NCBI GenBank assembly: GCA_016350165.1
Contig: CP066225.1
Span: 3,224,001 to 3,288,000 of the forward strand
Origin: Planctomycetota bacterium
GTDB taxonomy: Bacteria > Planctomycetota > Phycisphaerae > Phycisphaerales > Phycisphaeraceae
Direction of reading: 5' to 3'
Length of the DNA: 64,000 nt
This document shows, in pieces, positions 1-64,000 of this stretch (position 1 is the first letter of the stretch; the number at the start of each line of letters is the position of its first letter). The notes below the pieces were generated by a model. The model saw nothing but the letters and a program-made list of their open reading frames with translations. It had not been told where the DNA came from and searched no databases. Position numbers and translations under genes: made by a program.

Positions 1-1027
1 CCTTATTTACCATATGCTCTCGCAGCGTCATCACAGCATTGTAGCCAATATCAACCAAAGGCTGCCTCAGTGTCGTCAGCGGAGGACTCAAGTGAGCTGC
101 ACTCGCAGGATCATCAACACCAACAACCGAAATATCCTCAGGAATACGCAAACCAACCGTTGAGATCGCATCATACGTGTCCAGCGACAAGAAGTAACCA
201 CCTGCAAATACAGCCGTTGGCCGATTCGCAGCATTCAGTACACGTGTCAGCTTCATTTTGTCCTGCGCCAGCAAATGCCAGCTGCTCGCCTGAACCACAA
301 CACGATTTTCCTCAGGCACCATCAGCTCATCACACACCTGCTTGAAACCTTCAACACGTTCTGTACTCGTACTCAGGTCCTTCGCACCAACAACCAGGCA
401 GAATCGTCTGTGGCCTAGACCATGCAAATGCCTGATCGCCTGTTGTGCCAGATTCGCATTATCCACGTCAAGATAAGGCACTTCGTCGTTCGGAGCCTTC
501 GTACCAACAACCAGCACTGGCTGATTCCTGTTGGCCTTCGTCATATACTCCGCTAGCTCAGGTTGAGTCGGATTCACCAGCAAATGACCATCACAATCAA
601 TACGTGGATCATTCTCGAAATGCATCATGTTTAAATCAATCGCATTCTCATGCGACGCCTGACGCATACCCTCAAGAATCTGACTGTGATAAATATCCGC
701 AACCGATGCTTCCTTACGAATCACCAGCCCGAATCTGAATTCTCTTGTTTTGCTCTTTCGATCTTCAACCACAAACGTCCCACGGCCCTGCGTTCGCTCT
801 AAATAACCAACATTCACTAAGTCCTGCAACGCTCTGTGCACCGTCACTAACGACACGCTCAGTTGACGACTCAGTTCCTTCGTACTTGGCATTCGAGCGC
901 CCGGATGGAAATGACCAGTTTCAATCGCACTGACCACCGTTTCCTTCACCACCTCGTATAGCGGGCATCCAGCCTTCGGCTCAATTGGCTTCAATGTATT
1001 TGTATTTGGTGTGCTAGATGTCGTCAT
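1..1027 (-). CDS. GntR/LacI hybrid transcriptional regulator (C-terminus cut by window edge)
   Basis: DNA-binding repressor read on the minus strand; 342 codons lie in the window and no stop is reached. Residues about 20-90 are a GntR-type winged helix (LSRQLSVSLVTVHRAL, then wing YLERTQGRGTFVV). The rest is a LacI-type periplasmic-binding-protein fold used as effector sensor (ILEGMRQA, GHRRFCLVVGA, ISVVGVDDPA, TTLRQPL). Such proteins release their operator on binding a small molecule, usually a sugar; the ligand cannot be read here. The ATG at 1027 has AAGGA five bases upstream on the minus strand. The family is usually 350-380 residues, so little is missing. Confidence 0.85.
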   Translation of the reverse strand, partial: MTTSSTPNTNTLKPIEPKAGCPLYEVVKETVVSAIETGHFHPGARMPSTKELSRQLSVSLVTVHRALQDLVNVGYLERTQGRGTFVVEDRKSKTREFRFGLVIRKEASVADIYHSQILEGMRQASHENAIDLNMMHFENDPRIDCDGHLLVNPTQPELAEYMTKANRNQPVLVVGTKAPNDEVPYLDVDNANLAQQAIRHLHGLGHRRFCLVVGAKDLSTSTERVEGFKQVCDELMVPEENRVVVQASSWHLLAQDKMKLTRVLNAANRPTAVFAGGYFLSLDTYDAISTVGLRIPEDISVVGVDDPASAAHLSPPLTTLRQPLVDIGYNAVMTLREHMVNK

Positions 1028-1723
1028 GGAAATCCTTAATCTGATCGGACGTCTTCGTTTTTCTTACGTCACAGGCCCCGATTCGCCCCGTTTGTAATCC
1101 ACTGTTCCTGACTTCTAAGCGCAGATATTATATACGGTTAGAACGATTTGCGTTCCCACTCTTCGCCCGTGTCCCAATGTGCTCATTATTCTAACCACAC
1201 CCTGGACCGAATACCTGTGGTAAAAACCTACCACAATCATAACAAGTATCCCCGAATTGGGATGGCTAAGCAATATAAATCTACAACATGTCCGGATTCA
1301 ATCACCTCTAACGACAACCTCTATTGGCTCACATTTCAAACTACCGCTGCCCACATCAAGACTATCGTGACATCTGCCAGTATATACGCATTATCATTTC
1401 TTTTCACTTCCGGTACGAAATTCGTACATGTTGTAATCGCAGCAATATCATCTGTTATGTTAATAATTTGTTGTGGCTTTTACTTGGTTTCTACGTATTG
1501 GCCCCTATAATTACCCATCAACTTCCCCCTTAAACCCTCATATATGTACTCCTAACCCTCCTCCCGGTTGAGCAGATGATTAGCCTCTTCGAGGGGGCTG
1601 TGCGGTTTCTTGTTTTCCACACGATTAACCTCACCCCACCTTCGGATAACAACACAGGTCAAACAATTTATGTTCACCTCAGTCGATCGTTGCATCGCGT
1701 CTATCGGTACCTTCGCGCGCCCC
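1028..1723. other. Intergenic region, no supported gene
   Basis: Divergent promoter region between the regulator and the lipoprotein hydrolase. It contains an 82-codon open frame (ATG 1262 to 1510, plus) with two hydrophobic stretches, but no ribosome site or recognisable family supports it. I see no repeat of the families found elsewhere in the window. Confidence 0.4.
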
Positions 1724-2986
1724 ATGCGCCGCTTGCTCACGATCCTCACGCTTCTCATAATCACAATCTCTCTCACAGGCTGCATCCAGGCCATCATCGC
1801 CGATGAAATGCTCAAAGCGCCTAACCCCGATGCTTCATCGTTCACCATCAAAGTCAAAAACGGGCAGGATGTCTCCACCGACCTCCCATTTATCTTCGAT
1901 GAAGCCTACACCATCGAAGTCGGCCCGCCCTCAGCACTCCTGACATACTTCGTCATCGAACCAAAACCCAACTATTACTACATCCACGCCGATTTCTCGC
2001 TCCACTCAGACAAAGACTGGCTCAAAGCTGTTGACCAAAACGAGTCAGGCCCCATCGCTACAAACGCACGCACAATCTCAATGTCCAAAATCCAGCACCA
2101 GCTTTGCATGGCCATCGCTCACCCCGCCATGAGTGAACAAAAAGAATCAAAACGCATCGTTCAACCACGTGGCACCGTCATTCTCATGCAGGGTCACTCT
2201 GGTTACACGCGTAAAGAACCATACCTTTGGCCACTTGCCGCCGTCCTCGCTAACAACGGCTACCGCGTCATCATGCCCGACCTTCGTGGACAAGGTGACT
2301 CAACAGGCGAGCAAATCTCCTACGGCAAGTATGAAGCAAATGACCTCAAACAACTCGTCGATGATCTCGAATACCGCAACCTCCTCGATGGCAACCTTGC
2401 CATCATGGGGCACTCCTATGGCTCCATGATGTCTATCTTCGCTGCCGCTAACGACCCACGCATCTCCGCCATTATCTCAATCTCCCCTCATAACCGCATG
2501 ATCGATCCAACCGCAGCCATGAACATCGCACGCATTTTCCACCCCGACATCTACGACACCATCGAATCTCTCGGCGGTGCAGAACTCCTGCAAACTGGTA
2601 TCCGCGAAGCCGCATCACGCATCAAAGTCGATCCAAATACTTTCTCGCCAGCGCAGCAACTCAAAAAAATCAAAACGCCACTCCTCCTCCTTCATGGCAC
2701 TGAAGACCAGATTTGCCCAACCTACGCATCAGCAGAAATCATGGCCGCACGCCCCAAATACACACGCCGTATTCTATTCCCAACGGACGATCACTGGTCA
2801 CTCCTCTATCGTCAATCACTTTGGCAATCAGTCATCACATTCCTTGATTCAAACCTCACGCCAGATCAACCACCACGCATCCACGCAATCGAAGGCGTTC
2901 ACTACAAGCCCATGCAAAATGTGCCACCATTACCAAACATCGTGAAAGCAAACGACTCTCGCGATGAAAACCTAACCATCAATTAG
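1724..2986 (+). CDS. Alpha/beta hydrolase, predicted lipoprotein
   Basis: Alpha/beta-hydrolase of 420 residues, probably membrane-anchored. From ATG 1724 it begins MRRLLTILTLL and has a lipobox SLTGC, so Cys is expected to be lipidated; longer in-frame starts (ATG 1670, TTG 1610) would put about 20-40 residues before the signal and lack a good SD, though 1670 has AGG ten bases upstream. The fold shows an oxyanion-loop region (VILMQGHSG), a strand with DLRGQGDS, the nucleophile elbow GHSYGS, an acid in HGTEDQ and a catalytic His in DDHWS. The substrate cannot be inferred. The TAG stop lies in a CTAA-N7-TTAG palindrome. Confidence 0.85.
   Translation: MRRLLTILTLLIITISLTGCIQAIIADEMLKAPNPDASSFTIKVKNGQDVSTDLPFIFDEAYTIEVGPPSALLTYFVIEPKPNYYYIHADFSLHSDKDWLKAVDQNESGPIATNARTISMSKIQHQLCMAIAHPAMSEQKESKRIVQPRGTVILMQGHSGYTRKEPYLWPLAAVLANNGYRVIMPDLRGQGDSTGEQISYGKYEANDLKQLVDDLEYRNLLDGNLAIMGHSYGSMMSIFAAANDPRISAIISISPHNRMIDPTAAMNIARIFHPDIYDTIESLGGAELLQTGIREAASRIKVDPNTFSPAQQLKKIKTPLLLLHGTEDQICPTYASAEIMAARPKYTRRILFPTDDHWSLLYRQSLWQSVITFLDSNLTPDQPPRIHAIEGVHYKPMQNVPPLPNIVKANDSRDENLTIN
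2972..2986. repeat. CTAA-N7-TTAG palindrome, contains stop codon
   Basis: CTAACCATCAATTAG; the last three bases are the TAG stop of the hydrolase gene. Only the four-base arms match, so this is a weak member of the family. Confidence 0.4.
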
Positions 2987-3126
2987 AACATTATGTTACT
3001 ACTATTATTACTAATACAAATATACTTGCTTTATAGACGTAAAAACTCACCACTAAGAACCCGCATCATCCCACGTCTCAAGAAACAGATCGTCGCGATC
3101 TGGTTACCAAGCACTTGAAAATAAAA

Positions 3127-3150
3127 AGCCCTGCTCGCAAGAGCAGGGCT
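3127..3150 (-). terminator. Rho-independent terminator of the amidase gene
   Basis: Perfect 10-bp stem AGCCCTGCTC/GAGCAGGGCT with GCAA loop; on the minus strand it is followed by a T run. It sits about 54 bases past the amidase stop. Confidence 0.85.
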
Positions 3151-3192
3151 CACTAATTTCGCGGACATTACATTGCGCAATGTCATGCAACT

Positions 3193-3207
3193 CTAATCAA
3201 TGATTAG
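3193..3207. repeat. CTAA-N7-TTAG palindrome, contains stop codon
   Basis: CTAATCAATGATTAG, seven-base arms around one base. The minus-strand TAA stop of the amidase is inside it, and stops are present in all six frames. Confidence 0.65.
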
Positions 3208-4445
3208 TTATTCAAGCCATTACGCTTGATCGGAAGCTGCTTCGCTTCAACTTCTTTACCCTCAGCAGCAATCTTGAAACCGTAACGCTGCGGGTAGTTT
3301 GAGTGCTTAAACATATTGATGTGGTGTACGTTCACTTCATGCTTTTCACCCTCAGCCAAATCAGCTGTCGCGATTTTCGCGACAAGCTCTTTGGTCTTTG
3401 AGTCGTAAGCAACGTATGCACGTTTGCCATCAACAGTCACGTTCACTGATGAACTGATCGTGCGCTCCTTGTCGTGGCCCCACCATTTTTCACCAGAACC
3501 ATCAACAAGCTTTGTCTTGATCACAAGCTCTGAACCTTCAACCTTCACAACAGGTGCGCTCTGAGTTGGGCGGCCGCCATACGCGTACTCAACCAAACCC
3601 TTATAGATCGCATACGCTTCACGGAAGTTATACTCCGCATCACGCAGACGCTGTTCTTCATCAGGATTCGTATGGAACGTGCTTTCGCAGAGGAATGCAG
3701 GAACAGTCGCCATCTTCAAGACGCCGAAACCGCTCGCATACATCTGCTGATCGTTCATCAAAGGATTTGTCTTGCCAACCTGTGTTCGCAGTGCCCAACC
3801 AATTTCATGAGCAACATACTTCGCAGGATCAAGATCTGGCTCAGACCACTTCACAGGACCATGGAACCAGACAGTCGTATAGTTCGCACTTGGTGCAGCA
3901 GCATTGTGGTGCAATGAAATAAACAGGTCAGCACCAACACCACCATCACGTTTACGCACGATCGTGTTCGCAACTTCAGCACGTGCCGTCAAACCCATGT
4001 CGTATGAATCGTCTGCACGAGTTAATTTCACCTGCGCACCACTGTTTTCCAGAAGTGCCTTCAGAATCAAACCAACACGAAGGTTGATTGCTGCCTCGCG
4101 AACGCCTGTCGGACCACGCTTCCAATTTTTCTTATGAGCATCACCGCCATGACCCGGGTCCAAGACAATCGTCCAGTCCTTCAGGTATTTCTCTGCACGG
4201 TGCACTGGGAAGTCAAAACCTTCACCCCAGCCGTACCATTCATCGCGGCTATTCTCGATGTACGACAGAATTTCTTCCACCGGCATCGGTTCGCCTTTCG
4301 CCACGCGATCAAGGAACAACTCTTCCTTCGTCGGTGCTTTCACTTCAACAATCTTCTCTTGCACTTCAACAGTTTGGCAGCCGCCAAAAACCATTGCAGC
4401 TGACAGCATCGCGCAAGCCATGCTTCCTTTGATCATCCGATTCAT
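3204..4445 (-). CDS. N-acetylmuramoyl-L-alanine amidase (Amidase_3), lipoprotein
   Basis: Zinc amidase that cleaves the MurNAc-L-Ala bond of peptidoglycan, 413 residues. ATG 4445 is preferred over TTG 4457 because GGAG lies six bases before it. A lipoprotein signal ends FGGC. The Amidase_3 domain follows: LDPGHGG (zinc His), the Glu in REAAINL, SLHHNAA (zinc His) and a catalytic Glu in FLCESTFHTNP. The last 110 or so residues form a separate beta-rich extension of unknown role. With the M14 enzyme and PBP4 downstream it makes a cell-wall-processing neighbourhood. The start region is divergent to the M14 gene. Confidence 0.92.
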   Translation of the reverse strand: MNRMIKGSMACAMLSAAMVFGGCQTVEVQEKIVEVKAPTKEELFLDRVAKGEPMPVEEILSYIENSRDEWYGWGEGFDFPVHRAEKYLKDWTIVLDPGHGGDAHKKNWKRGPTGVREAAINLRVGLILKALLENSGAQVKLTRADDSYDMGLTARAEVANTIVRKRDGGVGADLFISLHHNAAAPSANYTTVWFHGPVKWSEPDLDPAKYVAHEIGWALRTQVGKTNPLMNDQQMYASGFGVLKMATVPAFLCESTFHTNPDEEQRLRDAEYNFREAYAIYKGLVEYAYGGRPTQSAPVVKVEGSELVIKTKLVDGSGEKWWGHDKERTISSSVNVTVDGKRAYVAYDSKTKELVAKIATADLAEGEKHEVNVHHINMFKHSNYPQRYGFKIAAEGKEVEAKQLPIKRNGLNN

Positions 4446-4578
4446 CGATCGCTCCAATTCTGTGTGATCATTTCATACACCCCTCCCACCCAGTTAGTCG
4501 TCCCACGCGTACACAAATACAGCACGCCCCATCAATCCCCCTTATTCAGCTTCAAATAGCTATAAGCTAATATAAGAC

Positions 4579-4607
4579 TTGTCCCAATACTTATGCAAGT
4601 GTTATAT
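4579..4607 (+). promoter_or_regulatory. Candidate promoter of the M14 gene, near-leaderless
   Basis: TTGTCC (4579-4584), 17-base spacer, TTATAT (4602-4607). The ATG at 4616 is only nine bases past the -10 box, so the transcript would have almost no leader, which fits the absence of an SD site. Confidence 0.45.
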
Positions 4608-4615
4608 TCATCCCC

Positions 4616-5398
4616 ATGAAACAAACTTTCTCTATTTTCCTTATCCTGACTATCCTCACCACCCTCGGCTGCACCGCAACCACACCTTCCCTCACCACAA
4701 AATCCACCGTCATTCATCGCAATGATGAAATCCTCGGCCACTCAGTCGAAAATCGACCCATCTCAGCAACCACATTCACAGATACTGCCTCATCTAATCC
4801 CGAAACAGTACTACTTGTCTGCGGCATCCACGGCAACGAAGCCGCCGCAACCCCATCATTCTGGCAGCTCATCACCTTCATCGAGGAAAATTCAACCCTC
4901 GTCGAAAACAAATCCGTTATCATCGTTCCAGCCCTCAACCCCGACGGCATCCACAAAAAACAACGCCACAACGCTCATGGCATCGATTTAAACCGGAATT
5001 TTGGAGCAAACAACCGCAAGAATTCGAATCGATATGGTAGAGAAGCTCTTTCAGAACCTGAATCACAAATACTCCACGAACTCATCCTCAAAACCAAGCC
5101 TGATCGCATTGTCATGATGCACCAACCTCTCAAGTGCATCGATTACGACGGCCCCGCTAAAGAACTCGCCGAACACATGGCCAAATTCACCTCACTCCCC
5201 GTCAAAAAACTCGGCTCACGCCCCGGCTCACTTGGCTCATGGGCAGGCAACGACCTCAACATCCCAATCATCACTTTCGAGCTTCACCGCGACGCAAACT
5301 CCCAACCGCCAAACGTTATTTGGGAACGCTACATCAACGCAATCGTCGCTTCAATCACATTCCCACAAGACCCTCAAATCCTTCCCGTAGCAAAATAA
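4616..5398 (+). CDS. M14-family murein amidopeptidase, MpaA-like, lipoprotein
   Basis: Zinc carboxypeptidase-fold enzyme of 260 residues, probably cleaving gamma-D-Glu-diaminopimelate bonds in muropeptides as MpaA does. The lipoprotein signal ends TLGC. Zinc ligands are in GIHGNE (HxxE), followed by NPDG, GIDLNRNF, a candidate third ligand His in MHQPL, and the catalytic Glu in ITFELHRD. MpaA is cytoplasmic in enterobacteria, whereas this copy is predicted to be exported and lipidated, so it would act in the periplasm. It sits between an amidase and a PBP4, supporting a role in wall turnover. The substrate is inferred from family only. Confidence 0.82.
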   Translation: MKQTFSIFLILTILTTLGCTATTPSLTTKSTVIHRNDEILGHSVENRPISATTFTDTASSNPETVLLVCGIHGNEAAATPSFWQLITFIEENSTLVENKSVIIVPALNPDGIHKKQRHNAHGIDLNRNFGANNRKNSNRYGREALSEPESQILHELILKTKPDRIVMMHQPLKCIDYDGPAKELAEHMAKFTSLPVKKLGSRPGSLGSWAGNDLNIPIITFELHRDANSQPPNVIWERYINAIVASITFPQDPQILPVAK

Positions 5399-5490
5399 TC
5401 GTTCTTTAACTCCCGCAAACCATGTAAACTTAGTCGCTTACATACAGCAAAACGACGACTTCCAACACGATCCTCCAAGGGTAACAAACT

Positions 5491-7035
5491 ATGCCAAGCA
5501 ACTTCATACGAAAATTCAACCTCCTCGCCCTCACAGCACTCTTTGTCCTCACTTCATCCCTCACCGCTCAATCCATCCCAAGCGAGCAGGCCAAAGAAAA
5601 CCTCGACAAGATCTTCAACCAGGAAAAATTCTCCAACGCCTTCTGGGGTGTCTCAGTCGAGACTCTCGATGGCAAGGTCATCTACGAACGCAATGCCAAA
5701 AAGCAGTTCACCCCAGCTTCAAATATGAAGCTCTTCACCACCGCCGCTGCGCTCGACACCCTCGGCCCTGACTTCCGCTACGAAACCAAAGTCGATGCCG
5801 TCGGCTCAATTCGTAACGGCTCGCTCAACGGTGACCTCGTCATCGTCGGATCAGGCGACCCTTCACTCGGCGGGTGGCACCCAGACGGCAACACCGAATC
5901 AGACGCACTACTCAAAGAATGGGTCCGTCAGATCAAAGAAGCTGGCATCACTAAAATCTATGGCCGCGTCATCGGTGACCCACGCATCCTCCCCAAAGAG
6001 TACTACATGAAAGATTGGGTTCTCGGCGACATCCCATATTGGTACGCCGCTGGCTCCTCAGGCCTCAACATCGAAGAAAACGTCGTCCGCGTTTACATCT
6101 CCCCCGGCAAGAAAATCGGCGACAAACCTGTTCTCCGTTTAGTCCCTGACACCGACTTCATCAAAATCATCAACAACGGCAAAACCGTCAAAGCAGGTCA
6201 ACCTACCAACGCAGACATCATTTGGCGTGACCCAGAATCCAACGTCGCATACTTCGCAGGCAACGTCGCTCTCGACAAAAAAGAATACCGCGAACGTGCA
6301 TCCATCTGGAACTCACCTGAATACACCGCTTACCTCTTCAAAACCGCTCTCGAAAAAGAAGGCATCACCATTCAAGGTAAAGCCGTCAACATTCGTGACC
6401 TCAAAGAATCTGAAATCGAAGGCATCGATAACGCTTCAAAACGTCAGACGATCATCAACCACGTTTCACCTTCACTCAGTGAACTCGCAGCAGCTGTCAA
6501 CAAACCTTCACACAACCTCTACGCTGACCTCCTCGGCCGCACCCTCTCAATCAAAACCGGTGGCCGCGGTACCTTCAGCGCATCAGCCGATGCAGTCAAC
6601 GAATGGTTCAAATCAATCGACGCACCAAACGCTGACAACCTCATCATCTACGACGGCTCAGGCCTCTCATCTTCAAATAACTACCAACCACGCCACATGA
6701 CTCACCTCCTCAAATACATGGCTACAAAATCAAAAGCCAAAACAGCATTCATCGAATCCCTCCCAATCGCAGGTGTCGATGGCTCACTACGTCGTCGTAT
6801 GACCAAAACACCAGCCGTCGGCAAAGTTCGTGGCAAAACCGGTTACATCTCATTCGCACGTACACTCGCTGGCTACATCGAATCCGAAACCGGCGAGCCA
6901 TACGTCTACACATTCATGTGTAACAACTACACAATCCCAACGCGTGAAGTTAACGCAGCTCAAGATGAAGCATGCCTCTACCTCTTCGATCCAGAAGGTA
7001 AGCACAAAAAAGCTGAAAAAACAGAGAAAAAATAA
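5491..7035 (+). CDS. dacB: D-alanyl-D-alanine carboxypeptidase/endopeptidase (PBP4, peptidase S13)
   Basis: Penicillin-binding protein of 514 residues that removes terminal D-Ala and opens peptidoglycan cross-links in the periplasm. A Sec signal (LLALTALFVL...LTAQS) precedes the domain. All three active-site motifs are present: SNMK at 77-80 (SxxK), SHN in KPSHNLYADLLGRT, and KTG in RGKTGYIS, with the long insertion between the first two that marks the S13 class. AAGGG lies upstream of the ATG. A Lys/Glu-rich tail ends the protein. It shares strand and neighbourhood with the M14 gene, 92 bases apart, and ends at a strong terminator. Confidence 0.93.
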   Translation: MPSNFIRKFNLLALTALFVLTSSLTAQSIPSEQAKENLDKIFNQEKFSNAFWGVSVETLDGKVIYERNAKKQFTPASNMKLFTTAAALDTLGPDFRYETKVDAVGSIRNGSLNGDLVIVGSGDPSLGGWHPDGNTESDALLKEWVRQIKEAGITKIYGRVIGDPRILPKEYYMKDWVLGDIPYWYAAGSSGLNIEENVVRVYISPGKKIGDKPVLRLVPDTDFIKIINNGKTVKAGQPTNADIIWRDPESNVAYFAGNVALDKKEYRERASIWNSPEYTAYLFKTALEKEGITIQGKAVNIRDLKESEIEGIDNASKRQTIINHVSPSLSELAAAVNKPSHNLYADLLGRTLSIKTGGRGTFSASADAVNEWFKSIDAPNADNLIIYDGSGLSSSNNYQPRHMTHLLKYMATKSKAKTAFIESLPIAGVDGSLRRRMTKTPAVGKVRGKTGYISFARTLAGYIESETGEPYVYTFMCNNYTIPTREVNAAQDEACLYLFDPEGKHKKAEKTEKK

Positions 7036-7060
7036 AACGCTATTAATTAGTTAGACAAAA

Positions 7061-7092
7061 AACGCTCGCCTTTACGGTGAGCGTTTTTTTTA
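7061..7092 (+). terminator. Rho-independent terminator (likely bidirectional)
   Basis: Stem AACGCTCGCC/GGTGAGCGTT, loop TTTAC, followed by a T run, and preceded by an A run that serves the converging minus-strand gene. Confidence 0.88.
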
Positions 7093-7122
7093 TTTATTCA
7101 TTTTCCCAACCCCCACCATCAA

Positions 7123-8766
7123 TCATTCTTCCGTCTTATCTTTCTGCCTAAGATGCGCCTTTACTTCTTCATAAATTGCATTCCCCTTCAATCCTTTTGC
7201 AACGATTTTCCCATCAGGGTCTATTAACCAGATAGACGGGATCGTATCCACCTCATACAACTTTCTGACTTCACTATTTTTCCATAACCCAATATACCCT
7301 TGCTTCCAACCCGATCCATTCATATTCGCATGATCTCTCGCCTCTTCTCGTTTCTCATCAAGCGATAAACTGATCACAACGAAATCATCACGATCCCCAA
7401 ATTCCTCCCACGTCTTCTTAATCATCGGCTCCGCTTCCTCAATACAATGCCAACACCACGTCGCCCAAAAGTCCACCAAAACATACTTCCCTGCATAGTC
7501 CGACAACCGTATCTTCTCACCAACCTCCATTAAATCCTCAGCCTCGAAATCAGGCGCATAATTCCCAACACGATACGTCGCCGTTAACTCTTTCTTCTTA
7601 CGTTCCTCCGCACGCTTCGCCGCATTCTTCTTCGCCTCCGCTTCACGCATCGCCTCCCAAACCGCTGACGGAAGAATCTTCTTCACACCATCATCACCCA
7701 TCACAACACGCATGTGATCGTTCTTTACTTCATCACGTATAAACGTTTTGACAGGCCAATCAATCTTAAATACATCATCACCTACCTCAACATTAGCCTC
7801 TATATTTTCAGCAAAAAATGATTCTAACTCCCGCATCTTCTCATTGCGAGTGTCATAAGTCTTGCTCGTCACCGCCCAAGGCAAATAGATTCCTTTATCC
7901 ACCTCCTTGATTTCTTCAATCTCCTCCAACTTATAAAGCTTCTCATTGACATGCACGATCTTACGCACCATCGCCCATCCTCTCGCAGGCTCAAAATACA
8001 TCTGCTCCTCATAGTGATAATCATCATGTTTCGCGCCAAGCGTATGCCGAATAAACTTACGTGTGCCAATCTCTAACTCATCAATAGACCGGTACATATT
8101 ATCTTCAAGCTTTTTATACTCAGCCATCCGATCGCTTAACTTTTTATCCTCAACATCCCAACCATAAATCGTATGTTCCCATCCACCAATCGCTCGATCA
8201 AATTGATACGGATCTCGCTGCTCGATCAATCCATCTTTTCTCTCCGCAGGATCATGCGATGCCCCGCCCAACGTCGTTAAATATCGCACAACATCCCCGT
8301 CATAAGTCATGACTCCCGCTTCAATCGAAAACGGGCCAGCCCCATTCCGCCAAGGCGTTAACTGTTTCTCAATCTCCATTCTGCCGCGACGTTTTCCATC
8401 ATTGAAAAACAAAATCGTGTAATGATCCTCGCTCTCATAATCATATTGCTTCGTTTCAAAATCCCCTTGCTTAATAAACCGCTTCCCCTTTATCCGCACA
8501 TTCTTCACCAGCCCCTCGCGCTTCTTAATCTCCACATACAACTTCTTAAACTTCATCACATCTTTCTTCACCACCGCTTCCAGCTCACCATCCTCAACCT
8601 GTCGCAATAGCTCAGAAGCGCTCATTGCTTCTTGCTTCTCACTCGCTATCTGCTCATCTTTAGCCCCATCCGCCCATCCCAATTCACCCATGCCAAACCC
8701 ACCCAAGAACATCGCACTAACCAAAACGCCAATCCGGAATTTCATCTTCATCTCATTCACTTTCAT
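7123..8766 (-). CDS. Exported protein with C-terminal TlpA/AhpC-type thioredoxin domain
   Basis: Predicted periplasmic or anchored thioredoxin-fold protein of 547 residues. An N-terminal signal (IGVLVSAMFLGGFGMG) is followed by about 350 residues I cannot assign, rich in charged and beta-forming sequence. Residues about 400-540 are a TlpA-like domain: APDFEAEDL, VDFWATWCWHC with redox pair CxxC, and the cis-Pro segment VDTIPSIWLID. The family reduces or isomerises disulfides or works in cytochrome maturation; the partner is unknown. ATG 8766 has no clear SD, and in-frame ATGs follow at codons 5 to 8. It converges with dacB on a shared terminator. Confidence 0.8.
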   Translation of the reverse strand: MKVNEMKMKFRIGVLVSAMFLGGFGMGELGWADGAKDEQIASEKQEAMSASELLRQVEDGELEAVVKKDVMKFKKLYVEIKKREGLVKNVRIKGKRFIKQGDFETKQYDYESEDHYTILFFNDGKRRGRMEIEKQLTPWRNGAGPFSIEAGVMTYDGDVVRYLTTLGGASHDPAERKDGLIEQRDPYQFDRAIGGWEHTIYGWDVEDKKLSDRMAEYKKLEDNMYRSIDELEIGTRKFIRHTLGAKHDDYHYEEQMYFEPARGWAMVRKIVHVNEKLYKLEEIEEIKEVDKGIYLPWAVTSKTYDTRNEKMRELESFFAENIEANVEVGDDVFKIDWPVKTFIRDEVKNDHMRVVMGDDGVKKILPSAVWEAMREAEAKKNAAKRAEERKKKELTATYRVGNYAPDFEAEDLMEVGEKIRLSDYAGKYVLVDFWATWCWHCIEEAEPMIKKTWEEFGDRDDFVVISLSLDEKREEARDHANMNGSGWKQGYIGLWKNSEVRKLYEVDTIPSIWLIDPDGKIVAKGLKGNAIYEEVKAHLRQKDKTEE

Positions 8767-9438
8767 CGTTGTCCAATACGAACCAATGACTCACATAAAT
8801 ATAGACGTTCAACCCCACCTCTTTTTTCATGAGCCACTAAGAATTCTTCCAGTTCACCAACAGCCGGCGAGCCCCACTCGCCGTGCTCATTACCTTGCAC
8901 CTCCTCATCGCATTTTCATTTCGACCGACTGTTCAAACAATAAGCCGAATTTCATATACAGCATAAACCACCCCGAAAGCGCGCATATTCGCGCCTCTGC
9001 GTCACAGAGTCCGCGCTCAAAACAGCCCAATTCTTCTCATTTCCTGCTCGTTTCGCATTAAAACTCGCTCAAACCGCGCCGTTTTTGGCCACTTTCAGCA
9101 GCCCAAAATCACCTCAACACCGCATTCATGCGCGCAAACGCGCCGCGCCGTCGCAACCCATTCTCAGCTACACCCTCATTTCCGCCGCACCGCGCGCACA
9201 GCAATCGAACACACCTCAACAAATCCGCGCGCACGATCACAACAACTTTCCAATAAATATTTTCACACAATATCTCACCCAAAATTGCAGACGTGCAAAC
9301 CGAAATTAGTGATAATGGCTGAAACATCCTCCATCGCTATCCGTCTATTTATACGGTGGCAGGATATATGGCACCATCTATTACGATTCAACGTAAATAG
9401 TGTCAACAAAAAGACATGCAATCAATCAGGATATCACC
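8767..9438. other. Intergenic region with one hairpin repeat
   Basis: C/A-rich non-coding stretch holding one REP-like hairpin (8861-8890) and the presumed promoters of the flanking divergent genes. No gene or RNA recognised. Confidence 0.5.
8861..8890 (+). repeat. REP-like hairpin repeat, copy 1
   Basis: Stem CGGCGAG (8865-8871)/CTCGCCG (8877-8883) with five-base loop, preceded by CAAC-AGC and followed by TGCTCAT, as in the copy at 50186. Confidence 0.65.
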
Positions 9439-11451
9439 ATGAGCAATCAGCATGATGATCTTAGAAATACACGGGGTGTGGTCAGCTCAGTCAAAGGACG
9501 TATGAGCTTAATCTCAGTCGCACGCATGAGTTATATCTTCTGGATTTGGCTCGCGCTCGTCTGCGTCATCCTCATTACCATCAGCAAAACCACCGGTTGG
9601 ATGGCGGAATACATCAGCTACTGGATGGGTGCCGCAATGGTCCTCGCTTTTGCCGCCCTCGCCATCGGTTTAGGCCTCCTATTCCATGGCCGCATCGATG
9701 ATCGTAACAGCGCTAAAAAAATTGATAACCACATGGGCACCAAGGACTTATTCCTCACCGCCCATGAACTCAGCGAAAAGCAGAAGCAGCAGAAAGACAA
9801 CCGCGTCTTCGCATTCTTCCCTCTCGTCGTCAAAGATGCAGAGATGAGTGCAAACGAAGTTCGCGCCGATCAGGTCGTCCCGCTCGATCCATGGAACAAG
9901 AGCGTCAAGTCAGGCTTCATGGGCTGTGCCCTCGTCCTCGCTGTCGCCTTAGTCCCGCAGTTCGACCTCCTTGGTGAGCAAGCAATTACAGAAAAAGTTG
10001 CGCAGCAGGAAAAAGAACTCAAACAGGAAGTCAAAAAAGCAGAACGCCGTGAACGCGAGCTCGCTCAAAAGAAACTCGAAGACGCACTCAGTGAATCAAC
10101 CCTCGCAAAACTGCAGGCCCTTCAGATCGACCTCGAAGGCCTAAAACCCTCTGAACGCGAGAAAAACCGCCAAAAGATCGCAAAACACCAAGCCGTTCTC
10201 GATCAGGAATGGAAAGAGCTCAAAAAAGCCAACGCCAAATCACTCCGCAACAGCGGCAAACACTTCGGCGGCAAAATGAACAAAGAAATGGCCGCCATGC
10301 TCAAAGAGCTCGACAACGGCAACGCCGCTCCAGTCGAAGCTGAATTCGAGAAAATGGCCAACCTCGCCAAACAAATACAAAGCGAAAAAGACCCAATCCA
10401 GCAACAGAAAATGAAAGATGATCTGAAGAAAAAGATCACACAAATGAGCATGGTCATGAAGCGCAGCGGCAGCAACACCGCCCCAATCCAAAAAGCGCTC
10501 CAAAAAGCCATGAACAATATCAACCAATCCGACAAGCCCGGCATGCAAAATTCTGCCATGCAGGCGCTCGCAAAACAACTTGGTCTAAGTGCCCGTGAAA
10601 CCAAGGCTTTACAACAGCGCATGAACGATATGAATGCCATCAAACAGGCCATGAAAACCGCACAACTTGCGCAACAGGCGAACCAAAAACAAAACCTCAA
10701 CGGCCAACAAATGGCCCAGCAATCAAAAGCCAACCAACAAACCCAAAAACAAGGCGCACAAGGTCAAAAGCAAGGCCAAAAACAGGGCCAGCAGGGTCAG
10801 CAACAAGGTCAAAAACAAGCTTCATCTCAGCAGCAACAGGGCCAAAAACAAGGTCAAGGACAGAAGCAAGGTCAGGGTCAAAGCCAAGGTCAGAGCCAAA
10901 GCCAAGCGAGTGCTAAAAGCGGTTCGGGGCAGGGACAAAAATCGGGTCAAAGTGGTAGTAGTGGTGGAAGTAAGCCGGGTAATAGCAGGAGCATAAGTAA
11001 CGGAAGCAAGAGTGCGGCGCAGTGTCAGGCGGCGCTGAAAAATTATGCGAAGTGGTACCACGATCAGTTGAAATTCTCGAACTGTAAATCGTGTGGCGGT
11101 TCAGGTTGTTCATCATGCGGCGGATCAGGTTCAGGTGGGGGTATGAAGGGGCCGGGCCGCGGCGCAGGCGGGCTTGCACCGAAGGACCCGACTGCGAAGA
11201 CGAACATGAAACAGGAAATGGATGTGTCGCCGTTTGTTAAGGGGCGCATTTTGCACAGTGAGAAGACGAATGAAGAAGCGCCGATTGGTGAGGTAATCAA
11301 GTCGTATCGTCCTGCTGCATCGGATGTTATGCAGGATGTGAGTGAAGCGATTGATCGCCAGGATATTCCGCCAGGGTATGAAGGCGCGATTACGAATTAC
11401 TTTAAGGATATGGAAGAAGACGAAAAGGAACAGAGTGGCGGGGGTAACTAA
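9439..11451 (+). CDS. Membrane coiled-coil protein with Gln/Gly-rich region and DnaJ-like Cys motif
   Basis: Large membrane protein of 670 residues, function unknown. ATG 9439 (AGG nine bases upstream) is preferred to GTG 9400. Two membrane helices near the N-terminus and a third at about residue 165 are followed by a Lys/Glu/Gln coiled coil (about 185-410), a Gln/Gly/Lys tract of tandem GQKQ-type repeats, and a Cys cluster CKSCGGSGCSSCGGSG resembling a DnaJ zinc repeat. The layout recalls DUF4175-type proteins found near MoxR/DUF58/BatA genes, which lie 9 kb downstream, but I cannot confirm that family. Codon use changes abruptly inside the Gln tract near 10.9 kb, from C-ending to G/T-rich codons. 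Confidence 0.75.
   Translation: MSNQHDDLRNTRGVVSSVKGRMSLISVARMSYIFWIWLALVCVILITISKTTGWMAEYISYWMGAAMVLAFAALAIGLGLLFHGRIDDRNSAKKIDNHMGTKDLFLTAHELSEKQKQQKDNRVFAFFPLVVKDAEMSANEVRADQVVPLDPWNKSVKSGFMGCALVLAVALVPQFDLLGEQAITEKVAQQEKELKQEVKKAERRERELAQKKLEDALSESTLAKLQALQIDLEGLKPSEREKNRQKIAKHQAVLDQEWKELKKANAKSLRNSGKHFGGKMNKEMAAMLKELDNGNAAPVEAEFEKMANLAKQIQSEKDPIQQQKMKDDLKKKITQMSMVMKRSGSNTAPIQKALQKAMNNINQSDKPGMQNSAMQALAKQLGLSARETKALQQRMNDMNAIKQAMKTAQLAQQANQKQNLNGQQMAQQSKANQQTQKQGAQGQKQGQKQGQQGQQQGQKQASSQQQQGQKQGQGQKQGQGQSQGQSQSQASAKSGSGQGQKSGQSGSSGGSKPGNSRSISNGSKSAAQCQAALKNYAKWYHDQLKFSNCKSCGGSGCSSCGGSGSGGGMKGPGRGAGGLAPKDPTAKTNMKQEMDVSPFVKGRILHSEKTNEEAPIGEVIKSYRPAASDVMQDVSEAIDRQDIPPGYEGAITNYFKDMEEDEKEQSGGGN
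10737..10970 (+). repeat. Tandem Gln/Gly codon repeat inside a gene
   Basis: Imperfect repeats of CAAGGTCAAAAG-type units encoding GQKQ, continuing into GQSQ and SGQ units. Strand composition switches here. Confidence 0.7.
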
Positions 11452-11458
11452 CCGTTAG
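11448..11458. repeat. Short CTAA/TTAG palindrome containing stop codon
   Basis: CTAACCGTTAG, five-base arms around one base, with the TAA stop of the upstream gene inside. It is shorter than the 15-bp family. Confidence 0.35.
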
Positions 11459-11763
11459 ATAGACGCGATCGGGGTGGCCAAGTTTTTGGGTGCAGTGATG
11501 GGTTGGATGATGAGTTGGGTGATGAGTTGGGTGTTGGGTTAGAGTGATGAGTTAGAGTGGTGGTGTAGAGTATTTGGGCGGGGTGGTGAGACGGGGTGAT
11601 GAGGGTGTTGGGTTTTGTGGGGTGATGGGCGTGGGAGTATGGATTGGGGTGTTGGCGTTGATGTGGAAGTGAGGCTTGGGCGGTCCGTAGGCTACGGTTA
11701 ATGAATAACAGTCATAGGGGTTTTATGGGGCTGGTGATCTTTGATTGCAGATTTGGGTGATTT

Positions 11764-11786
11764 GTTTCACTTAAACGTATCGTTGG
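11764..11786 (+). repeat. GTTTCACT-type 23-bp repeat, copy a
   Basis: GTTTCACT, TAAA, then CGTATCGTTGG. Same order as the copies at 13700 and 13748. Confidence 0.65.
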
Positions 11787-11935
11787 TTGCTGTGGGAGTA
11801 GGGTGAAGGGGGGAAGGGTTGTGAGAGTTGTGGAGGTGGGTGTTTGGGAGTGGGGGTTCTGGCAATTTTTGGTTGCTGGAGTTGGTGATGTGTTTCGCTG
11901 GTGCGTGCTGTTTTGTGTGGCTGATTGTTTTTGTT

Positions 11936-11958
11936 GTTGCACTTAAACGTGTTGTTGG
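11936..11958 (+). repeat. GTTTCACT-type 23-bp repeat, copy b (diverged)
   Basis: GTTGCACT, TAAA, then CGTGTTGTTGG; differs from copy a at three positions. Confidence 0.55.
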
Positions 11959-12040
11959 AAATGGTGGGGTGAGTGGTTCAAGAGGGGAGTTGGGATGAAA
12001 TGAGTTGGGGCAAGGCGTTGGGGTATGAGGTGCGACTGCA

Positions 12041-12208
12041 ATGGAAATTGGCGTTTTCATAGCTCTGATTGTGTTGGGGGTGATGTTTGTGAGCGGGGTG
12101 GTGTTGGTGGGGTTGTGGTACCGGTCGCGGGGCGGGGGAGAGGAAGGAATGGGGAGCCGGGAGGTGCGGGTATTTGGTGAAGGGGTTGAGCGAACTGAAA
12201 TGCCCTGA
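12041..12208 (+). CDS. Possible small single-pass membrane protein
   Basis: Open frame of 55 residues from ATG 12041, with GAGG about ten bases upstream. Residues 4-27 are a hydrophobic helix (GVFIALIVLGVMF...) followed by a basic, Gly-rich tail. It overlaps the next small frame by 32 bases. No family recognised; G/T-rich sequence makes open frames easy by chance. Confidence 0.3.
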   Translation: MEIGVFIALIVLGVMFVSGVVLVGLWYRSRGGGEEGMGSREVRVFGEGVERTEMP

Positions 12209-12323
12209 ATGTGGGGCTGACTTACGAAAAGTTGGGATCAGGAAAAAAGAGGGTGAGAAGCGGTGGATGTTGGTTTGGGGGTGGGTGCTGATTGTTCTTT
12301 CATTGCTTGGCGTGTTGTCATAA
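12177..12323 (+). CDS. Possible small zinc-ribbon membrane protein
   Basis: Open frame of 48 residues from GTG 12177 (or TTG 12186). It has one CxxC knuckle in KCPECGADLRK and a C-terminal hydrophobic helix (VWGWVLIVLSLLGVLS). CPECGADL is typical of half zinc ribbons in short membrane proteins, which is why I list it. No close SD at the GTG. Confidence 0.38.
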   Translation: MKGLSELKCPECGADLRKVGIRKKEGEKRWMLVWGWVLIVLSLLGVLS

Positions 12324-12397
12324 TGAGAGGATGAAGGGCGTTAGATGCTTTGCTTTGGCGAGGCAATATGACGTATGGGTAACTAAAAAAATAATAA

Positions 12398-12412
12398 CTA
12401 ATCGTTGATTAG
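12398..12412. repeat. CTAA-N7-TTAG palindrome, upstream of binding protein
   Basis: CTAATCGTTGATTAG, six-base arms; lies 38 bases before the binding-protein start. The identical sequence recurs at 13884. Confidence 0.65.
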
Positions 12413-12450
12413 ATGGTTTGCTTGTGTTTATTGAATGAGGAAAAATTGTG

Positions 12451-13626
12451 ATGAGAATTGCAAAGAAGTTGAGTGTTGTAACGGGCTTGGTTGTTGGGGC
12501 TGCGATGTTTGGTTTGGCTGGTTGTGGTGATGGTGGGAGCGTGCAGGGGAAGAGCGATGATGCGAAAGCTAAAGAGGGGAAGGGTGAGGTTGTTGTTTAT
12601 TGTGCGCATGACTCTATTTTTTCAGAGGGGATTTTGGATGCGTTTGAAGAGAAGACGGGGATTGATGTTAAGGTGAAATTTGATACGGAAGCGACGAAGT
12701 CGTTGGGGCTGACGGAGCTTTTGATTGCTGAGAAGGATCATCCGAAGGCGGATGTGTTTTGGAATAATCAGTTATTGGGGACGGCGGATCTTGCGTCTAA
12801 GGGTGTGTTAGAGAGTTATAAGGGTGAGGGTTGGAAGCGTATGCCTGAAGGGTTGAAGGATAAAGATGGTTTGTATACGGGGTTTGCGGGGCGGATGAGG
12901 GTAACGATTTATAATACGAATAAATGGAAGAGCGGGGCTAATACGTTAAAGGTTGGCGGGATTAGTAGAATTAGCTCTGAGGATTATTGGGTGAAGAAAG
13001 GGGCGATAGCGAAGCCTTTGTATGGTACGACGCTGAGTCATTATGCTGTGATGTGGGATATTATGGGTGAAAATAGTGTGAAGCAATGGCACAACGATTG
13101 GCGCGAGCGCGGGGTCGTTGAGAAAGGTGGGAACTCAACAGTGAAGAATCTTGTTGCGGAAAATGTGTGCCAGTGGGGTTATACGGATACAGATGATTTT
13201 TATGTTGCGAAGGATGCGGGCAAGTCGGTGGGGATGTATCCAGTATGGGTCTATAGCAATGAAACTGATTATTCGAAGATGCATGCTGAGATTATTAATG
13301 GAGTATGGACATTGAAAGCAATGCAGCCAACGGTTGGGTTTAAGCGATGGACGATTTGTATTCCGAATACGGTGGGGCTTGTTAAGGGTGCGAAGAACGA
13401 TGCGAATGCGAAGTTGTTGATTGATTATTTGCTGAGTGAAGAGGTGGAGTTAGCGTTGGCGGCTTCGAAGGCGCGGCAGATTCCTTTGGGGGATGTGGAT
13501 GAGTCGAAGCTGAGCGATGAGGTGAAGCAGTTGAAGGCATGGGCGAAGGATGCTTATCCGATTGCTGATTTGCTGGAGGAGAGGAATGCGGCGCTTCAGT
13601 GGTTGAAGGAGAAGTATTTGAATTAG
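12451..13626 (+). CDS. ABC transporter substrate-binding lipoprotein, iron(III)-type family
   Basis: Extracytoplasmic solute receptor of 391 residues. The signal ends GLAGC, so a lipoprotein. The fold opens GEVVVYCAHDSIFSEGILDAF and shows TEATKSLGLTELL and HPKADVFW, matching the AfuA/FbpA-type family that binds Fe3+ or, in relatives, thiamine or 2-aminoethylphosphonate. Ligand choice within the family is not certain from sequence. GTG 12448 is an equal alternative start; GAGG precedes both. The permease and ATPase follow, so the three make an importer. The gap to the permease is 286 bases and carries repeats. Confidence 0.85.
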   Translation: MRIAKKLSVVTGLVVGAAMFGLAGCGDGGSVQGKSDDAKAKEGKGEVVVYCAHDSIFSEGILDAFEEKTGIDVKVKFDTEATKSLGLTELLIAEKDHPKADVFWNNQLLGTADLASKGVLESYKGEGWKRMPEGLKDKDGLYTGFAGRMRVTIYNTNKWKSGANTLKVGGISRISSEDYWVKKGAIAKPLYGTTLSHYAVMWDIMGENSVKQWHNDWRERGVVEKGGNSTVKNLVAENVCQWGYTDTDDFYVAKDAGKSVGMYPVWVYSNETDYSKMHAEIINGVWTLKAMQPTVGFKRWTICIPNTVGLVKGAKNDANAKLLIDYLLSEEVELALAASKARQIPLGDVDESKLSDEVKQLKAWAKDAYPIADLLEERNAALQWLKEKYLN

Positions 13627-13699
13627 TTTTTTAGTGCTAGGGACTAGTGCTAGTGCTAGGAGAGGTGGTGGAGGTGTGAGGCTTGGGGTGTGGTGATAT

Positions 13700-13722
13700 G
13701 TTTCACTACAGCGTATCGTTGG
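13700..13722 (+). repeat. GTTTCACT-type 23-bp repeat, copy c
   Basis: GTTTCACT, ACAG, then CGTATCGTTGG. Confidence 0.65.
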
Positions 13723-13747
13723 TAGGCGAGGCGATAGTTGGTGAGAT

Positions 13748-13770
13748 GTTTTACTAAAGCGTATCGTTAG
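13748..13770 (+). repeat. GTTTCACT-type 23-bp repeat, copy d
   Basis: GTTTTACT, AAAG, then CGTATCGTTAG; starts 48 bases after copy c. Confidence 0.65.
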
Positions 13771-13821
13771 AAAATGGTGAGGGAGAAGGGGAGAAGGGGA
13801 GAAAGGGAGGGGTGGAGGAAG

Positions 13822-13855
13822 ACCGGCGGGCTGTCAGCCCGCGGCTATTGGCGTT
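13822..13855 (-). repeat. REP-like hairpin repeat, copy 2
   Basis: Stem GCGGGCT/AGCCCGC with GTC loop, followed by GGCTATTGGCG. Read on the minus strand it begins CCAATAGCCG like the copy at 50186. Confidence 0.65.
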
Positions 13856-13883
13856 GTAGGAGTGATGTTGGTTGTAAGTTTGT

Positions 13884-13898
13884 CTAATCGTTGATTAG
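13884..13898. repeat. CTAA-N7-TTAG palindrome before permease
   Basis: CTAATCGTTGATTAG, identical to 12398; ends 14 bases before the permease GTG, overlapping the ribosome-site region. Confidence 0.65.
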
Positions 13899-13912
13899 GA
13901 GTTTTTTGTAGC

Positions 13913-15580
13913 GTGAGTTTTTGGCAGGCGATGATGTGGAGCGGGGGACGAGCGGTGGTGGTGGGCCTGCTGGCTGTGGTTGTGGGTGTGGGGGTTGCGC
14001 GTGTGTTGAAGTGGGTGTTAAATAATTGTGGATTGCGGAATTCGGATTGCGGAATGAAGATGAGGAGAGGAGGGTGTGAGGGAGTGAGAGTTTCCGGCGA
14101 TCACGGATCGCCGGCTATTGGAGTTGGGGGAGATGCGATTAAAGAAAATATGGGGAGTATGAGAGGGGGGAGATTGCAGTGGTTGATTAGACGAGTGGGG
14201 ATGTTGGGATTGGTTTGTTTATTGGTGGGTGGGGTGGTTGGGCCGATGGGGTTGCCTAGCTTGGTGGTGGGGTATGCTTGGGGGGATATGGGTGTGAGTT
14301 TGGTGAGGCATCCGGGTTGGAATGAGGTGCTTTATGGTGGGTTGTTGTTGGGGAGATATGGGGTGGTGAGCGGTTTTGTGATGTTGTTTGGGCCACGGGG
14401 CGGGACGAGTGAGGCGGGGGTTTGGTGTGGTGGATCTGTGGGTGGGATTAAAGGTTTGATGGTGAGGTGGAGTGATTGGTTGAGTCGGGGTGTGATTGCG
14501 TTTTGTGCGGTGTTTTTGCTGGTGTTTAGTGAGTTTGAGATTGCGAGTTTGTTGGGGAGGCCGACGTGGACGGTTTGGTTGTTTGATGCGCAGGTGGGTG
14601 GGTTGAATATTTTGAAGGCGCTGGTGAATGTGGTTTGGCCGTTGGGCGTGCAGGTTGTTGTGGTGGGCGGGTGTGCAGTTTGGTATTTGAGAAGAGAGGG
14701 AAGGCTGGGAGCGAATGACAATACGGATATGCGTAAAAAGAAAGTAGGGGTTGTGAGTTTGATGTTGGGTGGGATGTGGTGCTTGTTTGCTTTTGTTTTG
14801 GTGGTGGGGTTGCCTAGCTTTTATGTGATGAAGGATGCGGCTAAAGGTTTGGGGAGAGTGATTGGGGATGGACGATTTTGGGATGACCTTTGGTTTAGCG
14901 GGGTGTATGCGATGATCGGAACGGTGGGGGCGGTGTTGCTTCTGGTTGTGGTGAGAGGATTGGTTGGGAAGGTTTTGAGAAGTCGGATGAGTGGTGGTGG
15001 GGATGTGGTGATCGGTGTGGTGAGCGCGATGGGGTTGAGTGGTGGTTTGGTTGTTGGGTTATTGTTGGTGAATGGGAGATTGTGGTTTGAGAGATTGACG
15101 GGGAGTGAGTTTTTTAGTGGTACGACATTTGGCGAGTGGTTGTTAATAGGTGGGGGCTTGATGGTGGTGTTGTTGCCGATGGGATGGGTGCTTGGGCTAT
15201 TGGCGAGGGCGCGAAGGGACCGTCAGGCGGCGCATATTGCGAAGATGATGTGGCGCGGTGGTGATGACAGGGGTGTGCGGCGGTTTGGGATGCGTATGTG
15301 GTGGAAACGGAGTGGGAGCGTTTGGTATTGGGTTGGCGCGTATGTGTTTTTCCAGGGGTTTTTTGAATTGAGCGCGAGTGCGATCCTGTATCCGGCGGGC
15401 GGCACGCCTGCGGCTGTGAGGATGTACAATCTGATGCATTACGGTCAGAGTCAGGTGCTTAGCGCGATGGTGGTTTTGAGTGTTGTGGCTTGTGGTCTGG
15501 TGATGTTGTTTGGGAGGGGGATGGCGGCGTGGCTGATGTTTGAATGTTCGCGTAGTTGGTATCGAGGGGGCGTGCGATGA
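13913..15580 (+). CDS. ABC transporter permease, iron(III)-type (two fused permease halves)
   Basis: Integral membrane protein of 555 residues with about twelve hydrophobic helices, as expected for FbpB-type fused permeases. It partners the binding protein upstream and the ATPase downstream, whose ATG overlaps its stop (ATGA). GTG 13913 has GGAG eleven bases upstream. Residues about 40-85 are an unexpected low-complexity hydrophilic stretch: the DNA there holds two GGATTGCGGAAT-like copies and a REP-like hairpin (14092-14121) read in frame. The protein is extremely rich in Val, Gly, Leu and Trp, following the G/T-rich strand. Family assignment rests on context and helix pattern more than on conserved motifs. 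Confidence 0.72.
   Translation: MSFWQAMMWSGGRAVVVGLLAVVVGVGVARVLKWVLNNCGLRNSDCGMKMRRGGCEGVRVSGDHGSPAIGVGGDAIKENMGSMRGGRLQWLIRRVGMLGLVCLLVGGVVGPMGLPSLVVGYAWGDMGVSLVRHPGWNEVLYGGLLLGRYGVVSGFVMLFGPRGGTSEAGVWCGGSVGGIKGLMVRWSDWLSRGVIAFCAVFLLVFSEFEIASLLGRPTWTVWLFDAQVGGLNILKALVNVVWPLGVQVVVVGGCAVWYLRREGRLGANDNTDMRKKKVGVVSLMLGGMWCLFAFVLVVGLPSFYVMKDAAKGLGRVIGDGRFWDDLWFSGVYAMIGTVGAVLLLVVVRGLVGKVLRSRMSGGGDVVIGVVSAMGLSGGLVVGLLLVNGRLWFERLTGSEFFSGTTFGEWLLIGGGLMVVLLPMGWVLGLLARARRDRQAAHIAKMMWRGGDDRGVRRFGMRMWWKRSGSVWYWVGAYVFFQGFFELSASAILYPAGGTPAAVRMYNLMHYGQSQVLSAMVVLSVVACGLVMLFGRGMAAWLMFECSRSWYRGGVR
14092..14121 (-). repeat. REP-like hairpin repeat, copy 3, inside permease gene
   Basis: Stem CCGGCGAT (14094-14101)/ATCGCCGG (14107-14114), five-base loop, followed by CTATTGG. 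It lies in frame in the permease coding sequence. Confidence 0.65.
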
Positions 15581-16704
15581 AAGAAGTTGTTATGGGTAAA
15601 GATGAAGCGAAGCGGATTTGGCGGCTTGATGAAGTTTGGAAGGGCAAGGGGGATGGCGCGCGGTTGAAGGGTGTGAGTCTGGATGTGCGCGAGGGCGTGA
15701 CGGCGGTGGTGGGGTGTTCGGGTGCTGGGAAGAGCACGCTGCTGAATTTGCTGGTTGGTTTTGAGCAGGTTGATGGTGGGAAAGTTTTAGGATGTGGTGG
15801 AGATGAAAAGAAGGTTGGTTTTTTGGGGAGGTTGTTTGGTAGGCGAAATAAAGGGGGGATGGTTGGTTGGGCACCGCAGGGTGGCGGGTTGTGGAGTGGA
15901 ATGACGGTGCGGGGTCATTTGGAGGCGGTGTTGCCTTGGAGTTGTTATGCGTTTGTGCCGGTTGGTGATGGTGGTAGAGAGATTGTGGATTTGAGTGGGC
16001 GGGATAAGGGTGAGGTTGTTGGGTTGTGGCTGAAGTCGTTTGGTTTGGAGGCGTTGGCGGATCGTGTTGTGGGTCGGTTGTCGGGAGGAGAGCGGGCGCG
16101 GTTGAGTGTGGTGAGGGCGCTTGGGATGTGTAGTGGATTGGATTGGGGCGGGATGCATAGGGAGCCGGGGATTGTGGTGTTGGATGAGCCTTTGGTGAGT
16201 GTTGGGAAGGGGGATGCGCGGGGGTATTGGGAAGTGATACGGCGGTGGCGGGGGGTGACGGGTGGAAATGTGGTTTTTTCGACACATTTTCCGGAATTGG
16301 TGATACGAGAGGCGGATTGGATCGTCTGTATAGAGGATGGGGAAGTTGTTTGGGAGGGAGAGGTTATGGAGCTGTATGAAAGGCCTGTGAGTGAGAAGTT
16401 GGGGGCGTATTTGGGGGAATTGAACTGGTTTGAGGCGGGGGAGATGGGGGTTGGTGAAGAAGGAGGGAGAGGGGTGAGGCCTGAGAAACTTCGGGTTGAG
16501 GTTGTTGAGGGAGAAGGTGGGGATGAGTTGGGGTGGATTGTGGTGAGTAGTGAGCGGGTGGGTGCTGTGGTGGAGACGGTGGTGAGGTTGAGTGGGGGTG
16601 AGCAGAAACGGCTGCTGCATGTTGGGGAAGTGTTGGAGGTGGGCGCGACTGTGAGGGTGTTTGTGGTGGATCATTGTGAGATGCAGGTTAAGGCTTGTAT
16701 CTAA
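15577..16704 (+). CDS. ABC transporter ATPase subunit
   Basis: Cytoplasmic ATPase of 375 residues that powers the importer. Motifs: Walker A GCSGAGKS, Q-loop WAPQGGGLW, signature LSGGERARL, Walker B IVVLDEP, and switch His in FSTHFPE. The last 100 residues are a beta-rich extension, as in FbpC/PotA-type ATPases. ATG 15577 overlaps the permease TGA (ATGA) with a GGGGG run upstream, so translation is coupled; the in-frame TTG 15556 is less likely. The signature to Walker B spacing is longer than usual, with about ten extra residues (GMCSGLDWGGMHREPG). Confidence 0.9.
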   Translation: MKEVVMGKDEAKRIWRLDEVWKGKGDGARLKGVSLDVREGVTAVVGCSGAGKSTLLNLLVGFEQVDGGKVLGCGGDEKKVGFLGRLFGRRNKGGMVGWAPQGGGLWSGMTVRGHLEAVLPWSCYAFVPVGDGGREIVDLSGRDKGEVVGLWLKSFGLEALADRVVGRLSGGERARLSVVRALGMCSGLDWGGMHREPGIVVLDEPLVSVGKGDARGYWEVIRRWRGVTGGNVVFSTHFPELVIREADWIVCIEDGEVVWEGEVMELYERPVSEKLGAYLGELNWFEAGEMGVGEEGGRGVRPEKLRVEVVEGEGGDELGWIVVSSERVGAVVETVVRLSGGEQKRLLHVGEVLEVGATVRVFVVDHCEMQVKACI

Positions 16705-16800
16705 CTGATGGATAGAAAATTTTCCGGCAAGGCTTAGTGAGTTTAAGTAAGATAATTGCGAATGATTTTTAAGTTGGATGAACAAGTGAAGCGGTTTGAG

Positions 16801-17829
16801 ATGGTGAAGCGCGGCGTACGTGGGTTGCTGTGTGGTGGTTGCGTGGTGGGTGTGATGGTTATTGGGGGGTGTGGTGGTGAGCAGCATGGGGATGTGGCGG
16901 TGAGTGAGTTGGGGGTGAAGACGTTTAATACGTGGGTGGTGCCTGCGGATGATGGGATTGTGCCTGCACCGAGGAGTATTACGATTGGTGAGGATGATCG
17001 TGTGTTGGTGCTTGATAATGGGGGAAGGGTGTTGATTTATTCGAAGGATGGCGAGCTGGAGAAACAGTTTGATATGCCGACGAATGAGGCGGGGAATCCT
17101 GAGGGAGCGTGTTGGCTACGAGATGGGCGGATTGTGGTTGCAGATACGCATTACTTCCGGTTGGTGTTCTTTAATGAAGATGGTGAGGTTGTGGAGACGC
17201 GGGGTAGTAAGAGTGAGAAGGGTGAGAAGGGTAAATATATTTATCCGGTCGATGTGGTGCAGGATGAGGATGGGTTTATTTATGTGGCGGAGTATGGGGG
17301 GAATGACCGTGTGCAGAAATTTACGGAGGATGGGGAGTTTGTGTTTGATTTTGGGAAGTTTGGGACGGGGCCGGGCGAGTTTCAGCGGTGTGCGGGGATG
17401 TTTATTCGGGGTGAAGAGATTTGGGTAGCGGATGCGACGAATGGTCGCGTGCAGGTGTTTAATAAGGATACGGGTGATTATTTGCGGATGCTGGGGCAGG
17501 AGAGGGAGTTGGATGAGGTTGAGAGTGATGGTGAGATTGCGGTTGTGGCGGGTAGTGAGGACGGACTGAGGAGGGGGCCTTGGGGTGAGTATGTGTTTAA
17601 TTATCCGTATGACTTGGCGGAGGGTGAGGATGGGGTTTATGTGTTGGAGTGGGGTGGTGGGCGATTTGTGAAGATTGGTTTTGATGGTGAGGTGAAGGGG
17701 TTTTATGGGAAGCCGGGGATGAGGGAAGGTGAGTTTAGGACGCCTTGGGGGATTGGTGTGGATTCGCGAGGGCATGTGAGGGTGGCAGATACGAAGAACA
17801 GGCGAGTCGTGGAGGTGGTCTTTGAGTAA
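16801..17829 (+). CDS. NHL-repeat beta-propeller lipoprotein
   Basis: Exported protein of 342 residues with an NHL-type beta-propeller, a fold used for binding rather than a single reaction. From ATG 16801 it starts MVKRGVRG and has lipobox VIGGC; ATG 16762 would add 13 residues before the signal. Repeats are seen as IYPVDVVQDEDGFIYVAE, YGGNDRVQKF, IWVADATNGRVQVF and GIGVDSRGHVRVADTKNRR. The final bases overlap the SD and TTG start of the next gene, so it belongs with the VWA-MoxR series rather than only with the importer. Confidence 0.83.
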   Translation: MVKRGVRGLLCGGCVVGVMVIGGCGGEQHGDVAVSELGVKTFNTWVVPADDGIVPAPRSITIGEDDRVLVLDNGGRVLIYSKDGELEKQFDMPTNEAGNPEGACWLRDGRIVVADTHYFRLVFFNEDGEVVETRGSKSEKGEKGKYIYPVDVVQDEDGFIYVAEYGGNDRVQKFTEDGEFVFDFGKFGTGPGEFQRCAGMFIRGEEIWVADATNGRVQVFNKDTGDYLRMLGQERELDEVESDGEIAVVAGSEDGLRRGPWGEYVFNYPYDLAEGEDGVYVLEWGGGRFVKIGFDGEVKGFYGKPGMREGEFRTPWGIGVDSRGHVRVADTKNRRVVEVVFE

Positions 17830-20800
17830 GGTTATGGAACGATTCTATTCAATGGTTAGAGGGCTGGTTCCACCACCGCGTGCGAAGGTTGGTGTGGGTG
17901 ATGTGATGCCGCTGGTGCTGTTTGGTGTGTTTTATGCAGTGGTGCTAGTGGGTGTGGTGATGATGGAATGGGTTGCGTTCACTTGGTTGGGCGCGTTTTG
18001 GCTGATGGGGTTGGCGATTTGGGTATGGTGGATCGATCAATGTGGTTTTAGTGGTTTGCGCGGTATGCGTAAGGGGATGGCGCTGTGGGCACGGTTGTGT
18101 TTGTTGGGTTTGTTTGTGGCGCTGCTTGCGGAGCCACGGATGGTGCGGAAAGATGATTCGCTTTCGGTTGTGTTTCTGATTGACCAGTCACAGTCGATGC
18201 GCCGTGATTCGGTGGATGAAGCGAAGCGGTTTATGGCGAAGATTGCGGCTGAGAAGCCGATGCGTGATGAGATTGGGGTTTTGACATTTGGTAAGGGCGC
18301 GGTTGTCGAGTTACCGCCTGCGGAGGTCTTTCCGTTTGAAGGTTTTGCGCTTGAGGTTGCGAGGGATGGCACGAATTTAGAGAAGGGGTTGAGGTTAGCG
18401 AGTGCGGTGTTGCCTGATGATAAGCCAGGCAAGATTGTGCTGGTGAGTGATGGTGCGAGTACTGAGGGTAATGTTGATGGTGTGTTGAAGCAGTTGAAGG
18501 CACGTGGGACGAAGGTCGATGTGCTGACGGCTGACTATCGGTATGACAAAGAGGTATTGATTGAGCGTTTGGAATTGCCACGCGCTGTGAAGATGGGTGA
18601 GACTTATGAGGTGGCGGGGATTGTTCGAGCGGAGAGCGATGGACGGGGTAAACTGACGTTGACTGAGAATGGTCAGGTGGTTTGGCAGGGTGATGTTGAT
18701 TATCACTATGGGATGAACCGGTATCGTATTCCGATCTACATGCGTAACCCGGGGTACTATACATATGAGTTGACGATTGATACGGAAGAGGGTGAGGATC
18801 ATATTGAGGAAAATAACCGTGCGATCAGTTATCTGTATTTGCAGGGTGAAGGTCGTGTGCTGCTGGTGACGCAGCCGGGCGGGGACATGAGAGATTATGA
18901 TCCGATCGTGCAGGCATTGCGTGAAAGTGAGCGCGATGTTGAAGTGATTGATGGTTATAGTTTGCCGGACGATCCGCTGGCGTTTTTGATGTATGACTGC
19001 GTGATGTTTGTGAATGTTGGGGCGGAGAATTTCAACGCAGCGCAGATGAGTGCGGTGAAGGAAGCGGTTGAACGTCACGGTACGGGTTTTGTGATGGTTG
19101 GTGGTGAGAACAGTTATGGGCCGGGCGGGTATAACCGGACTGCGATTGAAGAGATATTGCCTGTGACGATGGATGTGTCGCAGCGAAGAGTGTTGCCTAA
19201 GGCGGCGCTTACGATTGTGCTGCATACATGTGAGTTTGCACAGGGTAATACTTGGGGGCAGGAGATTACGAAGGCTGCGATCAAGGTTTTGAGCGCAGAG
19301 GATGAAGTGGGTGTTTTGGTTTATGACTGGCAGGGTGGTGAGAAGTGGTTGTTCCAGTTGACGCCTGCGAGAAACTATCCGTTCCTAGCGCGACAGATTA
19401 ATGGTGCACAGATTGGTGACATGCCATCGTTTGCGCCGACGATGCGGATGGCTTATAACGAGATGGTGAAGAGCGATGCTTCGATGAAGCACGTGATTAT
19501 TATTTCGGATGGTGACCCGTCGCCGCCGTCACCTGCGTTGTTGAATAAGTTTGTGAAGTCGAAGATCAGTGTCTCGACAGTTGCAGTGTTCCCGCATGGT
19601 AATACGTTGCCGCCGGTTATGCAGCAGATTGCGAATGTGACGCGTGGTCGATTCTATTTTCCAAAGAATCCGAATTTGTTGCCTCAGATTTTTATCAAGG
19701 AAGCAAAGACACTTCGTAAGAGCATGATCCAGAACAAAACGTTCTTGCCTGAGATGGTTTATCCGTCGGCTGTGATGAAGGGCATTAATACGATGCCGAA
19801 TTTGCATGGCTATGTGATAACGACTCCTAAAGCTAGATCGACAACGATTTTGGAAGTGCCTGCGACCGAGGATAAAGATCCGGTGTTGAGTGAGTGGCAG
19901 TTTGGTTTGGGTAAGTCGGCTGCGTTTACGTCGGACTTGAACACGAACTGGGCCCGCGACTGGATGAACTGGGATAACTATAAAGCGTTTGTTCATCAGA
20001 TGGTGACGAATGTTGCGCGGGTTAAGGAACAGAGTAATCTGCGTATGCAATTGATTGCGGATGGTGGCCGTGGACTGATATTGATTGAAGACTATGCACC
20101 GGATAGTCGATTCCTTGAGATTGGTGCTTCAGTTAAGGGGCCTGATGGTAAGGAAGAGATTGTAAGTTTGGAGCAGGTCGGTCCGCGTCGCTATGAGGCG
20201 GAGTTTGATCTGAATGGTGAGGGGCGATATGAAGTTGGTGTGATCGGCGCGGGTGGTGAGGATGCAAATGGTGAGCCGATTGAAGAGAAGACTTATGGTG
20301 GTTTGATGGTTGCGTATTCGCAGGAATATCTAAGGTTGCGTTCGAATCCGATCGTGATGGAAGAAATTGCTGAGAAGACAGGTGGTAAGGTATTGAGTGG
20401 AAGTGAGGGGGCGAGTGATATATTTGAAATTGAGAGAGAAGCGAAGTCACGTTCGAAGCCGGTGTTTGATTGGCTGCTGATTTTGCTCGCGTGTTTGATA
20501 CCGATTGATGTAGGTTTACGCAGGATTCAGATTGACTGGATGGTTGTGCGTGAGATGATCGGGTTTAAGAAGCAGCGTGATGTTTCGAGAGAGACGTATA
20601 CGAATTTGCTTGCACGTAAGGAAGGTACACGTGATCGGTTGTATCAGGATGAGAAGTTGCAGCAGGCTCGTGAGTCTCAGGAAGAAGTTGGAGATATAGA
20701 CGAGTCTAATCATGGGTTAGTTGGTGCGATGATTGGTGAGGAAGAAGCAGGGGCGGAGAAGAGTGAGCCAGATACGATGGCGATTCTAGCAGCAAAACGA

Positions 20801-20833
20801 CGAGAAGAGCGCGATGCGCAAGATAAGGAATAG
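17822..20833 (+). CDS. VWA-domain membrane protein with glutamine-amidotransferase-like segment
   Basis: Large protein of 1003 residues. Two to three membrane helices (about 28-110) precede a first VWA domain with MIDAS DQSQS in VVFLIDQSQSMRR. A class-I amidotransferase-like segment follows (VMFVNVGAENF, GTGFVMVGGENSYGPGGY), then a second VWA-like region (HVIIISDGDPSPP), beta-rich sequence and a last helix near residue 880. It lacks an obvious amidotransferase Cys-His pair, so a binding role is likelier than catalysis. Start is TTG 17822: GGAGG at 17811-17815 sits six bases before it, inside the NHL gene end. In other planctomycetes such proteins accompany MoxR and DUF58, as here. Confidence 0.85.
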   Translation: MSKVMERFYSMVRGLVPPPRAKVGVGDVMPLVLFGVFYAVVLVGVVMMEWVAFTWLGAFWLMGLAIWVWWIDQCGFSGLRGMRKGMALWARLCLLGLFVALLAEPRMVRKDDSLSVVFLIDQSQSMRRDSVDEAKRFMAKIAAEKPMRDEIGVLTFGKGAVVELPPAEVFPFEGFALEVARDGTNLEKGLRLASAVLPDDKPGKIVLVSDGASTEGNVDGVLKQLKARGTKVDVLTADYRYDKEVLIERLELPRAVKMGETYEVAGIVRAESDGRGKLTLTENGQVVWQGDVDYHYGMNRYRIPIYMRNPGYYTYELTIDTEEGEDHIEENNRAISYLYLQGEGRVLLVTQPGGDMRDYDPIVQALRESERDVEVIDGYSLPDDPLAFLMYDCVMFVNVGAENFNAAQMSAVKEAVERHGTGFVMVGGENSYGPGGYNRTAIEEILPVTMDVSQRRVLPKAALTIVLHTCEFAQGNTWGQEITKAAIKVLSAEDEVGVLVYDWQGGEKWLFQLTPARNYPFLARQINGAQIGDMPSFAPTMRMAYNEMVKSDASMKHVIIISDGDPSPPSPALLNKFVKSKISVSTVAVFPHGNTLPPVMQQIANVTRGRFYFPKNPNLLPQIFIKEAKTLRKSMIQNKTFLPEMVYPSAVMKGINTMPNLHGYVITTPKARSTTILEVPATEDKDPVLSEWQFGLGKSAAFTSDLNTNWARDWMNWDNYKAFVHQMVTNVARVKEQSNLRMQLIADGGRGLILIEDYAPDSRFLEIGASVKGPDGKEEIVSLEQVGPRRYEAEFDLNGEGRYEVGVIGAGGEDANGEPIEEKTYGGLMVAYSQEYLRLRSNPIVMEEIAEKTGGKVLSGSEGASDIFEIEREAKSRSKPVFDWLLILLACLIPIDVGLRRIQIDWMVVREMIGFKKQRDVSRETYTNLLARKEGTRDRLYQDEKLQQARESQEEVGDIDESNHGLVGAMIGEEEAGAEKSEPDTMAILAAKRREERDAQDKE

Positions 20834-20839
20834 ATCATT

Positions 20840-21880
20840 ATGAATGAGCAAGCGATAGGTAGCGGCGTAGGTAGTGGTGCGGGTCTTGAGCAGCAAGCGG
20901 CACTGTTTCGTCGTGAATTGACAGCGATCAAGTCCGAGGTCGAGAAAGTGATCATCGGGCAAGAGCGTGTTGTTGAGAGTGTGTTGACAGCGATGTTCTG
21001 TGGCGGCAACGTGCTTCTCGAAGGTGTGCCTGGATTGGGTAAGACTGAATTGGTTAAGGCTTTGAGTCGAGTTTTAGAGCTTGATTTTAAGCGTATTCAG
21101 TTTACGCCCGACCTTATGCCTGCAGACATCATTGGTACGAATGTGATGGCGCATAGTGATGCTGAGGGTGAAACATCTGGTGGTGGATACCGGATTGAAT
21201 TCCGTAAGGGCCCGATCTTTACGCAGTTGTTGTTGGCGGACGAGATCAACCGTGCTACGCCTAAGACGCAGTCAGCTTTGCTTGAAACGATGCAAGAGAA
21301 GACGGTGACAGTTGGTGGTCAGACGTATCAGTTGGAGTTGCCGTTCTTTGTACTGGCGACGCAGAACCCGTTGGAACAAGAGGGTACGTATCCGTTGCCT
21401 GAGGCGCAGTTGGACCGTTTCATGTTTAAGGTGAATGTGCCGTTTTTGAAGCGTGAAGGTTTGAATGAAGTTGTGAACCGTACGATCTTGAAGCAGTCGC
21501 AGCCTATTGGAAAGGTGATTGACGGCAAGCGTATTATGGAGCTTGGCAAGATTTTGGATCAGGTTGTTGTAACGGATTCAGTAAGAGACTTTGCATGTCG
21601 CTTGGTTTTGGCGACACATCCTGATACAGAGTATGCGACTGATGAAGTGAAGAACTTTGTTAACTGGGGTGCGAGTCCTCGTGCTGCTCAGGCGTTGGTT
21701 AAGGCGGCTCGTGTTAGAGCATTGGCGGATGGCCGCGTGCATGTTGCTCACGAGGATGTGAAGGCATGGGCTGTTGAAGTGCTACAGCACCGTGTGCTGT
21801 TGAATTATGACGGTCAGGCAGAGCGTGTTGATGTTGGCCAATTGGTGAACTCGATTATTGCGAAGATTTCAAGAGATTAA
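20840..21880 (+). CDS. MoxR-family AAA+ ATPase
   Basis: Cytoplasmic chaperone-like ATPase of 346 residues. Walker A GVPGLGKT, Walker B LLLADEINRA, sensor region VLATQNPLEQEGTYPLPEAQLDRF, and a C-terminal lid (GASPRAAQALVKAARVRAL). MoxR proteins work with VWA proteins to activate or assemble complexes at the envelope; the target here is unknown. Six bases separate it from the VWA gene, with AAGGA upstream of the ATG. A CTAA-N7-TTAG palindrome lies between it and DUF58. Confidence 0.93.
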   Translation: MNEQAIGSGVGSGAGLEQQAALFRRELTAIKSEVEKVIIGQERVVESVLTAMFCGGNVLLEGVPGLGKTELVKALSRVLELDFKRIQFTPDLMPADIIGTNVMAHSDAEGETSGGGYRIEFRKGPIFTQLLLADEINRATPKTQSALLETMQEKTVTVGGQTYQLELPFFVLATQNPLEQEGTYPLPEAQLDRFMFKVNVPFLKREGLNEVVNRTILKQSQPIGKVIDGKRIMELGKILDQVVVTDSVRDFACRLVLATHPDTEYATDEVKNFVNWGASPRAAQALVKAARVRALADGRVHVAHEDVKAWAVEVLQHRVLLNYDGQAERVDVGQLVNSIIAKISRD

Positions 21881-21918
21881 ACGTCCGTAAGAAGATGTGA
21901 AGTTAGTTTTGTATGTAT

Positions 21919-21933
21919 CTAACGGTTGGTTAG
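21919..21933. repeat. CTAA-N7-TTAG palindrome between MoxR and DUF58 genes
   Basis: CTAACGGTTGGTTAG within a longer ATCTAA...TTAGAT arm; 16 bases before the DUF58 start. Confidence 0.55.
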
Positions 21934-21949
21934 ATGTAAGGAGACTGTT

Positions 21950-23134
21950 TTGGCAGAGCAAGGGCGTGAAGATCAATCGAGCAGTCATTTGTCGTCACTT
22001 AAAGGTAAGGTGAGGCAGAAGACAGATGGTATGCGCGCTGATGGTGATGGGTTGGGGCAGCCGAAGAAGGCTGAAAAGCCTGCGAAAATGGTCAATTGGA
22101 GTGGTGATGCTGGGGCGATTAATGACGCGAAGGTGGAAAAGGAAAAGGGGAGTGGTGTGACGGGTGTGTTGGGTGCTGCAGCGACGGCGGTGCTTGGTGG
22201 TGGTGACAAGAAAAGGGTGAGTAGTGGTGTATACGAGGGTGTGGGTGAAGGTGGTGTAACGAAGCTACTATCTAATGATATGTTAGCTCGTATTGAGCGG
22301 ATGCGTATTGTTTCGAATCGTAAGAATACGAATCGGATGAGAGGTGAGCATCTGTTTGGTAAGGGCGGGACAAGTACGGAGTTTTCGGATTACCGTAATT
22401 ATGTTGAGGGGGATGATATTCGTTATGTTGACTGGAATATTTTTTCGCGACTTGGGCGGCCTTACCTGAAGCAGTATCGGCATGAAGAAGAGATGCAGGT
22501 TGTGCTGATGGTGGACAGTTCGAATTCGATGTTGTTTGATTGGAAGTTTGAAAGAGCGAAGCAGTTGGCTGCTGCGTTTGGTGTGATGGGGTTATTTAAT
22601 AATGAGAAGGTGAGCGCGTATACGATTGGTGGTAATGAGGGTGGGAATGCATCGATGAAGGCGTGTACAGGGCGAGGAAGTATGCCGAAGTTGTTTGGGT
22701 ATTTGGAAGGGCTTGAAGGTGGTGGGAATGAACAAATGGAAGAGGGGATTGAGCGGATACTGAAGAGTCATCGTGGTAAAGGTGTGGTGGTGATCTTGAG
22801 TGACTGGTTGTCGTATGGTGATGTGAGTGGGCCGCTGACGCGGTTGACGAGTGTGGGTTTGGAAGTAATGGCGATTCAGGTATTGAGTCCGGTTGAGATT
22901 GATCCTGAGTTGGATGGTGATTTACGGTTTTTGGATAGTGAGGGAGCGGGGATGTTGGATGTGAGTGCAGCGGGTGATGTTGTGGGGTTGTATCAAGAAT
23001 ATCGGCTGAAATATGAGCGACATTTGGAGAATCATTGTCGGCTGAGGGGAGGACGGTTTACGGTGACGAGTAGTCGCGATGATTTGAAGCACGTGCTGTT
23101 TGATATGCTGCTGCGGAAAGGTTGGGTGCGCTGA
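21950..23134 (+). CDS. DUF58 domain protein
   Basis: Protein of 394 residues; the start is TTG 21950 because AAGGAG (21938-21943) lies six bases before it. About 90 residues of low-complexity sequence come first, then the DUF58 hallmark EFSDYRNYVEGDDIRYVDWN followed by a VWA-like fold with VVLMVDSSNSML (MIDAS-like DxSxS). DUF58 proteins are coded with MoxR ATPases and are taken to act with them; their own activity is not established. The TGA stop overlaps the ATG of the next gene by one base (TGATG). Confidence 0.9.
   Translation: MAEQGREDQSSSHLSSLKGKVRQKTDGMRADGDGLGQPKKAEKPAKMVNWSGDAGAINDAKVEKEKGSGVTGVLGAAATAVLGGGDKKRVSSGVYEGVGEGGVTKLLSNDMLARIERMRIVSNRKNTNRMRGEHLFGKGGTSTEFSDYRNYVEGDDIRYVDWNIFSRLGRPYLKQYRHEEEMQVVLMVDSSNSMLFDWKFERAKQLAAAFGVMGLFNNEKVSAYTIGGNEGGNASMKACTGRGSMPKLFGYLEGLEGGGNEQMEEGIERILKSHRGKGVVVILSDWLSYGDVSGPLTRLTSVGLEVMAIQVLSPVEIDPELDGDLRFLDSEGAGMLDVSAAGDVVGLYQEYRLKYERHLENHCRLRGGRFTVTSSRDDLKHVLFDMLLRKGWVR
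22272..22286. repeat. CTAA-N7-TTAG motif inside DUF58 gene
   Basis: CTAATGATATGTTAG, in frame within the coding sequence; may be chance. Confidence 0.25.
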
Positions 23135-25083
23135 TGCCAGGGTTTTTTGCATTAGGTAGTAGCTTGCTGTTTTTGTTGTTTGTGCCACTGATTGTGATGT
23201 ACTTTTTGAAGTTGCGCAGGCAGCAGGTTGAAGTACCTTCGTTGGTGCTTTGGCGAAAAGTTTTGGCGGACAGTCGAGTGAACAGTCCGTTTCAAAAGTT
23301 TAAGAAGCATTTGTTATTGTTGTTGCAACTATTGTTGTTGACGGCAATGATTTTGGGTGCGATGCAGCCGTTTATTAAGGGGGATAAGGATAATTTTAAG
23401 AGTGTGCCGATTTTGATTGACCACTCGGCGAGTATGGGGGCGTTAGATATGGCGGGTGGTGAGACGAGGTTGGATGTGGTGAAGGGGAAAGTAAATCAGA
23501 TTATTGATAATTTGAATCCTGATCAGCAGGTATGTTTGATTGGGTTTGCAGATTCGGCACGTAAGCTGACTGACTTTACGAATGACAAGCGGTTGCTGCG
23601 ATCGGTATTGGATGATATTGAAATTTGGGATGTTGAAAGTGGTGTTGAGGATGCACTACGTATGGTGGATGCGTTGGGACAACGACATCGGTTTAGTCGT
23701 GTGCTGATGTATACAGATGGGAATATACCGGATCATGTATCGGGCAAGTTGGCTTTTAATTTGGAGTTGATGCATGTTGACCAAGGTGGTAGTAATGCTG
23801 GGATTACAGCGCTGAGTGCGAAGCAGAATGATATGGATGGGTGGGATGTGTTTGTGAGTGTAGAAACGAACAGCGTGAGTAAGGTGACGGGTGATTTGCG
23901 GATGACGTTGAATGATGAGCTGGTTGCGAGACAAGCGGTATCATTGACGGCGGATATGCCTGAACGCGTGACGATGGGGTTGAGTGGGGTGAAGGATGGG
24001 ATGGTGAAGGTGCAGTATGTGCCTGATGGATTTGATGCTTTGAATGCAGATAATAAGGCGTTTTTGGAAGTTAAGCCTGTCAGGGATTTGGTTGTTGGTG
24101 TGAGTGAAGATTTGCCGGTGTTGGGGCGCGCGATTGAGGGATTGAATGGTATTGAGCTTGATGTGATTGATGATGGAAGTGAGCCGCTGGAAGAATACGA
24201 TCTGGTGGTGAGGAAATATAAGAAGCAGGTTGCTGGGGAGGGTGGAGATGATGTTGAGGCGGAGATTGGGCCTCATGGTAAGGTTGAGGTGTTGTGTGGT
24301 GGAGTGCCAAATGAGTTGGAGGGAATGTTGAAGATTGGTAGCCATGAGGATGGGGATGAGGTTGCTTCGGCGATGAAGCAATCGGAGTTGCTACGTCACT
24401 TGCATCTTGAAGATACCGTGTTTATCAATCGGGTGAAGTATGGGGAATATGAAGATGGATCGAGGGTGATGGAGGATGATTTGGAGAAGAAGGGTTGGGA
24501 GGTTTTGGCTCACGGTAGTGAGGGGCCGTTGATTATTCGGTCGAGAGTGCAGGGGCGATTGAAGTATGCGTTGCTGTTTAATATGGAAGATACGCAGTTG
24601 CCGTATACACCGACGCCGCCGATGTTGGCTGAGAACTTGAAGCAGATCACGTTATATCAGTCAGGTTTGCTTGAGTTGCGTGGTAAGAAGACAGGTGTGC
24701 TGGACACTATCCGTGAGTTAGATAATGAGACGGACTATGTGGTTGAAGGTGTGAAGCAGTCTGGTGGGGTCGTATCGCGTACAGTGAAGAGTAATAAGCG
24801 TGGTGAGATTTTGGGTGTTGAAGTGAAGCATGCTGGCGCGTATGAGATCAAAGGTACGAATGTGAAGGTTGGCGCGAGTTTGCTTAGTCCGAAAGAAACA
24901 GCGATGAACAAGGTTGATGAGATTCGATTTGATGAGTTGGTGGCTGGTTCGACAAATAGTGATGTGATGATCGATAAGCCAATCTGGAAATGGTTTGCAG
25001 TAATTGGTTTGACGTTTTTATTAGTCGAGTGGTGGTTCTATCAGCGTAAGCCGGGGGGATGGGGCCGAAAGGTTGCGCGTTGA
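23134..25083 (+). CDS. BatA-type VWA membrane protein
   Basis: Protein of 649 residues with the BatA N-terminal layout: a first membrane helix (LLFLLFVPLIVMYFLKLRR), the linker RQQVEVPSLVLWRKVL, a second helix (HLLLLLQLLLL), then a VWA domain with MIDAS DHSAS (VPILIDHSASMGA) and a last helix near the C-terminus (FAVIGLTFLLVEWWFY). ATG 23134 overlaps the DUF58 stop, so translation is coupled. It ends the NHL-VWA-MoxR-DUF58-BatA run at a perfect palindromic terminator. Confidence 0.87.
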   Translation: MPGFFALGSSLLFLLFVPLIVMYFLKLRRQQVEVPSLVLWRKVLADSRVNSPFQKFKKHLLLLLQLLLLTAMILGAMQPFIKGDKDNFKSVPILIDHSASMGALDMAGGETRLDVVKGKVNQIIDNLNPDQQVCLIGFADSARKLTDFTNDKRLLRSVLDDIEIWDVESGVEDALRMVDALGQRHRFSRVLMYTDGNIPDHVSGKLAFNLELMHVDQGGSNAGITALSAKQNDMDGWDVFVSVETNSVSKVTGDLRMTLNDELVARQAVSLTADMPERVTMGLSGVKDGMVKVQYVPDGFDALNADNKAFLEVKPVRDLVVGVSEDLPVLGRAIEGLNGIELDVIDDGSEPLEEYDLVVRKYKKQVAGEGGDDVEAEIGPHGKVEVLCGGVPNELEGMLKIGSHEDGDEVASAMKQSELLRHLHLEDTVFINRVKYGEYEDGSRVMEDDLEKKGWEVLAHGSEGPLIIRSRVQGRLKYALLFNMEDTQLPYTPTPPMLAENLKQITLYQSGLLELRGKKTGVLDTIRELDNETDYVVEGVKQSGGVVSRTVKSNKRGEILGVEVKHAGAYEIKGTNVKVGASLLSPKETAMNKVDEIRFDELVAGSTNSDVMIDKPIWKWFAVIGLTFLLVEWWFYQRKPGGWGRKVAR

Positions 25084-25130
25084 TGTATGATTTTGGGTAT
25101 GGGAACTTAGTGAAAAAGTAACTAATAAAT

Positions 25131-25158
25131 AAGGGTGAAAACAATTGTTTTCACCCTT
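25131..25158 (+). terminator. Perfect 28-bp palindromic terminator (bidirectional)
   Basis: Arms AAGGGTGAAAACAA/TTGTTTTCACCCTT meet with no spacer. It separates the plus-strand operon from the converging sigma gene. Confidence 0.8.
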
Positions 25159-25182
25159 ATGCTTTTCTATTTGTGCGTTGTT

Positions 25183-26349
25183 TTATTGTGACATTGTATT
25201 CAGGCTTGTGTCTGAAAGAATGTCGGAGAGTGTTCTGTTTTCCTGCTTGAGGATGAGGCGTTTCACTTCTTTGATTGAAAGTGTTTGAACGTGCGTGTCA
25301 GCGAAAGTGACGGTGAGGCTGCTATCGCCTGGGTGTGGCGCTGAGATGTAGCAGATTAAATCGCTTGCGAGGCTGGTGGATGGATTGTGAAGAATTACAA
25401 ATACGTTATTCGCGTTTGCATATTTGCCGGTATAGAGATTTGGCAGATCCGATTCAACAATCGCTACAGTTGATTCCGCTTCGGCGTTTATTGCGAACGG
25501 TTGGTTCAATTCAGTGTTAGCTTCTGGGTGAATGTCGTCTATGGCTACTGTGATCGTAGGTTCGTTGGAGCCGATACCGATGAGGCCGATGGCGGCGAGT
25601 GTGAGGACGAAGCCGCCGACGAAGGTGAAGGAAGTTTTGAGCCAAATGCCTGAAGTTGCGGCGGCGGTAGAAGTTGCGGCAGCGCTGGATGTGGTTGTGG
25701 AGAAGAGAGCGAGCTTACCGAGCTGGGTTGATAGCGTGAGTGGGACTGCGTGTGCTTCGTATTGTGTGAGGAGAATGAGGAGTGGGGAGATGGAAAGGGC
25801 GATGCCTTTGGAGGTGAGTCGCTTGCGGAGTTCTTCGAGTGCGGTTTTCATGCGGCGTGACATGGTTGCAGGTGACATTTCATTGATTTCTGAAAGTTCA
25901 CGCTGCGATTTACCCATGAGGAAGTGGTCGATGAGGATGTGACGTGTGTCGTCGGGCAACTCCGAAATTGCTTCATCGAGCTGAGGGTAAACTTCACGCC
26001 AATGTTGTGGAGTCTGGTCACGCTTGCGATCCAGTTCGGCTTGGTAGGCCTGTTCGCGCGCGCGGCGTGCGGTGTTTGAACGAAGCATGTCGAGACAGAG
26101 ATGTGTGGCGGCGCGATGCAGCCAGGCTGGGAGACACTTAGTGACCTGATCGGGTTTACGCATGAGACGATAGAAGGTTTCTTGCGTAGCGTCTTCGGCC
26201 AATGAGCGGTCACAGAGGATCCGGATGCATGTGTTGTAAACCAGCGCGGAGTATCGCTGCATAATCAGATCGAAAGCGTGGGCGTCGCCACGTTCACGGT
26301 ATTCTGCGAGCAGTTCGAGATCGGCAGATTGGTCTACTTGTACGTCCAT
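25183..26349 (-). CDS. ECF RNA polymerase sigma factor with C-terminal membrane extension
   Basis: Sigma factor of 388 residues. Residues about 10-95 are region 2 (YNTCIRILCDRSLAEDATQE), 125-180 are region 4 (LPDDTRHILIDHFLMGKSQR, SPATMSRRMKTALEEL). The protein goes on with a hydrophobic stretch near 190-205, a Thr/Ser/Ala linker, a membrane helix (FVGGFVLTLAAIGLIGIG) and about 130 further residues. An ECF core is about 190 residues, so half the protein is extra and could act as a built-in regulator. No separate anti-sigma gene adjoins it. GAGGT precedes the ATG, and an operator-like palindrome lies upstream at 26376-26390. Confidence 0.87.
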   Translation of the reverse strand: MDVQVDQSADLELLAEYRERGDAHAFDLIMQRYSALVYNTCIRILCDRSLAEDATQETFYRLMRKPDQVTKCLPAWLHRAATHLCLDMLRSNTARRAREQAYQAELDRKRDQTPQHWREVYPQLDEAISELPDDTRHILIDHFLMGKSQRELSEINEMSPATMSRRMKTALEELRKRLTSKGIALSISPLLILLTQYEAHAVPLTLSTQLGKLALFSTTTSSAAATSTAAATSGIWLKTSFTFVGGFVLTLAAIGLIGIGSNEPTITVAIDDIHPEANTELNQPFAINAEAESTVAIVESDLPNLYTGKYANANNVFVILHNPSTSLASDLICYISAPHPGDSSLTVTFADTHVQTLSIKEVKRLILKQENRTLSDILSDTSLNTMSQ

Positions 26350-26767
26350 TTTTACCTCATTATGGAAAATCAGCTGGGTACAGTGTACCCGATGCTGCTA
26401 AATATAAAGACGGAGACGATGTTGTAACGTTTCAGTTTTAAGGGCGTGGAATTGCAATTCGATGTGAATATGGGTTGATTTGTAACGATAAGTGTATTTA
26501 GGTTAAAGGATTAGCGAATTGGGGCAGCTGGTGACCTGTGTAACGGGGTATGTTGGAGGGGGGTGGTGCGGATCAACAAGTAATTTGAGGGGTCGAGTTA
26601 AGGTGGGTCGTATTTTGAGAGAAGAAGTCGTGGTTTAATCTGGGAAGCGGTTGGTTTTTGTTGAGTGGGGGGTGGTTGTGAGGTGGCGATTGTTGTGGTT
26701 GCATGCAGAGTTAAAGTTGCCGGATTAAGCGTGGTTTCAGTGGTAGGTGAGGTTGGGAAATCGTAAG
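26350..26767. other. Intergenic region with one palindrome
   Basis: Contains GGGTACAGTGTACCC at 26376-26390 and otherwise G/T-rich sequence without a recognisable gene or terminator. Confidence 0.5.
26376..26390. promoter_or_regulatory. Operator-like palindrome upstream of ECF sigma gene
   Basis: GGGTAC-AGT-GTACCC, six-base perfect arms, 26 bases upstream of the sigma ATG on the minus strand. It could be a regulator site or a small leader hairpin. Confidence 0.4.
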
Positions 26768-27415
26768 TTAAGGGGCTAATCGTTGAATAGACCATTTGCC
26801 GTTATTCTCAAGAATGTATTGTAGACGGTCGTGTAAGCGGTTGGGTCTTCCTTGCCAAAATTCAATTGTGTGCGCTTTTATGCAGTAGCCACCCCAATCA
26901 GTTGGGCGAGGGATTGATATGTCTTTGTATTGTTCTGCGAGCTGTTTGAGTTTTGTTTCAAGGAATTCGCGATTTGGAATGACGGAGCTTTGGTTAGAAA
27001 CAATGGCTCCGAGTTGCGAGCCGTGAGGGCGTGATGCGAAGTAATTACTTGAAACTTCATCGGAGGTTTTGGTCGATTTGCCGGTGATGCGAACTTGACG
27101 TTCAAGGTTTGGCCAATAGAACACGAGGGTTGCGTACGGGTGTTCTTCGAGTTGCTTGGCTTTGATGGATTCGTAGTTTGTGAAGAAGACGAAGCCACGC
27201 TCATCGAATGATTTGAGTAAGACGATACGCGCATCGGGCATGCCGGAGGGATCGACAGTAGCGAGCGTCATTGCGTTGGGTTCAAACCAATCACCTTTGT
27301 TTGCGGCAATAGCGTCATTGAACCAAGTACGAAATTGTTCGATGGGATTTTTGCTTGCATCTTTTTCATGCAAGGAACCCATATCAAAATTACGTCGCAT
27401 AGCATCGATAGACAT
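26768..27415 (-). CDS. pdxH: Pyridoxamine 5'-phosphate oxidase
   Basis: FMN enzyme of 215 residues that oxidises pyridoxine or pyridoxamine 5'-phosphate to pyridoxal 5'-phosphate in the cytoplasm. Family marks: RNFDMGSL, ATVDPSGMPDARIVLLK, FFTNYESIKA, ASRPHGSQLGAIVSNQSSVI, and the C-terminal WQGRPNRLHDR...RLAP. Start is ATG 27415, since AAGGAGAT lies five bases before it; this gives the usual family length. A near-copy of the CTAA-N7-TTAG palindrome lies in its last codons. Confidence 0.95.
   Translation of the reverse strand: MSIDAMRRNFDMGSLHEKDASKNPIEQFRTWFNDAIAANKGDWFEPNAMTLATVDPSGMPDARIVLLKSFDERGFVFFTNYESIKAKQLEEHPYATLVFYWPNLERQVRITGKSTKTSDEVSSNYFASRPHGSQLGAIVSNQSSVIPNREFLETKLKQLAEQYKDISIPRPTDWGGYCIKAHTIEFWQGRPNRLHDRLQYILENNGKWSIQRLAP
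26776..26790. repeat. CTAA-N7-TTAG-like palindrome in the 3' end of pdxH
   Basis: CTAATCGTTGAATAG differs by one base from the copies at 12398 and 13884; it is in coding sequence a few codons before the stop. Confidence 0.4.
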
Positions 27416-27504
27416 TATGAATCTCCTTGCCTCCCACAAATACAACACGTTACCAGCAATTCTTATTTGAATTGTATTAATTTTGTATCGGGAAAAATGA
27501 TTGT

Positions 27505-28188
27505 TTAGCTAAAAAGTGATGTTGGGGTGATAAGATCCGGTCGATCGTTTTTAACGGTATTGACGTCGGTAGAAACTGGATAGTAAGTCATTTCATCAGC
27601 GGGGTAGGGGATGAGGAGTTTGTCGAGATTGGTTGCTTTGATATTGTCTGGGTTGAGCCATTGGTCGAAATGTTCACGAGGTATGATGACGGGCATACGC
27701 TGATGTAATACCCTAATCAACGGATTGGCTTGAGTTGTGATGATTGTGGCTGTGTCGACTTCGGAACCATCAGGTGAAAGGTATGTGTCCCATAAACCCG
27801 CAAATGCAAAAGGATATTCGTCAAGCATACGAATGTAGTGAGGTGTTTTGGGGCCTTTAGTTATTGCTTTCCATTCATAGAAACCGGATGCGGGTATGAG
27901 ACAACGGCGATATTTAAAATTACCTTTGAATGAAGGCTTTTCTCGTAATGTTTCACTTCGTGCGTTGATGAGTTTAGAGCCGATGGATGGATCTTTTGAC
28001 CACGATGGGATGAGGCCCCAGAATGCAAAAGTGATATGACGACGTTTTGTTTCGGGTTCTATTCGTGCGATAGGGATGGGTTGAGTTGGCGCGATGTTGT
28101 AGCGCGGCTTGAGATAAATATCGAGTGCAGCTTCAAGCCACTCCTCAAGCAAGTGTTCTTCATGTGTAAGGACATATCTTCCGCACAT
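27505..28188 (-). CDS. SRAP-family abasic-site-processing protein (YedK/HMCES type)
   Basis: Protein of 227 residues that shields abasic sites in single-stranded DNA by a covalent link through Cys2. The catalytic MCGRY start fixes the initiator ATG. Other family marks are RYNIAPTQ, FWGLIPSW, INARSET, CLIPASGFYEW with its active-site Glu, and LHQRMPVII with its active-site His. It sits 47 bases from the SDR gene on the same strand. All key residues are present. Confidence 0.93.
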   Translation of the reverse strand: MCGRYVLTHEEHLLEEWLEAALDIYLKPRYNIAPTQPIPIARIEPETKRRHITFAFWGLIPSWSKDPSIGSKLINARSETLREKPSFKGNFKYRRCLIPASGFYEWKAITKGPKTPHYIRMLDEYPFAFAGLWDTYLSPDGSEVDTATIITTQANPLIRVLHQRMPVIIPREHFDQWLNPDNIKATNLDKLLIPYPADEMTYYPVSTDVNTVKNDRPDLITPTSLFS

Positions 28189-28235
28189 GATTAAATTGTA
28201 GCGAGATTCGAAGATTTGTGTGAGATGTATGTGTG

Positions 28236-29021
28236 TTAAGTATTAGCGGCACCGCCGTCAACATGCATGATGAGACCAGTCGTCCATGAGGATGCATTTG
28301 ATGCAAGGTATAGTGCGGCGTTGGCGATTTCCTCAGGTGTGCCCATACGTTGTAAAGGATAATATTCTCCTATGAAATCCATAGTTTTGTTATGGGCTAC
28401 AGGTGATAGAGCTTGCATACGTTGTTTCATATGATCGGTTTCAACCATACCGGGAGCGATGGCGTTGACGCGAATGTGATGTGGGCCGAGTTCGGTTGCC
28501 AATGATTTTGTAAGAGCGCTGACACCAGCTTTGCACATAGTATAGATTGCACCGGGGCGGAAAGGTGTAATGCGATGAGCATAGTAAGAAGAGAGGTTGA
28601 TAATGGATGCTTTACCTTTGATGAGTGCGGGCATAAGCGATTGTGTTGTGACGATTGTACTCATGAGGTTAAGGTTGATCAGGTACTGAATGTCTGAGAT
28701 TGAGATTTCTTCAAAGGGTCCAAATTGTGCATATCCTGCGTTGTTTACGAGAATATCTATGTGATCCCATTTGTTTAAGATTTGTTGAGATGTATGTTGG
28801 ATTTGTTTTGAGTCGGACATATCTGCTGTGAGTGTATGGATGTTTGTGTTGTGAGATTGAAGCTTATTCGCTGCTGCATCGATCTTTTCTTGGCTACGTG
28901 AAATAATGAATACATCTGCACCCATTTTGCAGAATAGGTTAGCAATAGCGAAACCTAATCCTTCCGATGCGCCGGTGATGATAGCCCGTTTATCTTTGAG
29001 ATCGTTTGCTGAGATGGTCAT
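28236..29021 (-). CDS. Short-chain dehydrogenase/reductase
   Basis: NAD(P)-dependent oxidoreductase of 261 residues. Cofactor motif TGASEGLG, NNAG, catalytic Ser in INLSSYY and YTMCK (YxxxK) are all present, and IAPGMVETD follows, as in classical SDRs of the FabG type. The substrate is unknown; it has no fatty-acid gene neighbours, so I do not call it FabG. Two CTAA-N7-TTAG palindromes lie just upstream. Confidence 0.88.
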   Translation of the reverse strand: MTISANDLKDKRAIITGASEGLGFAIANLFCKMGADVFIISRSQEKIDAAANKLQSHNTNIHTLTADMSDSKQIQHTSQQILNKWDHIDILVNNAGYAQFGPFEEISISDIQYLINLNLMSTIVTTQSLMPALIKGKASIINLSSYYAHRITPFRPGAIYTMCKAGVSALTKSLATELGPHHIRVNAIAPGMVETDHMKQRMQALSPVAHNKTMDFIGEYYPLQRMGTPEEIANAALYLASNASSWTTGLIMHVDGGAANT

Positions 29022-29034
29022 GCGATAACTCCGT

Positions 29035-29049
29035 CTAATACGCGGTTAG
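29035..29049. repeat. CTAA-N7-TTAG palindrome upstream of SDR gene
   Basis: CTAATACGCGGTTAG, 13 bases before the SDR start (minus strand). Confidence 0.5.
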
Positions 29050-29060
29050 TTTATGAGTAA

Positions 29061-29075
29061 CTAAACAGATATTAG
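29061..29075. repeat. CTAA-N7-TTAG palindrome upstream of SDR gene, second copy
   Basis: CTAAACAGATATTAG, starting 26 bases from the start of the copy at 29035. Confidence 0.45.
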
Positions 29076-29139
29076 GCGCATGAGATAAAGTGCTCAGATA
29101 GCGTAGGGGGAAATGTGTAATATTGTATTAGCTAATGCG

Positions 29140-30198
29140 CTATTTTTTTGAACGTGTTGCTTTTTTAAGAGCAGCAATTTCTGGTGCTGTTAAGAAGCGG
29201 AATGAGCCAGCGGTGACGCCTTTAAGACGTAGAGGTCCGATGCCAACGCGTTTGAGTTTTCGAACGTTGTAACCGAGTTGCGCGAGGAGTCTGCGAATTT
29301 CACGGTTTTGACCTTCTTTGAGCGTGATTGCGATTGTGGTACGGTCGCCACGGAAACGGTCACGTTCGATGCCAAGGATTTTGACTTGAAGTGCAGATGC
29401 TTTTTTTGATTTTGGCGCGTTTTTTGAGGTTGCGGATGTGTTGGCGAGGAAGAGGCCTTTCTTCATGCGTTGCGCATCTTCTTCAGTAAGGCGTCCTTTG
29501 ATTTTGACTTGGTAATGCTTGACGACTTCGTAACGAGGGTGTGTAAGTTTGTTAGCTATGTCGCCGTCGTTTGTGAGAAGGATGAGACCTGTTGAGTCTG
29601 CATCCAGACGACCGACGGGGTAGAGGCGAGGGTTGCCGGGGATATTGACGAGGTCGATAACACGGCGACGACCTTCCGGATCGTCATTTGTTGAGATGAC
29701 ACCCTTTGGCTTATTGACCATGACGTAAAATTTACGCGCTTTGGTTGCTTTGAGTTTGGGTGTGTTGATTGCTTCACCAAAAACTTCGATGCGATCTTTG
29801 TTAGGATCGACCCATGCTGGGAGTGTGGTGATCTTTTCGCCGTTAACGACGACTCGGCCTTGCGTTATTAAATCTTCACAGTCACGACGTGAAGCAACAC
29901 CAGCTTCAGCCATCGCCTTTTGCAAACGGATACCACGTGATGAATCGGTGTAATCTTCTACACGACGAGCTGCGGCAGCTTTTTTGCGGCTTTTGGATGT
30001 GCTCTTACTTGCCTTCTTTTTCATGCCAGATGAGGCAGATTTTGAAGAAGCATGTTTTTTCTTTGACACTTTCTTACTGGCTTTTTTCTTTTTCGCATCA
30101 GCTTCTTTAGCGGCGCCTTGTTTAAGTAAATCTACAATTGAAGCCTCACCTTTATTTGCAGGTGCGTTGCGACGGAAAGTGTTTTTTTCGTTTGGCAT
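29140..30198 (-). CDS. RsuA/RluB-family pseudouridine synthase with Lys-rich N-terminus
   Basis: Enzyme of 352 residues that makes pseudouridine in rRNA. An S4 RNA-binding domain (IRLQKAMAEAGVASRRDCED) comes before the catalytic domain with KPKGVIST and the active Asp in GRLDADSTGLILLTNDG; EGQNREIRRL is also typical. The first 100 residues are an extra Lys/Ser/Ala tract that probably contacts RNA. ATG 30198 is my choice; an ATG at 30309 adds 37 residues including several Cys, and none of the starts has a clear SD. Whether it modifies 16S or 23S rRNA cannot be read. Confidence 0.9.
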   Translation of the reverse strand: MPNEKNTFRRNAPANKGEASIVDLLKQGAAKEADAKKKKASKKVSKKKHASSKSASSGMKKKASKSTSKSRKKAAAARRVEDYTDSSRGIRLQKAMAEAGVASRRDCEDLITQGRVVVNGEKITTLPAWVDPNKDRIEVFGEAINTPKLKATKARKFYVMVNKPKGVISTNDDPEGRRRVIDLVNIPGNPRLYPVGRLDADSTGLILLTNDGDIANKLTHPRYEVVKHYQVKIKGRLTEEDAQRMKKGLFLANTSATSKNAPKSKKASALQVKILGIERDRFRGDRTTIAITLKEGQNREIRRLLAQLGYNVRKLKRVGIGPLRLKGVTAGSFRFLTAPEIAALKKATRSKK

Positions 30199-30423
30199 GA
30201 CAGAAGTGTCTTTGGTTCCCTGCATGTGCTCAGAAAGCTGATGGAAGCGGTTTGCTTCCGAGAGCGGGCAGGGGCAGCGGCAATTCACATCGCGACTGGC
30301 AGGTTTCATGAAGCTGATTGCATATGAGCTTCAGCGAGGCAAGATTATAGCGTGTTTCGCTGTTGGAACGAAATTGCCTCTAATTTGCTGTAAATAAGGG
30401 TTGTAGGCAGGTTGCTAGCGTGA

Positions 30424-31161
30424 TTAATCGAATTCGTCGCCCTTGAAGGTGGAGCCTAGGTAGAGCTTGCGGACTTGCTCATTGTTGATGATTTCCTTCG
30501 GCGTACCTTCAGCAAAGACGTTACCTTCGAAGATCACATAAACACGATCACAAACAGCGAGAATATGCTGCACATTGTGGTCGGTCACAAGCATCGCGAT
30601 ATTTTGCTCATCTCGAAGGCGTCTAATTTCACGCTGTAAATCTTCAACTGCGACAGGGTCAACGCCTGAGAATGGCTCATCAAGGAGAATCAGTTGGGGC
30701 TCGGTAATCAGAGCACGAGCGATTTCGAGCTTGCGGCGTTCACCACCTGACAAGGTTCTTGCAGGTTGCTTACGCGTTTTTGTTAGATCGAACTGTTCCA
30801 TCAACTCTTCAGCGCGTTCTTTGCGTTGAACACGCGTGTACGGGCGAGTTTCGAGGATAGCCATGAGATTGTCCTGCACCGAGAGACGCTGGAAAATCGA
30901 AGGCTCCTGCGAGAGATATCCCATGCCACGCTGTGCACGTTGGTACATCGCCAGTTTGGTCACGTCATGGCCATCAAAAATAATCTGGCCATCATCAGGT
31001 GTGAGCATGCCCATTGTCATGCGGAAGCTGGTCGTTTTGCCAGCACCGTTGCGACCGAGCAATCCAACGATTTCACGCTCTGATACGTCAAATGAGACAT
31101 TGTTCACAACCGTGCGGCCTGAGAACGTCTTCACCAGATTGTTGACTTTAAGGATATACAT
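30424..31161 (-). CDS. lptB: LPS export ABC ATPase LptB
   Basis: ATPase of 245 residues that drives lipopolysaccharide extraction from the inner membrane with LptFG. Motifs: Walker A GRNGAGKT, Q-loop LSQEPSIF, signature LSGGERRKLEIARAL, Walker B LILLDEPFSGVDP and switch TDHNV. The SQEPSIFRL-type Q-loop and DPVAVEDLQ segment set LptB apart from the related LivF/LivG ATPases. ATG 31161 opens MYILKVNNLVK; the GTG at 31191 is less likely. No LptA or LptC gene adjoins it. Confidence 0.9.
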   Translation of the reverse strand: MYILKVNNLVKTFSGRTVVNNVSFDVSEREIVGLLGRNGAGKTTSFRMTMGMLTPDDGQIIFDGHDVTKLAMYQRAQRGMGYLSQEPSIFQRLSVQDNLMAILETRPYTRVQRKERAEELMEQFDLTKTRKQPARTLSGGERRKLEIARALITEPQLILLDEPFSGVDPVAVEDLQREIRRLRDEQNIAMLVTDHNVQHILAVCDRVYVIFEGNVFAEGTPKEIINNEQVRKLYLGSTFKGDEFD

Positions 31162-31357
31162 CTCTGTCTCACATGATACACCGGTACCCACTATATGGCA
31201 CGCTTTACGGGTAGTTCTATGAAACCTTGTGGATGAAAAACCATGGTGATTTCTGATCTTTGAAATTCTTCGCGACCATTTGTCTCCATTTTGTTACAAT
31301 ATGCCAACTTTTTGACCCATCAATCCCCTTCATCAATCAAAGATTGTGAGGCTGACT

Positions 31358-32608
31358 ATGTCGTTACGTTTCAGTATCATGCCTTCTATCGCTGTAGCTG
31401 CAGCTCTGACGGCTGGCTGTGTTTCTCAGGAATCCACAAACATGAATCAATCATTCAAGCAGCGCCCGAAGATTGAACAGGGCGAACTCGAGAAATTGCT
31501 CAAAAACAATAAGAGTAAATTCGAGACCGTGCTCGCTGACCCTGAAACGTTCCGTGTGCAGGCTCTCTATTCCATTATCGAAGACGATGGCTCAATCGAA
31601 CGGCATGGTTACCGTATCGAAAATGAGTACTTCTATCCTGCCTCATCAATCAAGGCATTTGCTTCAGTTGCAGCGTTGCAACACCTGCATGAACTGAATG
31701 AAAAGGATGACGCGAAACTCAAGCCGCAAACGCCACTTGCGATCTTCCCACTCTTTGCTGATGAAACCTATCAGTACGATGACGAGTCAAACCTGATTCA
31801 AGGCAAGAAAACGATCGAACATGAAATTCGTCGCACGCTTCTTGTTTCATCCAACTCAGCATTCAACCACCTATTTGAGTTTGTTGGCCACGAACGTATC
31901 AATAAAATGTGTGAAGAATACGGCTTCGACCAAACCTTCTACATGCACCGCCTCTCAGAATTCCGCTCAATCGAAGCGAACCAGACTTCGCCTAAGATGG
32001 AATTCCATATGCCTAACGGCGACATCTATACCGTGCCTGAACGTAAGAGTGAACTCATCTACACGAATGATCTGCCCGGCATCGATATTGGCGATGGCTA
32101 CATGAACAATGACGGTTCAATCACTGACGAGCCATTGAGCTTCAAATACAAGAACCGTGCATCTGTCCGTGATTTGCAGGACATTATGATCAAGATCGTT
32201 CGCCCTGACGTAGATCTTGGTACACCAGCTTTCAAAATTACTGAAGAAGATCGTGATATTTTGAAAGATGCATTGAGTACTTACCCACTCGATTCATCAT
32301 CACCGAAGTACGTGAAGAAGAATATTGGTAGCTGGATTGCTGACACATACTTTGTGCCGGGACTTCTGCGTGTTGATCCAGAACGTGACAACTGGCTTGT
32401 TCATGAAAAATCTGGGCAAGCATGGGCGTTTACTATTGAAAACGTAGTGGTCACACACTTGCCAACAAACAAAACATTTGCACTTACTGCAGTCATGTTT
32501 ACTAACAAGCGTAACATCATGAATACGGATGATTACGAATATCCATTCGCTTTTGAGTTTTATGCAGACCTTGGCGAAGCCGTTGCTCGTAAAGTGCTCG
32601 ATAAGTAA
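31358..32608 (+). CDS. Serine hydrolase of the beta-lactamase/PBP fold, lipoprotein
   Basis: Predicted lipoprotein of 416 residues; the signal ends LTAGC. A class-A-like catalytic core is visible: SxxK in PASSIKAFASVAAL and SxN in VSSNSAFNHLFEFVG, the usual spacing of beta-lactamase-related enzymes. The third motif is not clearly KTG, though HEKSGQAWAF may take that place. Substrate unknown; beta-lactam resistance should not be assumed. ATG 31358 has GAGG six bases upstream, so GTG 31346 is rejected. A weak terminator follows. Confidence 0.8.
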   Translation: MSLRFSIMPSIAVAAALTAGCVSQESTNMNQSFKQRPKIEQGELEKLLKNNKSKFETVLADPETFRVQALYSIIEDDGSIERHGYRIENEYFYPASSIKAFASVAALQHLHELNEKDDAKLKPQTPLAIFPLFADETYQYDDESNLIQGKKTIEHEIRRTLLVSSNSAFNHLFEFVGHERINKMCEEYGFDQTFYMHRLSEFRSIEANQTSPKMEFHMPNGDIYTVPERKSELIYTNDLPGIDIGDGYMNNDGSITDEPLSFKYKNRASVRDLQDIMIKIVRPDVDLGTPAFKITEEDRDILKDALSTYPLDSSSPKYVKKNIGSWIADTYFVPGLLRVDPERDNWLVHEKSGQAWAFTIENVVVTHLPTNKTFALTAVMFTNKRNIMNTDDYEYPFAFEFYADLGEAVARKVLDK

Positions 32609-32638
32609 GTAAACCTTACAATTCATACAATCACTACA

Positions 32639-32668
32639 AAGCTCTCGTTTTAACGGGGGCTTTTTTAG
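32639..32668 (+). terminator. Rho-independent terminator
   Basis: AAGCTCTCG/CGGGGGCTT stem with G-T pairs around TTTTAA, followed by a T run. Confidence 0.65.
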
Positions 32669-32723
32669 TGCCTTCATTCAAATGCTAGCCTAGAATCTCC
32701 CGCCACTATTCTAAAGGCGGGCT

Positions 32724-34040
32724 ATGAATCAATCTAACAAACACGATAATCTCAATGTTCTGATTGTTGCTGATAATGCATCTGCTCGATTTGGCGGCGA
32801 AGCAATTCTTCCATTGCACTATTTCCGATTCATGATTGAGCGACAAATCAATGTTCGTTTACTAGTTCATGAACGATGTAAAAATGAACTGTTCGAGCTT
32901 TTCCCTAATCAAAAAGATCGTATTCATTTTGTACCTGACACGAAAGTTCACCGATTGTTCTGGAAGTTAGGTGATTATTTTCCATATCGAATTCGTAACT
33001 TTACATTTGATTTGGTAGGTAGCCTTCTTACGCAATTTATGCAACGGAAAATCGCAAAGAAACTCATTGAACAATTCAATATTAATATATTGCATCAACC
33101 AATCCCTGTTTCACCCAAGCAGCCCTCAATGATGTTTAATCTTGATTCGGACAATCAAACTAAAATTATCATTGGCCCAATGAATGGGGGTATGGATTAT
33201 CCGTCAGCTTTTAAAAAGCAATCGAATCGTAAGCGTGCAATTGAAACTGTGTTTATCGATAGTGCGCGTCTATGCAGTTCATATGCAAATGTACTGATAC
33301 CCGGTAAAAGAAGAGCTGATCTACTGCTCGTAACAAATCAACGCACGCATGACGCATTGCCATCCTCGGTTAAGCATGATGAACAGGCTCGAATATTACA
33401 TATGCATGAAAATGCTGTGATTCCAGAACACTGGCCAGCGATTGACTGGAATGAACGACTCGAACCAGCTAAGCATAACAATCATCCGAGAGTTAAAGCC
33501 GTTTTTCTTGGCCGTCTACAATACCTTAAAGCAGTTGATACGCTGATCGATGCTATTCACAAGTTAGATGACGATGTGTATGTGAAATTGGATGTGATTG
33601 GCGATGGTGAAGCAAAGTCTAATTTAGAAAAACAAACTGATCAACTAAATTTAGCAGATCAAATTCGGTTTCATGGCTTTGTTCCCCAAACACAATGTGC
33701 TTCATTAATTAAAAATGCGGATGTACTAGTTTTGCCAAGTATTCATGAATGTGGCGGGGCTGTTGTACTTGAAGCAATGTGTATGCAGCTACCCGTTATC
33801 GTAGCCGACTGGGGTGGACCCGCTGATTACGTAACTCCAGAATGTGGCTTCAGAATCAGTGTTGAATCACGTGATACACTCGTGAATGGTATCGCAAATG
33901 CTTTGAAGCAGTTAGCTGAAAATCCATCGTTACGAGAAAAATTAGGTCATGCAGGACGTGAACGTGTACTCGAACATTTTAATTGGCCAATTAAGATTGA
34001 TCGTATGCTTGAAATATACCAACAACAGTTACAGCAATAA
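32724..34040 (+). CDS. Glycosyltransferase family 4
   Basis: Retaining glycosyltransferase of 438 residues with GT-B fold, cytoplasmic or membrane-associated. N-terminal domain holds the acceptor site (ASARFGGEAILPLHYFR). The C-terminal donor domain shows VFLGRLQYLKAVDTLIDAI, IGDGEAKSNLE, HGFVP and the EX7E element in HECGGAVVLEAM, followed by VADWGGPADYV. Donor and acceptor sugars are unknown. It is a single gene between two terminators, not in a polysaccharide cluster. More A/T-rich than most of the window. Confidence 0.88.
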   Translation: MNQSNKHDNLNVLIVADNASARFGGEAILPLHYFRFMIERQINVRLLVHERCKNELFELFPNQKDRIHFVPDTKVHRLFWKLGDYFPYRIRNFTFDLVGSLLTQFMQRKIAKKLIEQFNINILHQPIPVSPKQPSMMFNLDSDNQTKIIIGPMNGGMDYPSAFKKQSNRKRAIETVFIDSARLCSSYANVLIPGKRRADLLLVTNQRTHDALPSSVKHDEQARILHMHENAVIPEHWPAIDWNERLEPAKHNNHPRVKAVFLGRLQYLKAVDTLIDAIHKLDDDVYVKLDVIGDGEAKSNLEKQTDQLNLADQIRFHGFVPQTQCASLIKNADVLVLPSIHECGGAVVLEAMCMQLPVIVADWGGPADYVTPECGFRISVESRDTLVNGIANALKQLAENPSLREKLGHAGRERVLEHFNWPIKIDRMLEIYQQQLQQ

Positions 34041-34042
34041 AA

Positions 34043-34068
34043 AAAGACAGGCCAAAAGACCTGTCTTT
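34043..34068 (+). terminator. Bidirectional terminator
   Basis: AAAGACAGG/CCTGTCTTT stem with eight-base loop, between converging glycosyltransferase and SOD genes. Confidence 0.85.
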
Positions 34069-34093
34069 GATTATCGATAATGTTAGAATGGAT

Positions 34094-34753
34094 TTATCCA
34101 ATCTCAGCGAATCGTCTAGATACTTCTTCCCAATTAACAACATCAAAGAACGCTTTGATATAGTCAGGGCGACGGTTCTGATAGTTTAGGTAGTAAGCAT
34201 GTTCCCATACATCTAACCCAAGGATAGGCTTACAGCGGCATTCGCCTTCAGGACATCCGCATTCAGATAACCAAGTTGCATTCGCATATTCGCCCATCAA
34301 AGGATTGTTCTGATTGGGTGTTGAGCAAACGCACAAGCCATTGCTACAACCGACAAGCCAAGCCCAGCCACTACCGAAACGTGTCGCAGCAGCTTTAGCG
34401 AATAATTCTTGGAAACCTTCCATTGAACCAAATGATTTTTTAATCGCAGTATCAAGTTCAGTAGATGGTTTGCCACCTTTTCCCTTAGGCGCAAGGATTG
34501 TCCAGAACAGTGAGTGGTTCGCATGACCACCACCATTATTGATAACAGCTGTTCGTTTTGCGTCGGGGATGTTATCCAGATTACTGATCAATTCGCAAAC
34601 ACAATCAGGTGAAGTAATACCTTCTAGTGCAGCATTCAAATTGTTTACATAACCAGCGTGATGCTTATCGTGATGGATCTCCATAGTCTTCGCATCAATT
34701 GCCGGCTCCAATGCATCAAACGCATATGGCAAATCAGGCAATGTATAACTCAT
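34094..34753 (-). CDS. sodA: Superoxide dismutase (Mn/Fe type) with Cys-rich insert
   Basis: Enzyme of 219 residues that converts superoxide to peroxide and oxygen. Metal ligands are in HHDKHH, NHSLFW and [18 protein letters not shown] and NQNNPLMG favour the Mn form over Fe. Between NPLMG and ILGLDVWEH there is an insert of some 20 residues with [11 protein letters not shown], and further Cys occur as CVCE and CSNGLCVC. Ordinary SODs have few Cys and no such insert. AAGGAG precedes the ATG by seven bases. Confidence 0.92.
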
Positions 34754-35288
34754 TTTTTATCTCCTTGTGGTTCCAACCAGGCGCGTTTCTCTTGTTAATT
34801 ATCTCTTCGTGCAATCGTGAATCGTCACAACAACAAAAACGAGTTTAGGACCATCATGAATGACGGTCAAGATAGTCACCTTTTCGGCTAGGATACATAC
34901 CTAACAAGATTTTTAGAGCTTTAATTCCCATGAATTTATTATTTAGGCACAATTGATATATACCTCCGGGCAAACAAGAATAACCTATCTGGATAATACG
35001 AATCCACTTTTATTTGCATGCCGCTTTGTTATATCGAATAACTTTTTTGATCATGGCATGGGAACAATTATCGGAGGCGAAAAGTATTACTTGATGGGAC
35101 ACTCCTGTTAATTCAGGGCTCATTGAAAATAAGAGTTGATTCAGCATGACTTATACATGCAGGGCAATAGATCTTCAGCAGTCAAAACGACTGTTCATCA
35201 TCTGCCAGCCAAACAAACGTCATGACACATCACTCTGGAGACGCTTACCTTTAGCGCAAGCTATTTCGGAATGATCGGGTTTGAGTGG

Positions 35289-35308
35289 GGTTTTGCTCGT
35301 GCAAAACC
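35289..35308 (+). promoter_or_regulatory. Stem-loop in sigma-gene leader
   Basis: Perfect eight-base stem GGTTTTGC/GCAAAACC with TCGT loop, 80 bases before the start codon. Confidence 0.5.
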
Positions 35309-35324
35309 ATCCGATCTGCGTGGG

Positions 35325-35366
35325 TTGCAATCAGATATCGGTACGTATTTACGAAGCCGATTGCAA
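35325..35366 (+). promoter_or_regulatory. Second stem-loop in sigma-gene leader
   Basis: Eight-base arms TTGCAATC/GATTGCAA with a 26-base interior; ends 22 bases before the ATG, next to the ribosome site. Confidence 0.45.
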
Positions 35367-35388
35367 ACAAAGAAGGTGAGGCAACATC

Positions 35389-36435
35389 ATGACTCGTATT
35401 TCTCGTCATGAACTCCGTGATACACCGGACGAAGAGCAAAAAACTTCAATAACAGTTGATACTGCAATAGAAATACCACATCGTCTTGAGTTTACACCAG
35501 GTCGCCGAACAATTGGTCCTGATGAAGAACTTACAATTCGTCATATTCTCGTTGATAAATACGAGTATGTAGACAATGAAGCATTCAATAGCAAACCAAG
35601 TGTTGCAGAGAAAAAAATCTTTGCAGACGCGCCGCCTATCGAATTGCCCGACACCAGTTGGTATCACCCGGTGATGGATAATTTTGTTAACGATAGTCGC
35701 GTTAATAAAAACGTAGGCACCGTTTTGCTCTCTGCCGAAGAAGAACGAATACTCTTTATACAATTTAACTACTGTCGATTTAGAGTTTGCAAAATTCGCG
35801 AAAAAATGCAGAAGCAAGCTAGCAAGCCAATTAAAACTGAAAAAGCAGTTGAAATACTTGAGTGGCATAATCGGGCCGAGGCTTATCGAGATCAGATCGC
35901 ACAAACGAACCTCGCACTAGTTCTCGCTATGGCCAAGCGTACACGTATGAGTGAAGTTGATTTTGCAGACCTCGTGTCCGAAGGCAACATGGCTTTGCTT
36001 CGCGCTGTCGATAAATTCGACGCTGCACGCGGTTTTAAGTTTTCAACTTATGCATGCCGTGCGATTCTTAAAGCTTTCTCACGTTCAGGTGTGAAGCTTT
36101 CTAAGTATCGCCAACTCTTTCCCACTGCGTTTGATCCAGCTCTTGAGCGTTCAAACTTCCAGGAAGAGAAGAACGCATCGCATGAGATGGATTGTGTAGA
36201 CGAAGTTCACAAAATTCTCGAAGATAATCGAGCTGAGCTTTCTGAAATCGAAATCGAAGTGATTAAGCATCGTTTCGGTATCGATAAGCAGCCAATTGAT
36301 AATGAAGAGCCCAAAGGTATGACTCTCGAGCAAGTCGGCAAAGTCATCGGCGTCACAAAAGAACGTGTGCGTCAGATCCAGAATAAAGCACTTGCAAAAA
36401 TACGCTCATCGCTGGAAACCGATTTCCTCGAGTAG
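35389..36435 (+). CDS. Sigma-70 family RNA polymerase sigma factor (non-ECF)
   Basis: Sigma factor of 348 residues. About 150 residues of lineage-specific N-terminal sequence precede region 2 (TNLALVLAMAKR, DLVSEGNMALLRAVDKFD, GFKFSTYACRAILKAF), which contacts the -10 element and core. Region 4.2 is MTLEQVGKVIGVTKERVRQI. Between them region 3 is much reduced. It is not the primary RpoD because the usual region 2.3/2.4 sequence (YATWWIRQA) reads STYACRAIL; an alternative sigma factor is likelier. GAGG stands seven bases before the ATG, and the leader is structured. Confidence 0.87.
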   Translation: MTRISRHELRDTPDEEQKTSITVDTAIEIPHRLEFTPGRRTIGPDEELTIRHILVDKYEYVDNEAFNSKPSVAEKKIFADAPPIELPDTSWYHPVMDNFVNDSRVNKNVGTVLLSAEEERILFIQFNYCRFRVCKIREKMQKQASKPIKTEKAVEILEWHNRAEAYRDQIAQTNLALVLAMAKRTRMSEVDFADLVSEGNMALLRAVDKFDAARGFKFSTYACRAILKAFSRSGVKLSKYRQLFPTAFDPALERSNFQEEKNASHEMDCVDEVHKILEDNRAELSEIEIEVIKHRFGIDKQPIDNEEPKGMTLEQVGKVIGVTKERVRQIQNKALAKIRSSLETDFLE

Positions 36436-36499
36436 CACGCATACAATCTTCAAACGCAAATAGCTCTTCTCCTTACAAAAACAGACAAGTTCTTCCCAA

Positions 36500-36528
36500 G
36501 GCCCGCAATTTCGCGGGTCTTTTTCTTT
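36500..36528 (+). terminator. Rho-independent terminator
   Basis: GGCCCGC/GCGGGTC stem with short AT loop, followed by TTTTTCTTT. Confidence 0.85.
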
Positions 36529-36531
36529 ATC

Positions 36532-36560
36532 TTCGTCACACATCCCCTCTCTGTTATAAT
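36532..36560 (+). promoter_or_regulatory. Candidate promoter of the deaminase gene
   Basis: TTCGTC, 17-base spacer, perfect TATAAT at 36555-36560; 45 bases before the ATG. Confidence 0.5.
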
Positions 36561-36605
36561 GCCTCTCATTAACCATACCAACGCACGATTTGAAAGAGGC
36601 GACTC

Positions 36606-37046
36606 ATGACCACCGAAGCAAGACCAGACTGGGACAGCTACTTCCTCGTACTCGCAAAGCAAGTTTCAAAACGCTCACCAGACCCCAGCACTAAGCATGG
36701 CTGCGTCATCGTCGATCAAGATAAACGCGTCGTCTCAACCGGTTACAACGGCCCCGTCTCCGGACTCCCCAACGAAATCGTTCCCCTCACACGTCCAGAA
36801 AAATACGACTGGTTCATTCACGCTGAAGATAACGCAGTCGCTTTCGCGCGTTGCAACCTCTCCGGCGCGACTGCCTACGTCACAGGCCTTCCTTGTGCAC
36901 CATGTTTTCGTCGTCTGCTTCAGGTCGGTGTCTCACGTATCGTTTATGGCGGTGTCCAATCCGCTTGTATCAGCGACAAGGAAACCGATGCCTGCATGAC
37001 CATGGCCAAGCTCAAGGACGTCGAAGTCGTCTGCGTCGAAAGCTGA
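36606..37046 (+). CDS. Deoxycytidylate (dCMP) deaminase family protein
   Basis: Zinc deaminase of 146 residues, probably making dUMP for thymidylate synthesis. Zinc site: HAED (His plus proton-shuttle Glu) and PCAPC (PCxxC). The opening DWDSYFLVLAKQVSKRSPDP and GYNGPVSGLPN match ComEB/dCMP deaminases rather than cytidine or tRNA deaminases. GAGG is six bases before the ATG and a clean promoter lies upstream, so it seems to be its own unit. Confidence 0.88.
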   Translation: MTTEARPDWDSYFLVLAKQVSKRSPDPSTKHGCVIVDQDKRVVSTGYNGPVSGLPNEIVPLTRPEKYDWFIHAEDNAVAFARCNLSGATAYVTGLPCAPCFRRLLQVGVSRIVYGGVQSACISDKETDACMTMAKLKDVEVVCVES

Positions 37047-37217
37047 TCTTTCATCCAAGACCAATAACCATTGATATCCCCTCAGGTCTCACCTGAATGC
37101 TATCCATATGCCCAATTTACATACTGGCTTTCCGTAAATTCACCATTTCCCACTAACGCAACATCCTGTAATCGACGAGCTTAAACATAGACGTTTCATT
37201 TATCAGGGGATTTGCGC

Positions 37218-37685
37218 GTGAGCATACGTTTCTCTCATGTAACTTTAATCACCAACGATTGGCGTAGGCTCTCCCAGTTCTACATCAACGCGCTTGATTG
37301 TGAAGCTTTCTATCCTGAAATCAATCACTCAGGCTCATGGGTTGATAAATCCACCGGCGTCAAGAGCGCTCGTATCCGAGGCGTCAATCTCAGACTCCCC
37401 GGCTTTGAAAGTGGTAAAGATGGTGGACCCTTCCTCGAAATTCTTCAATACACACCAACAAAAAAGGGTGGTAAAGATTGCATCAACTGCGCAGGATCGG
37501 GGCAGGTCGCTTTTGAAGTAGATGATGTAAAGCAAACAGCAGAACGTGTGATTAAATCAGGTGCCAAACCTATTGGCGAATACGAAAACGTCTTTATCCC
37601 CGGCATTGGTACCGTTCGCTTTCAATTCTTCAGAGATCCCGACGACAACATTCTTCAATTACTCAAGTGGGATCGTCTCAAATAA
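37218..37685 (+). CDS. VOC-superfamily (glyoxalase/dioxygenase fold) protein
   Basis: Metal-dependent fold of 155 residues made of paired beta-alpha-beta modules: FSHVTLITNDWRRLSQFY, GPFLEILQY, VAFEVDDVKQTAERVIKSG and FFRDPDDNILQLLKW. Reaction unknown; members include glyoxalase I, dioxygenases and antibiotic-binding proteins. The start is GTG 37218 because AGGGG stands seven bases upstream; TTG 37212 is rejected. It converges with the chemotaxis gene without a clear terminator. Confidence 0.85.
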   Translation: MSIRFSHVTLITNDWRRLSQFYINALDCEAFYPEINHSGSWVDKSTGVKSARIRGVNLRLPGFESGKDGGPFLEILQYTPTKKGGKDCINCAGSGQVAFEVDDVKQTAERVIKSGAKPIGEYENVFIPGIGTVRFQFFRDPDDNILQLLKWDRLK

Positions 37686-37742
37686 AAACAGCACAGATGA
37701 ACGACTCTCTGTACTGTTTACGGATTCATTTTGTAATTACAA

Positions 37743-37770
37743 TTAAATCTTAAATCTTAAATCTTAAATC
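37743..37770. repeat. Four tandem TTAAATC heptamers at the 3' end of the chemotaxis gene
   Basis: Exactly four perfect units; the minus-strand stop codon lies inside. Change of copy number would alter only the last few residues. Confidence 0.75.
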
Positions 37771-39778
37771 GTGAGACCATCTCCATTAGATGCTGACTCT
37801 TTTGTGAAAGCTCCATCGCTGACTCCGCTGACTGTCTTGCACCTTCACCTGTTTGATTGGCAATCACTGTAATCTGCTGAACATTCTCGCCAATTGCAAG
37901 TGCTGCTCCCGATTGTTCTTCAGCAGCAGAAGCGATGTTTTGGACAAGTCCTGTTACATCACTGGAAGACTGAACAATCTCATCTAGCGAATTGCCAGCT
38001 GCCGATGCCATTTCCACACCTTGCTTTACAGAACTTGTACCTTCACTCATTCTCGAAACAGCTTCACGCGTATCCTTCTGAACTAACAGAATCGAATCTT
38101 CAATCTGTTCAGTAGCAGTTGTTGTACGGTCTGCCAGTTTTCTCACTTCGTCCGCAACCACTGCAAATCCTCTACCATGTTCACCTGCACGTGCCGCTTC
38201 AATTGCAGCATTTAATGCAAGCAAATTCGTTTGATCTGCAATGTCATTGATCACCTGAATGATTTCGCCGATCTGATCAGCACGGTCACCCAATTGTTCA
38301 ATTGCCTGTCCTGTGTTGTTTACAATCTCATCTATTCGATTGATAGAACTGATCGTGCCATCAACAACTTCTTTACCTTCACCGGCTTTCTCGCCGGAAT
38401 TGATTGCATTCAATGCCGCTTCCTGTGATTGGTTGGCGACTTCCTGAACTGATGCGGACATTTCTTCAATACCCGCAGAAACTTGTTGTGTTTGCTGCTT
38501 TTGTTCTTCTAAACCTTGCGAGATTTCCTCAGCCGATGCAGCAACTTGCGATGCAACCGTTGCAACATTTTGTGAAGCGGTCTTGCATTCAGAAATAATT
38601 CCCTGGATATTTTCAATAAATTCATTAACCCCTGTGCATAACTTCCCAATCTCGTCCTCCGACTCAATCGGCAACCTCTGAGTTAAATCGCCATCACCAT
38701 TCGCAATCCCTTCTACCGCACTAGTCACTCTCATAATGCCGCGACTGATCTTGCGTCCGAGCCATGCGCAAACGATCACACAAATCCCCAAAATACTCAG
38801 CGTAATGATGATCGCTTCATTCTGAAGTTGTACCGAAGCAGCACGCAGTTCATCAACATCAAATCCCGTACCAATCACCCAGTCATAAGGCTCGTAATGC
38901 TTAAAAGCGACCATCTTTCTTTGCCCATCGTATTCATACTCAACCACACCTTCCTTCTCGCTCAACATTGCCTTCCCAAATTCAGTTTCAGCAACATTTT
39001 TCCCCTCAGCCGTTGGATGAATCACAGCCGTACCGACTTTATCAATACAGAATGCATACCCTGATTCACCGATCTGCATATCCAGTACACTTGCACGAAG
39101 CGTATTAAACTGATCATAAGGCACACCAACATATAACACGCCAACAATCTCCCCGCTCCCATCTTTCATCGGCATATATGCTGTCTCATAACGTTTACCT
39201 TGAATCACATTCGATCCAAAATATGTCTCACCTTTCATCACATGTTTATAGACAGGCGAGGCTGATTTCAATGTCGTTCCAACTGCGCGACTACCATCTG
39301 CTTTCATCACATTCGTCGTTACACGCAGCCACTTTTCAGGCAACACCTGAAACACCGTGCACGTTGAACCAGTCTGAGCAAGCACATCATCCACCAGCCG
39401 ATAGTCACCTGTAATCAGTTGATCCCCTATCTTCATTACAGGCACTTTAAAGTCACCAACAGCAACCTTATCAACACTAAACTTAAGTTCCTTACTCCAC
39501 GCTTCACGATGTCCCGCTTCCACTGCCATCACATTCTGTGCAACACTTAAATCCGACTTCAGCTTCGATGCAATCATTTCCTTTTGCATCTCACAAAGCG
39601 AATAGATCATCTCCGTTACTTCTTGTGCACTATCAACCCCCTTGGTATTCAGCGAAGTCGTCGCGCGACTTACTGCCAACCATGACAACAACCCCATCGA
39701 AACAGTAATCATCAAACCAACGATCACCGTAATGCGCATCCCGATCCCCATCTTCATCATTGAGCGTAGTTTTGACAT
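37757..39778 (-). CDS. Methyl-accepting chemotaxis protein with Cache sensor domain
   Basis: Receptor of 673 residues that senses an external ligand and signals to CheA. The order is membrane helix ([19 protein letters not shown]), periplasmic Cache-type domain ([42 protein letters not shown]), second helix ([18 protein letters not shown]), HAMP ([18 protein letters not shown]) and signalling domain with the hairpin tip [20 protein letters not shown]. Ligand unknown. The start is ATG 39778, with GGAGG eight bases before; ATG 39799 lacks this. No che genes adjoin it. Confidence 0.95.
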
Positions 39779-40178
39779 GTTCTTAGCCTCCAGAATCATT
39801 AACGCTTTTTGAAAGGATCAACCTGGCTTCCTCACCAGAGTTTTGCTGCAGTGAATCATCGATGTGTATGCCCACGGACCGAACAGACTCAGTTACACAC
39901 CGCTGATCCATCGCAGTATTCTTCACTTTTCAGCAAGCCCTCTTCGCTTCAATAGAACCTGCCCAGTACTTAATCGACGCAAGACTATCGCGACTTTAGG
40001 GTATACCCTAATAACCCATTATCACGTCCGATCACCTTTTCTCAGTATTCAGTTTCCCCTCACTTGCGGAATCAATTGAGATTGGTTTATCATTTACTCC
40101 TTCGGAATTATCATTCACAGCCGCCTGTGCTCTCGTTTCTTCCAACGAGCTCGCGGCTTTTTTATTTGGAGACACAAC
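39779..40178. other. Intergenic region with terminator-like leader
   Basis: Divergent promoters of the chemotaxis and NifX-like genes. The downstream end is a terminator hairpin (40119-40163). Nothing else recognised. Confidence 0.5.
40119..40163 (+). promoter_or_regulatory. Terminator hairpin in the leader of the NifX-like gene (candidate attenuator)
   Basis: AGCCGC/GCGGCT outer stem, CTCGTT/AACGAG inner stem, then six T. It ends five bases before the GGAG ribosome site. No plus-strand gene lies upstream for it to terminate, so it should act on this gene's own transcript. Confidence 0.6.
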
Positions 40179-40556
40179 ATGCGCATCGCTGTACCACTCA
40201 AAAACGGCATCTTCTCACGTCACTTCGGCAAGTCCGACGCTGTCGCCATCTTCGACGTCAACGTCGAAACCAAACGCGTTACCTGCCAGGAAATTCAATC
40301 TCGCAACTGTGATGGCTGCCAAGGTCTCCCCAACTGGTTCGCAGAACTCAACATCAACCGCGTTCTCGTTGCAGGCCTAGGTCAAGGCGCACTCAACGGC
40401 CTCCTCGCTCGCAATATCGATGTCTCATCCGCACCACGTCACGATAACCCCAACGATGTCATCAACGCATACCTCGCTGACCCAACTCCCAAGCAACCCA
40501 AAGTATGTGCAGGCCACTCCCACGGTCATGGCCACGATCATTCCTGCCAACACTAA
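40179..40556 (+). CDS. NifX/NafY-family Fe-Mo-cofactor-type protein with His-rich tail
   Basis: Small protein of 125 residues with the dinitrogenase iron-molybdenum cofactor fold: MRIAVPLKNGIFSRHFGKSD at the start, the central CDGCQGLPNWF and VLVAGLGQGALNGLL. Solo family members bind metal clusters or metal cofactors and are not tied to nitrogen fixation. The last residues, CAGHSHGHGHDHSC, are a likely metal-binding tail. GGAG is seven bases before the ATG, and a terminator-like hairpin sits just upstream. The thioesterase gene follows by 47 bases. Confidence 0.88.
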   Translation: MRIAVPLKNGIFSRHFGKSDAVAIFDVNVETKRVTCQEIQSRNCDGCQGLPNWFAELNINRVLVAGLGQGALNGLLARNIDVSSAPRHDNPNDVINAYLADPTPKQPKVCAGHSHGHGHDHSCQH

Positions 40557-40603
40557 TTCACTCACACACTCGCCTCCCGCCTTCATCAATTGAGGAGCAT
40601 CAC

Positions 40604-41050
40604 ATGCCAACCTGTTCACCCTCATCATCACACCCCACACAGCAGAACACACTGCGAGATCAACTCCACGATCAATGCGTCATCTGCAGCCAAGCCAACC
40701 CTCACTCTCTACGCATGAGATGTACCCTCAATCCCGATGGCTCCGTCACCGGCAATTTCTCACCTAAGCCTCATTTAAAAGGCTATTCCAACCAACTTCA
40801 TGGCGGCATCCTCACAGCCCTCCTTGATTCCGCCATGGCTCAATGCCTGCTCCTTAACAACATTCACGCAGTCACCGCGACCCTCGACGTACGCTTTCGG
40901 CATCCAGCCCCACTCACCGGCACATATTCCGTCACCGCCCAATGTGATGAGCATCGTCGAACCATTCACCGCATGTCCGCAAAAATCATCGCCGAAGGCA
41001 TCACCATCGTTACCGCTAAATCGCAATTTGTGGATGTAGCAGAAAAATAA
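40604..41050 (+). CDS. Hotdog-fold thioesterase (PaaI-like)
   Basis: Acyl-CoA thioesterase-type protein of 148 residues. The hotdog core shows LKGYSNQLHGGILTALLDSA, with the HGG(I/V)..LLD(S/E) helix typical of PaaI-like enzymes, and VTATLDVRFRHPAPLTG. A short Cys-containing segment (QCVICSQANP) precedes it, as in a subgroup with possible metal binding. ATG 40604 is chosen since GAGGAG stands six bases before. Same strand as the NifX-like gene, so probably co-transcribed. Substrate unknown. Confidence 0.85.
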   Translation: MPTCSPSSSHPTQQNTLRDQLHDQCVICSQANPHSLRMRCTLNPDGSVTGNFSPKPHLKGYSNQLHGGILTALLDSAMAQCLLLNNIHAVTATLDVRFRHPAPLTGTYSVTAQCDEHRRTIHRMSAKIIAEGITIVTAKSQFVDVAEK

Positions 41051-41361
41051 TCCAATTTCTGTTTTATCAGTGAAACAATCGCTACTCAGGTTCGTCTCTA
41101 TTACAAACACTCAGTTACGCACGGCAAAATACGCGAACTCGCATCACCACATCAAAAACTTACACACACAATGATCCCTATGGGACGGGTTTTCCGGGGC
41201 CGCCCCATAGGGCTTGTTGTATTAACACCCTGCAAACAATCCCTGCACAAAAACTGACTTTTAGTGCATTCATTGCAACTAAACACGCTCAAAATCCCAC
41301 ATATGCATGACTCACGCGTTTAAAGATTAACACAGTCATCAACAGGAGTTATGATGGTCTC
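41051..41361. other. Intergenic region with strong hairpin
   Basis: Contains the hairpin at 41176-41212 and the promoter region of the ABC-2 permease. No gene. Confidence 0.5.
41176..41212 (+). terminator. Long GC-rich hairpin, possible terminator
   Basis: Stem CCCTATGGGaCGG/CCGcCCCATAGGG with one mismatch and eleven-base loop. No T run follows, so terminator activity is uncertain. Confidence 0.45.
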
Positions 41362-43260
41362 ATGCAAGTACTGACACACTGGCTCTGGCGTTTACTTCCG
41401 GGAAATCCGATGGTCGTTCGGATTGTCCAAGGCGGGTCTGTTCGTATGCGTGACCTTTGGCTCAGAATGGGCTACTTAGGTGCACTCATACTCCTCGTTT
41501 TCATCGGTCTCATGGCCGGCGAAGGCATGGGCACCAATGTCTCCATGTCTGACCTCGCAAAAGCAGGCACAAAAGTCTTTGCCGTCATCGCTTATGGCCA
41601 GGTCATCCTCGTCTGCCTGCTCGCTCCCCTCTTCATGGCCTCCGCTATCTCGCAAGAGCAATCCGCTAAAACTTACGACATCCTTCTCACCACACCACTT
41701 ACCAACATGCAGATTGTCCTCGGCAATCTCTTCGGACGACTCTTCTTCATCCTTTCACTACTCGCATCAGGCCTCCCACTCTTCGCAGTCCTCCTCATCT
41801 TCGGCGGCGTCCGTTCCTCATCCGTCTTCATCGCCTTCGCTGTCGCTGCTTCAACTGCAATTTTCGTCGGCGCTATCGCCGTCTTTATGTCCGTCATGCG
41901 TGTCGGTGGTCGCAAAGCTGTCTTCGCTTTCGTCATCTCCATCGCCGCATACCTGCTCGCCGCTTACCTCATCGACCTCATCATCATCCGCAAATTCTTC
42001 CCTGCAGGCGGCGGCGCATTCTTCACAACATTACTCACACCTTTCCATCCACTACTCGTCCTCGAAGCCTCCATCAGCTCATCCGTTTACCAGATCCGCT
42101 CTGAAGACGCGATTTCTCAATACTCCTTCATCACTCGCTATCTTCTCGCACAACCACTTCACGCATACCTATTCATTACCTCATTCATCAGCCTCGCACT
42201 CATCACATGGTGTGCCATCGTTCTTCGTAACGTTGGCCGTGGCTCCTCCAAAATCGTTCTCTACTTAAAAGAAAAACTTCGCATGAGGCCCGAAGGCGAA
42301 CGTCGTCGTAAGCCTCGTAATGTCACGGGTCGCAACCCAATCGCATGGCGTGAATCACACACACGCGGCAACGCTTTCAATGCCGTCGTCTCACGTTACG
42401 GCTTCGTCATCCTCGGCCTACTCTTAGCCATCGGTTGGCTCGGCTCATACCACTTCGGCAAACTACCAACACTCGCAGGCATGGCGCCGCAAGAATTCTT
42501 CCTCAATGGCCTTTACGTCATCCTCCTCATGGAAGTCGTCGTCATCACGCTCGTCGCAATCTACATGTCCGCTGGTTGCGTCTCCAAAGAACGTGAAGAT
42601 GGTACACTCGACCTTCTCCTCACCACACCAATGACCCAAAAACAATACGTATGGGGCAAACTACGTGGCCTCGTTCGCTTCCTCGCCATCCTCATCTCTG
42701 TTCCAGTCCTCACCGTCGCCATCATCTCAGCATACTCAATCCTCGGTGATGTCTTTGGCTGGGCAACCGCTTCCTATATACACAACTCGCGACAAACAAA
42801 CACCGCTGCAATGCGTACCAACGAAGCACTCCTCATGCTTCCCGAAGCAGCACTCATCTTCACACTCGTACTCGTCCCATTCGTCGCACTCTGCATCGCT
42901 GCCGGCATGTCATGGTCACTCAAATCAAAAGGTGTCCTCGGTGCCGTCATCCCATCCGTCATCATCATCGGCCTCATCTCACTCGTCCTCGGTTTCTGTG
43001 GCTTCAACATGGCCATGAGCACACCCGTCATCTTCGGTGCAACCGTTAACTCATTCTCTCCCACAACCTCAATCCTCATGATTATCAACCCATGGGATTA
43101 CGTACAAGGCTTCCCCGCTGCACCCGGCTTCTCACGGGGCTTCATGATCTTCTCCGCAAGCATCGCCGCTGCAGGATACTTCCTCGTCGTTGTCGCAATG
43201 CTCAACGCAATGGTCAAGAACTTCGACCAAACCGTCCGCAAACTCTCCGGCACCGGCTAA
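41362..43260 (+). CDS. ABC-2-type transporter permease, duplicated
   Basis: Membrane protein of 632 residues with about twelve helices in two halves. Each half has the conserved segment after its second helix: EQSAKTYDILLTTPLTNMQI and then KEREDGTLDLLLTTPMTQKQ, showing an internal duplication. Such proteins pair with an ATPase to export lipids, polysaccharide or drugs, or as NatB/GldF-like units. No ATPase gene adjoins it. AGGAG lies 13 bases before ATG 41362, the only in-frame ATG there. Confidence 0.87.
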   Translation: MQVLTHWLWRLLPGNPMVVRIVQGGSVRMRDLWLRMGYLGALILLVFIGLMAGEGMGTNVSMSDLAKAGTKVFAVIAYGQVILVCLLAPLFMASAISQEQSAKTYDILLTTPLTNMQIVLGNLFGRLFFILSLLASGLPLFAVLLIFGGVRSSSVFIAFAVAASTAIFVGAIAVFMSVMRVGGRKAVFAFVISIAAYLLAAYLIDLIIIRKFFPAGGGAFFTTLLTPFHPLLVLEASISSSVYQIRSEDAISQYSFITRYLLAQPLHAYLFITSFISLALITWCAIVLRNVGRGSSKIVLYLKEKLRMRPEGERRRKPRNVTGRNPIAWRESHTRGNAFNAVVSRYGFVILGLLLAIGWLGSYHFGKLPTLAGMAPQEFFLNGLYVILLMEVVVITLVAIYMSAGCVSKEREDGTLDLLLTTPMTQKQYVWGKLRGLVRFLAILISVPVLTVAIISAYSILGDVFGWATASYIHNSRQTNTAAMRTNEALLMLPEAALIFTLVLVPFVALCIAAGMSWSLKSKGVLGAVIPSVIIIGLISLVLGFCGFNMAMSTPVIFGATVNSFSPTTSILMIINPWDYVQGFPAAPGFSRGFMIFSASIAAAGYFLVVVAMLNAMVKNFDQTVRKLSGTG

Positions 43261-43287
43261 GCCAAAATGACATAACAATACAAAATA

Positions 43288-43318
43288 AAAAAGCGCTGAT
43301 ATTCAATCAACGCTTTTT
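43288..43318 (+). terminator. Bidirectional terminator
   Basis: Stem AAAAAGCG/CGCTTTTT extended by TGAT/ATCA, between converging genes. Confidence 0.82.
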
Positions 43319-43342
43319 CTTCTTAATTTTTCAACCAGTTAT

Positions 43343-44872
43343 CTATTCACTGGTCTTGTCTTCTTCATCTTCTTGATGCAACTCATCCATCGCGACACGA
43401 TTCATATAACCATCCTGCCGTTTCTTCAGAAACGCCAAATACCGTTTGGTCTCCTCAGGCCAAAACGCCTTGAAGATCCCTCTAAATTCAGCATCCTTTG
43501 CAGTCACATACACCCCATCATCTAACACCATCGCTTTATAATCACCAAGCACTTCGTGTGCACTGAATCCCAATTCATCCGAACCATTCTCCCAAACTGA
43601 ATACACCACAAACCCATTTTCATGCACGCGATACTTCAATTCATCATGCGCCAAACTAAACCCATCCTTCGGCACCTCATCCAAATACTTCGGCACCAGT
43701 TCACTCAACTGCTCAGGATACTTTCCTTTAGCCAACCAATATCGTTCCGCAGCAATCGCAATCGTCGTCAACTCCAACTTCACTTGCATTTGATTAAATG
43801 TCTTCGCTGCCGAAACCAATGCCGGCGCTGCAGTACCGCTGACCGTGTACTTCGTAGGCACTCTCCGCCATCCCTTTTCAATCCCCTGTAAATCCATCAC
43901 ACCCTTTTCAAGTTCTTCAATCATCTCACCATACAACTTTAACCCAAACGCAACATCCGCCTTCGCCTGTGGCAACTTCGATGCAAACCCCTCAGTCATC
44001 GAGTGAATCAACATAACACGCTCATTCGCAAACGCCTCCGCCACCGCCTTCGCATCAACCCCCTTCTTCAACTCCTCAATCAATGCATGAAGTTTTTGCA
44101 GTTGCGCATCATCATAAATATGAGCATTTAATCCCCACTCAATATCTTTATCAATCCTCGCCGTCATCCCAATCGCCACCAACTGCGCGATCAGCACCGG
44201 CTCCTTACTCACACTCTCAGTCAACCGCTTCATCCCTTCAAGCGTTCGAATTGCCTCATCGGCATTCCCCTCTTCAATCATTAACCAATGCCGTAACGCC
44301 AACACCTTACCCCATCGTCGCACATCACCCAAGTGCTCCATATGCCCCTCATTCAGCATTGCCATTTGATCCCCATACGTAAACGGCCACCGCGCCCCAT
44401 CAATACTCGTCGCACCAATCAACCCCGCCGTAGCAAAACCCTGGATTTTCAGATATTTTCGCACATTATTCAACATCGCATCTGGCACATCCTCCCACTC
44501 TGCAATAGCAAAACCCATAACTGGCAAGAACATCTCCATAACACCGTGTGCTTCTATTTTTTGATTCGTCTTTTCCATTGCATCGAAAATTGTTTGATAT
44601 AACTCAGCCGCATTTCTCCCCTCAGGTTCCGCATACTGCGCATTCAATTCCTCGACAGTTACCGGATACCCCGCCGCTCTAATCTTCGAATAGTGTCCAT
44701 CCAACACACTGCTCAACCCATAAGACCAAAGCCCATACGATAACCCCGCACCAACAATCACTAAACCCACCGTGCCAATCACAAGCCGTTTAACTTTCTT
44801 TCGCTTCTTACCCTGACCTTTGCCTGATGATTCACTTTGTTTTTCAATCACTTCGATTTGCTGTTCTGACAT
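43343..44872 (-). CDS. Membrane-anchored protein of unknown function
   Basis: Protein of 509 residues. A basic stretch (KKRKKVKRL) and one membrane helix (VIGTVGLVIVGAGLSYGL) lead into a long helical ectodomain. Near residue 385 it has AAERYWLAKGKYPEQLSELV and KYLDEVPKDGFS...FVVYSVWENGSDELG, a pattern repeated in many planctomycete exported proteins and recalling pseudopilin-like tails; its role is not known. ATG 44872 is preferred to the upstream in-frame start at 44905. It shares strand with the RnfD-like gene. Confidence 0.75.
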   Translation of the reverse strand: MSEQQIEVIEKQSESSGKGQGKKRKKVKRLVIGTVGLVIVGAGLSYGLWSYGLSSVLDGHYSKIRAAGYPVTVEELNAQYAEPEGRNAAELYQTIFDAMEKTNQKIEAHGVMEMFLPVMGFAIAEWEDVPDAMLNNVRKYLKIQGFATAGLIGATSIDGARWPFTYGDQMAMLNEGHMEHLGDVRRWGKVLALRHWLMIEEGNADEAIRTLEGMKRLTESVSKEPVLIAQLVAIGMTARIDKDIEWGLNAHIYDDAQLQKLHALIEELKKGVDAKAVAEAFANERVMLIHSMTEGFASKLPQAKADVAFGLKLYGEMIEELEKGVMDLQGIEKGWRRVPTKYTVSGTAAPALVSAAKTFNQMQVKLELTTIAIAAERYWLAKGKYPEQLSELVPKYLDEVPKDGFSLAHDELKYRVHENGFVVYSVWENGSDELGFSAHEVLGDYKAMVLDDGVYVTAKDAEFRGIFKAFWPEETKRYLAFLKKRQDGYMNRVAMDELHQEDEEDKTSE

Positions 44873-44991
44873 GATCTTACTTTCATCTATCCAAAGGAAA
44901 TCCACCAGCCCTACAATCAGTAGTCATCATATGAAATCAACACAACCAATATTGCATCTCTCTTCTCTAATATCCCCAACTCTGCATCATC

Positions 44992-46182
44992 CTATCGATG
45001 AACAAACGGCGAACGATGCAGGTTATCCAGCGGTCGCGACAGAATTCCCGCAATCACCAACGCCAAATAAGCAGCCTCTGGTGTCGCTGAAAACCATACA
45101 CACATCGCAACCATGCCACCCAATAGCAACCCATAGGTGATCCGTCCCGGACGCGACATCGGATCAACCCCCGGCCCAAATATCATCACAATCAAAAACC
45201 AAGGCGATGCTAAAACAACATACGCAATAAACGTGATCGCAGCCGTAATTTCCATCTGCGACAACTGCGTCATCACAAACGATATGTGCACATCATCACC
45301 AACACCCAAACGCATCGGCAAAACGAGATACACACACACCATCGCCACCAATGCCGACAGTGCCGTTCGCCACGATGCTAATCGTTTATAGATCAGCATC
45401 AATCCCAGAAAGATCAGCAGAGCAGGGCTCGTCGCACCAATCGCGCCCGGCACAACACCAAATATCACATCCGGTATCTGTGGCAATTCACCCGATGCCA
45501 ACATATTCACAAACAATCGAGGCTGCTCCAAAATCTGCCTCTGATTTACACTAATCTGCAGCTGCGGATTCTCTCGATGGGTCGCATCCCATTCACGATT
45601 CGACGTCGCCAACCAGTCACGCAAATCAGGCGACCCCGCATGATCATAATTATTCACATTCCCAACAAACAAATGGCTCGGTGTCAGCACCGCTGGAATC
45701 GGCTGAGCAAACGCATTACGCATCGACAACGGATCTGTCCGCGTCACACCAGCAGGTACCAACCATATCAACACCAGCGTTAACGCAACCGGATGGATGC
45801 GCAACCGAAACGACCGACCAATCAAGTGCAGCAACACACCCAGTGTTGCCCCCGCTATCATCGGCACCGTCCAATCTCTCATCATCGGTAACGCCAACCC
45901 CAGCAACATCCCACTCCACAATGCATAGCTCAAGCTAATATGAGGCGAATGTTTCTTCACCATCGACAACAACTTCGCCGTCACCCGATAAACAAGCAAC
46001 GTCACCACCGTCGTCAACCCCACAAACAGCAAAGCCCGATACCCAAAAAGCACCGCACCGTATATCAACATCAAACCGACAACGATAATCCAATCACGAT
46101 CATAGCTATGTCGTGTATGCGCATTATCAATCCAAGGCGGTCCTTGCGTATGCAACTCCCCCTGCGGCTTCAGCGGCGACAA
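44992..46182 (-). CDS. RnfD/NqrB-like membrane protein, solitary
   Basis: Integral membrane protein of 396 residues with about nine helices. VVPGAIGATSPALLIFLG followed by LIYKRLASWR matches the segment of RnfD/NqrB around the covalent-flavin Thr or Ser. RnfD and NqrB carry FMN in ion-pumping electron transfer complexes. The other Rnf or Nqr subunits are not next to it, so it may be an orphan or a relative with another role. Start ATG 46182; the SD is weak. Confidence 0.75.
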   Translation of the reverse strand: MSPLKPQGELHTQGPPWIDNAHTRHSYDRDWIIVVGLMLIYGAVLFGYRALLFVGLTTVVTLLVYRVTAKLLSMVKKHSPHISLSYALWSGMLLGLALPMMRDWTVPMIAGATLGVLLHLIGRSFRLRIHPVALTLVLIWLVPAGVTRTDPLSMRNAFAQPIPAVLTPSHLFVGNVNNYDHAGSPDLRDWLATSNREWDATHRENPQLQISVNQRQILEQPRLFVNMLASGELPQIPDVIFGVVPGAIGATSPALLIFLGLMLIYKRLASWRTALSALVAMVCVYLVLPMRLGVGDDVHISFVMTQLSQMEITAAITFIAYVVLASPWFLIVMIFGPGVDPMSRPGRITYGLLLGGMVAMCVWFSATPEAAYLALVIAGILSRPLDNLHRSPFVHR

Positions 46183-46551
46183 CGGTCGAAATTTCTTATC
46201 ACTCGATTTGATGCGAACCCTTCCTTCGATTTATTACAACTTCATATCTAAACACATTGTACTTAACCCAATTCGACCTCGCCCCACAAAAACATCTTGA
46301 GCATTTACCCTATTTTAACAACACTTCGCATCTGACCGCTCATTTACGTATTCCAGATACCTTTAATCCAATTTCATTGCCCAATCACATTGAATTAAAA
46401 CCGCAATCTTGTAGCATGGACTTTGATTTACTTGAACTTAAGCGCAGTTTTCAAAGCTATTGCTTATTGAGAGCTCCTACTTCACATCGATTTCATGTGA
46501 AGCTCTCAGCCATTAAGCACCAACCGGGATTTCCACGGAGCAAGAGACGAC
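46183..46551. other. Promoter and leader region of the PEP-CTERM gene
   Basis: Divergent promoters; ends with the long stem-loop at 46469-46509. No gene recognised. Confidence 0.5.
46469..46509 (+). promoter_or_regulatory. Stem-loop in leader of PEP-CTERM gene
   Basis: Two seven-base stems stacked: TGAGAGC/GCTCTCA and TTCACAT/ATGTGAA, with a six-base bulge on one side and a seven-base loop. It ends 42 bases before the ATG. Confidence 0.6.
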
Positions 46552-48234
46552 ATGAAATACACCAAGCCCTTCAGCGCGATTGCCCTAGGCCTATTCGCCA
46601 CAACACTATCATTTGGCACGACCACCAACGTCACCTTTACCGGTGCTAATGAGCTTGAACCTACCAATACTCCAAATAATTGGGAGTATATCGGCGTAGG
46701 CTTTGACCCCGATCTCTACGACATAAAATATGGTCAGCTTAATCTTACCGGCCCAGAAGCCATTCATATAGACATACTGAATATCGGTGCGGCGAACGAA
46801 ACAAACGCTACCGTGAACATCGATGGGCAAGGCGCTGTTTGCAATGTAGATCAACTGCATATTGGCGATAACTTTAATTCCATCAATAAACTCAATGTCA
46901 CAAATGGCGCCATTTTTAATGTCAATGGTTCTCAGCCAACTCAAATCGGTGGAATGGTTAATTCTTCTGTTACAGTAAATATCGACAATGGTTCAACTTT
47001 CAAAGTCAACGGCCCGCTAGGCCTGACACCAAGTATTTCAAACTTTAAAGTGTCTAACGATTCTCTATTACAAATAATTGGTCCATGGCAAATCGGTGAT
47101 AACAATCCCATTTCATCACAAACTGCAATTATTAACGATTCAACCGTTATTTGTCCCGAGGTAAATGTCAAAAATTCCGCTCTTCTTCAAGCCAACGACA
47201 GTAACTTAACTTTTGGCCGCTTTTCTTTTGAAAATGAGGTTGAGTTAACAAATACACGACTGAATTTCTATAGTACATCCATTAATAACAAATACCTCAC
47301 GATGACTAATAGTGAGATTATCAATGACTCCTTAACCTCAGGTTTCAATAACTATGGCGTGGTTGATGCATCCGGTTCTTTTAAAGTAGAAGATTTCACA
47401 AACAACGAATATGCAGACCTTCGCGTTCAAAGTGGCAAAAAACTCAAAATCACAGGCTCGCTAGCCAATGAAGGAAAAATCGAAGTCTTTGATAGTGAAC
47501 TGGAAGTCAAAGGCAGGTATGTAGATTCAGCCGTGATTCATAATTGGGAAGATGGAACATTCGCTATCAGCAACGGTGTTGTTCGTGCACCTGATACAAA
47601 TAATGATGGCGACATTCTCTTCACCACCGGCCAGTCTATGTATTTTGGTTCCATCACCAACTACAGCGATGCCAGAATCATCGTCTCAGGCCAAGCCAAC
47701 GTCACATTCTGGGATCAAATCCAACAAGACGGCACATTTAAAGTATCCGCAGGTTCCATCGCCACAATCTTCGGTGACTACTACGGTGACCCAATCTCCG
47801 GTTTCGGTTCAGTCTACTTCGAAGGCCAAACCAACCCCGGTCACTCACCCGGCAACGGCGTCAACTCAACCAACACTTATCTCGGACTCGACCACGTACT
47901 CACCATCGAACTCGGCGGCCTCACCCCAATCACCGAGCACGACATCTTCGGCTCACTCCAGACACTCAGCCTCGACGGCGACCTCAACGTCGTCTGGTAC
48001 GATGACTTCCAAGCTTCCTATGGCGACACATTCGACATCCTCGAATGGGATACACTCCTAGGCTCATTCAAAAACATCGACCTCTCAGGTGCACCACTCG
48101 CTGATTATCTCGAATGGGACCTCTCAAACCTCTACGTCGATGGCACCATCACCGTCATCCCTGAACCTGCCACCCTCTCATTCCTCTCACTTACCGCAGC
48201 AGGCCTCCTTCTCTCACGCCGCCGCTCCGCATAA
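46552..48234 (+). CDS. PEP-CTERM-sorted exported protein, beta-helix/autotransporter-like
   Basis: Exported protein of 560 residues. A signal peptide (AIALGLFATTLSFG) leads to a long Asn/Thr-rich beta-repeat region (TVNIDNGSTFKVNG, KINVTNGAIFNVNG-like strands), then GQTNPGHSPG and a C-terminal PEP-CTERM tail: VIPEPATLSFL, a helix and RRRSA. The tail is recognised by an exosortase-type system; no exosortase gene is in the window. Codon use in the first two thirds is A/T-rich and turns C-rich after about 47.6 kb, unlike its flanks. The SD is weak. Confidence 0.88.
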   Translation: MKYTKPFSAIALGLFATTLSFGTTTNVTFTGANELEPTNTPNNWEYIGVGFDPDLYDIKYGQLNLTGPEAIHIDILNIGAANETNATVNIDGQGAVCNVDQLHIGDNFNSINKLNVTNGAIFNVNGSQPTQIGGMVNSSVTVNIDNGSTFKVNGPLGLTPSISNFKVSNDSLLQIIGPWQIGDNNPISSQTAIINDSTVICPEVNVKNSALLQANDSNLTFGRFSFENEVELTNTRLNFYSTSINNKYLTMTNSEIINDSLTSGFNNYGVVDASGSFKVEDFTNNEYADLRVQSGKKLKITGSLANEGKIEVFDSELEVKGRYVDSAVIHNWEDGTFAISNGVVRAPDTNNDGDILFTTGQSMYFGSITNYSDARIIVSGQANVTFWDQIQQDGTFKVSAGSIATIFGDYYGDPISGFGSVYFEGQTNPGHSPGNGVNSTNTYLGLDHVLTIELGGLTPITEHDIFGSLQTLSLDGDLNVVWYDDFQASYGDTFDILEWDTLLGSFKNIDLSGAPLADYLEWDLSNLYVDGTITVIPEPATLSFLSLTAAGLLLSRRRSA

Positions 48235-48258
48235 CTCTCCGCCCAATCAAAAAACAAC

Positions 48259-48292
48259 AGCCCAACGTCCCTTTAAAGACGATGGGCTTTTT
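48259..48292 (+). terminator. Rho-independent terminator
   Basis: Stem AGCCCA-a-CGTC/GACG-a-TGGGCT with one mismatch, followed by five T, 25 bases past the stop. Confidence 0.85.
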
Positions 48293-48497
48293 CATTATTA
48301 GGGAAACCATCACACCACTTCGCATTATTGTGGTAAAACACAAGATTCTCTGGCAGCGAAGCTTACACTGCGTTACGCTATCATCATGATAATCAGGCTC
48401 GCTGTGTTACGATTCAATCAATCCCACACGCAGCAGCCTCAGGATTTGTTTTCCCTCGTTGTTTATTCAACGATCAGCTTCCATAGGAGCACATAAT

Positions 48498-49562
48498 ATG
48501 AACCTTACCAACACCCTCGCACAACCCTCCTTCGGCGGCACAGAGGTCTTCATCACAATCCTCTTCCTCATCGGCGGGATCATACTCCTCGTCTTCCTCT
48601 TCTTCGTACTCAAATTCGCAAACCTCTGGATTCAAGCCCAGACCTCCGGTGCTTCCGTCAAGTTCCGTGACCTCATCGGCATGTGGCTGCGTAAAGTTAA
48701 CCCAAAAATTATCGTACTCTCACGCATCCAAGCTGTTCGTGCAGGCCTCGATATCACCACCAGCCAGCTTGAAACCCACTACCTCTCAGGCGGTAACGTC
48801 CCTCGCGTTATCAACGCACTCATCGCCGCTAGCAAAGCCGACATCCAACTCCCTTGGGATAAAGCATGTGCCATCGACCTCGCAGGTCGTGACATCCTCG
48901 ACGCCATCCGAACATCAGTCGACCCCAAAGTAATCGACTGTCCCAACCCCGCCAGCGGCTCAGACCGTCTCGACGCTGTTGCCAAAGACGGCATCCGCCT
49001 CCTCTGTAAAGCTCGCGTCACCGTCCGCACCAACCTCGCCCGTCTCGTCGGCGGTGCAACCGAAGAAACCGTCATCGCACGTGTAGGCCAAGCCATTGTC
49101 TCCGCAATCGGTTCACAACCAAGCTACAAAGACGTCCTCGAAAACCCCGACGGCATCGCACGCAAAGCACTCGAATCAGGCCTCGACGCAGGCACCGCAT
49201 TCTCCATCCTCTCAGTCGACATCGCCGACGTCTCAGTTGCAGGCGTTGATCGTGAAGCAAACGTCGGTGCGAAACTCCAGGCCGAACAAGCCGAAGCCGA
49301 CAAGCAGCGTTTCCAAGCTGAAGCTGAAAAACGTCGTGCACTTGCTATCGCTCAGGAACAGGAATTTAAAGCCGAAGTTCAGAAGAACCGCGCACTCGTC
49401 GTTCTCGCCGAGTCCGAAGTTCCCAAAGCCATGGCCGAAGCTTTCCGCTCCGGTAACATGGGTATCATGGACTACTACCGCATGAAGAACATCCAAGCCG
49501 ACACCGGCATGCGTGACTCCATCGGCGGCAACGACAAAGACGATAAAAATAAAAAGAAATAA
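48498..49562 (+). CDS. floA: Flotillin-like protein FloA (SPFH domain)
   Basis: Membrane scaffold protein of 354 residues. One N-terminal membrane segment ([19 protein letters not shown]) is followed by the FloA/YqfA-type SPFH domain ([40 protein letters not shown]-like, [20 protein letters not shown]) and a coiled coil of Ala/Glu ([20 protein letters not shown]). FloA organises membrane microdomains. ATG 48498 has AGGAG eight bases before, so TTG-type upstream starts are rejected. A terminator lies downstream; a CTAA-N7-TTAG palindrome lies between. Confidence 0.93.
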
Positions 49563-49581
49563 GTCCTAGATAAAACAATAG

Positions 49582-49596
49582 CTAACCATGTGTTAG
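49582..49596. repeat. CTAA-N7-TTAG palindrome downstream of floA
   Basis: CTAACCATGTGTTAG, 20 bases past the floA stop. Confidence 0.45.
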
Positions 49597-49613
49597 AATA
49601 TTTAGATCGCAAA

Positions 49614-49640
49614 AACGCTCGCATTATTGTGAGCGTTTTT
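49614..49640 (+). terminator. Rho-independent terminator of floA
   Basis: AACGCTC/GAGCGTT stem, ten-base loop, followed by a T run. Confidence 0.85.
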
Positions 49641-49676
49641 TACAACAACTACGCATATCAATTAAAATCTAAAGCC

Positions 49677-50048
49677 ATGAATCATAATCCAAGCCCATCA
49701 AGAATCTTATCTTGCTTAACCGTTCTGTTTAATTGGATATCAATCGCTCTCATTTTCGTTTGGCCAATCATCCCCGTCATCCTCGTTATTATCTTCATCC
49801 TCCGCCTCACCAAAATCCCTTTTAATACCCCAATAAATTGGTTACTTGAAATCATCGCAAGCTTCAGCGTTCCATTTGTTTTAGCCACATGCTTGCCCCA
49901 ACCCGAGGGCATGGCCGGTATGGTAACAATCCTGCCACTTTTCACACTTGCATGGTTTTACAGCATCCTCACCATCGCAGCTTTCCTCCGTTTCCACATC
50001 CTATTCATGATCCGAGCAAAACAAAGACGCAATGCTCAAACCCTATAG
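49677..50048 (+). CDS. Small membrane protein of unknown function
   Basis: Protein of 123 residues with about four hydrophobic segments (VLFNWISIALIFVWPIIPV, VILVIIFILRL, IASFSVPFVLATCL, LPLFTLAWFYSILTIAAFL) and a basic C-terminus. ATG 49677 lies just after the floA terminator; no SD is evident, and a longer frame would start inside the terminator. No family recognised. Confidence 0.5.
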   Translation: MNHNPSPSRILSCLTVLFNWISIALIFVWPIIPVILVIIFILRLTKIPFNTPINWLLEIIASFSVPFVLATCLPQPEGMAGMVTILPLFTLAWFYSILTIAAFLRFHILFMIRAKQRRNAQTL

Positions 50049-50064
50049 CAAGCTTCTCTCATAA

Positions 50065-50087
50065 CTAACGATACGTTCAAGTGAAAA
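50065..50087 (-). repeat. GTTTCACT-type repeat, minus orientation, copy f
   Basis: Minus strand reads TTTTCACTTGAACGTATCG then TTAG. Confidence 0.6.
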
Positions 50088-50111
50088 AACATTAATCAAA
50101 TCAGTTCTCAT

Positions 50112-50135
50112 AACGACGACACGCTGCAGTGAAAC
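50112..50135 (-). repeat. GTTTCACT-type repeat, minus orientation, copy g
   Basis: Minus strand reads GTTTCACTGCAG then CGTGTCGTCG. Confidence 0.6.
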
Positions 50136-50185
50136 AACCTAACTTTCACGTTAATAATTCAAACTGATGCATCAATAAAACAATC

Positions 50186-50222
50186 CCCCAATAGCCGGCG
50201 AGCCACGCTCGCCGTGCTCATC
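50186..50222 (+). repeat. REP-like hairpin repeat, copy 4
   Basis: Perfect eight-base stem CGGCGAGC/GCTCGCCG, CAC loop, preceded by CCCCAATAGC and followed by TGCTCA. Confidence 0.7.
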
Positions 50223-50461
50223 CCTCACCCCACCACCTCTCATATAACACTCACGTAACACATCTCACCCCACACTCCTCCTCCCATCACCCTCCACAGA
50301 TCAGGCATCACTTCTTCGCCCTTTATCGCATCACCTCATCGCGAACTCCTCACACATTTGCCCCCTCACTCCCCCCATTCTCCCTCACAGCATCTCCCTC
50401 CCCTCCCAATCCACGACCCCCTTTTGGCCACCCAAATCACAATAATTCAAAAAATATTAAA

Positions 50462-50500
50462 AATAATATTGAATAATATTAAGAAAAGTTTAATAATATT
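50462..50500 (+). promoter_or_regulatory. Phased AATAATATT repeats before DUF2089 gene (candidate operator)
   Basis: Perfect copies at 50462-50470, 50472-50480 and 50492-50500, spaced 10 and 20 bases, so on one face of the helix. They end three bases before the ATG and overlap any promoter. Confidence 0.5.
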
Positions 50501-50503
50501 CAT

Positions 50504-50797
50504 ATGGAAGAAAAACGAGACAATTGGCTCGATGTGCTCAGCGAAGAAGATGCGGCATTCCTCAAACGCTTCCTCCTCGCCTCAGGTTCACTCAAACAGC
50601 TCGCCAAAGAATACGACGTCTCATACCCCACCGTCCGCGCACGTCTCAATCGACTCATCGACAAGGTCAACATCTACGAGCAGCAGCACACCAAGTCGGA
50701 ATTCGAACGTGTACTCCTCGCATGCTATGCCGAGGGCAACATGTCACGCGAAACCATGAAAGTACTTCTGAAGGCTTACGAAAATGAAACCAACTAA
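50504..50797 (+). CDS. DUF2089-family DNA-binding protein
   Basis: Protein of 97 residues with the DUF2089 pattern WLDVLSEEDAAFLKRFLLAS then GSLKQLAKEYDVSYPTVRAR, a helix-turn-helix, and a helical tail. It is probably the regulator of the operon that follows: its stop overlaps the next gene by 14 bases. There is no SD, and AT repeats that may be its operator abut the ATG. Functional work on the family is thin, so the role is inferred from context. Confidence 0.85.
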   Translation: MEEKRDNWLDVLSEEDAAFLKRFLLASGSLKQLAKEYDVSYPTVRARLNRLIDKVNIYEQQHTKSEFERVLLACYAEGNMSRETMKVLLKAYENETN

Positions 50798-51146
50798 GTG
50801 GCCAGAAATCATCACCATCTCAATCTTCGCGATGTCTTTCCTTTTCACTGCAGGCCTCATCGCCCTCATGTTCCACGCACACCATCACAGAGCGAATTTC
50901 TACACAATGCTTGATGATTTCGCCATCGTCTTCAGCCTCACCGCATTCTGGACTTGGTTGGCCTCGATCTTCACCCTAGGCTTCCTCGCAAATAAATACC
51001 GCTGGGCGTGTCGTGCATATCACCAGTTACTTCGATTCGTCGTGGTGATCGGCATCGCATACCTCTTGCTCGCCATAATCTCATACGTACACAAGATCTC
51101 TCAAGTTAAACATCAACATGATTTTCTGTTGAGGGCATACATATGA
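50784..51146 (+). CDS. Four-helix membrane protein, paralog 1 of DUF2089 operon
   Basis: Protein of 120 residues with four hydrophobic helices. It overlaps the DUF2089 gene and its stop overlaps the next ATG (ATGA), so translation is coupled. Shared with the three following proteins is a loop after helix 2, here YRWACRAYHQLLRF, with pattern Trp-Ala-x-Lys/Arg. No family recognised. It lacks the basic acidic C-terminal tail of its relatives. Confidence 0.75.
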   Translation: MKPTKWPEIITISIFAMSFLFTAGLIALMFHAHHHRANFYTMLDDFAIVFSLTAFWTWLASIFTLGFLANKYRWACRAYHQLLRFVVVIGIAYLLLAIISYVHKISQVKHQHDFLLRAYI

Positions 51147-51619
51147 GTCAACGCAAATTCAAAGAAATCACAGGTGTTCTCGCCGCAGGCATCGGCATCA
51201 ACATCATCGCAATACTCTTCGTCGTCTTCGCAATCGGCGTTCGACCCGATGGAGCAGACCTAAACCGTCAAGGCGAAATGTGGCTAAACAACGTCGTCGA
51301 TGGAACCTCAGTTTTTGCACTCCTCCTCTTCATCCTCTGGATCACCGCTTCAATGATCCTCATCGCGCTATCACGCACACGCCGCTGGGCATGCAAACTT
51401 CATTATTACTTACTCATTGCAGGAATCTGCATCGGCGCACTATTCACAATCCTCGGCATGACCGCCCCTTTATTCAATCAACCGCTACATATCGGTTTGA
51501 TACTTGTTTCTCCGGGCCTTTTCCTCATCCTCGCAGGCATCATGATGCTACTCGTCAGCCGCAAGCAACGCATTGAAGTCGAAACCAAAATGATGCGAAC
51601 CAAAGACATTGTTGACTAA
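51143..51619 (+). CDS. Four-helix membrane protein, paralog 2
   Basis: Protein of 158 residues with four helices. The family loop is RRWACKLHYYLLIAG. After the last helix it carries a charged tail SRKQRIEVETKMMRTKDI, matched in paralogs 3 and 4. The ATG overlaps the TGA of paralog 1. The stop codon is inside a CTAA-N7-TTAG palindrome within GTTGAC...GTCAAC arms. Function unknown. Confidence 0.75.
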   Translation: MSQRKFKEITGVLAAGIGINIIAILFVVFAIGVRPDGADLNRQGEMWLNNVVDGTSVFALLLFILWITASMILIALSRTRRWACKLHYYLLIAGICIGALFTILGMTAPLFNQPLHIGLILVSPGLFLILAGIMMLLVSRKQRIEVETKMMRTKDIVD

Positions 51620-51630
51620 TCAACGGTTAG
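51616..51630. repeat. CTAA-N7-TTAG palindrome, contains stop codon
   Basis: CTAATCAACGGTTAG; flanking GTTGA/TCAAC extend the arms. The TAA stop of paralog 2 is inside. Confidence 0.6.
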
Positions 51631-51657
51631 TCAACAAACAAACTGAGGGTATTTAGT

Positions 51658-52131
51658 ATGAAAAGTATCGATAAAAATCAGATCTGGACTGTCCTCGGCA
51701 TGATTCTCGTTGGAACAATTATTTCAATGATCATCGCTTCATCATTTATCGATTGGTCATACAGCTTGATGTATAACCGATTTGAAAATGAACACAATGA
51801 CATGGTCATACACAATGCCCTCGTTGGCAGCCTTGCAGGTGCATGGATCGGCAGCATCGTTGGCGGACTCGCAGTCTTATTCGCATTCGTCAAAAACGCC
51901 TGGGTTTATAGACTTCAGCGTCTCGTCCTGTGGGGATTTTGCTGCTTAGGAGTGCTGTCCTTCATTCTTGCAATCGTCAGTTACCTCAACGACTATCCCT
52001 ACGATGCCATCGGCGCCGTAATCTACACAGTAGTTTTCCTTACTATAGGTTTATCGCTCCAGCGATTCCCTAAGCGCAAGTTAGAAGAACTCAACCGAGA
52101 CAAAATGCGTGCAAAAGATATTTCAAGTTAA
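51658..52131 (+). CDS. Four-helix membrane protein, paralog 3
   Basis: Protein of 157 residues with four helices; family loop NAWVYRLQRLVLWG and charged tail RKLEELNRDKMRAKDI. A long hydrophilic loop after helix 1 carries an Asn/His/Glu-rich stretch (RFENEHNDMVIH). It starts 38 bases after paralog 2, with GAGGG upstream of the ATG. Function unknown. Confidence 0.75.
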   Translation: MKSIDKNQIWTVLGMILVGTIISMIIASSFIDWSYSLMYNRFENEHNDMVIHNALVGSLAGAWIGSIVGGLAVLFAFVKNAWVYRLQRLVLWGFCCLGVLSFILAIVSYLNDYPYDAIGAVIYTVVFLTIGLSLQRFPKRKLEELNRDKMRAKDISS

Positions 52132-52305
52132 TCAGCGCAAATATTATTGACTTAGAGCAACTTGCGTGATTATACACACGCTCTTGCCCAACATTGTTCG
52201 GCAGCTCAAGCACGTCGATACCTCATTTTCACGCAATCGACCTACTGGTCAACGAGTGAGTAATTTCGCAAGACGCTCTAAATATACCACGTATAGGTGA
52301 TGGAT

Positions 52306-52776
52306 ATGAACGAAAAATCAAACAAAATAGGTATGTTCGTCAACATATTCTGGGTAATAGCTTCCATTGTCATCATTGTTGTTTCAGTAATTCTGTTTAT
52401 GTTGAACTGGAAAAGTTCAATCGCATCGGGACAGGAATTATGGTCGCAGCGACAAGCCGGCTATCTCGGCGGCATCATCGGTGGTTACGGCGGACTCTTC
52501 GGCAGTGTTTGCGGCGGACTGACGCTTTTCTACAAATACGAGTGGGCTTTTAAAACACAAATCATTCTGCTCTACATAACCGGCGCATTAGGCGCAGCCG
52601 CATTGATCGTTGGCGCAACCCTCTTTATGAAAGATCAACCATATCACGTATGGTTCCCATTAGCGCTAGCCGGCCTGATCTTGTGCCCAATGGGTTTTGG
52701 ATTTGCCCCCATGATGCATAAGCGAAGAATCATGATTGAAATGCAAAAAATACAGGCACTTGATGCCAAAGGCTAA
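52306..52776 (+). CDS. Four-helix membrane protein, paralog 4
   Basis: Protein of 156 residues with four helices; family loop YEWAFKTQIILLYI and charged tail KRRIMIEMQKIQALDAKG. Helix 2 is Gly-rich (GGIIGGYGGLFGSVCGGL). ATG 52306 has AGGTG six bases before; the GTG at 52297 is less likely. A gap of 174 bases separates it from paralog 3, so it may have its own promoter. The TAA stop is in a CTAA-N7-TTAG palindrome and a terminator follows. Confidence 0.75.
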   Translation: MNEKSNKIGMFVNIFWVIASIVIIVVSVILFMLNWKSSIASGQELWSQRQAGYLGGIIGGYGGLFGSVCGGLTLFYKYEWAFKTQIILLYITGALGAAALIVGATLFMKDQPYHVWFPLALAGLILCPMGFGFAPMMHKRRIMIEMQKIQALDAKG

Positions 52777-52787
52777 TCATTGATTAG
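52773..52787. repeat. CTAA-N7-TTAG palindrome, contains stop codon
   Basis: CTAATCATTGATTAG; seven-base arms, with the TAA stop of paralog 4 inside and stops in all six frames. Confidence 0.65.
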
Positions 52788-52818
52788 TCAACTAACAGAA
52801 CAACCTTCTCTTCTATGC

Positions 52819-52850
52819 AAAGTGGTCCCTTCCGGAGGATCACTTTTTTT
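52819..52850 (+). terminator. Rho-independent terminator
   Basis: Ten-base stem AAAGTGGTCC/GGATCACTTT with one G-T pair, eight-base loop and T run. Confidence 0.85.
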
Positions 52851-52859
52851 GGTATGCAC

Positions 52860-54014
52860 TCATTCCCCGATATAGTCCCGTAACGACTCAATATCATTCG
52901 TTTGTACCGCATTCATCAGTGAATCGCTAAAAGCCCACAATGATGCTTGTTTTTCAGTGATAAACGGCAATAGCCCCAGTTTCTCTGCGATTACAACTTG
53001 TAAATTATCAATCTGATAACCCGTGTGAGCAGAAATCGCAATCACATCGTCATCCAAATTCCGTGGTAATTTCTTCACATCTTCTGCAGCATCAACTTTA
53101 TTCACTACAAACAGATCAGGTGTGCGAGGCAATGTATCAAGTTCTGGGAAATCCTGGTCGAGATCACGTAATGCAATCAGCAGATCTGCACTATTAAGTA
53201 CAGATCGCGCGAGTTGAATCGCAGCTTGTTCTATCTCGTCGTTAGAGGACCGTAATCCCGGCGTATCAAACCACTGCACTGCAATCCCCGGAAGTAGGTT
53301 ATCCGAATTGCGAGCATCGTTTGTTTGTTGTGTTGATGCTTGTGCTGCGGGTTGGCAGTTTAACTCGACTAGTGCGCCGACCCAGTCGCGGGTGGTGCCG
53401 GGGAGGTCGGCGACGATGGCGGTGTTTTGGCCGGTGAGGAAATTGAGTAATGCGGATTTGCCGACATTAGGTTGGCCGACGACTGCGATGGTGGGTGGGG
53501 TGAGTAGTTTGTTGAGGGTATGCGTATCGTTTTTGATCTGTTTGAAATCGATTGATGTTTGGGTTTTGAGTACGGTTTGCCAGAGTTTGGGTTGTTGTGC
53601 GAGTAGCGGCAGTGCGGCGGGTGATGCGGCGGTGGCGATGGCGTGCAGCATGTCAGCTTCGATGAGCGATGCTGCTTCGGGGTAGAGGGTTTGCGGTGAT
53701 GGGTTGGGGGTGAAGGTTGCGCCGAGGGTGGTGAGGTGGTCGATGAGTTTTTGGACGACGCGAAGCCCGCCGTGGGGGGTGAGTTGTGCGGTGTGGCTTG
53801 GGGTGGTGGTGTGCGGGAGCAGGGTTGTGAGGCCGTGATCGATGTCGGCGTAGTCGGTGAGGTAGGTTTTGTTGGGTGTGAAGGTGGTACGGGCGGTGAG
53901 TTGGGTGAGGAGGGTGGTGAGTTGGGGGAGGGGGCCGTGGAGCTGGAGGATGGCTACGGCGCCGGGTTGCTGGGCGGTGGTGAGGGAGAGTGTGATATCG
54001 GTTTGGGTTGGCAT
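52860..54014 (-). CDS. MnmE-like GTPase without the C-terminal Cys motif
   Basis: GTPase of 384 residues related to tRNA-modification GTPase MnmE. The N-terminal part keeps AQQPGAVAILQLHGP and HGGLRVVQKLI. The G domain shows GQPNVGKS (G1), DLPGTTRDW (G2), DTPGLR (G3) and NKVD (G4). MnmE is about 450 residues and ends with a catalytic FC(I/L)GK; here the end is ...IESLRDYIGE, so tRNA modification is doubtful. An insert of about 20 residues (CQPAAQASTQQTNDARN...) parts GALVELN from IAVQWFDTPG. Strand composition switches exactly there. The first half is extremely Thr/Leu/Pro-rich. Confidence 0.82.
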   Translation of the reverse strand: MPTQTDITLSLTTAQQPGAVAILQLHGPLPQLTTLLTQLTARTTFTPNKTYLTDYADIDHGLTTLLPHTTTPSHTAQLTPHGGLRVVQKLIDHLTTLGATFTPNPSPQTLYPEAASLIEADMLHAIATAASPAALPLLAQQPKLWQTVLKTQTSIDFKQIKNDTHTLNKLLTPPTIAVVGQPNVGKSALLNFLTGQNTAIVADLPGTTRDWVGALVELNCQPAAQASTQQTNDARNSDNLLPGIAVQWFDTPGLRSSNDEIEQAAIQLARSVLNSADLLIALRDLDQDFPELDTLPRTPDLFVVNKVDAAEDVKKLPRNLDDDVIAISAHTGYQIDNLQVVIAEKLGLLPFITEKQASLWAFSDSLMNAVQTNDIESLRDYIGE

Positions 54015-54612
54015 GGAGGTATTTTAGGTGATGGGGTTGCGCGCACAAAATTTGCGGAAGTTGGTTTTTGGAGGGGGGTGAAATGAGTGGTTTATGAAAT
54101 TGAATGTTGAGCGATTGTGCGAAGTTTATGATTGAAAATGTGAAATGCGTGTGGAAATAAAGGAGTTATGAACGAGATGGTGTGTGGGTGATGCGCTTTT
54201 GTGCGCACGAATGTGAAGGTTGATTGATTTTCGATGACTTTCCCTTATTGGAAATTGGCTGAAACGAAGCGAAATGAGCAAGAAATGATGAAGTTTGAGG
54301 CAGTTTTGGTCAAGAATTGAAAGGGTTTGGCGAGGGGGGATTCGGTTTTGTGCGCGCAATTTGTTGAGGTGTTGGATTTGGTATGGGTTTTGCTGTGTGG
54401 TTTTGGTTGGGTCCTCTATGAGGCTGGATTGGTCATTGAGGCTTGAGCGAATGCTTGGGGTGAAGATGGGGTGAGGGATGAGGGGGTGTGAGCATTGAGT
54501 GAGGAATGAAGTGGAGTGAATTGTTTCACTCATGCGCAATCGTTGATTGTGAAAGAAGGATGTTGGGTGATAGGATGTTTTTTGTTGTGATGTTTGATTG
54601 GGAGTGATGCTG
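54015..54612. other. G/T-rich intergenic region
   Basis: Holds one GTTTCACT-type repeat (54523-54545) and no recognised gene or terminator. Long antisense frames here are effects of base skew. Confidence 0.5.
54523..54545 (+). repeat. GTTTCACT-type repeat, copy e
   Basis: GTTTCACT, CATG, then CGCAATCGTTG. It runs into CAATCGTTGATTG, which resembles the core of the palindrome family. Confidence 0.55.
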
Positions 54613-54999
54613 ATGGAACTGATTTTTCATATTACGACTGAAGCGAGTTGGCGGAAGGCTTTGGAACTTGGGGCTTATGTTGGGGACTCGCTGAAGAATG
54701 AGGGGTTTATTCATTTTTCGACGGCGAGTCAGGTTGTTGATGTTGCGAATTTTTTGTTTCGTGGGCGAGAAGATTTGATGTTGCTTTGTGTGGATCAAGT
54801 GCAACTTGAGGATTTGGTGCGATATGAAAATTTAGAAGGTGGGGAACGGTTGTTTCCGCATGTTTATGGAGCGGTGCTTTGTTCGTTTGTGCGGCGTACG
54901 GTTGGATTTCCATGTGGTGAGGATGGTCAGTTTGAGTTACCGATGGAGGTGGTGAAGTATGTTGAGAAAGGGCATGTGGCTGAGGAGATGCGCTTATGA
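54613..54999 (+). CDS. DUF952 family protein
   Basis: Protein of 128 residues with the DUF952 pattern: IFHITTEASWRKAL, FIHFSTASQVVDVANFLF, RYENLEGGERLFPHVYGA. Members are related in fold to ADP-ribosyltransferase-like proteins, but no activity is established. ATG 54613 has GGGAG eight bases before; 54607 and TTG 54598 are alternatives. Single gene, converging with the minus-strand membrane genes. Confidence 0.88.
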   Translation: MELIFHITTEASWRKALELGAYVGDSLKNEGFIHFSTASQVVDVANFLFRGREDLMLLCVDQVQLEDLVRYENLEGGERLFPHVYGAVLCSFVRRTVGFPCGEDGQFELPMEVVKYVEKGHVAEEMRL

Positions 55000-55013
55000 G
55001 TTGTGGTGAGCGG

Positions 55014-55787
55014 CTAGTGCGTTTGCTGGTCTGTTGCTGGTTGGTTTGGCTGTGCGGCTTTGCGGTTCAGGTATTGTTTGATGCGGATGAGGTTGAGGAT
55101 GGCGGATAGCATCAGGTAGCTAATGAAAATGATTATGCAGATGTAGAAGACGAAAAGGAATGTGCTGCTGTAGAGGCTTTGGATGAACGTCGAAAGTTGG
55201 AGCCTACCGATGAGGAAGCTGTAGAAGAAGTAGCCAAGGGCGGCGAAAGGTGCGAGGAGAGATGTGAGTGCGCGTTGCCAGTAGTCTTCGATGTAGTTGA
55301 TGTGCCATTTCTTCCACCAGCGCCAGACGTGCGGGTCTTGTTTTTTAGGGGTTTTGTGTGTGGGGATGGTCCAGCCGCATTCGGGGCAGGCTTGAGTGGA
55401 CCAGTATTGGGATGCGTATTGGCACTGGCCGCACTTTGAGGAGTCTGCGAAGTAGGCTTTGTCGTATTGTTCGGGTTCGGTGGGGAGGAGGTAGTAGATG
55501 AATGAGTAGATGAAGATGAGGAAGCTGCCGTTGATGCCGGTGGTGAAGCCGATGTGCTTTCGTTCTGCGTTTAGTTTTGCGATGGGTGTTGCTGCAGCGG
55601 CAAGGTCGGGAGCGAAAAAGAGGTAGTTGAGCGTGAGTGTGACAAAGATGAAGGCGGCGATGTAGGTGATGATGAGTGTTTGTTTTTTTTTGCGATGGAT
55701 TGTTTGGGGTTGGCGTTTTTTATACCAGTAAAAGATTGGGATGCTGAGTATGAAGATGAAGAGGTAGATAAAGAAGAGGTATTGCAT
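55014..55787 (-). CDS. Membrane protein with internal zinc ribbon
   Basis: Protein of 257 residues with about five helices (IYLFIFILSIPIFYW, LIITYIAAFIFVTLTLNYL, FLIFIYSFIYYLL, then two near the C-terminus). A zinc ribbon sits between helices 3 and 4: CGQCQYASQYWSTQACPECG, a CxxC pair and a second CxxC pair. Function unknown. It lies 26 bases from the next membrane gene on the same strand. Confidence 0.7.
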   Translation of the reverse strand: MQYLFFIYLFIFILSIPIFYWYKKRQPQTIHRKKKQTLIITYIAAFIFVTLTLNYLFFAPDLAAAATPIAKLNAERKHIGFTTGINGSFLIFIYSFIYYLLPTEPEQYDKAYFADSSKCGQCQYASQYWSTQACPECGWTIPTHKTPKKQDPHVWRWWKKWHINYIEDYWQRALTSLLAPFAALGYFFYSFLIGRLQLSTFIQSLYSSTFLFVFYICIIIFISYLMLSAILNLIRIKQYLNRKAAQPNQPATDQQTH

Positions 55788-55813
55788 GGATGGCTCCCGG
55801 AATCTTAGTGGAG

Positions 55814-56278
55814 TTATGAGGTGTGAGGTTGGAGGGGTTTGCCTGTTGGGTAGTTGGTGAGTTGAATGAAGAGTGCGAGGTAAGCGGGGATGAGTGAGAG
55901 GGCGTAGCGTTGGGTGAGTGCTGCTGCGACGACGGCGATGAGGAAGATGGCTTGTTGTGAAGTTAGGATGATGAGGTTGGCGAGAAGGTAGCCTTGCGGG
56001 GTGATGCGGTCTGCTTTCCAGTGCTTTTTGTAGATTTGCATGCGTATGAAGAAGGTGAGAGGCGTGATGAGAGCGAAGAGGATGATGAGGGTTGTGGTGA
56101 TGGTGGGGGCTAAATGAGGGATGGGGTTTGGTGCGCGGTTCCAGAAGAAAGCGAGGAGGGCGAGGGCGGCGACGATTTGGCCTGTGATGAGCGCGACGAA
56201 AGCGATGCGCATAGTGATGAGGATGCGTTGGGTGTCTTGTGGTGAGGGATGCTGATGTTGTGGTATATCGTTGGGCAT
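55814..56278 (-). CDS. Four-helix membrane protein, paralog of the next gene
   Basis: Protein of 154 residues; four helices with a Gln/His-rich N-terminus. It shares layout and end (ALFIQLTNYPTGKPLQP) with the neighbour at 56305, whose end reads ILITAFPTGSQLKPK. The two are tandem duplicates. Function unknown. Confidence 0.7.
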   Translation of the reverse strand: MPNDIPQHQHPSPQDTQRILITMRIAFVALITGQIVAALALLAFFWNRAPNPIPHLAPTITTTLIILFALITPLTFFIRMQIYKKHWKADRITPQGYLLANLIILTSQQAIFLIAVVAAALTQRYALSLIPAYLALFIQLTNYPTGKPLQPHTS

Positions 56279-56293
56279 GATATTGATTGTATT

Positions 56294-56308
56294 CTAATGG
56301 ATGATTAG
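56294..56308. repeat. CTAA-N7-TTAG palindrome, contains stop codon
   Basis: CTAATGGATGATTAG; the minus-strand TAA of the gene at 56305 is inside. Confidence 0.55.
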
Positions 56309-56787
56309 ATGTCGAGGTTACCTATTTTTTGGTGCAGTTTTGGTTTGAGTTGTGAGCCGGTGGGGAAGGCGGTGATGAGGATGATGTATGCGATGATGCT
56401 GGGGATGATGGTTGGGAAAATTGGTGCGGTGAAGAATGAGAAGACGAGGGTGATGACGCAGATTGCTTCGGTGGTGCCCCAGAAAATGATGTTGCCTGTG
56501 ACATAAGCGTTTTTGTCAACAGTCCCGTTGTCGAGGGTGTTTTGTTTGAAGATGAATGATCGAACGAAGAAGCCGATGGTTGGGACGATGGGGAGGAGGA
56601 TGAAGGGTATGAGTTCGAAGATGAAAGTGTTCGAGGTGATGTTTTCAGAGGGGCCGATGGCGAAGGTGAAAACGATTGCAATGACGGTGATGCCGATGAC
56701 GAGGCCAGCCCAGATAATGCGTGCAGTATTGAGCACTTGTTTGGTGGTCATGTTGGAATAGTCGTGTTGTTGCTGCGGAAATGACAT
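56305..56787 (-). CDS. Four-helix membrane protein, paralog of 55814
   Basis: Protein of 160 residues with four helices (IIWAGLVIGITVIAIVFTF, LIPFILLPIVPTIGFFVRS, two more). The N-terminus is hydrophilic with Gln and His (PQQQHDYSN). Tandem duplicate of the gene downstream; CGAGG-type SD stands before the ATG. A terminator of coaX lies between it and coaX. Function unknown. Confidence 0.72.
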   Translation of the reverse strand: MSFPQQQHDYSNMTTKQVLNTARIIWAGLVIGITVIAIVFTFAIGPSENITSNTFIFELIPFILLPIVPTIGFFVRSFIFKQNTLDNGTVDKNAYVTGNIIFWGTTEAICVITLVFSFFTAPIFPTIIPSIIAYIILITAFPTGSQLKPKLHQKIGNLDI

Positions 56788-56850
56788 GGTACACCTCGGA
56801 GGATTTTGATTGATTCGTTATATGGTTGACAGGATAAGTGAGGAATGAAA

Positions 56851-56875
56851 AAAGCACCAGAAAAACTGGTGCTTT
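56851..56875 (-). terminator. Rho-independent terminator of coaX
   Basis: Perfect stem AAAGCACCAG/CTGGTGCTTT, five-base loop, T run on the minus strand. Confidence 0.85.
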
Positions 56876-56900
56876 GTAATTTGTGATTTATGTCTGGGGA

Positions 56901-57680
56901 TTATTTTTCGTCTTCTTCGAGAACTTTGCGGAGTGAGGTTGCGATGCCGTTGAGGGTGAGGTTAGGTACGACTCGGTCGACGAGTTCGTAGTTGCGGAAG
57001 AGGAGTTGTGCGTCGCCGCCGGTGGCTACGACGAGTGGGTATTGGCCTGTTTCTTCGGCGAATTTTTCGACGAGTTCGTGAACCATGCCGCGTAGGCCGT
57101 AGAAGACGCCTGCACGCATCGCTTCGATGGTGTTGTGGCCGATAGCTTCGATTGGTTTTTCAATGAAAATTTCGGGAAGCAGAGCGGTGCGGTTATGGAG
57201 TGTGTCGAGTTGTAGTTGAGCGCCTGGAGCGATTGCGCCGCCGTGGAATGTGCCTGCGCCGTCAACGAAGTCAACAGTGATGGCGGTGCCTGCATCGACG
57301 ATGACACATGACTGTTTGAGTTTATCGAAAGCAGCGGCAGCGTTAAGTAGACGGTCTTCGCCAGCGATTGCTTCGGGGTCAAGTTGTCGCCCGATTGGGA
57401 TTGGGACATCGCGCTCAACGTGTTTGATATCGACGTTGGGCAGGTTGTCTTTAAGGAGTTGTTCGATTTGGTCTTCGGCGCCGCCGTTGACTGAAGACAT
57501 GAGGACGACAGCATCGTCTTTGTCTTTGAGTTGTGCGAAGGCGTGTGTCATGGCGTCGCAAAGTTTGACTTCGCGACTGTTGACGTATGTGGCGGTTTCA
57601 ACGAGTTCGCCTTCGACGAAGGCCCCGAGACGTGTGCGTGTGTTTCCGACGCTAACAGCAAGCAGATTGACTTTTGGCAT
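56901..57680 (-). CDS. coaX: Type III pantothenate kinase
   Basis: Enzyme of 259 residues that phosphorylates pantothenate, the first step of coenzyme A synthesis. The ASKHA fold is seen in AVSVGNTRTRLG, GEDRLLNAAAAF, VDAGTAITVDFVD, GGAIAPG and VVATGGDAQLL. In most CoaX proteins the first motif is DxGN with an Asp; here the Asp position reads Ser (VSVGN). The other key residues are kept, including the second-motif Asp. ATG 57680; SD not evident. Confidence 0.9.
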   Translation of the reverse strand: MPKVNLLAVSVGNTRTRLGAFVEGELVETATYVNSREVKLCDAMTHAFAQLKDKDDAVVLMSSVNGGAEDQIEQLLKDNLPNVDIKHVERDVPIPIGRQLDPEAIAGEDRLLNAAAAFDKLKQSCVIVDAGTAITVDFVDGAGTFHGGAIAPGAQLQLDTLHNRTALLPEIFIEKPIEAIGHNTIEAMRAGVFYGLRGMVHELVEKFAEETGQYPLVVATGGDAQLLFRNYELVDRVVPNLTLNGIATSLRKVLEEDEK

Positions 57681-57990
57681 CAGTGTTACTCAGTCTGACA
57701 AAGGAACGAGATATCAAATACGTGCTACATAGTAAGTAGCTTTGCAGCAAAGAATCATGTTAGGAAATTGCTGCAATTGTTTGAAAGAGTGTAGCGATAA
57801 TTTAGAGAAGAGAAAAACAAGGGAGAGTGCTGGGAGGATAGTCTTGTGGAAGAGGCCTAGGATTGTGGACGCTTGACAGGGGAGTGGAAGTTGTGTGGGG
57901 GTGGTGAAAAATAGCGATTGGGGGCAGCCAAGCGGGTTTTTGTAGGGAAAACACGTAAAATTTATTGAATGTAAGTTGGGAGATAAGTCC
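57681..57990. other. Divergent intergenic region
   Basis: Carries promoters of coaX and the first methyltransferase; no repeat or RNA recognised. Confidence 0.45.
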
Positions 57991-58860
57991 ATGGTTTCGA
58001 ATGATCGGTCATTTTATAAGGATGGTGGGGATAAGGTGAAAGTCGAGTTGGGGGCGGTGCAGGAGACGTTGGTGTTGCCGTTATGGGCCCGTGCGCGGGA
58101 GTTGGATGAGAGGCGGCCGATTCTTAGGGATGAGGTGGCTAAGGGTGTGTTAGAGCGAATGGATTATGATTTTTCGAAGCTTGACGGGTCGAAATATTAT
58201 CAGGTTGTGATGGCGGCGAGGCATCATGCGTTTGATCAATATGTGAAGAAGTTTTTGAAACGATTCCCTGAGGGTACGGTTGTTGAGATTGGGTGTGGTT
58301 TGAGTACGCGGTATGAGCGGCTAGATAATGGGAAGGTGAAATGGTTCGATATTGATTTGGAAGACACGATTGCGGTTAGGCGTCGGTTTTTTGAAGATGG
58401 TGAAAGGCATTGGACGTTGGTTGGTTCGATAGCTGAGCGTGATTGGATTGATGAAGTGAAGCGGAAGGGGGATGGGCCGTTTATGTTGGTGAGTGAAGCG
58501 GTGCTGATGTACTTTGAAGTTGAGGAAGTTAAAAAGATATTATCGAGGTTTGCGGATGAGTTTGATGGGGGATGGTTAGCGTTTGATTCGTTGTCGCCTT
58601 GGATACATCAATTGCAGCAGGATGAAAAGTTTAAATTTATGGAGGACATGGCTGCGAAGTTTAAGTGGTCGTGTAAGGATATGCGTGTGGTTGAGGGTTG
58701 GGATAATCGATTGCATTTAGTAGAGAAACGGTACATACCGGAGGTTGGGTCGCTGGCGTTTAAGCGGTTGCCGATGAAGGCGAAGTTTTTAGAAAGGTAT
58801 GTGATACCGAAGTATGGACATTCACAGGTGAGCCGATTCAGGATTGAGCGATCGGTCTAA
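57991..58860 (+). CDS. LCM/TcmP-family SAM-dependent methyltransferase, tandem copy 1
   Basis: Methyltransferase of 289 residues. The opening KVELGAVQETLVLPLWARA, SAM-site EIGCGLSTRYERLDNG, the following acidic WFDIDL and the late SEAVLMYFEVEEVKKIL match the leucine-carboxyl/TcmP O-methyltransferase group. Substrate unknown. ATG 57991 has GGGAG upstream at proper spacing. The second copy starts 69 bases downstream, with the same motif order but modest identity. Confidence 0.88.
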   Translation: MVSNDRSFYKDGGDKVKVELGAVQETLVLPLWARARELDERRPILRDEVAKGVLERMDYDFSKLDGSKYYQVVMAARHHAFDQYVKKFLKRFPEGTVVEIGCGLSTRYERLDNGKVKWFDIDLEDTIAVRRRFFEDGERHWTLVGSIAERDWIDEVKRKGDGPFMLVSEAVLMYFEVEEVKKILSRFADEFDGGWLAFDSLSPWIHQLQQDEKFKFMEDMAAKFKWSCKDMRVVEGWDNRLHLVEKRYIPEVGSLAFKRLPMKAKFLERYVIPKYGHSQVSRFRIERSV

Positions 58861-58890
58861 TTGAAGGATAGGTGGTTGTGAAATTTAGTA

Positions 58891-58906
58891 CTAATACACG
58901 AGTTAG
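58891..58906. repeat. Palindrome variant CTAA-N8-TTAG between methyltransferases
   Basis: CTAATACACGAGTTAG, one base longer than the family; lies between the two copies. Confidence 0.35.
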
Positions 58907-58929
58907 ATAGGTAAAGAAGGTGGGCGAAA

Positions 58930-59799
58930 ATGGTAGCACCAAATGAAAAAATCAAAGTCGATTTGAGTCCATTTGAAGAAACGATGTTGATCCCGTTATG
59001 GGCAAGAGGGGCGGAGGTGCATGAAGACCCGCCGATATTATGTGACGAAGAAGCTGCGAGGTTGGTTGATCGGTTGGATTATGATTTTAGTATTCTAACT
59101 GATCGTATGTTTATGAACTCGTATATGAGGACGAGGTTTGCTCTACGTAGTGTGGTGATGGACGAATATGTGCAGGATTTTTTAACGTTGTATCCAAGAG
59201 CGACTATTGTTGAGTTGGGTTGCGGTTTGAGTACGCGGTTTGAGCGAGTGGATAATGGAGAATTGCAGTGGTATTGCCTGGATTTGCCTGATGCAATGAG
59301 ATTCAGGGAGAAGTTGGTGCCGGCGACGGAACGGTGTGAAAATATGGTTGGATCAATGCTTGAGAAGGATTGGATATCACGCGTGCTAAGGGAGGAGGGG
59401 CCTTGGATGATTGTGATTGAAGGAGTATTGCCTTATTTTGAAGAAGAGCAAGTGAAGTGTTTATTTAAGATGTTATGCGATTATTTTGGAGGCGGGCGGT
59501 TGGTTTTTGATACGCAGACAGAGTTGTATCGCAGATTAATTAAGCCGGGTAAGTTGGTCTATGCAGAAGATAGTGATAGTGGCTTGGAATTTCAGTGGGT
59601 AGTGAGAGATATTCATGAGATTGAGAAGTGGGATGATCGGTTGGAGTTACTAGAGACGCAGACGACACATGATATGGTACCACGTGCGAATCATCGTATA
59701 CCATTGAAGATTCGTATGCTTGAAGGGGTGAGTAAGTATTGGTGGGGTGAGTATCGGCTTAATGTGTTTGAGATGGTAGACGAGCCAGTGAAAGATTGA
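58930..59799 (+). CDS. LCM/TcmP-family SAM-dependent methyltransferase, tandem copy 2
   Basis: Methyltransferase of 289 residues, paralog of the gene before it. Same marks: KVDLSPFEETMLIPLWARG, ELGCGLSTRFERVDNG, CLDLPD and IEGVLPYFEEEQVKCLF. Much sequence outside the motifs differs, so the copies have had time to part and may act on different substrates. AAGGTGG precedes the ATG. A bidirectional terminator follows. Confidence 0.88.
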   Translation: MVAPNEKIKVDLSPFEETMLIPLWARGAEVHEDPPILCDEEAARLVDRLDYDFSILTDRMFMNSYMRTRFALRSVVMDEYVQDFLTLYPRATIVELGCGLSTRFERVDNGELQWYCLDLPDAMRFREKLVPATERCENMVGSMLEKDWISRVLREEGPWMIVIEGVLPYFEEEQVKCLFKMLCDYFGGGRLVFDTQTELYRRLIKPGKLVYAEDSDSGLEFQWVVRDIHEIEKWDDRLELLETQTTHDMVPRANHRIPLKIRMLEGVSKYWWGEYRLNVFEMVDEPVKD

Positions 59800-59809
59800 A
59801 ACTATAGAT

Positions 59810-59837
59810 AAAGCCCATGTATGAAAGCATGGGCTTT
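59810..59837 (+). terminator. Bidirectional terminator
   Basis: Perfect ten-base stem AAAGCCCATG/CATGGGCTTT, eight-base loop, between converging genes. Confidence 0.83.
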
Positions 59838-59857
59838 ACTCATATCTTTTTTTATGT

Positions 59858-59872
59858 CTAATAGACGATTAG
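59858..59872. repeat. CTAA-N7-TTAG palindrome, contains stop codon
   Basis: CTAATAGACGATTAG; minus-strand TAA of obg is inside. Confidence 0.55.
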
Positions 59873-60969
59873 TCATCTTGTTGTTCGGATGATTTGTCGT
59901 TTTGCTCTTTTTCGAAAGTGTCGATTTCATCATCGCGTCCCCAGCCTTTTTTATCGCGGTCGCGTGAGTCTTTGAGTATGCGCCAGCATTCTTCGAGTAG
60001 CACTTCTGTACCTTGTCCGGTGGCTGATGAGATTGGGAAGATTTTACGGTCTGAGCCTAGATGATCCTGGATCAGCTCAATGGCGACTTGTTGATCTTCT
60101 TCTGTGCCAAGCAGGTCAAGTTTGGAGAGTGCAAGAACTTCTGGTTTTTCGCCTAGGATTTCAGAGTAGGCGTCTAGTTCTTTTCTAATCGTGTGATAGT
60201 TGTCGATGGGGTCAGAGTTGTCGGTTGGCTCGATCTCGATGATGTGGAGGAGGAGGCGAGTGCGTTCGACGTGGCGTAGGAATTGATGGCCTAGGCCGGT
60301 GCCTTCATGTGCGCCTGCGATGAGGCCGGGGATGTCGGCGATGACAAGATGACGGTTACCTGTGATTGCAGCGATGCCGAGTTGTGGTGTGAGTGTCGTG
60401 AAGGGATAGTCAGCGATTTTTGGTGTTGCATCTGAGACGGCTGAGAGGAAGGTTGATTTGCCAGCGTTTGGTTTGCCGACGAGGCCGATGTCGGCGATGA
60501 GTTTGAGTTCGAGACGGATGTTGAATTCTTCGGGTTCCCCGCCTGGTTCCCATTCGGTTGGTACTTGGTTTGTGGGTGTTTTGAACCGATCGTTACCACG
60601 GCCGCCTTTGCCACCTTTTGCGATGACGTAGGTTTGGCCTTCTTCTGTGAGGTCAATAATGAGTTCGCCTGTGTCATCGTTGAAGACGAGTGTGCCAACC
60701 GGAAGATTGATGGTGAGATCATCAGCGGCTTTGCCGTGCATGTTCTTGCCCATACCGGGTTGGCCTTTAGCGGCTCTCCAGTGATGGCGTCCGGCGAAGT
60801 CGAGGAGTGTTTCGACATCAGGGGAGGCATGAAGGATGACGGAGCCACCGTTGCCACCATCGCCGCCGTCGGGACCGCCTTTGGCGATATATTTTTCACG
60901 ACGGAAGGAGAGGCAGCCGTTGCCGCCTTTGCCTGAGGAAACGAAGATTTTTGCTGAGTCAACGATCAT
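59869..60969 (-). CDS. obg: Obg-family GTPase (ribosome assembly)
   Basis: GTPase of 366 residues needed for 50S maturation. The Gly-rich Obg domain (SGKGGNGCLSFRREKY, GGPDGGDGGNGG) precedes the G domain: GLVGKPNAGKST (G1), PFTTLTP (G2), DIPGLI (G3) and ALSKLDLL (G4). A short acidic tail ends it. ATG 60969 opens MIVDSAKIFV, the usual Obg start; a longer frame reaching 61080 is not supported. It is downstream of rpmA as is usual, but a terminator hairpin separates the two. Confidence 0.95.
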   Translation of the reverse strand: MIVDSAKIFVSSGKGGNGCLSFRREKYIAKGGPDGGDGGNGGSVILHASPDVETLLDFAGRHHWRAAKGQPGMGKNMHGKAADDLTINLPVGTLVFNDDTGELIIDLTEEGQTYVIAKGGKGGRGNDRFKTPTNQVPTEWEPGGEPEEFNIRLELKLIADIGLVGKPNAGKSTFLSAVSDATPKIADYPFTTLTPQLGIAAITGNRHLVIADIPGLIAGAHEGTGLGHQFLRHVERTRLLLHIIEIEPTDNSDPIDNYHTIRKELDAYSEILGEKPEVLALSKLDLLGTEEDQQVAIELIQDHLGSDRKIFPISSATGQGTEVLLEECWRILKDSRDRDKKGWGRDDEIDTFEKEQNDKSSEQQDD

Positions 60970-61056
60970 ATGTATTGCTTTGCAGTGTCGCTGTTGGGTG
61001 GGGATTGTCGTGCGTGGATGAGTCAATGCGCGGAATAGAGGGTGTGTACATAAAGA

Positions 61057-61087
61057 ACAACGGGCGCCTGAAATGGGCACCCGTTGT
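61057..61087 (-). terminator. Hairpin between rpmA and obg
   Basis: ACAACGGG/CCCGTTGT stem continued by GCC/GGC with one mismatch; on the minus strand TTCTTTAT follows, so a partial terminator is likely. Confidence 0.65.
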
Positions 61088-61116
61088 GAGCGTTCTTTTA
61101 TAAGGTTGTCAGCTAG

Positions 61117-61131
61117 CTAATCGATGATTAG
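61117..61131. repeat. CTAA-N7-TTAG palindrome, contains stop codon
   Basis: CTAATCGATGATTAG; minus-strand TAA of rpmA is inside. Confidence 0.6.
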
Positions 61132-61367
61132 GCAGAGCGGACGTGGACTTTTTTGCCCTGGAATTCGATGACGCCTTCGGTCAGAGCGAAGAGGGTGTAG
61201 TCCTTACCCATGCCGACTTGGTAGCCTGGCTTGAACTTGGTGCCGCACTGGCGAACGATGATGGAGCCAGCTTTAGCTGCTTGGCCGCCGTAAAGTTTGA
61301 TGCCACGATACTGTGGGTTTGAATCGCGACCGTTCTTAGTTGAACCTTGACCTTTTTTATGTGCCAT
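61128..61367 (-). CDS. rpmA: Ribosomal protein bL27
   Basis: Ribosomal protein of 79 residues at the peptidyl-transferase centre. Opens [16 protein letters not shown], with [19 protein letters not shown] and [19 protein letters not shown]. There is no cleavable N-terminal extension of the Firmicute type. GAGG stands a few bases before the ATG. The bL21 gene, usually next to it, is not in the bases upstream, where an epimerase gene lies instead. Confidence 0.97.
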
Positions 61368-61501
61368 GTGTCACCTCTTGGGCAATGCGGGGGCAGTTTG
61401 GTGGAGCTGCGTCCCGTTGGATTACTTGCAATTATAGAAAGTCCCCGAGTTGTAATCTCGTGGGCGGAGCAGTATAGCGGATTGGAGGGGTGTGAGGCAA
61501 A

Positions 61502-62428
61502 TTAAGCAGGGGCTGGAGCAGGGTTGTTGGGTTGGATACTGTCCATGAAAGGTTGGAATGGGATCTTGATAGGTGGATGAACGGGGGTCCAGCCTGTGGA
61601 TTGTGTGATATATGTGATGTCAGAGAAGGAATTAAAGTCATTTGTGGGGATTTTTAGTGGAATATGTGGGTAGAAATGGTGGATGATGTCTTGATAGGTC
61701 GCATCTGAAGGTTGTAAGCTTTGGCATGGGAAGAAGTTATGGTATCCCGTGAGGTTGGAGTCGAGGCATTTCTGGATAAAAATCGCAGCGTCTGTAGTGG
61801 ATAGGTAGGTGAAGGCTTCGTAGTAGTTGAACAGATCGATGTAGTGGTTTTCGGCTGATGCTGTGATGGCTTGGTGGAAAAGATCTGTTGGATAAATCCA
61901 TGGGAATCGGATCGCAATAAAGCTGGTTGTAGGTTTGAGATTGCCGAGGTCCTGGAGCATGGTTTCGGCATGATATTTTGAGAGTGCGTACCAGTTGTTA
62001 TTGATGATGTGGGGTAAAAACGAGTCGACTGGGAGGTAGGCAATTTGTGCTGGCAGCAGATCTTTTCGTCGCCATCGGGCGGGGAAACCGGCGATTACTT
62101 GCACTGAGGAGGCAAAAAGGACGTGCTGGATGTTTGCCTGTGTTGCGGCGTGGAAGATATTTGCGTTGATGGTGTTGTTGGTATTGAGGATGGTGTGACG
62201 GGGAAATTGGTAACCGTGTGGGATGTTGGCTAAATGGACAATCGCGTCAATGTTTTTGAGTAGTGGCGTGATGGAATTGGGATCAGTTAGGTCGCAAATC
62301 GTTATTGGATAAGGGGCATTTGGTGAGGGGGTGCGGTCGACAGCTAACACATCATGTGAAGAAGCGAGCAAAGCTTGGGCGACTGAAGTGCCGAGCATGC
62401 CAGAAGCGCCTGTGAGAAGAATTTTCAT
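61502..62428 (-). CDS. NAD-dependent epimerase/dehydratase (extended SDR)
   Basis: Protein of 308 residues. The nucleotide site is MKILLTGASGMLGTSVAQAL, with HLANIPHG, FASSVQVI and the catalytic pair YALSK. The extended C-terminal half would bind a nucleotide sugar or similar substrate, which cannot be named. ATG 62428 has GGAG ten bases before; a longer frame to 62458 is not supported. Strongly Asn/Thr/Pro-rich, as expected from the C-rich coding strand here. Confidence 0.85.
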   Translation of the reverse strand: MKILLTGASGMLGTSVAQALLASSHDVLAVDRTPSPNAPYPITICDLTDPNSITPLLKNIDAIVHLANIPHGYQFPRHTILNTNNTINANIFHAATQANIQHVLFASSVQVIAGFPARWRRKDLLPAQIAYLPVDSFLPHIINNNWYALSKYHAETMLQDLGNLKPTTSFIAIRFPWIYPTDLFHQAITASAENHYIDLFNYYEAFTYLSTTDAAIFIQKCLDSNLTGYHNFFPCQSLQPSDATYQDIIHHFYPHIPLKIPTNDFNSFSDITYITQSTGWTPVHPPIKIPFQPFMDSIQPNNPAPAPA

Positions 62429-62877
62429 AAAAATTAAACTCCGCAATGGTTTGGGCATCAGATTGTGGATGACTGGTGTTTTAGTGGATTATGCGTGTGG
62501 TTGTGGAGTATGACAGTGTAGGTTGTTAAAAAAAGATGAAGAGTAGTTTTTACCCTATAAATGTAGCTTGAATTGTAAAAAACAGGCTATTGAGAGTGGT
62601 GTGATTAGGTACAAAGTTGCGCGAATATGATGCTTAACATAGTTAGAAATTGATATCAAGAGATTTTTTCAGTCATTTAAGAGAATGAAATTGTTGTCAA
62701 ATTAGGTCGCAACATTCACTTGCAGGCGCGGAGAGGGTCGTTTAGACTGCGTCACTGGTGGGAAATCAGATTTGTTGTATATGCTGTACCCCATTGGCTT
62801 CACAGTGGTCCGCATTGTGAAGATCGTCGCAATCTACCGACGTTTACGTTCTTTCATAGCTCTTGGGAGGCTACGCG
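62429..62877. other. Intergenic region with small hairpin
   Basis: AT-rich first half, then a stem TTCACAGTG/CATTGTGAA with one G-T pair at 62799-62821, 57 bases before the TTG start of the next gene. No gene recognised. Confidence 0.45.
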
Positions 62878-64000
62878 TTGTTCACCCGTCAGCACCTTTC
62901 CGTATTCGTAGTGTGTACTGGTCTCATCACCGGTTCAGCACTGTTACTTAACGCCGCAGAAGAACCCGCTGCGACTGCCCCTACCGCTGCTGAATTGTAT
63001 GTGCGCGGTATGGATAAGTTTGATTCAGGCGAACTTCAGGCTGCGAAGGAGATCTTTCATCAGATCGATCCGATGCAGCTTCCAAAGGATCAGCGCGTAC
63101 GTTTGTACGAATCGCTGAAGTCTTTGGACGATGTCAAAGCAGAAGCAGAGCATGCCGACAAGGCAGAAGCTGTAGAAGCTGAGCATTCAGAAGAAGTCGT
63201 TGAAGCAACCAAAATCGTACCAGCAGAAGAAGTTAAGGCTCCATCAGCAGCAGATATGCTCGCTGAAGCCGATTCTCTCGTTGATACGACGAAGGCAGCC
63301 GCACTTTACGAGCAGATCCTTGCTAGCGAAGGAGCAGACGCTTCTTTGAAGGCGAGAGCAAAAGCTCGTTTGGCTCAGATTAAGCGCCAGCTTAAGTCCG
63401 ACCTCAATACAGCGCTAACCGCGCTTGCGATGGCAGAAGAAGACCTCAAAGCAGGTCGTCTGGACGAAGCAGCAGCCCGCCTTGAGATGATCAAGGAAGG
63501 CGGCGTTGAGCTTGGTTGGTTCGATAACGGTCGTATGAGCAGTCTCGCAAAGACTGTTTCAGAACGCCAAAATGCATTGGCAGCTGCAGAAGCTGCTCAG
63601 AAGCTTGCCGAAGCTGAAGCTGTAGAAGCTGCCAAGGTAGCTGAAGCCGCTGAAGTCACTAAGGCAGCGGATGCACTTGCTAAGGCTGATGCTGATAAAG
63701 CAGCAGCTGAAGAAGAGACCAAAAAAGCTCTTGAAGATCTCAATGCTGAGATGGCAGAGAAGCTTGCCGCAGCAGAAGCCAAGACTGACGTTGAAGTCAA
63801 GAAGGCAGTTGCAGCAGCAGAAGCCAAGAAAGCTGAAGAAATCGCAGCAGCAGTCGCAGCCGCTAAGGCTGAGGATGTTGAAAAGGCAGCAGCTGAAGAA
63901 GCAGCAGCCACAGCGAAGTCAGCTGATTTGATGGAAGCAGCTCGTTTGGCAGCAGCTAAGCGTAACTTCATCAAAGCTCAGGAAGCAAAAGCCAACGGCC
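62878..64000 (+). CDS. Exported Ala/Glu-rich coiled-coil protein, N-terminal part (cut by window end)
   Basis: Reads to the window edge without a stop (374 codons). The start is TTG 62878: GGGAGG stands seven bases before it, and the product opens with a clean signal (RQHLSVFVVCTGLITGSALLL...NAAEEP). Residues 40-75 look TPR-like (ELYVRGMDKFDSGELQAAKEI), followed by spaced helices and a long Ala/Glu/Lys coiled coil. The end (AAKRNFIKAQEAKANG) resembles the start of another TPR. In planctomycetes such N-termini sometimes precede a secretin domain, but none is visible here, so I leave the function open. Confidence 0.75.
   Translation, partial: MFTRQHLSVFVVCTGLITGSALLLNAAEEPAATAPTAAELYVRGMDKFDSGELQAAKEIFHQIDPMQLPKDQRVRLYESLKSLDDVKAEAEHADKAEAVEAEHSEEVVEATKIVPAEEVKAPSAADMLAEADSLVDTTKAAALYEQILASEGADASLKARAKARLAQIKRQLKSDLNTALTALAMAEEDLKAGRLDEAAARLEMIKEGGVELGWFDNGRMSSLAKTVSERQNALAAAEAAQKLAEAEAVEAAKVAEAAEVTKAADALAKADADKAAAEEETKKALEDLNAEMAEKLAAAEAKTDVEVKKAVAAAEAKKAEEIAAAVAAAKAEDVEKAAAEEAAATAKSADLMEAARLAAAKRNFIKAQEAKANG

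Follow-up and report, generated by a model that had tools for sequence, protein, structure and literature searches.

The window analyzed here is a 64-kb stretch (C1:3224001-3288000) of a single-contig genome of 5,234,020 bases (G000) from a marine bacterium, which was taken as Poriferisphaera heterotrophicis ZRK32. Near its left end lies an intact plus-strand ORF (9439-11451; ORFs throughout this work are mechanical calls) that encodes 670 amino acids with a Gln-rich middle and has no assigned family. The protein gave no Pfam or NCBIfam match (E ≤ 0.001), no match was confirmed when genome contigs were searched with it, and Rfam at gathering thresholds yielded no match anywhere in the 64-kb window. 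A flip of codon style inside this gene had been proposed, and it was confirmed by a change point in the third codon positions. The share of G/T at these positions rises from 33% to 67%, with the best break at 10906 (support interval 10780-10942) and a log-likelihood gain of 31.6, compared with a maximum of 10.7 in 1000 permutations. For G versus C alone, the break was placed at 10789 (10741-10798). From the fits and their support intervals, the step from C/A-rich to G/T-rich third positions was assigned to 10741-10942. In 150-base bins, GC3 skew ranged from -0.19 to -0.58 before ~10.8 kb and from +0.20 to +0.60 beyond. The original prediction had the change take place within some tens of bases. 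For the third positions alone, this holds to about 160 bases, the width of the statistical support. The transition in overall composition is wider: in 200-base windows, GC skew is -0.48 at 9.1-9.3 kb and reaches +0.71 at 11.4-11.6 kb.

The intergenic DNA beside the gene has, on each side, the same bias as the adjoining genes. To the right, a G/T-rich arm was delimited at 11452-30300 from per-gene third-position skew and the skew profile, with genes on both strands alike. GC skew stays positive up to ~30 kb, regardless of gene direction. The arm is followed by a zero-crossing zone at 30300-36500 and, again from per-gene third-position skew and the profile, by a C/A-rich arm at 36500-52800. A second upward flip lies near 53.3 kb. 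For neighboring genes on opposite strands, third-position skew was correlated at 0.79 (n = 113) and 0.80 (n = 117). Across five segments of the genus, the correlation between neighboring genes was 0.73-0.88, and that between opposite-strand pairs was 0.56-0.86. An effect of gene direction was ruled out, the bias being common to opposite-strand neighbors.

Larger parts of this chromosome and of one other genome of the genus (G001, 4,291,168 bases, taken as P. corsica KS4) were examined. In total, the sampling covered 464 kb plus 200 kb of G000 (5.23 Mb) and, in G001 (4.29 Mb), 800 kb plus 200 kb. Wherever the two Poriferisphaera genomes were sampled, GC skew followed a sawtooth independent of gene direction, with an upward jump every 15-60 kb, or roughly every 35 kb overall, and a fall until the next one. 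Altogether, 35 upward jumps were called in 1.264 Mb of the two genomes. The 464 kb surrounding the window contain 15 of them, the largest being +0.90 over 4 kb; the steepest fall was -0.51. The pattern is cleaner in P. corsica, where 400 kb yielded 10 jumps and a further 400 kb, drawn from three other places that included the flanks of dnaA on either side and the opposite pole, yielded another 10. GC content was 0.457 at zero crossings and 0.50 near the elements described below (G000 and G001 segments; in the window, the crossing lies at ~31-36 kb). Over 627 bins of 2 kb from the same segments, GC content and the absolute value of the skew were correlated (r = 0.45).

A k-mer scan of the 15 jumps from the window's genome gave hints only, and a motif emerged after the two genomes were pooled. 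In the pooled k-mers near the 35 jumps, this motif is TTTTGTGCGCRC, a GC-rich near-palindrome with a T-run. Clusters of at least two motif sites were located within 2.5 kb of 32 of the 35 jumps, compared with 14.8% of random points, although this count was made in the same segments that had yielded the motif, and the out-of-sample test below is the clean one. The jumps without a cluster are at 3050843 in G000 and at 4264776 (one site) and 54579 in G001. Conversely, 34 of 39 clusters with two or more sites lie at a called jump, and one of the five off-jump clusters is at a segment edge, where no jump was callable. The exact 12-mer occurs 155 times in the whole genome of the window and 77 times in that of P. 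corsica; the backward control gave 1 and 4 matches. For the out-of-sample test, 20 motif loci outside the first segments were used, 10 per genome with 10 kb on each side, taken as every fifth among the matches listed (for G000, up to ~2.37 Mb). The right-minus-left skew difference was positive in all 20 loci and at least 0.35 in 17, compared with 37% and 11.8% of 4856 random positions, which were drawn from the earlier segments. A short motif thus predicts the sites of strand-bias flips in two cultured species.

These data bear on the possibility that an ordinary two-replichore skew has been cut up by an inversion mosaic or by assembly error. Inversions do produce sign changes, and local rearrangements distinguish the two species. 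Such a mosaic should show rises and falls of equal sharpness, whereas the observed rises are sharp and the falls are gradual. In addition, the pattern is present in two separately published genomes, and the motif predicts the jumps. We regard this explanation as extremely improbable, and an inversion edge, which had been listed among the causes of the step, fails as a general cause: the rises, which the motif marks, are abrupt and the falls are not.

In the window, the first motif cluster (9129-9234, minus strand; cluster 3233182 of G000, n = 3) lies in the intergenic region 8767-9438 and is a candidate initiation element at the pivot of the first flip. Its sites are TGCGCGCA at 9129 and GCGCGCAC at 9192 and 9227. 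The cluster is degenerate, with no full TTTTGTGCGC copy and an incomplete T-run, and it is separated from the codon step by ~1.6 kb. The second cluster (54038-54358, plus strand) is a full-length dispersed element with sites at 54039, 54197, and 54346, spaced by ~160 and ~150 bases, and its skew step is near window position 53310. It was aligned with seven other copies. The eight copies align across several hundred bases, with three motif boxes ~150 bases apart; others are too diverged. An inter-site spacing of 147-150 bases recurs in the clusters. The centers of 27 of 32 clusters fall outside ORFs of at least 120 amino acids, with a non-coding share of the DNA of ~17%. In 31 of 41 oriented elements, the step lies on the 5' side of the motif; the flanking base composition favors such a reading, and no conclusion was drawn from it. 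The 3' part of the aligned copies (e.g. to the right of 54346 in the window) holds conserved boxes besides the motif, among them GTCCTCTATGGGGCCGGACCGGCCATTGAGG and TTTCACTAAAGCGTATCGT, the latter with a run that we take to resemble half a parS site. The segments contain about one element per 31 kb in ZRK32 and one per 40 kb in KS4, which extrapolates to ~170 and ~110 elements per chromosome, respectively.

The step in the gene could also have arisen if recombination through the Gln-rich repeat, as had been suggested, had joined two halves that differed in codon history. A clear step inside a single gene is what such an event would leave. For the P. corsica ortholog (G001:481608-483512), the jump lies to the left of the whole gene. 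In the N-terminal part, where 426 codons align and 244 residues are identical, GC3 skew was -0.38 in the window's genome and +0.82 in P. corsica; over the C-terminal 200 aligned codons (128 identical), the values were +0.44 and +0.83. Because the same N-terminal codons have the opposite skew in P. corsica, the fusion of two gene halves was rejected. The flanking DNA also matches the bias on each side whatever the gene direction, and the ortholog, far from sharing the split, has a single style throughout. We consider the chance that the gene is recombinant to be practically negligible. The premise that a gene has one codon style likewise fails, since the style is set by the position relative to the nearest element and not by the gene. 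The Gln-rich repeat looks incidental to the step, with the element sitting upstream in the intergenic region 8767-9438. As part of the initiation-site explanation developed below, the step is probably the flip zone of the 9129-9234 cluster, reaching into the gene by chance. A warning to be drawn is that codon style can switch within one gene for purely positional reasons.

Local skew tracks local element presence across the two species. Nine ZRK32 elements have a close ortholog anchor in the sampled part of P. corsica. For four of them the P. corsica pivot is at most 1 kb off, and for two it is 2.6 and 4.4 kb off. For the remaining three, P. corsica has no pivot in 12 kb, no upward step, and no two-site cluster in 10 kb.

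Averaged on 34 clusters, skew was about -0.28 on the left and +0.46 on the right; at the cluster itself it took the midpoint value of +0.09, with a transition zone of ~4 kb. At neutral sites, individual steps were no more than 2 kb away from their cluster in 51 of 52 cases (median offset, 0.98 kb), and G/(G+C) changed across the step from 0.28 to 0.77, with the three cluster-less jumps included. In 30 intervals of 15-60 kb, zero was crossed at 0.55 ± 0.12 of the interval, and the distance to the crossing was correlated with interval length (0.85); one of the 30 intervals has no zero crossing. After rescaling, the skew curve was alike for short, middle, and long intervals, and the shape is thus scale-free. 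A model linear in the fraction of the interval gave an R2 of 0.77 (898 bins, 30 intervals) and an AIC of -3413 versus -3353 for decay over a fixed length, although the bins are autocorrelated and the AIC gaps are therefore overstated. The slope of the skew scaled as length to the power of about -1.12. The collapse of the profiles on inter-element distance is expected where forks from neighboring sites meet in between.

We therefore consider it probable that the motif clusters act as dispersed sites or zones of replication initiation; the start of forks at the clusters, a mechanism based on C to T change, and any protein acting as initiator are what we infer from the compositional pattern. In this mechanism, forks would depart from each cluster bidirectionally, and the forks of neighboring clusters would meet at a variable place in between. 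The exposed lagging-strand template would lose C (C to T) over evolutionary time. The top strand would then become G/T-rich to the right of a cluster and C/A-rich to its left, changing linearly from one cluster to the next. The observed G/T excess of the top strand to the right of an element would fit its being the lagging-strand template of an outgoing fork there. In the window, the zone at 30300-36500, whose crossing lies at ~0.48 of the interval starting at G000 3233182, would be a candidate termination zone between the two elements. A replication-linked boundary is the sole survivor of the three causes originally offered for the step, with initiation itself being the inferred part. Whether more than 100 sequence-defined initiation sites per chromosome, spaced by tens of kb and with stochastic meeting of forks, replace single-origin control is a wider proposition, for and against which we give equal weight. 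Such a replication programme would resemble that of eukaryotes and would be encoded by dispersed copies of a non-coding element.

A fixed site and two outward arms would equally result if double-strand breaks occurred at the elements and the bias were left by end resection and repair. Resection from 5' to 3' bares the bottom strand in the rightward direction, and C to T change there lowers G on the top strand, which is opposite to the observed sign. Resection also gives no cause for rescaling with the distance to the next element, and we judge the break explanation very improbable. Alternatively, some other translocating machine may load or start at the elements and expose one strand; loop extrusion of the SMC type, a helicase, or outward transcription over very long distances would be examples. 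Machines from neighboring sites would also meet and would generate the same rescaled shape. Outward transcription on that scale would be antisense to about half of the genes and leaves the rescaling with distance unexplained, and we know of no strand-specific mutation bias caused by loop extrusion. This explanation appears improbable to us.

Each of the two genomes has two PF00308 matches. In P. corsica, dnaA is at position 361, where skew is -0.42 to -0.53. The skew flips ~7 kb further right, where a motif cluster is found, and one pivot lies ~6.5 kb from dnaA. The DnaA box is TTATCCACA. With at most one mismatch, TTATCCACA was not clearly enriched near the jumps (0.333 per kb, compared with 0.247 overall). 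ORFs showed no co-orientation with the nearest element, as 453 pointed outward and 489 inward (196 and 206 within 8 kb). They lean weakly with the direction from dnaA: plus-strand ORFs numbered 176 of 313 and 158 of 275 in the right half and 48 of 110 and 72 of 148 in the left half. An orthologous gene pair at G000:C1:3414427-3422763, 95% identical to P. corsica and presumably rpoB-rpoC from its size and conservation, runs towards the nearest element. A small classical skew component was also detected, with overall skew of +0.09 and +0.10 in the segments of the right half and -0.05 in that of the left half; sampled stretches gave -0.03, +0.06, and -0.08, with the signs expected for such a component.

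The weak lean of gene direction with dnaA rather than with the elements, and the expected signs of the classical component, favor an arrangement in which a single origin near dnaA copies the chromosome. The elements would then start a minor, strongly mutagenic outward synthesis, linked to repair, recombination, or transfer, which would run until it met that of the next element. The sawtooth is much larger than the classical component, as seen in the neutral-site G fraction of 0.28 to 0.77, and a minor process would have to dominate mutation. We consider this arrangement rather unlikely. Should replication turn out to be ordinary, the elements must anchor some second process that is strand-specific and strongly mutagenic, which would be equally unexpected.

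Bacterial chromosomes are, in the textbook view, single-origin replicons. One origin is described as the norm in bacteria in the part of PMC4403523 available to us, which states that at that time there was no evidence for two functional origins on one chromosome. No account of a bacterial sawtooth and motif pattern of this kind was found in the accessible portions of the open-licence PMC literature. Whether a bacterial chromosome can be run on about a hundred dispersed origins is now a directly testable question. The flip at the Poriferisphaera elements resembles that at an ordinary DnaA-oriC, where composition also changes from C- to G-rich. The differences are that there are many sites, that the motif differs from the DnaA box as commonly known, and that in P. 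corsica there appears to be no flip at dnaA itself. The skew N-domains of the human genome, as described in the available excerpts of PMC4729899, share the abrupt upward jumps and the linear decrease between them. A GC content higher near the jumps than in mid-interval is a further feature in common with Poriferisphaera. Poriferisphaera differs in being a bacterium, in its intervals of 15-60 kb versus 0.5-3 Mb, in a far larger amplitude, and in a motif at most jumps; moreover, its genes are not co-oriented with the inferred forks. In the cyanobacteria Synechocystis PCC 6803 and Nostoc PCC 7120, multiple origins, asynchronous initiation, and irregular GC skew have been reported (PMC7198777, in excerpt). 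Unlike in Poriferisphaera, no regular sawtooth or defined repeated element is described in the excerpted text. Some multi-origin cyanobacteria are stated in such excerpts to have no dnaA, in contrast to the PF00308 matches of both Poriferisphaera genomes. The archaea Haloarcula and Haloferax have several origins per chromosome, but, as far as the consulted extracts go, few per replicon and not a hundred or more.

The link between motif and skew is demonstrated in the genus and is weak in its sister genera. In the sister genera (G069, G077, G092, and G068), a right-minus-left change of at least 0.25 was found at only 3 of 15 motif loci. Among 301 genomes of the order, a motif count above 7 was obtained in five others only (G077, 32; G069, 28; G028, 14; G092, 11; G099, 9). 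Eight other genomes of the family or order, with 100 kb each, showed a far smaller spread of third-position skew, and the correlation between neighbors exceeded permutations in only two of the eight, G040 (0.50) and G057 (0.42). In both (C1:1000001-1100000 in each), a weaker regional bias independent of gene direction was observed, with no enrichment of the motif.

Loss of uracil-DNA glycosylase was tried as a cause of the strong bias and rejected, PF03167 being present in 10 of 10 genomes. Loss of RNase HI would be expected under constitutive R-loop-driven initiation of the oriK type. For RNase HI (PF00075), the genus gave only a distant match (E ~1e-7 to 1e-9), as did four of the five further genomes of the family, and the fifth, G036, gave none; in three relatives from the order the match was strong (E ~1e-43 to 1e-47). 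Because the weakness of PF00075 extends to family genomes beyond the genus, it is not genus-specific. The same applies to RNase HII (PF01351), which was weak or absent in all 12 genomes tried. In the whole genome of G089, unlike in the other genomes, the backward control gave 17 matches versus 6 for the motif. On many contigs of G069, motif pairs 101 bases apart are located no more than a few hundred bases from the contig start (e.g. C6:259, C17:542, C19:529, and C22:98), as if near-identical repeats had broken the assembly.
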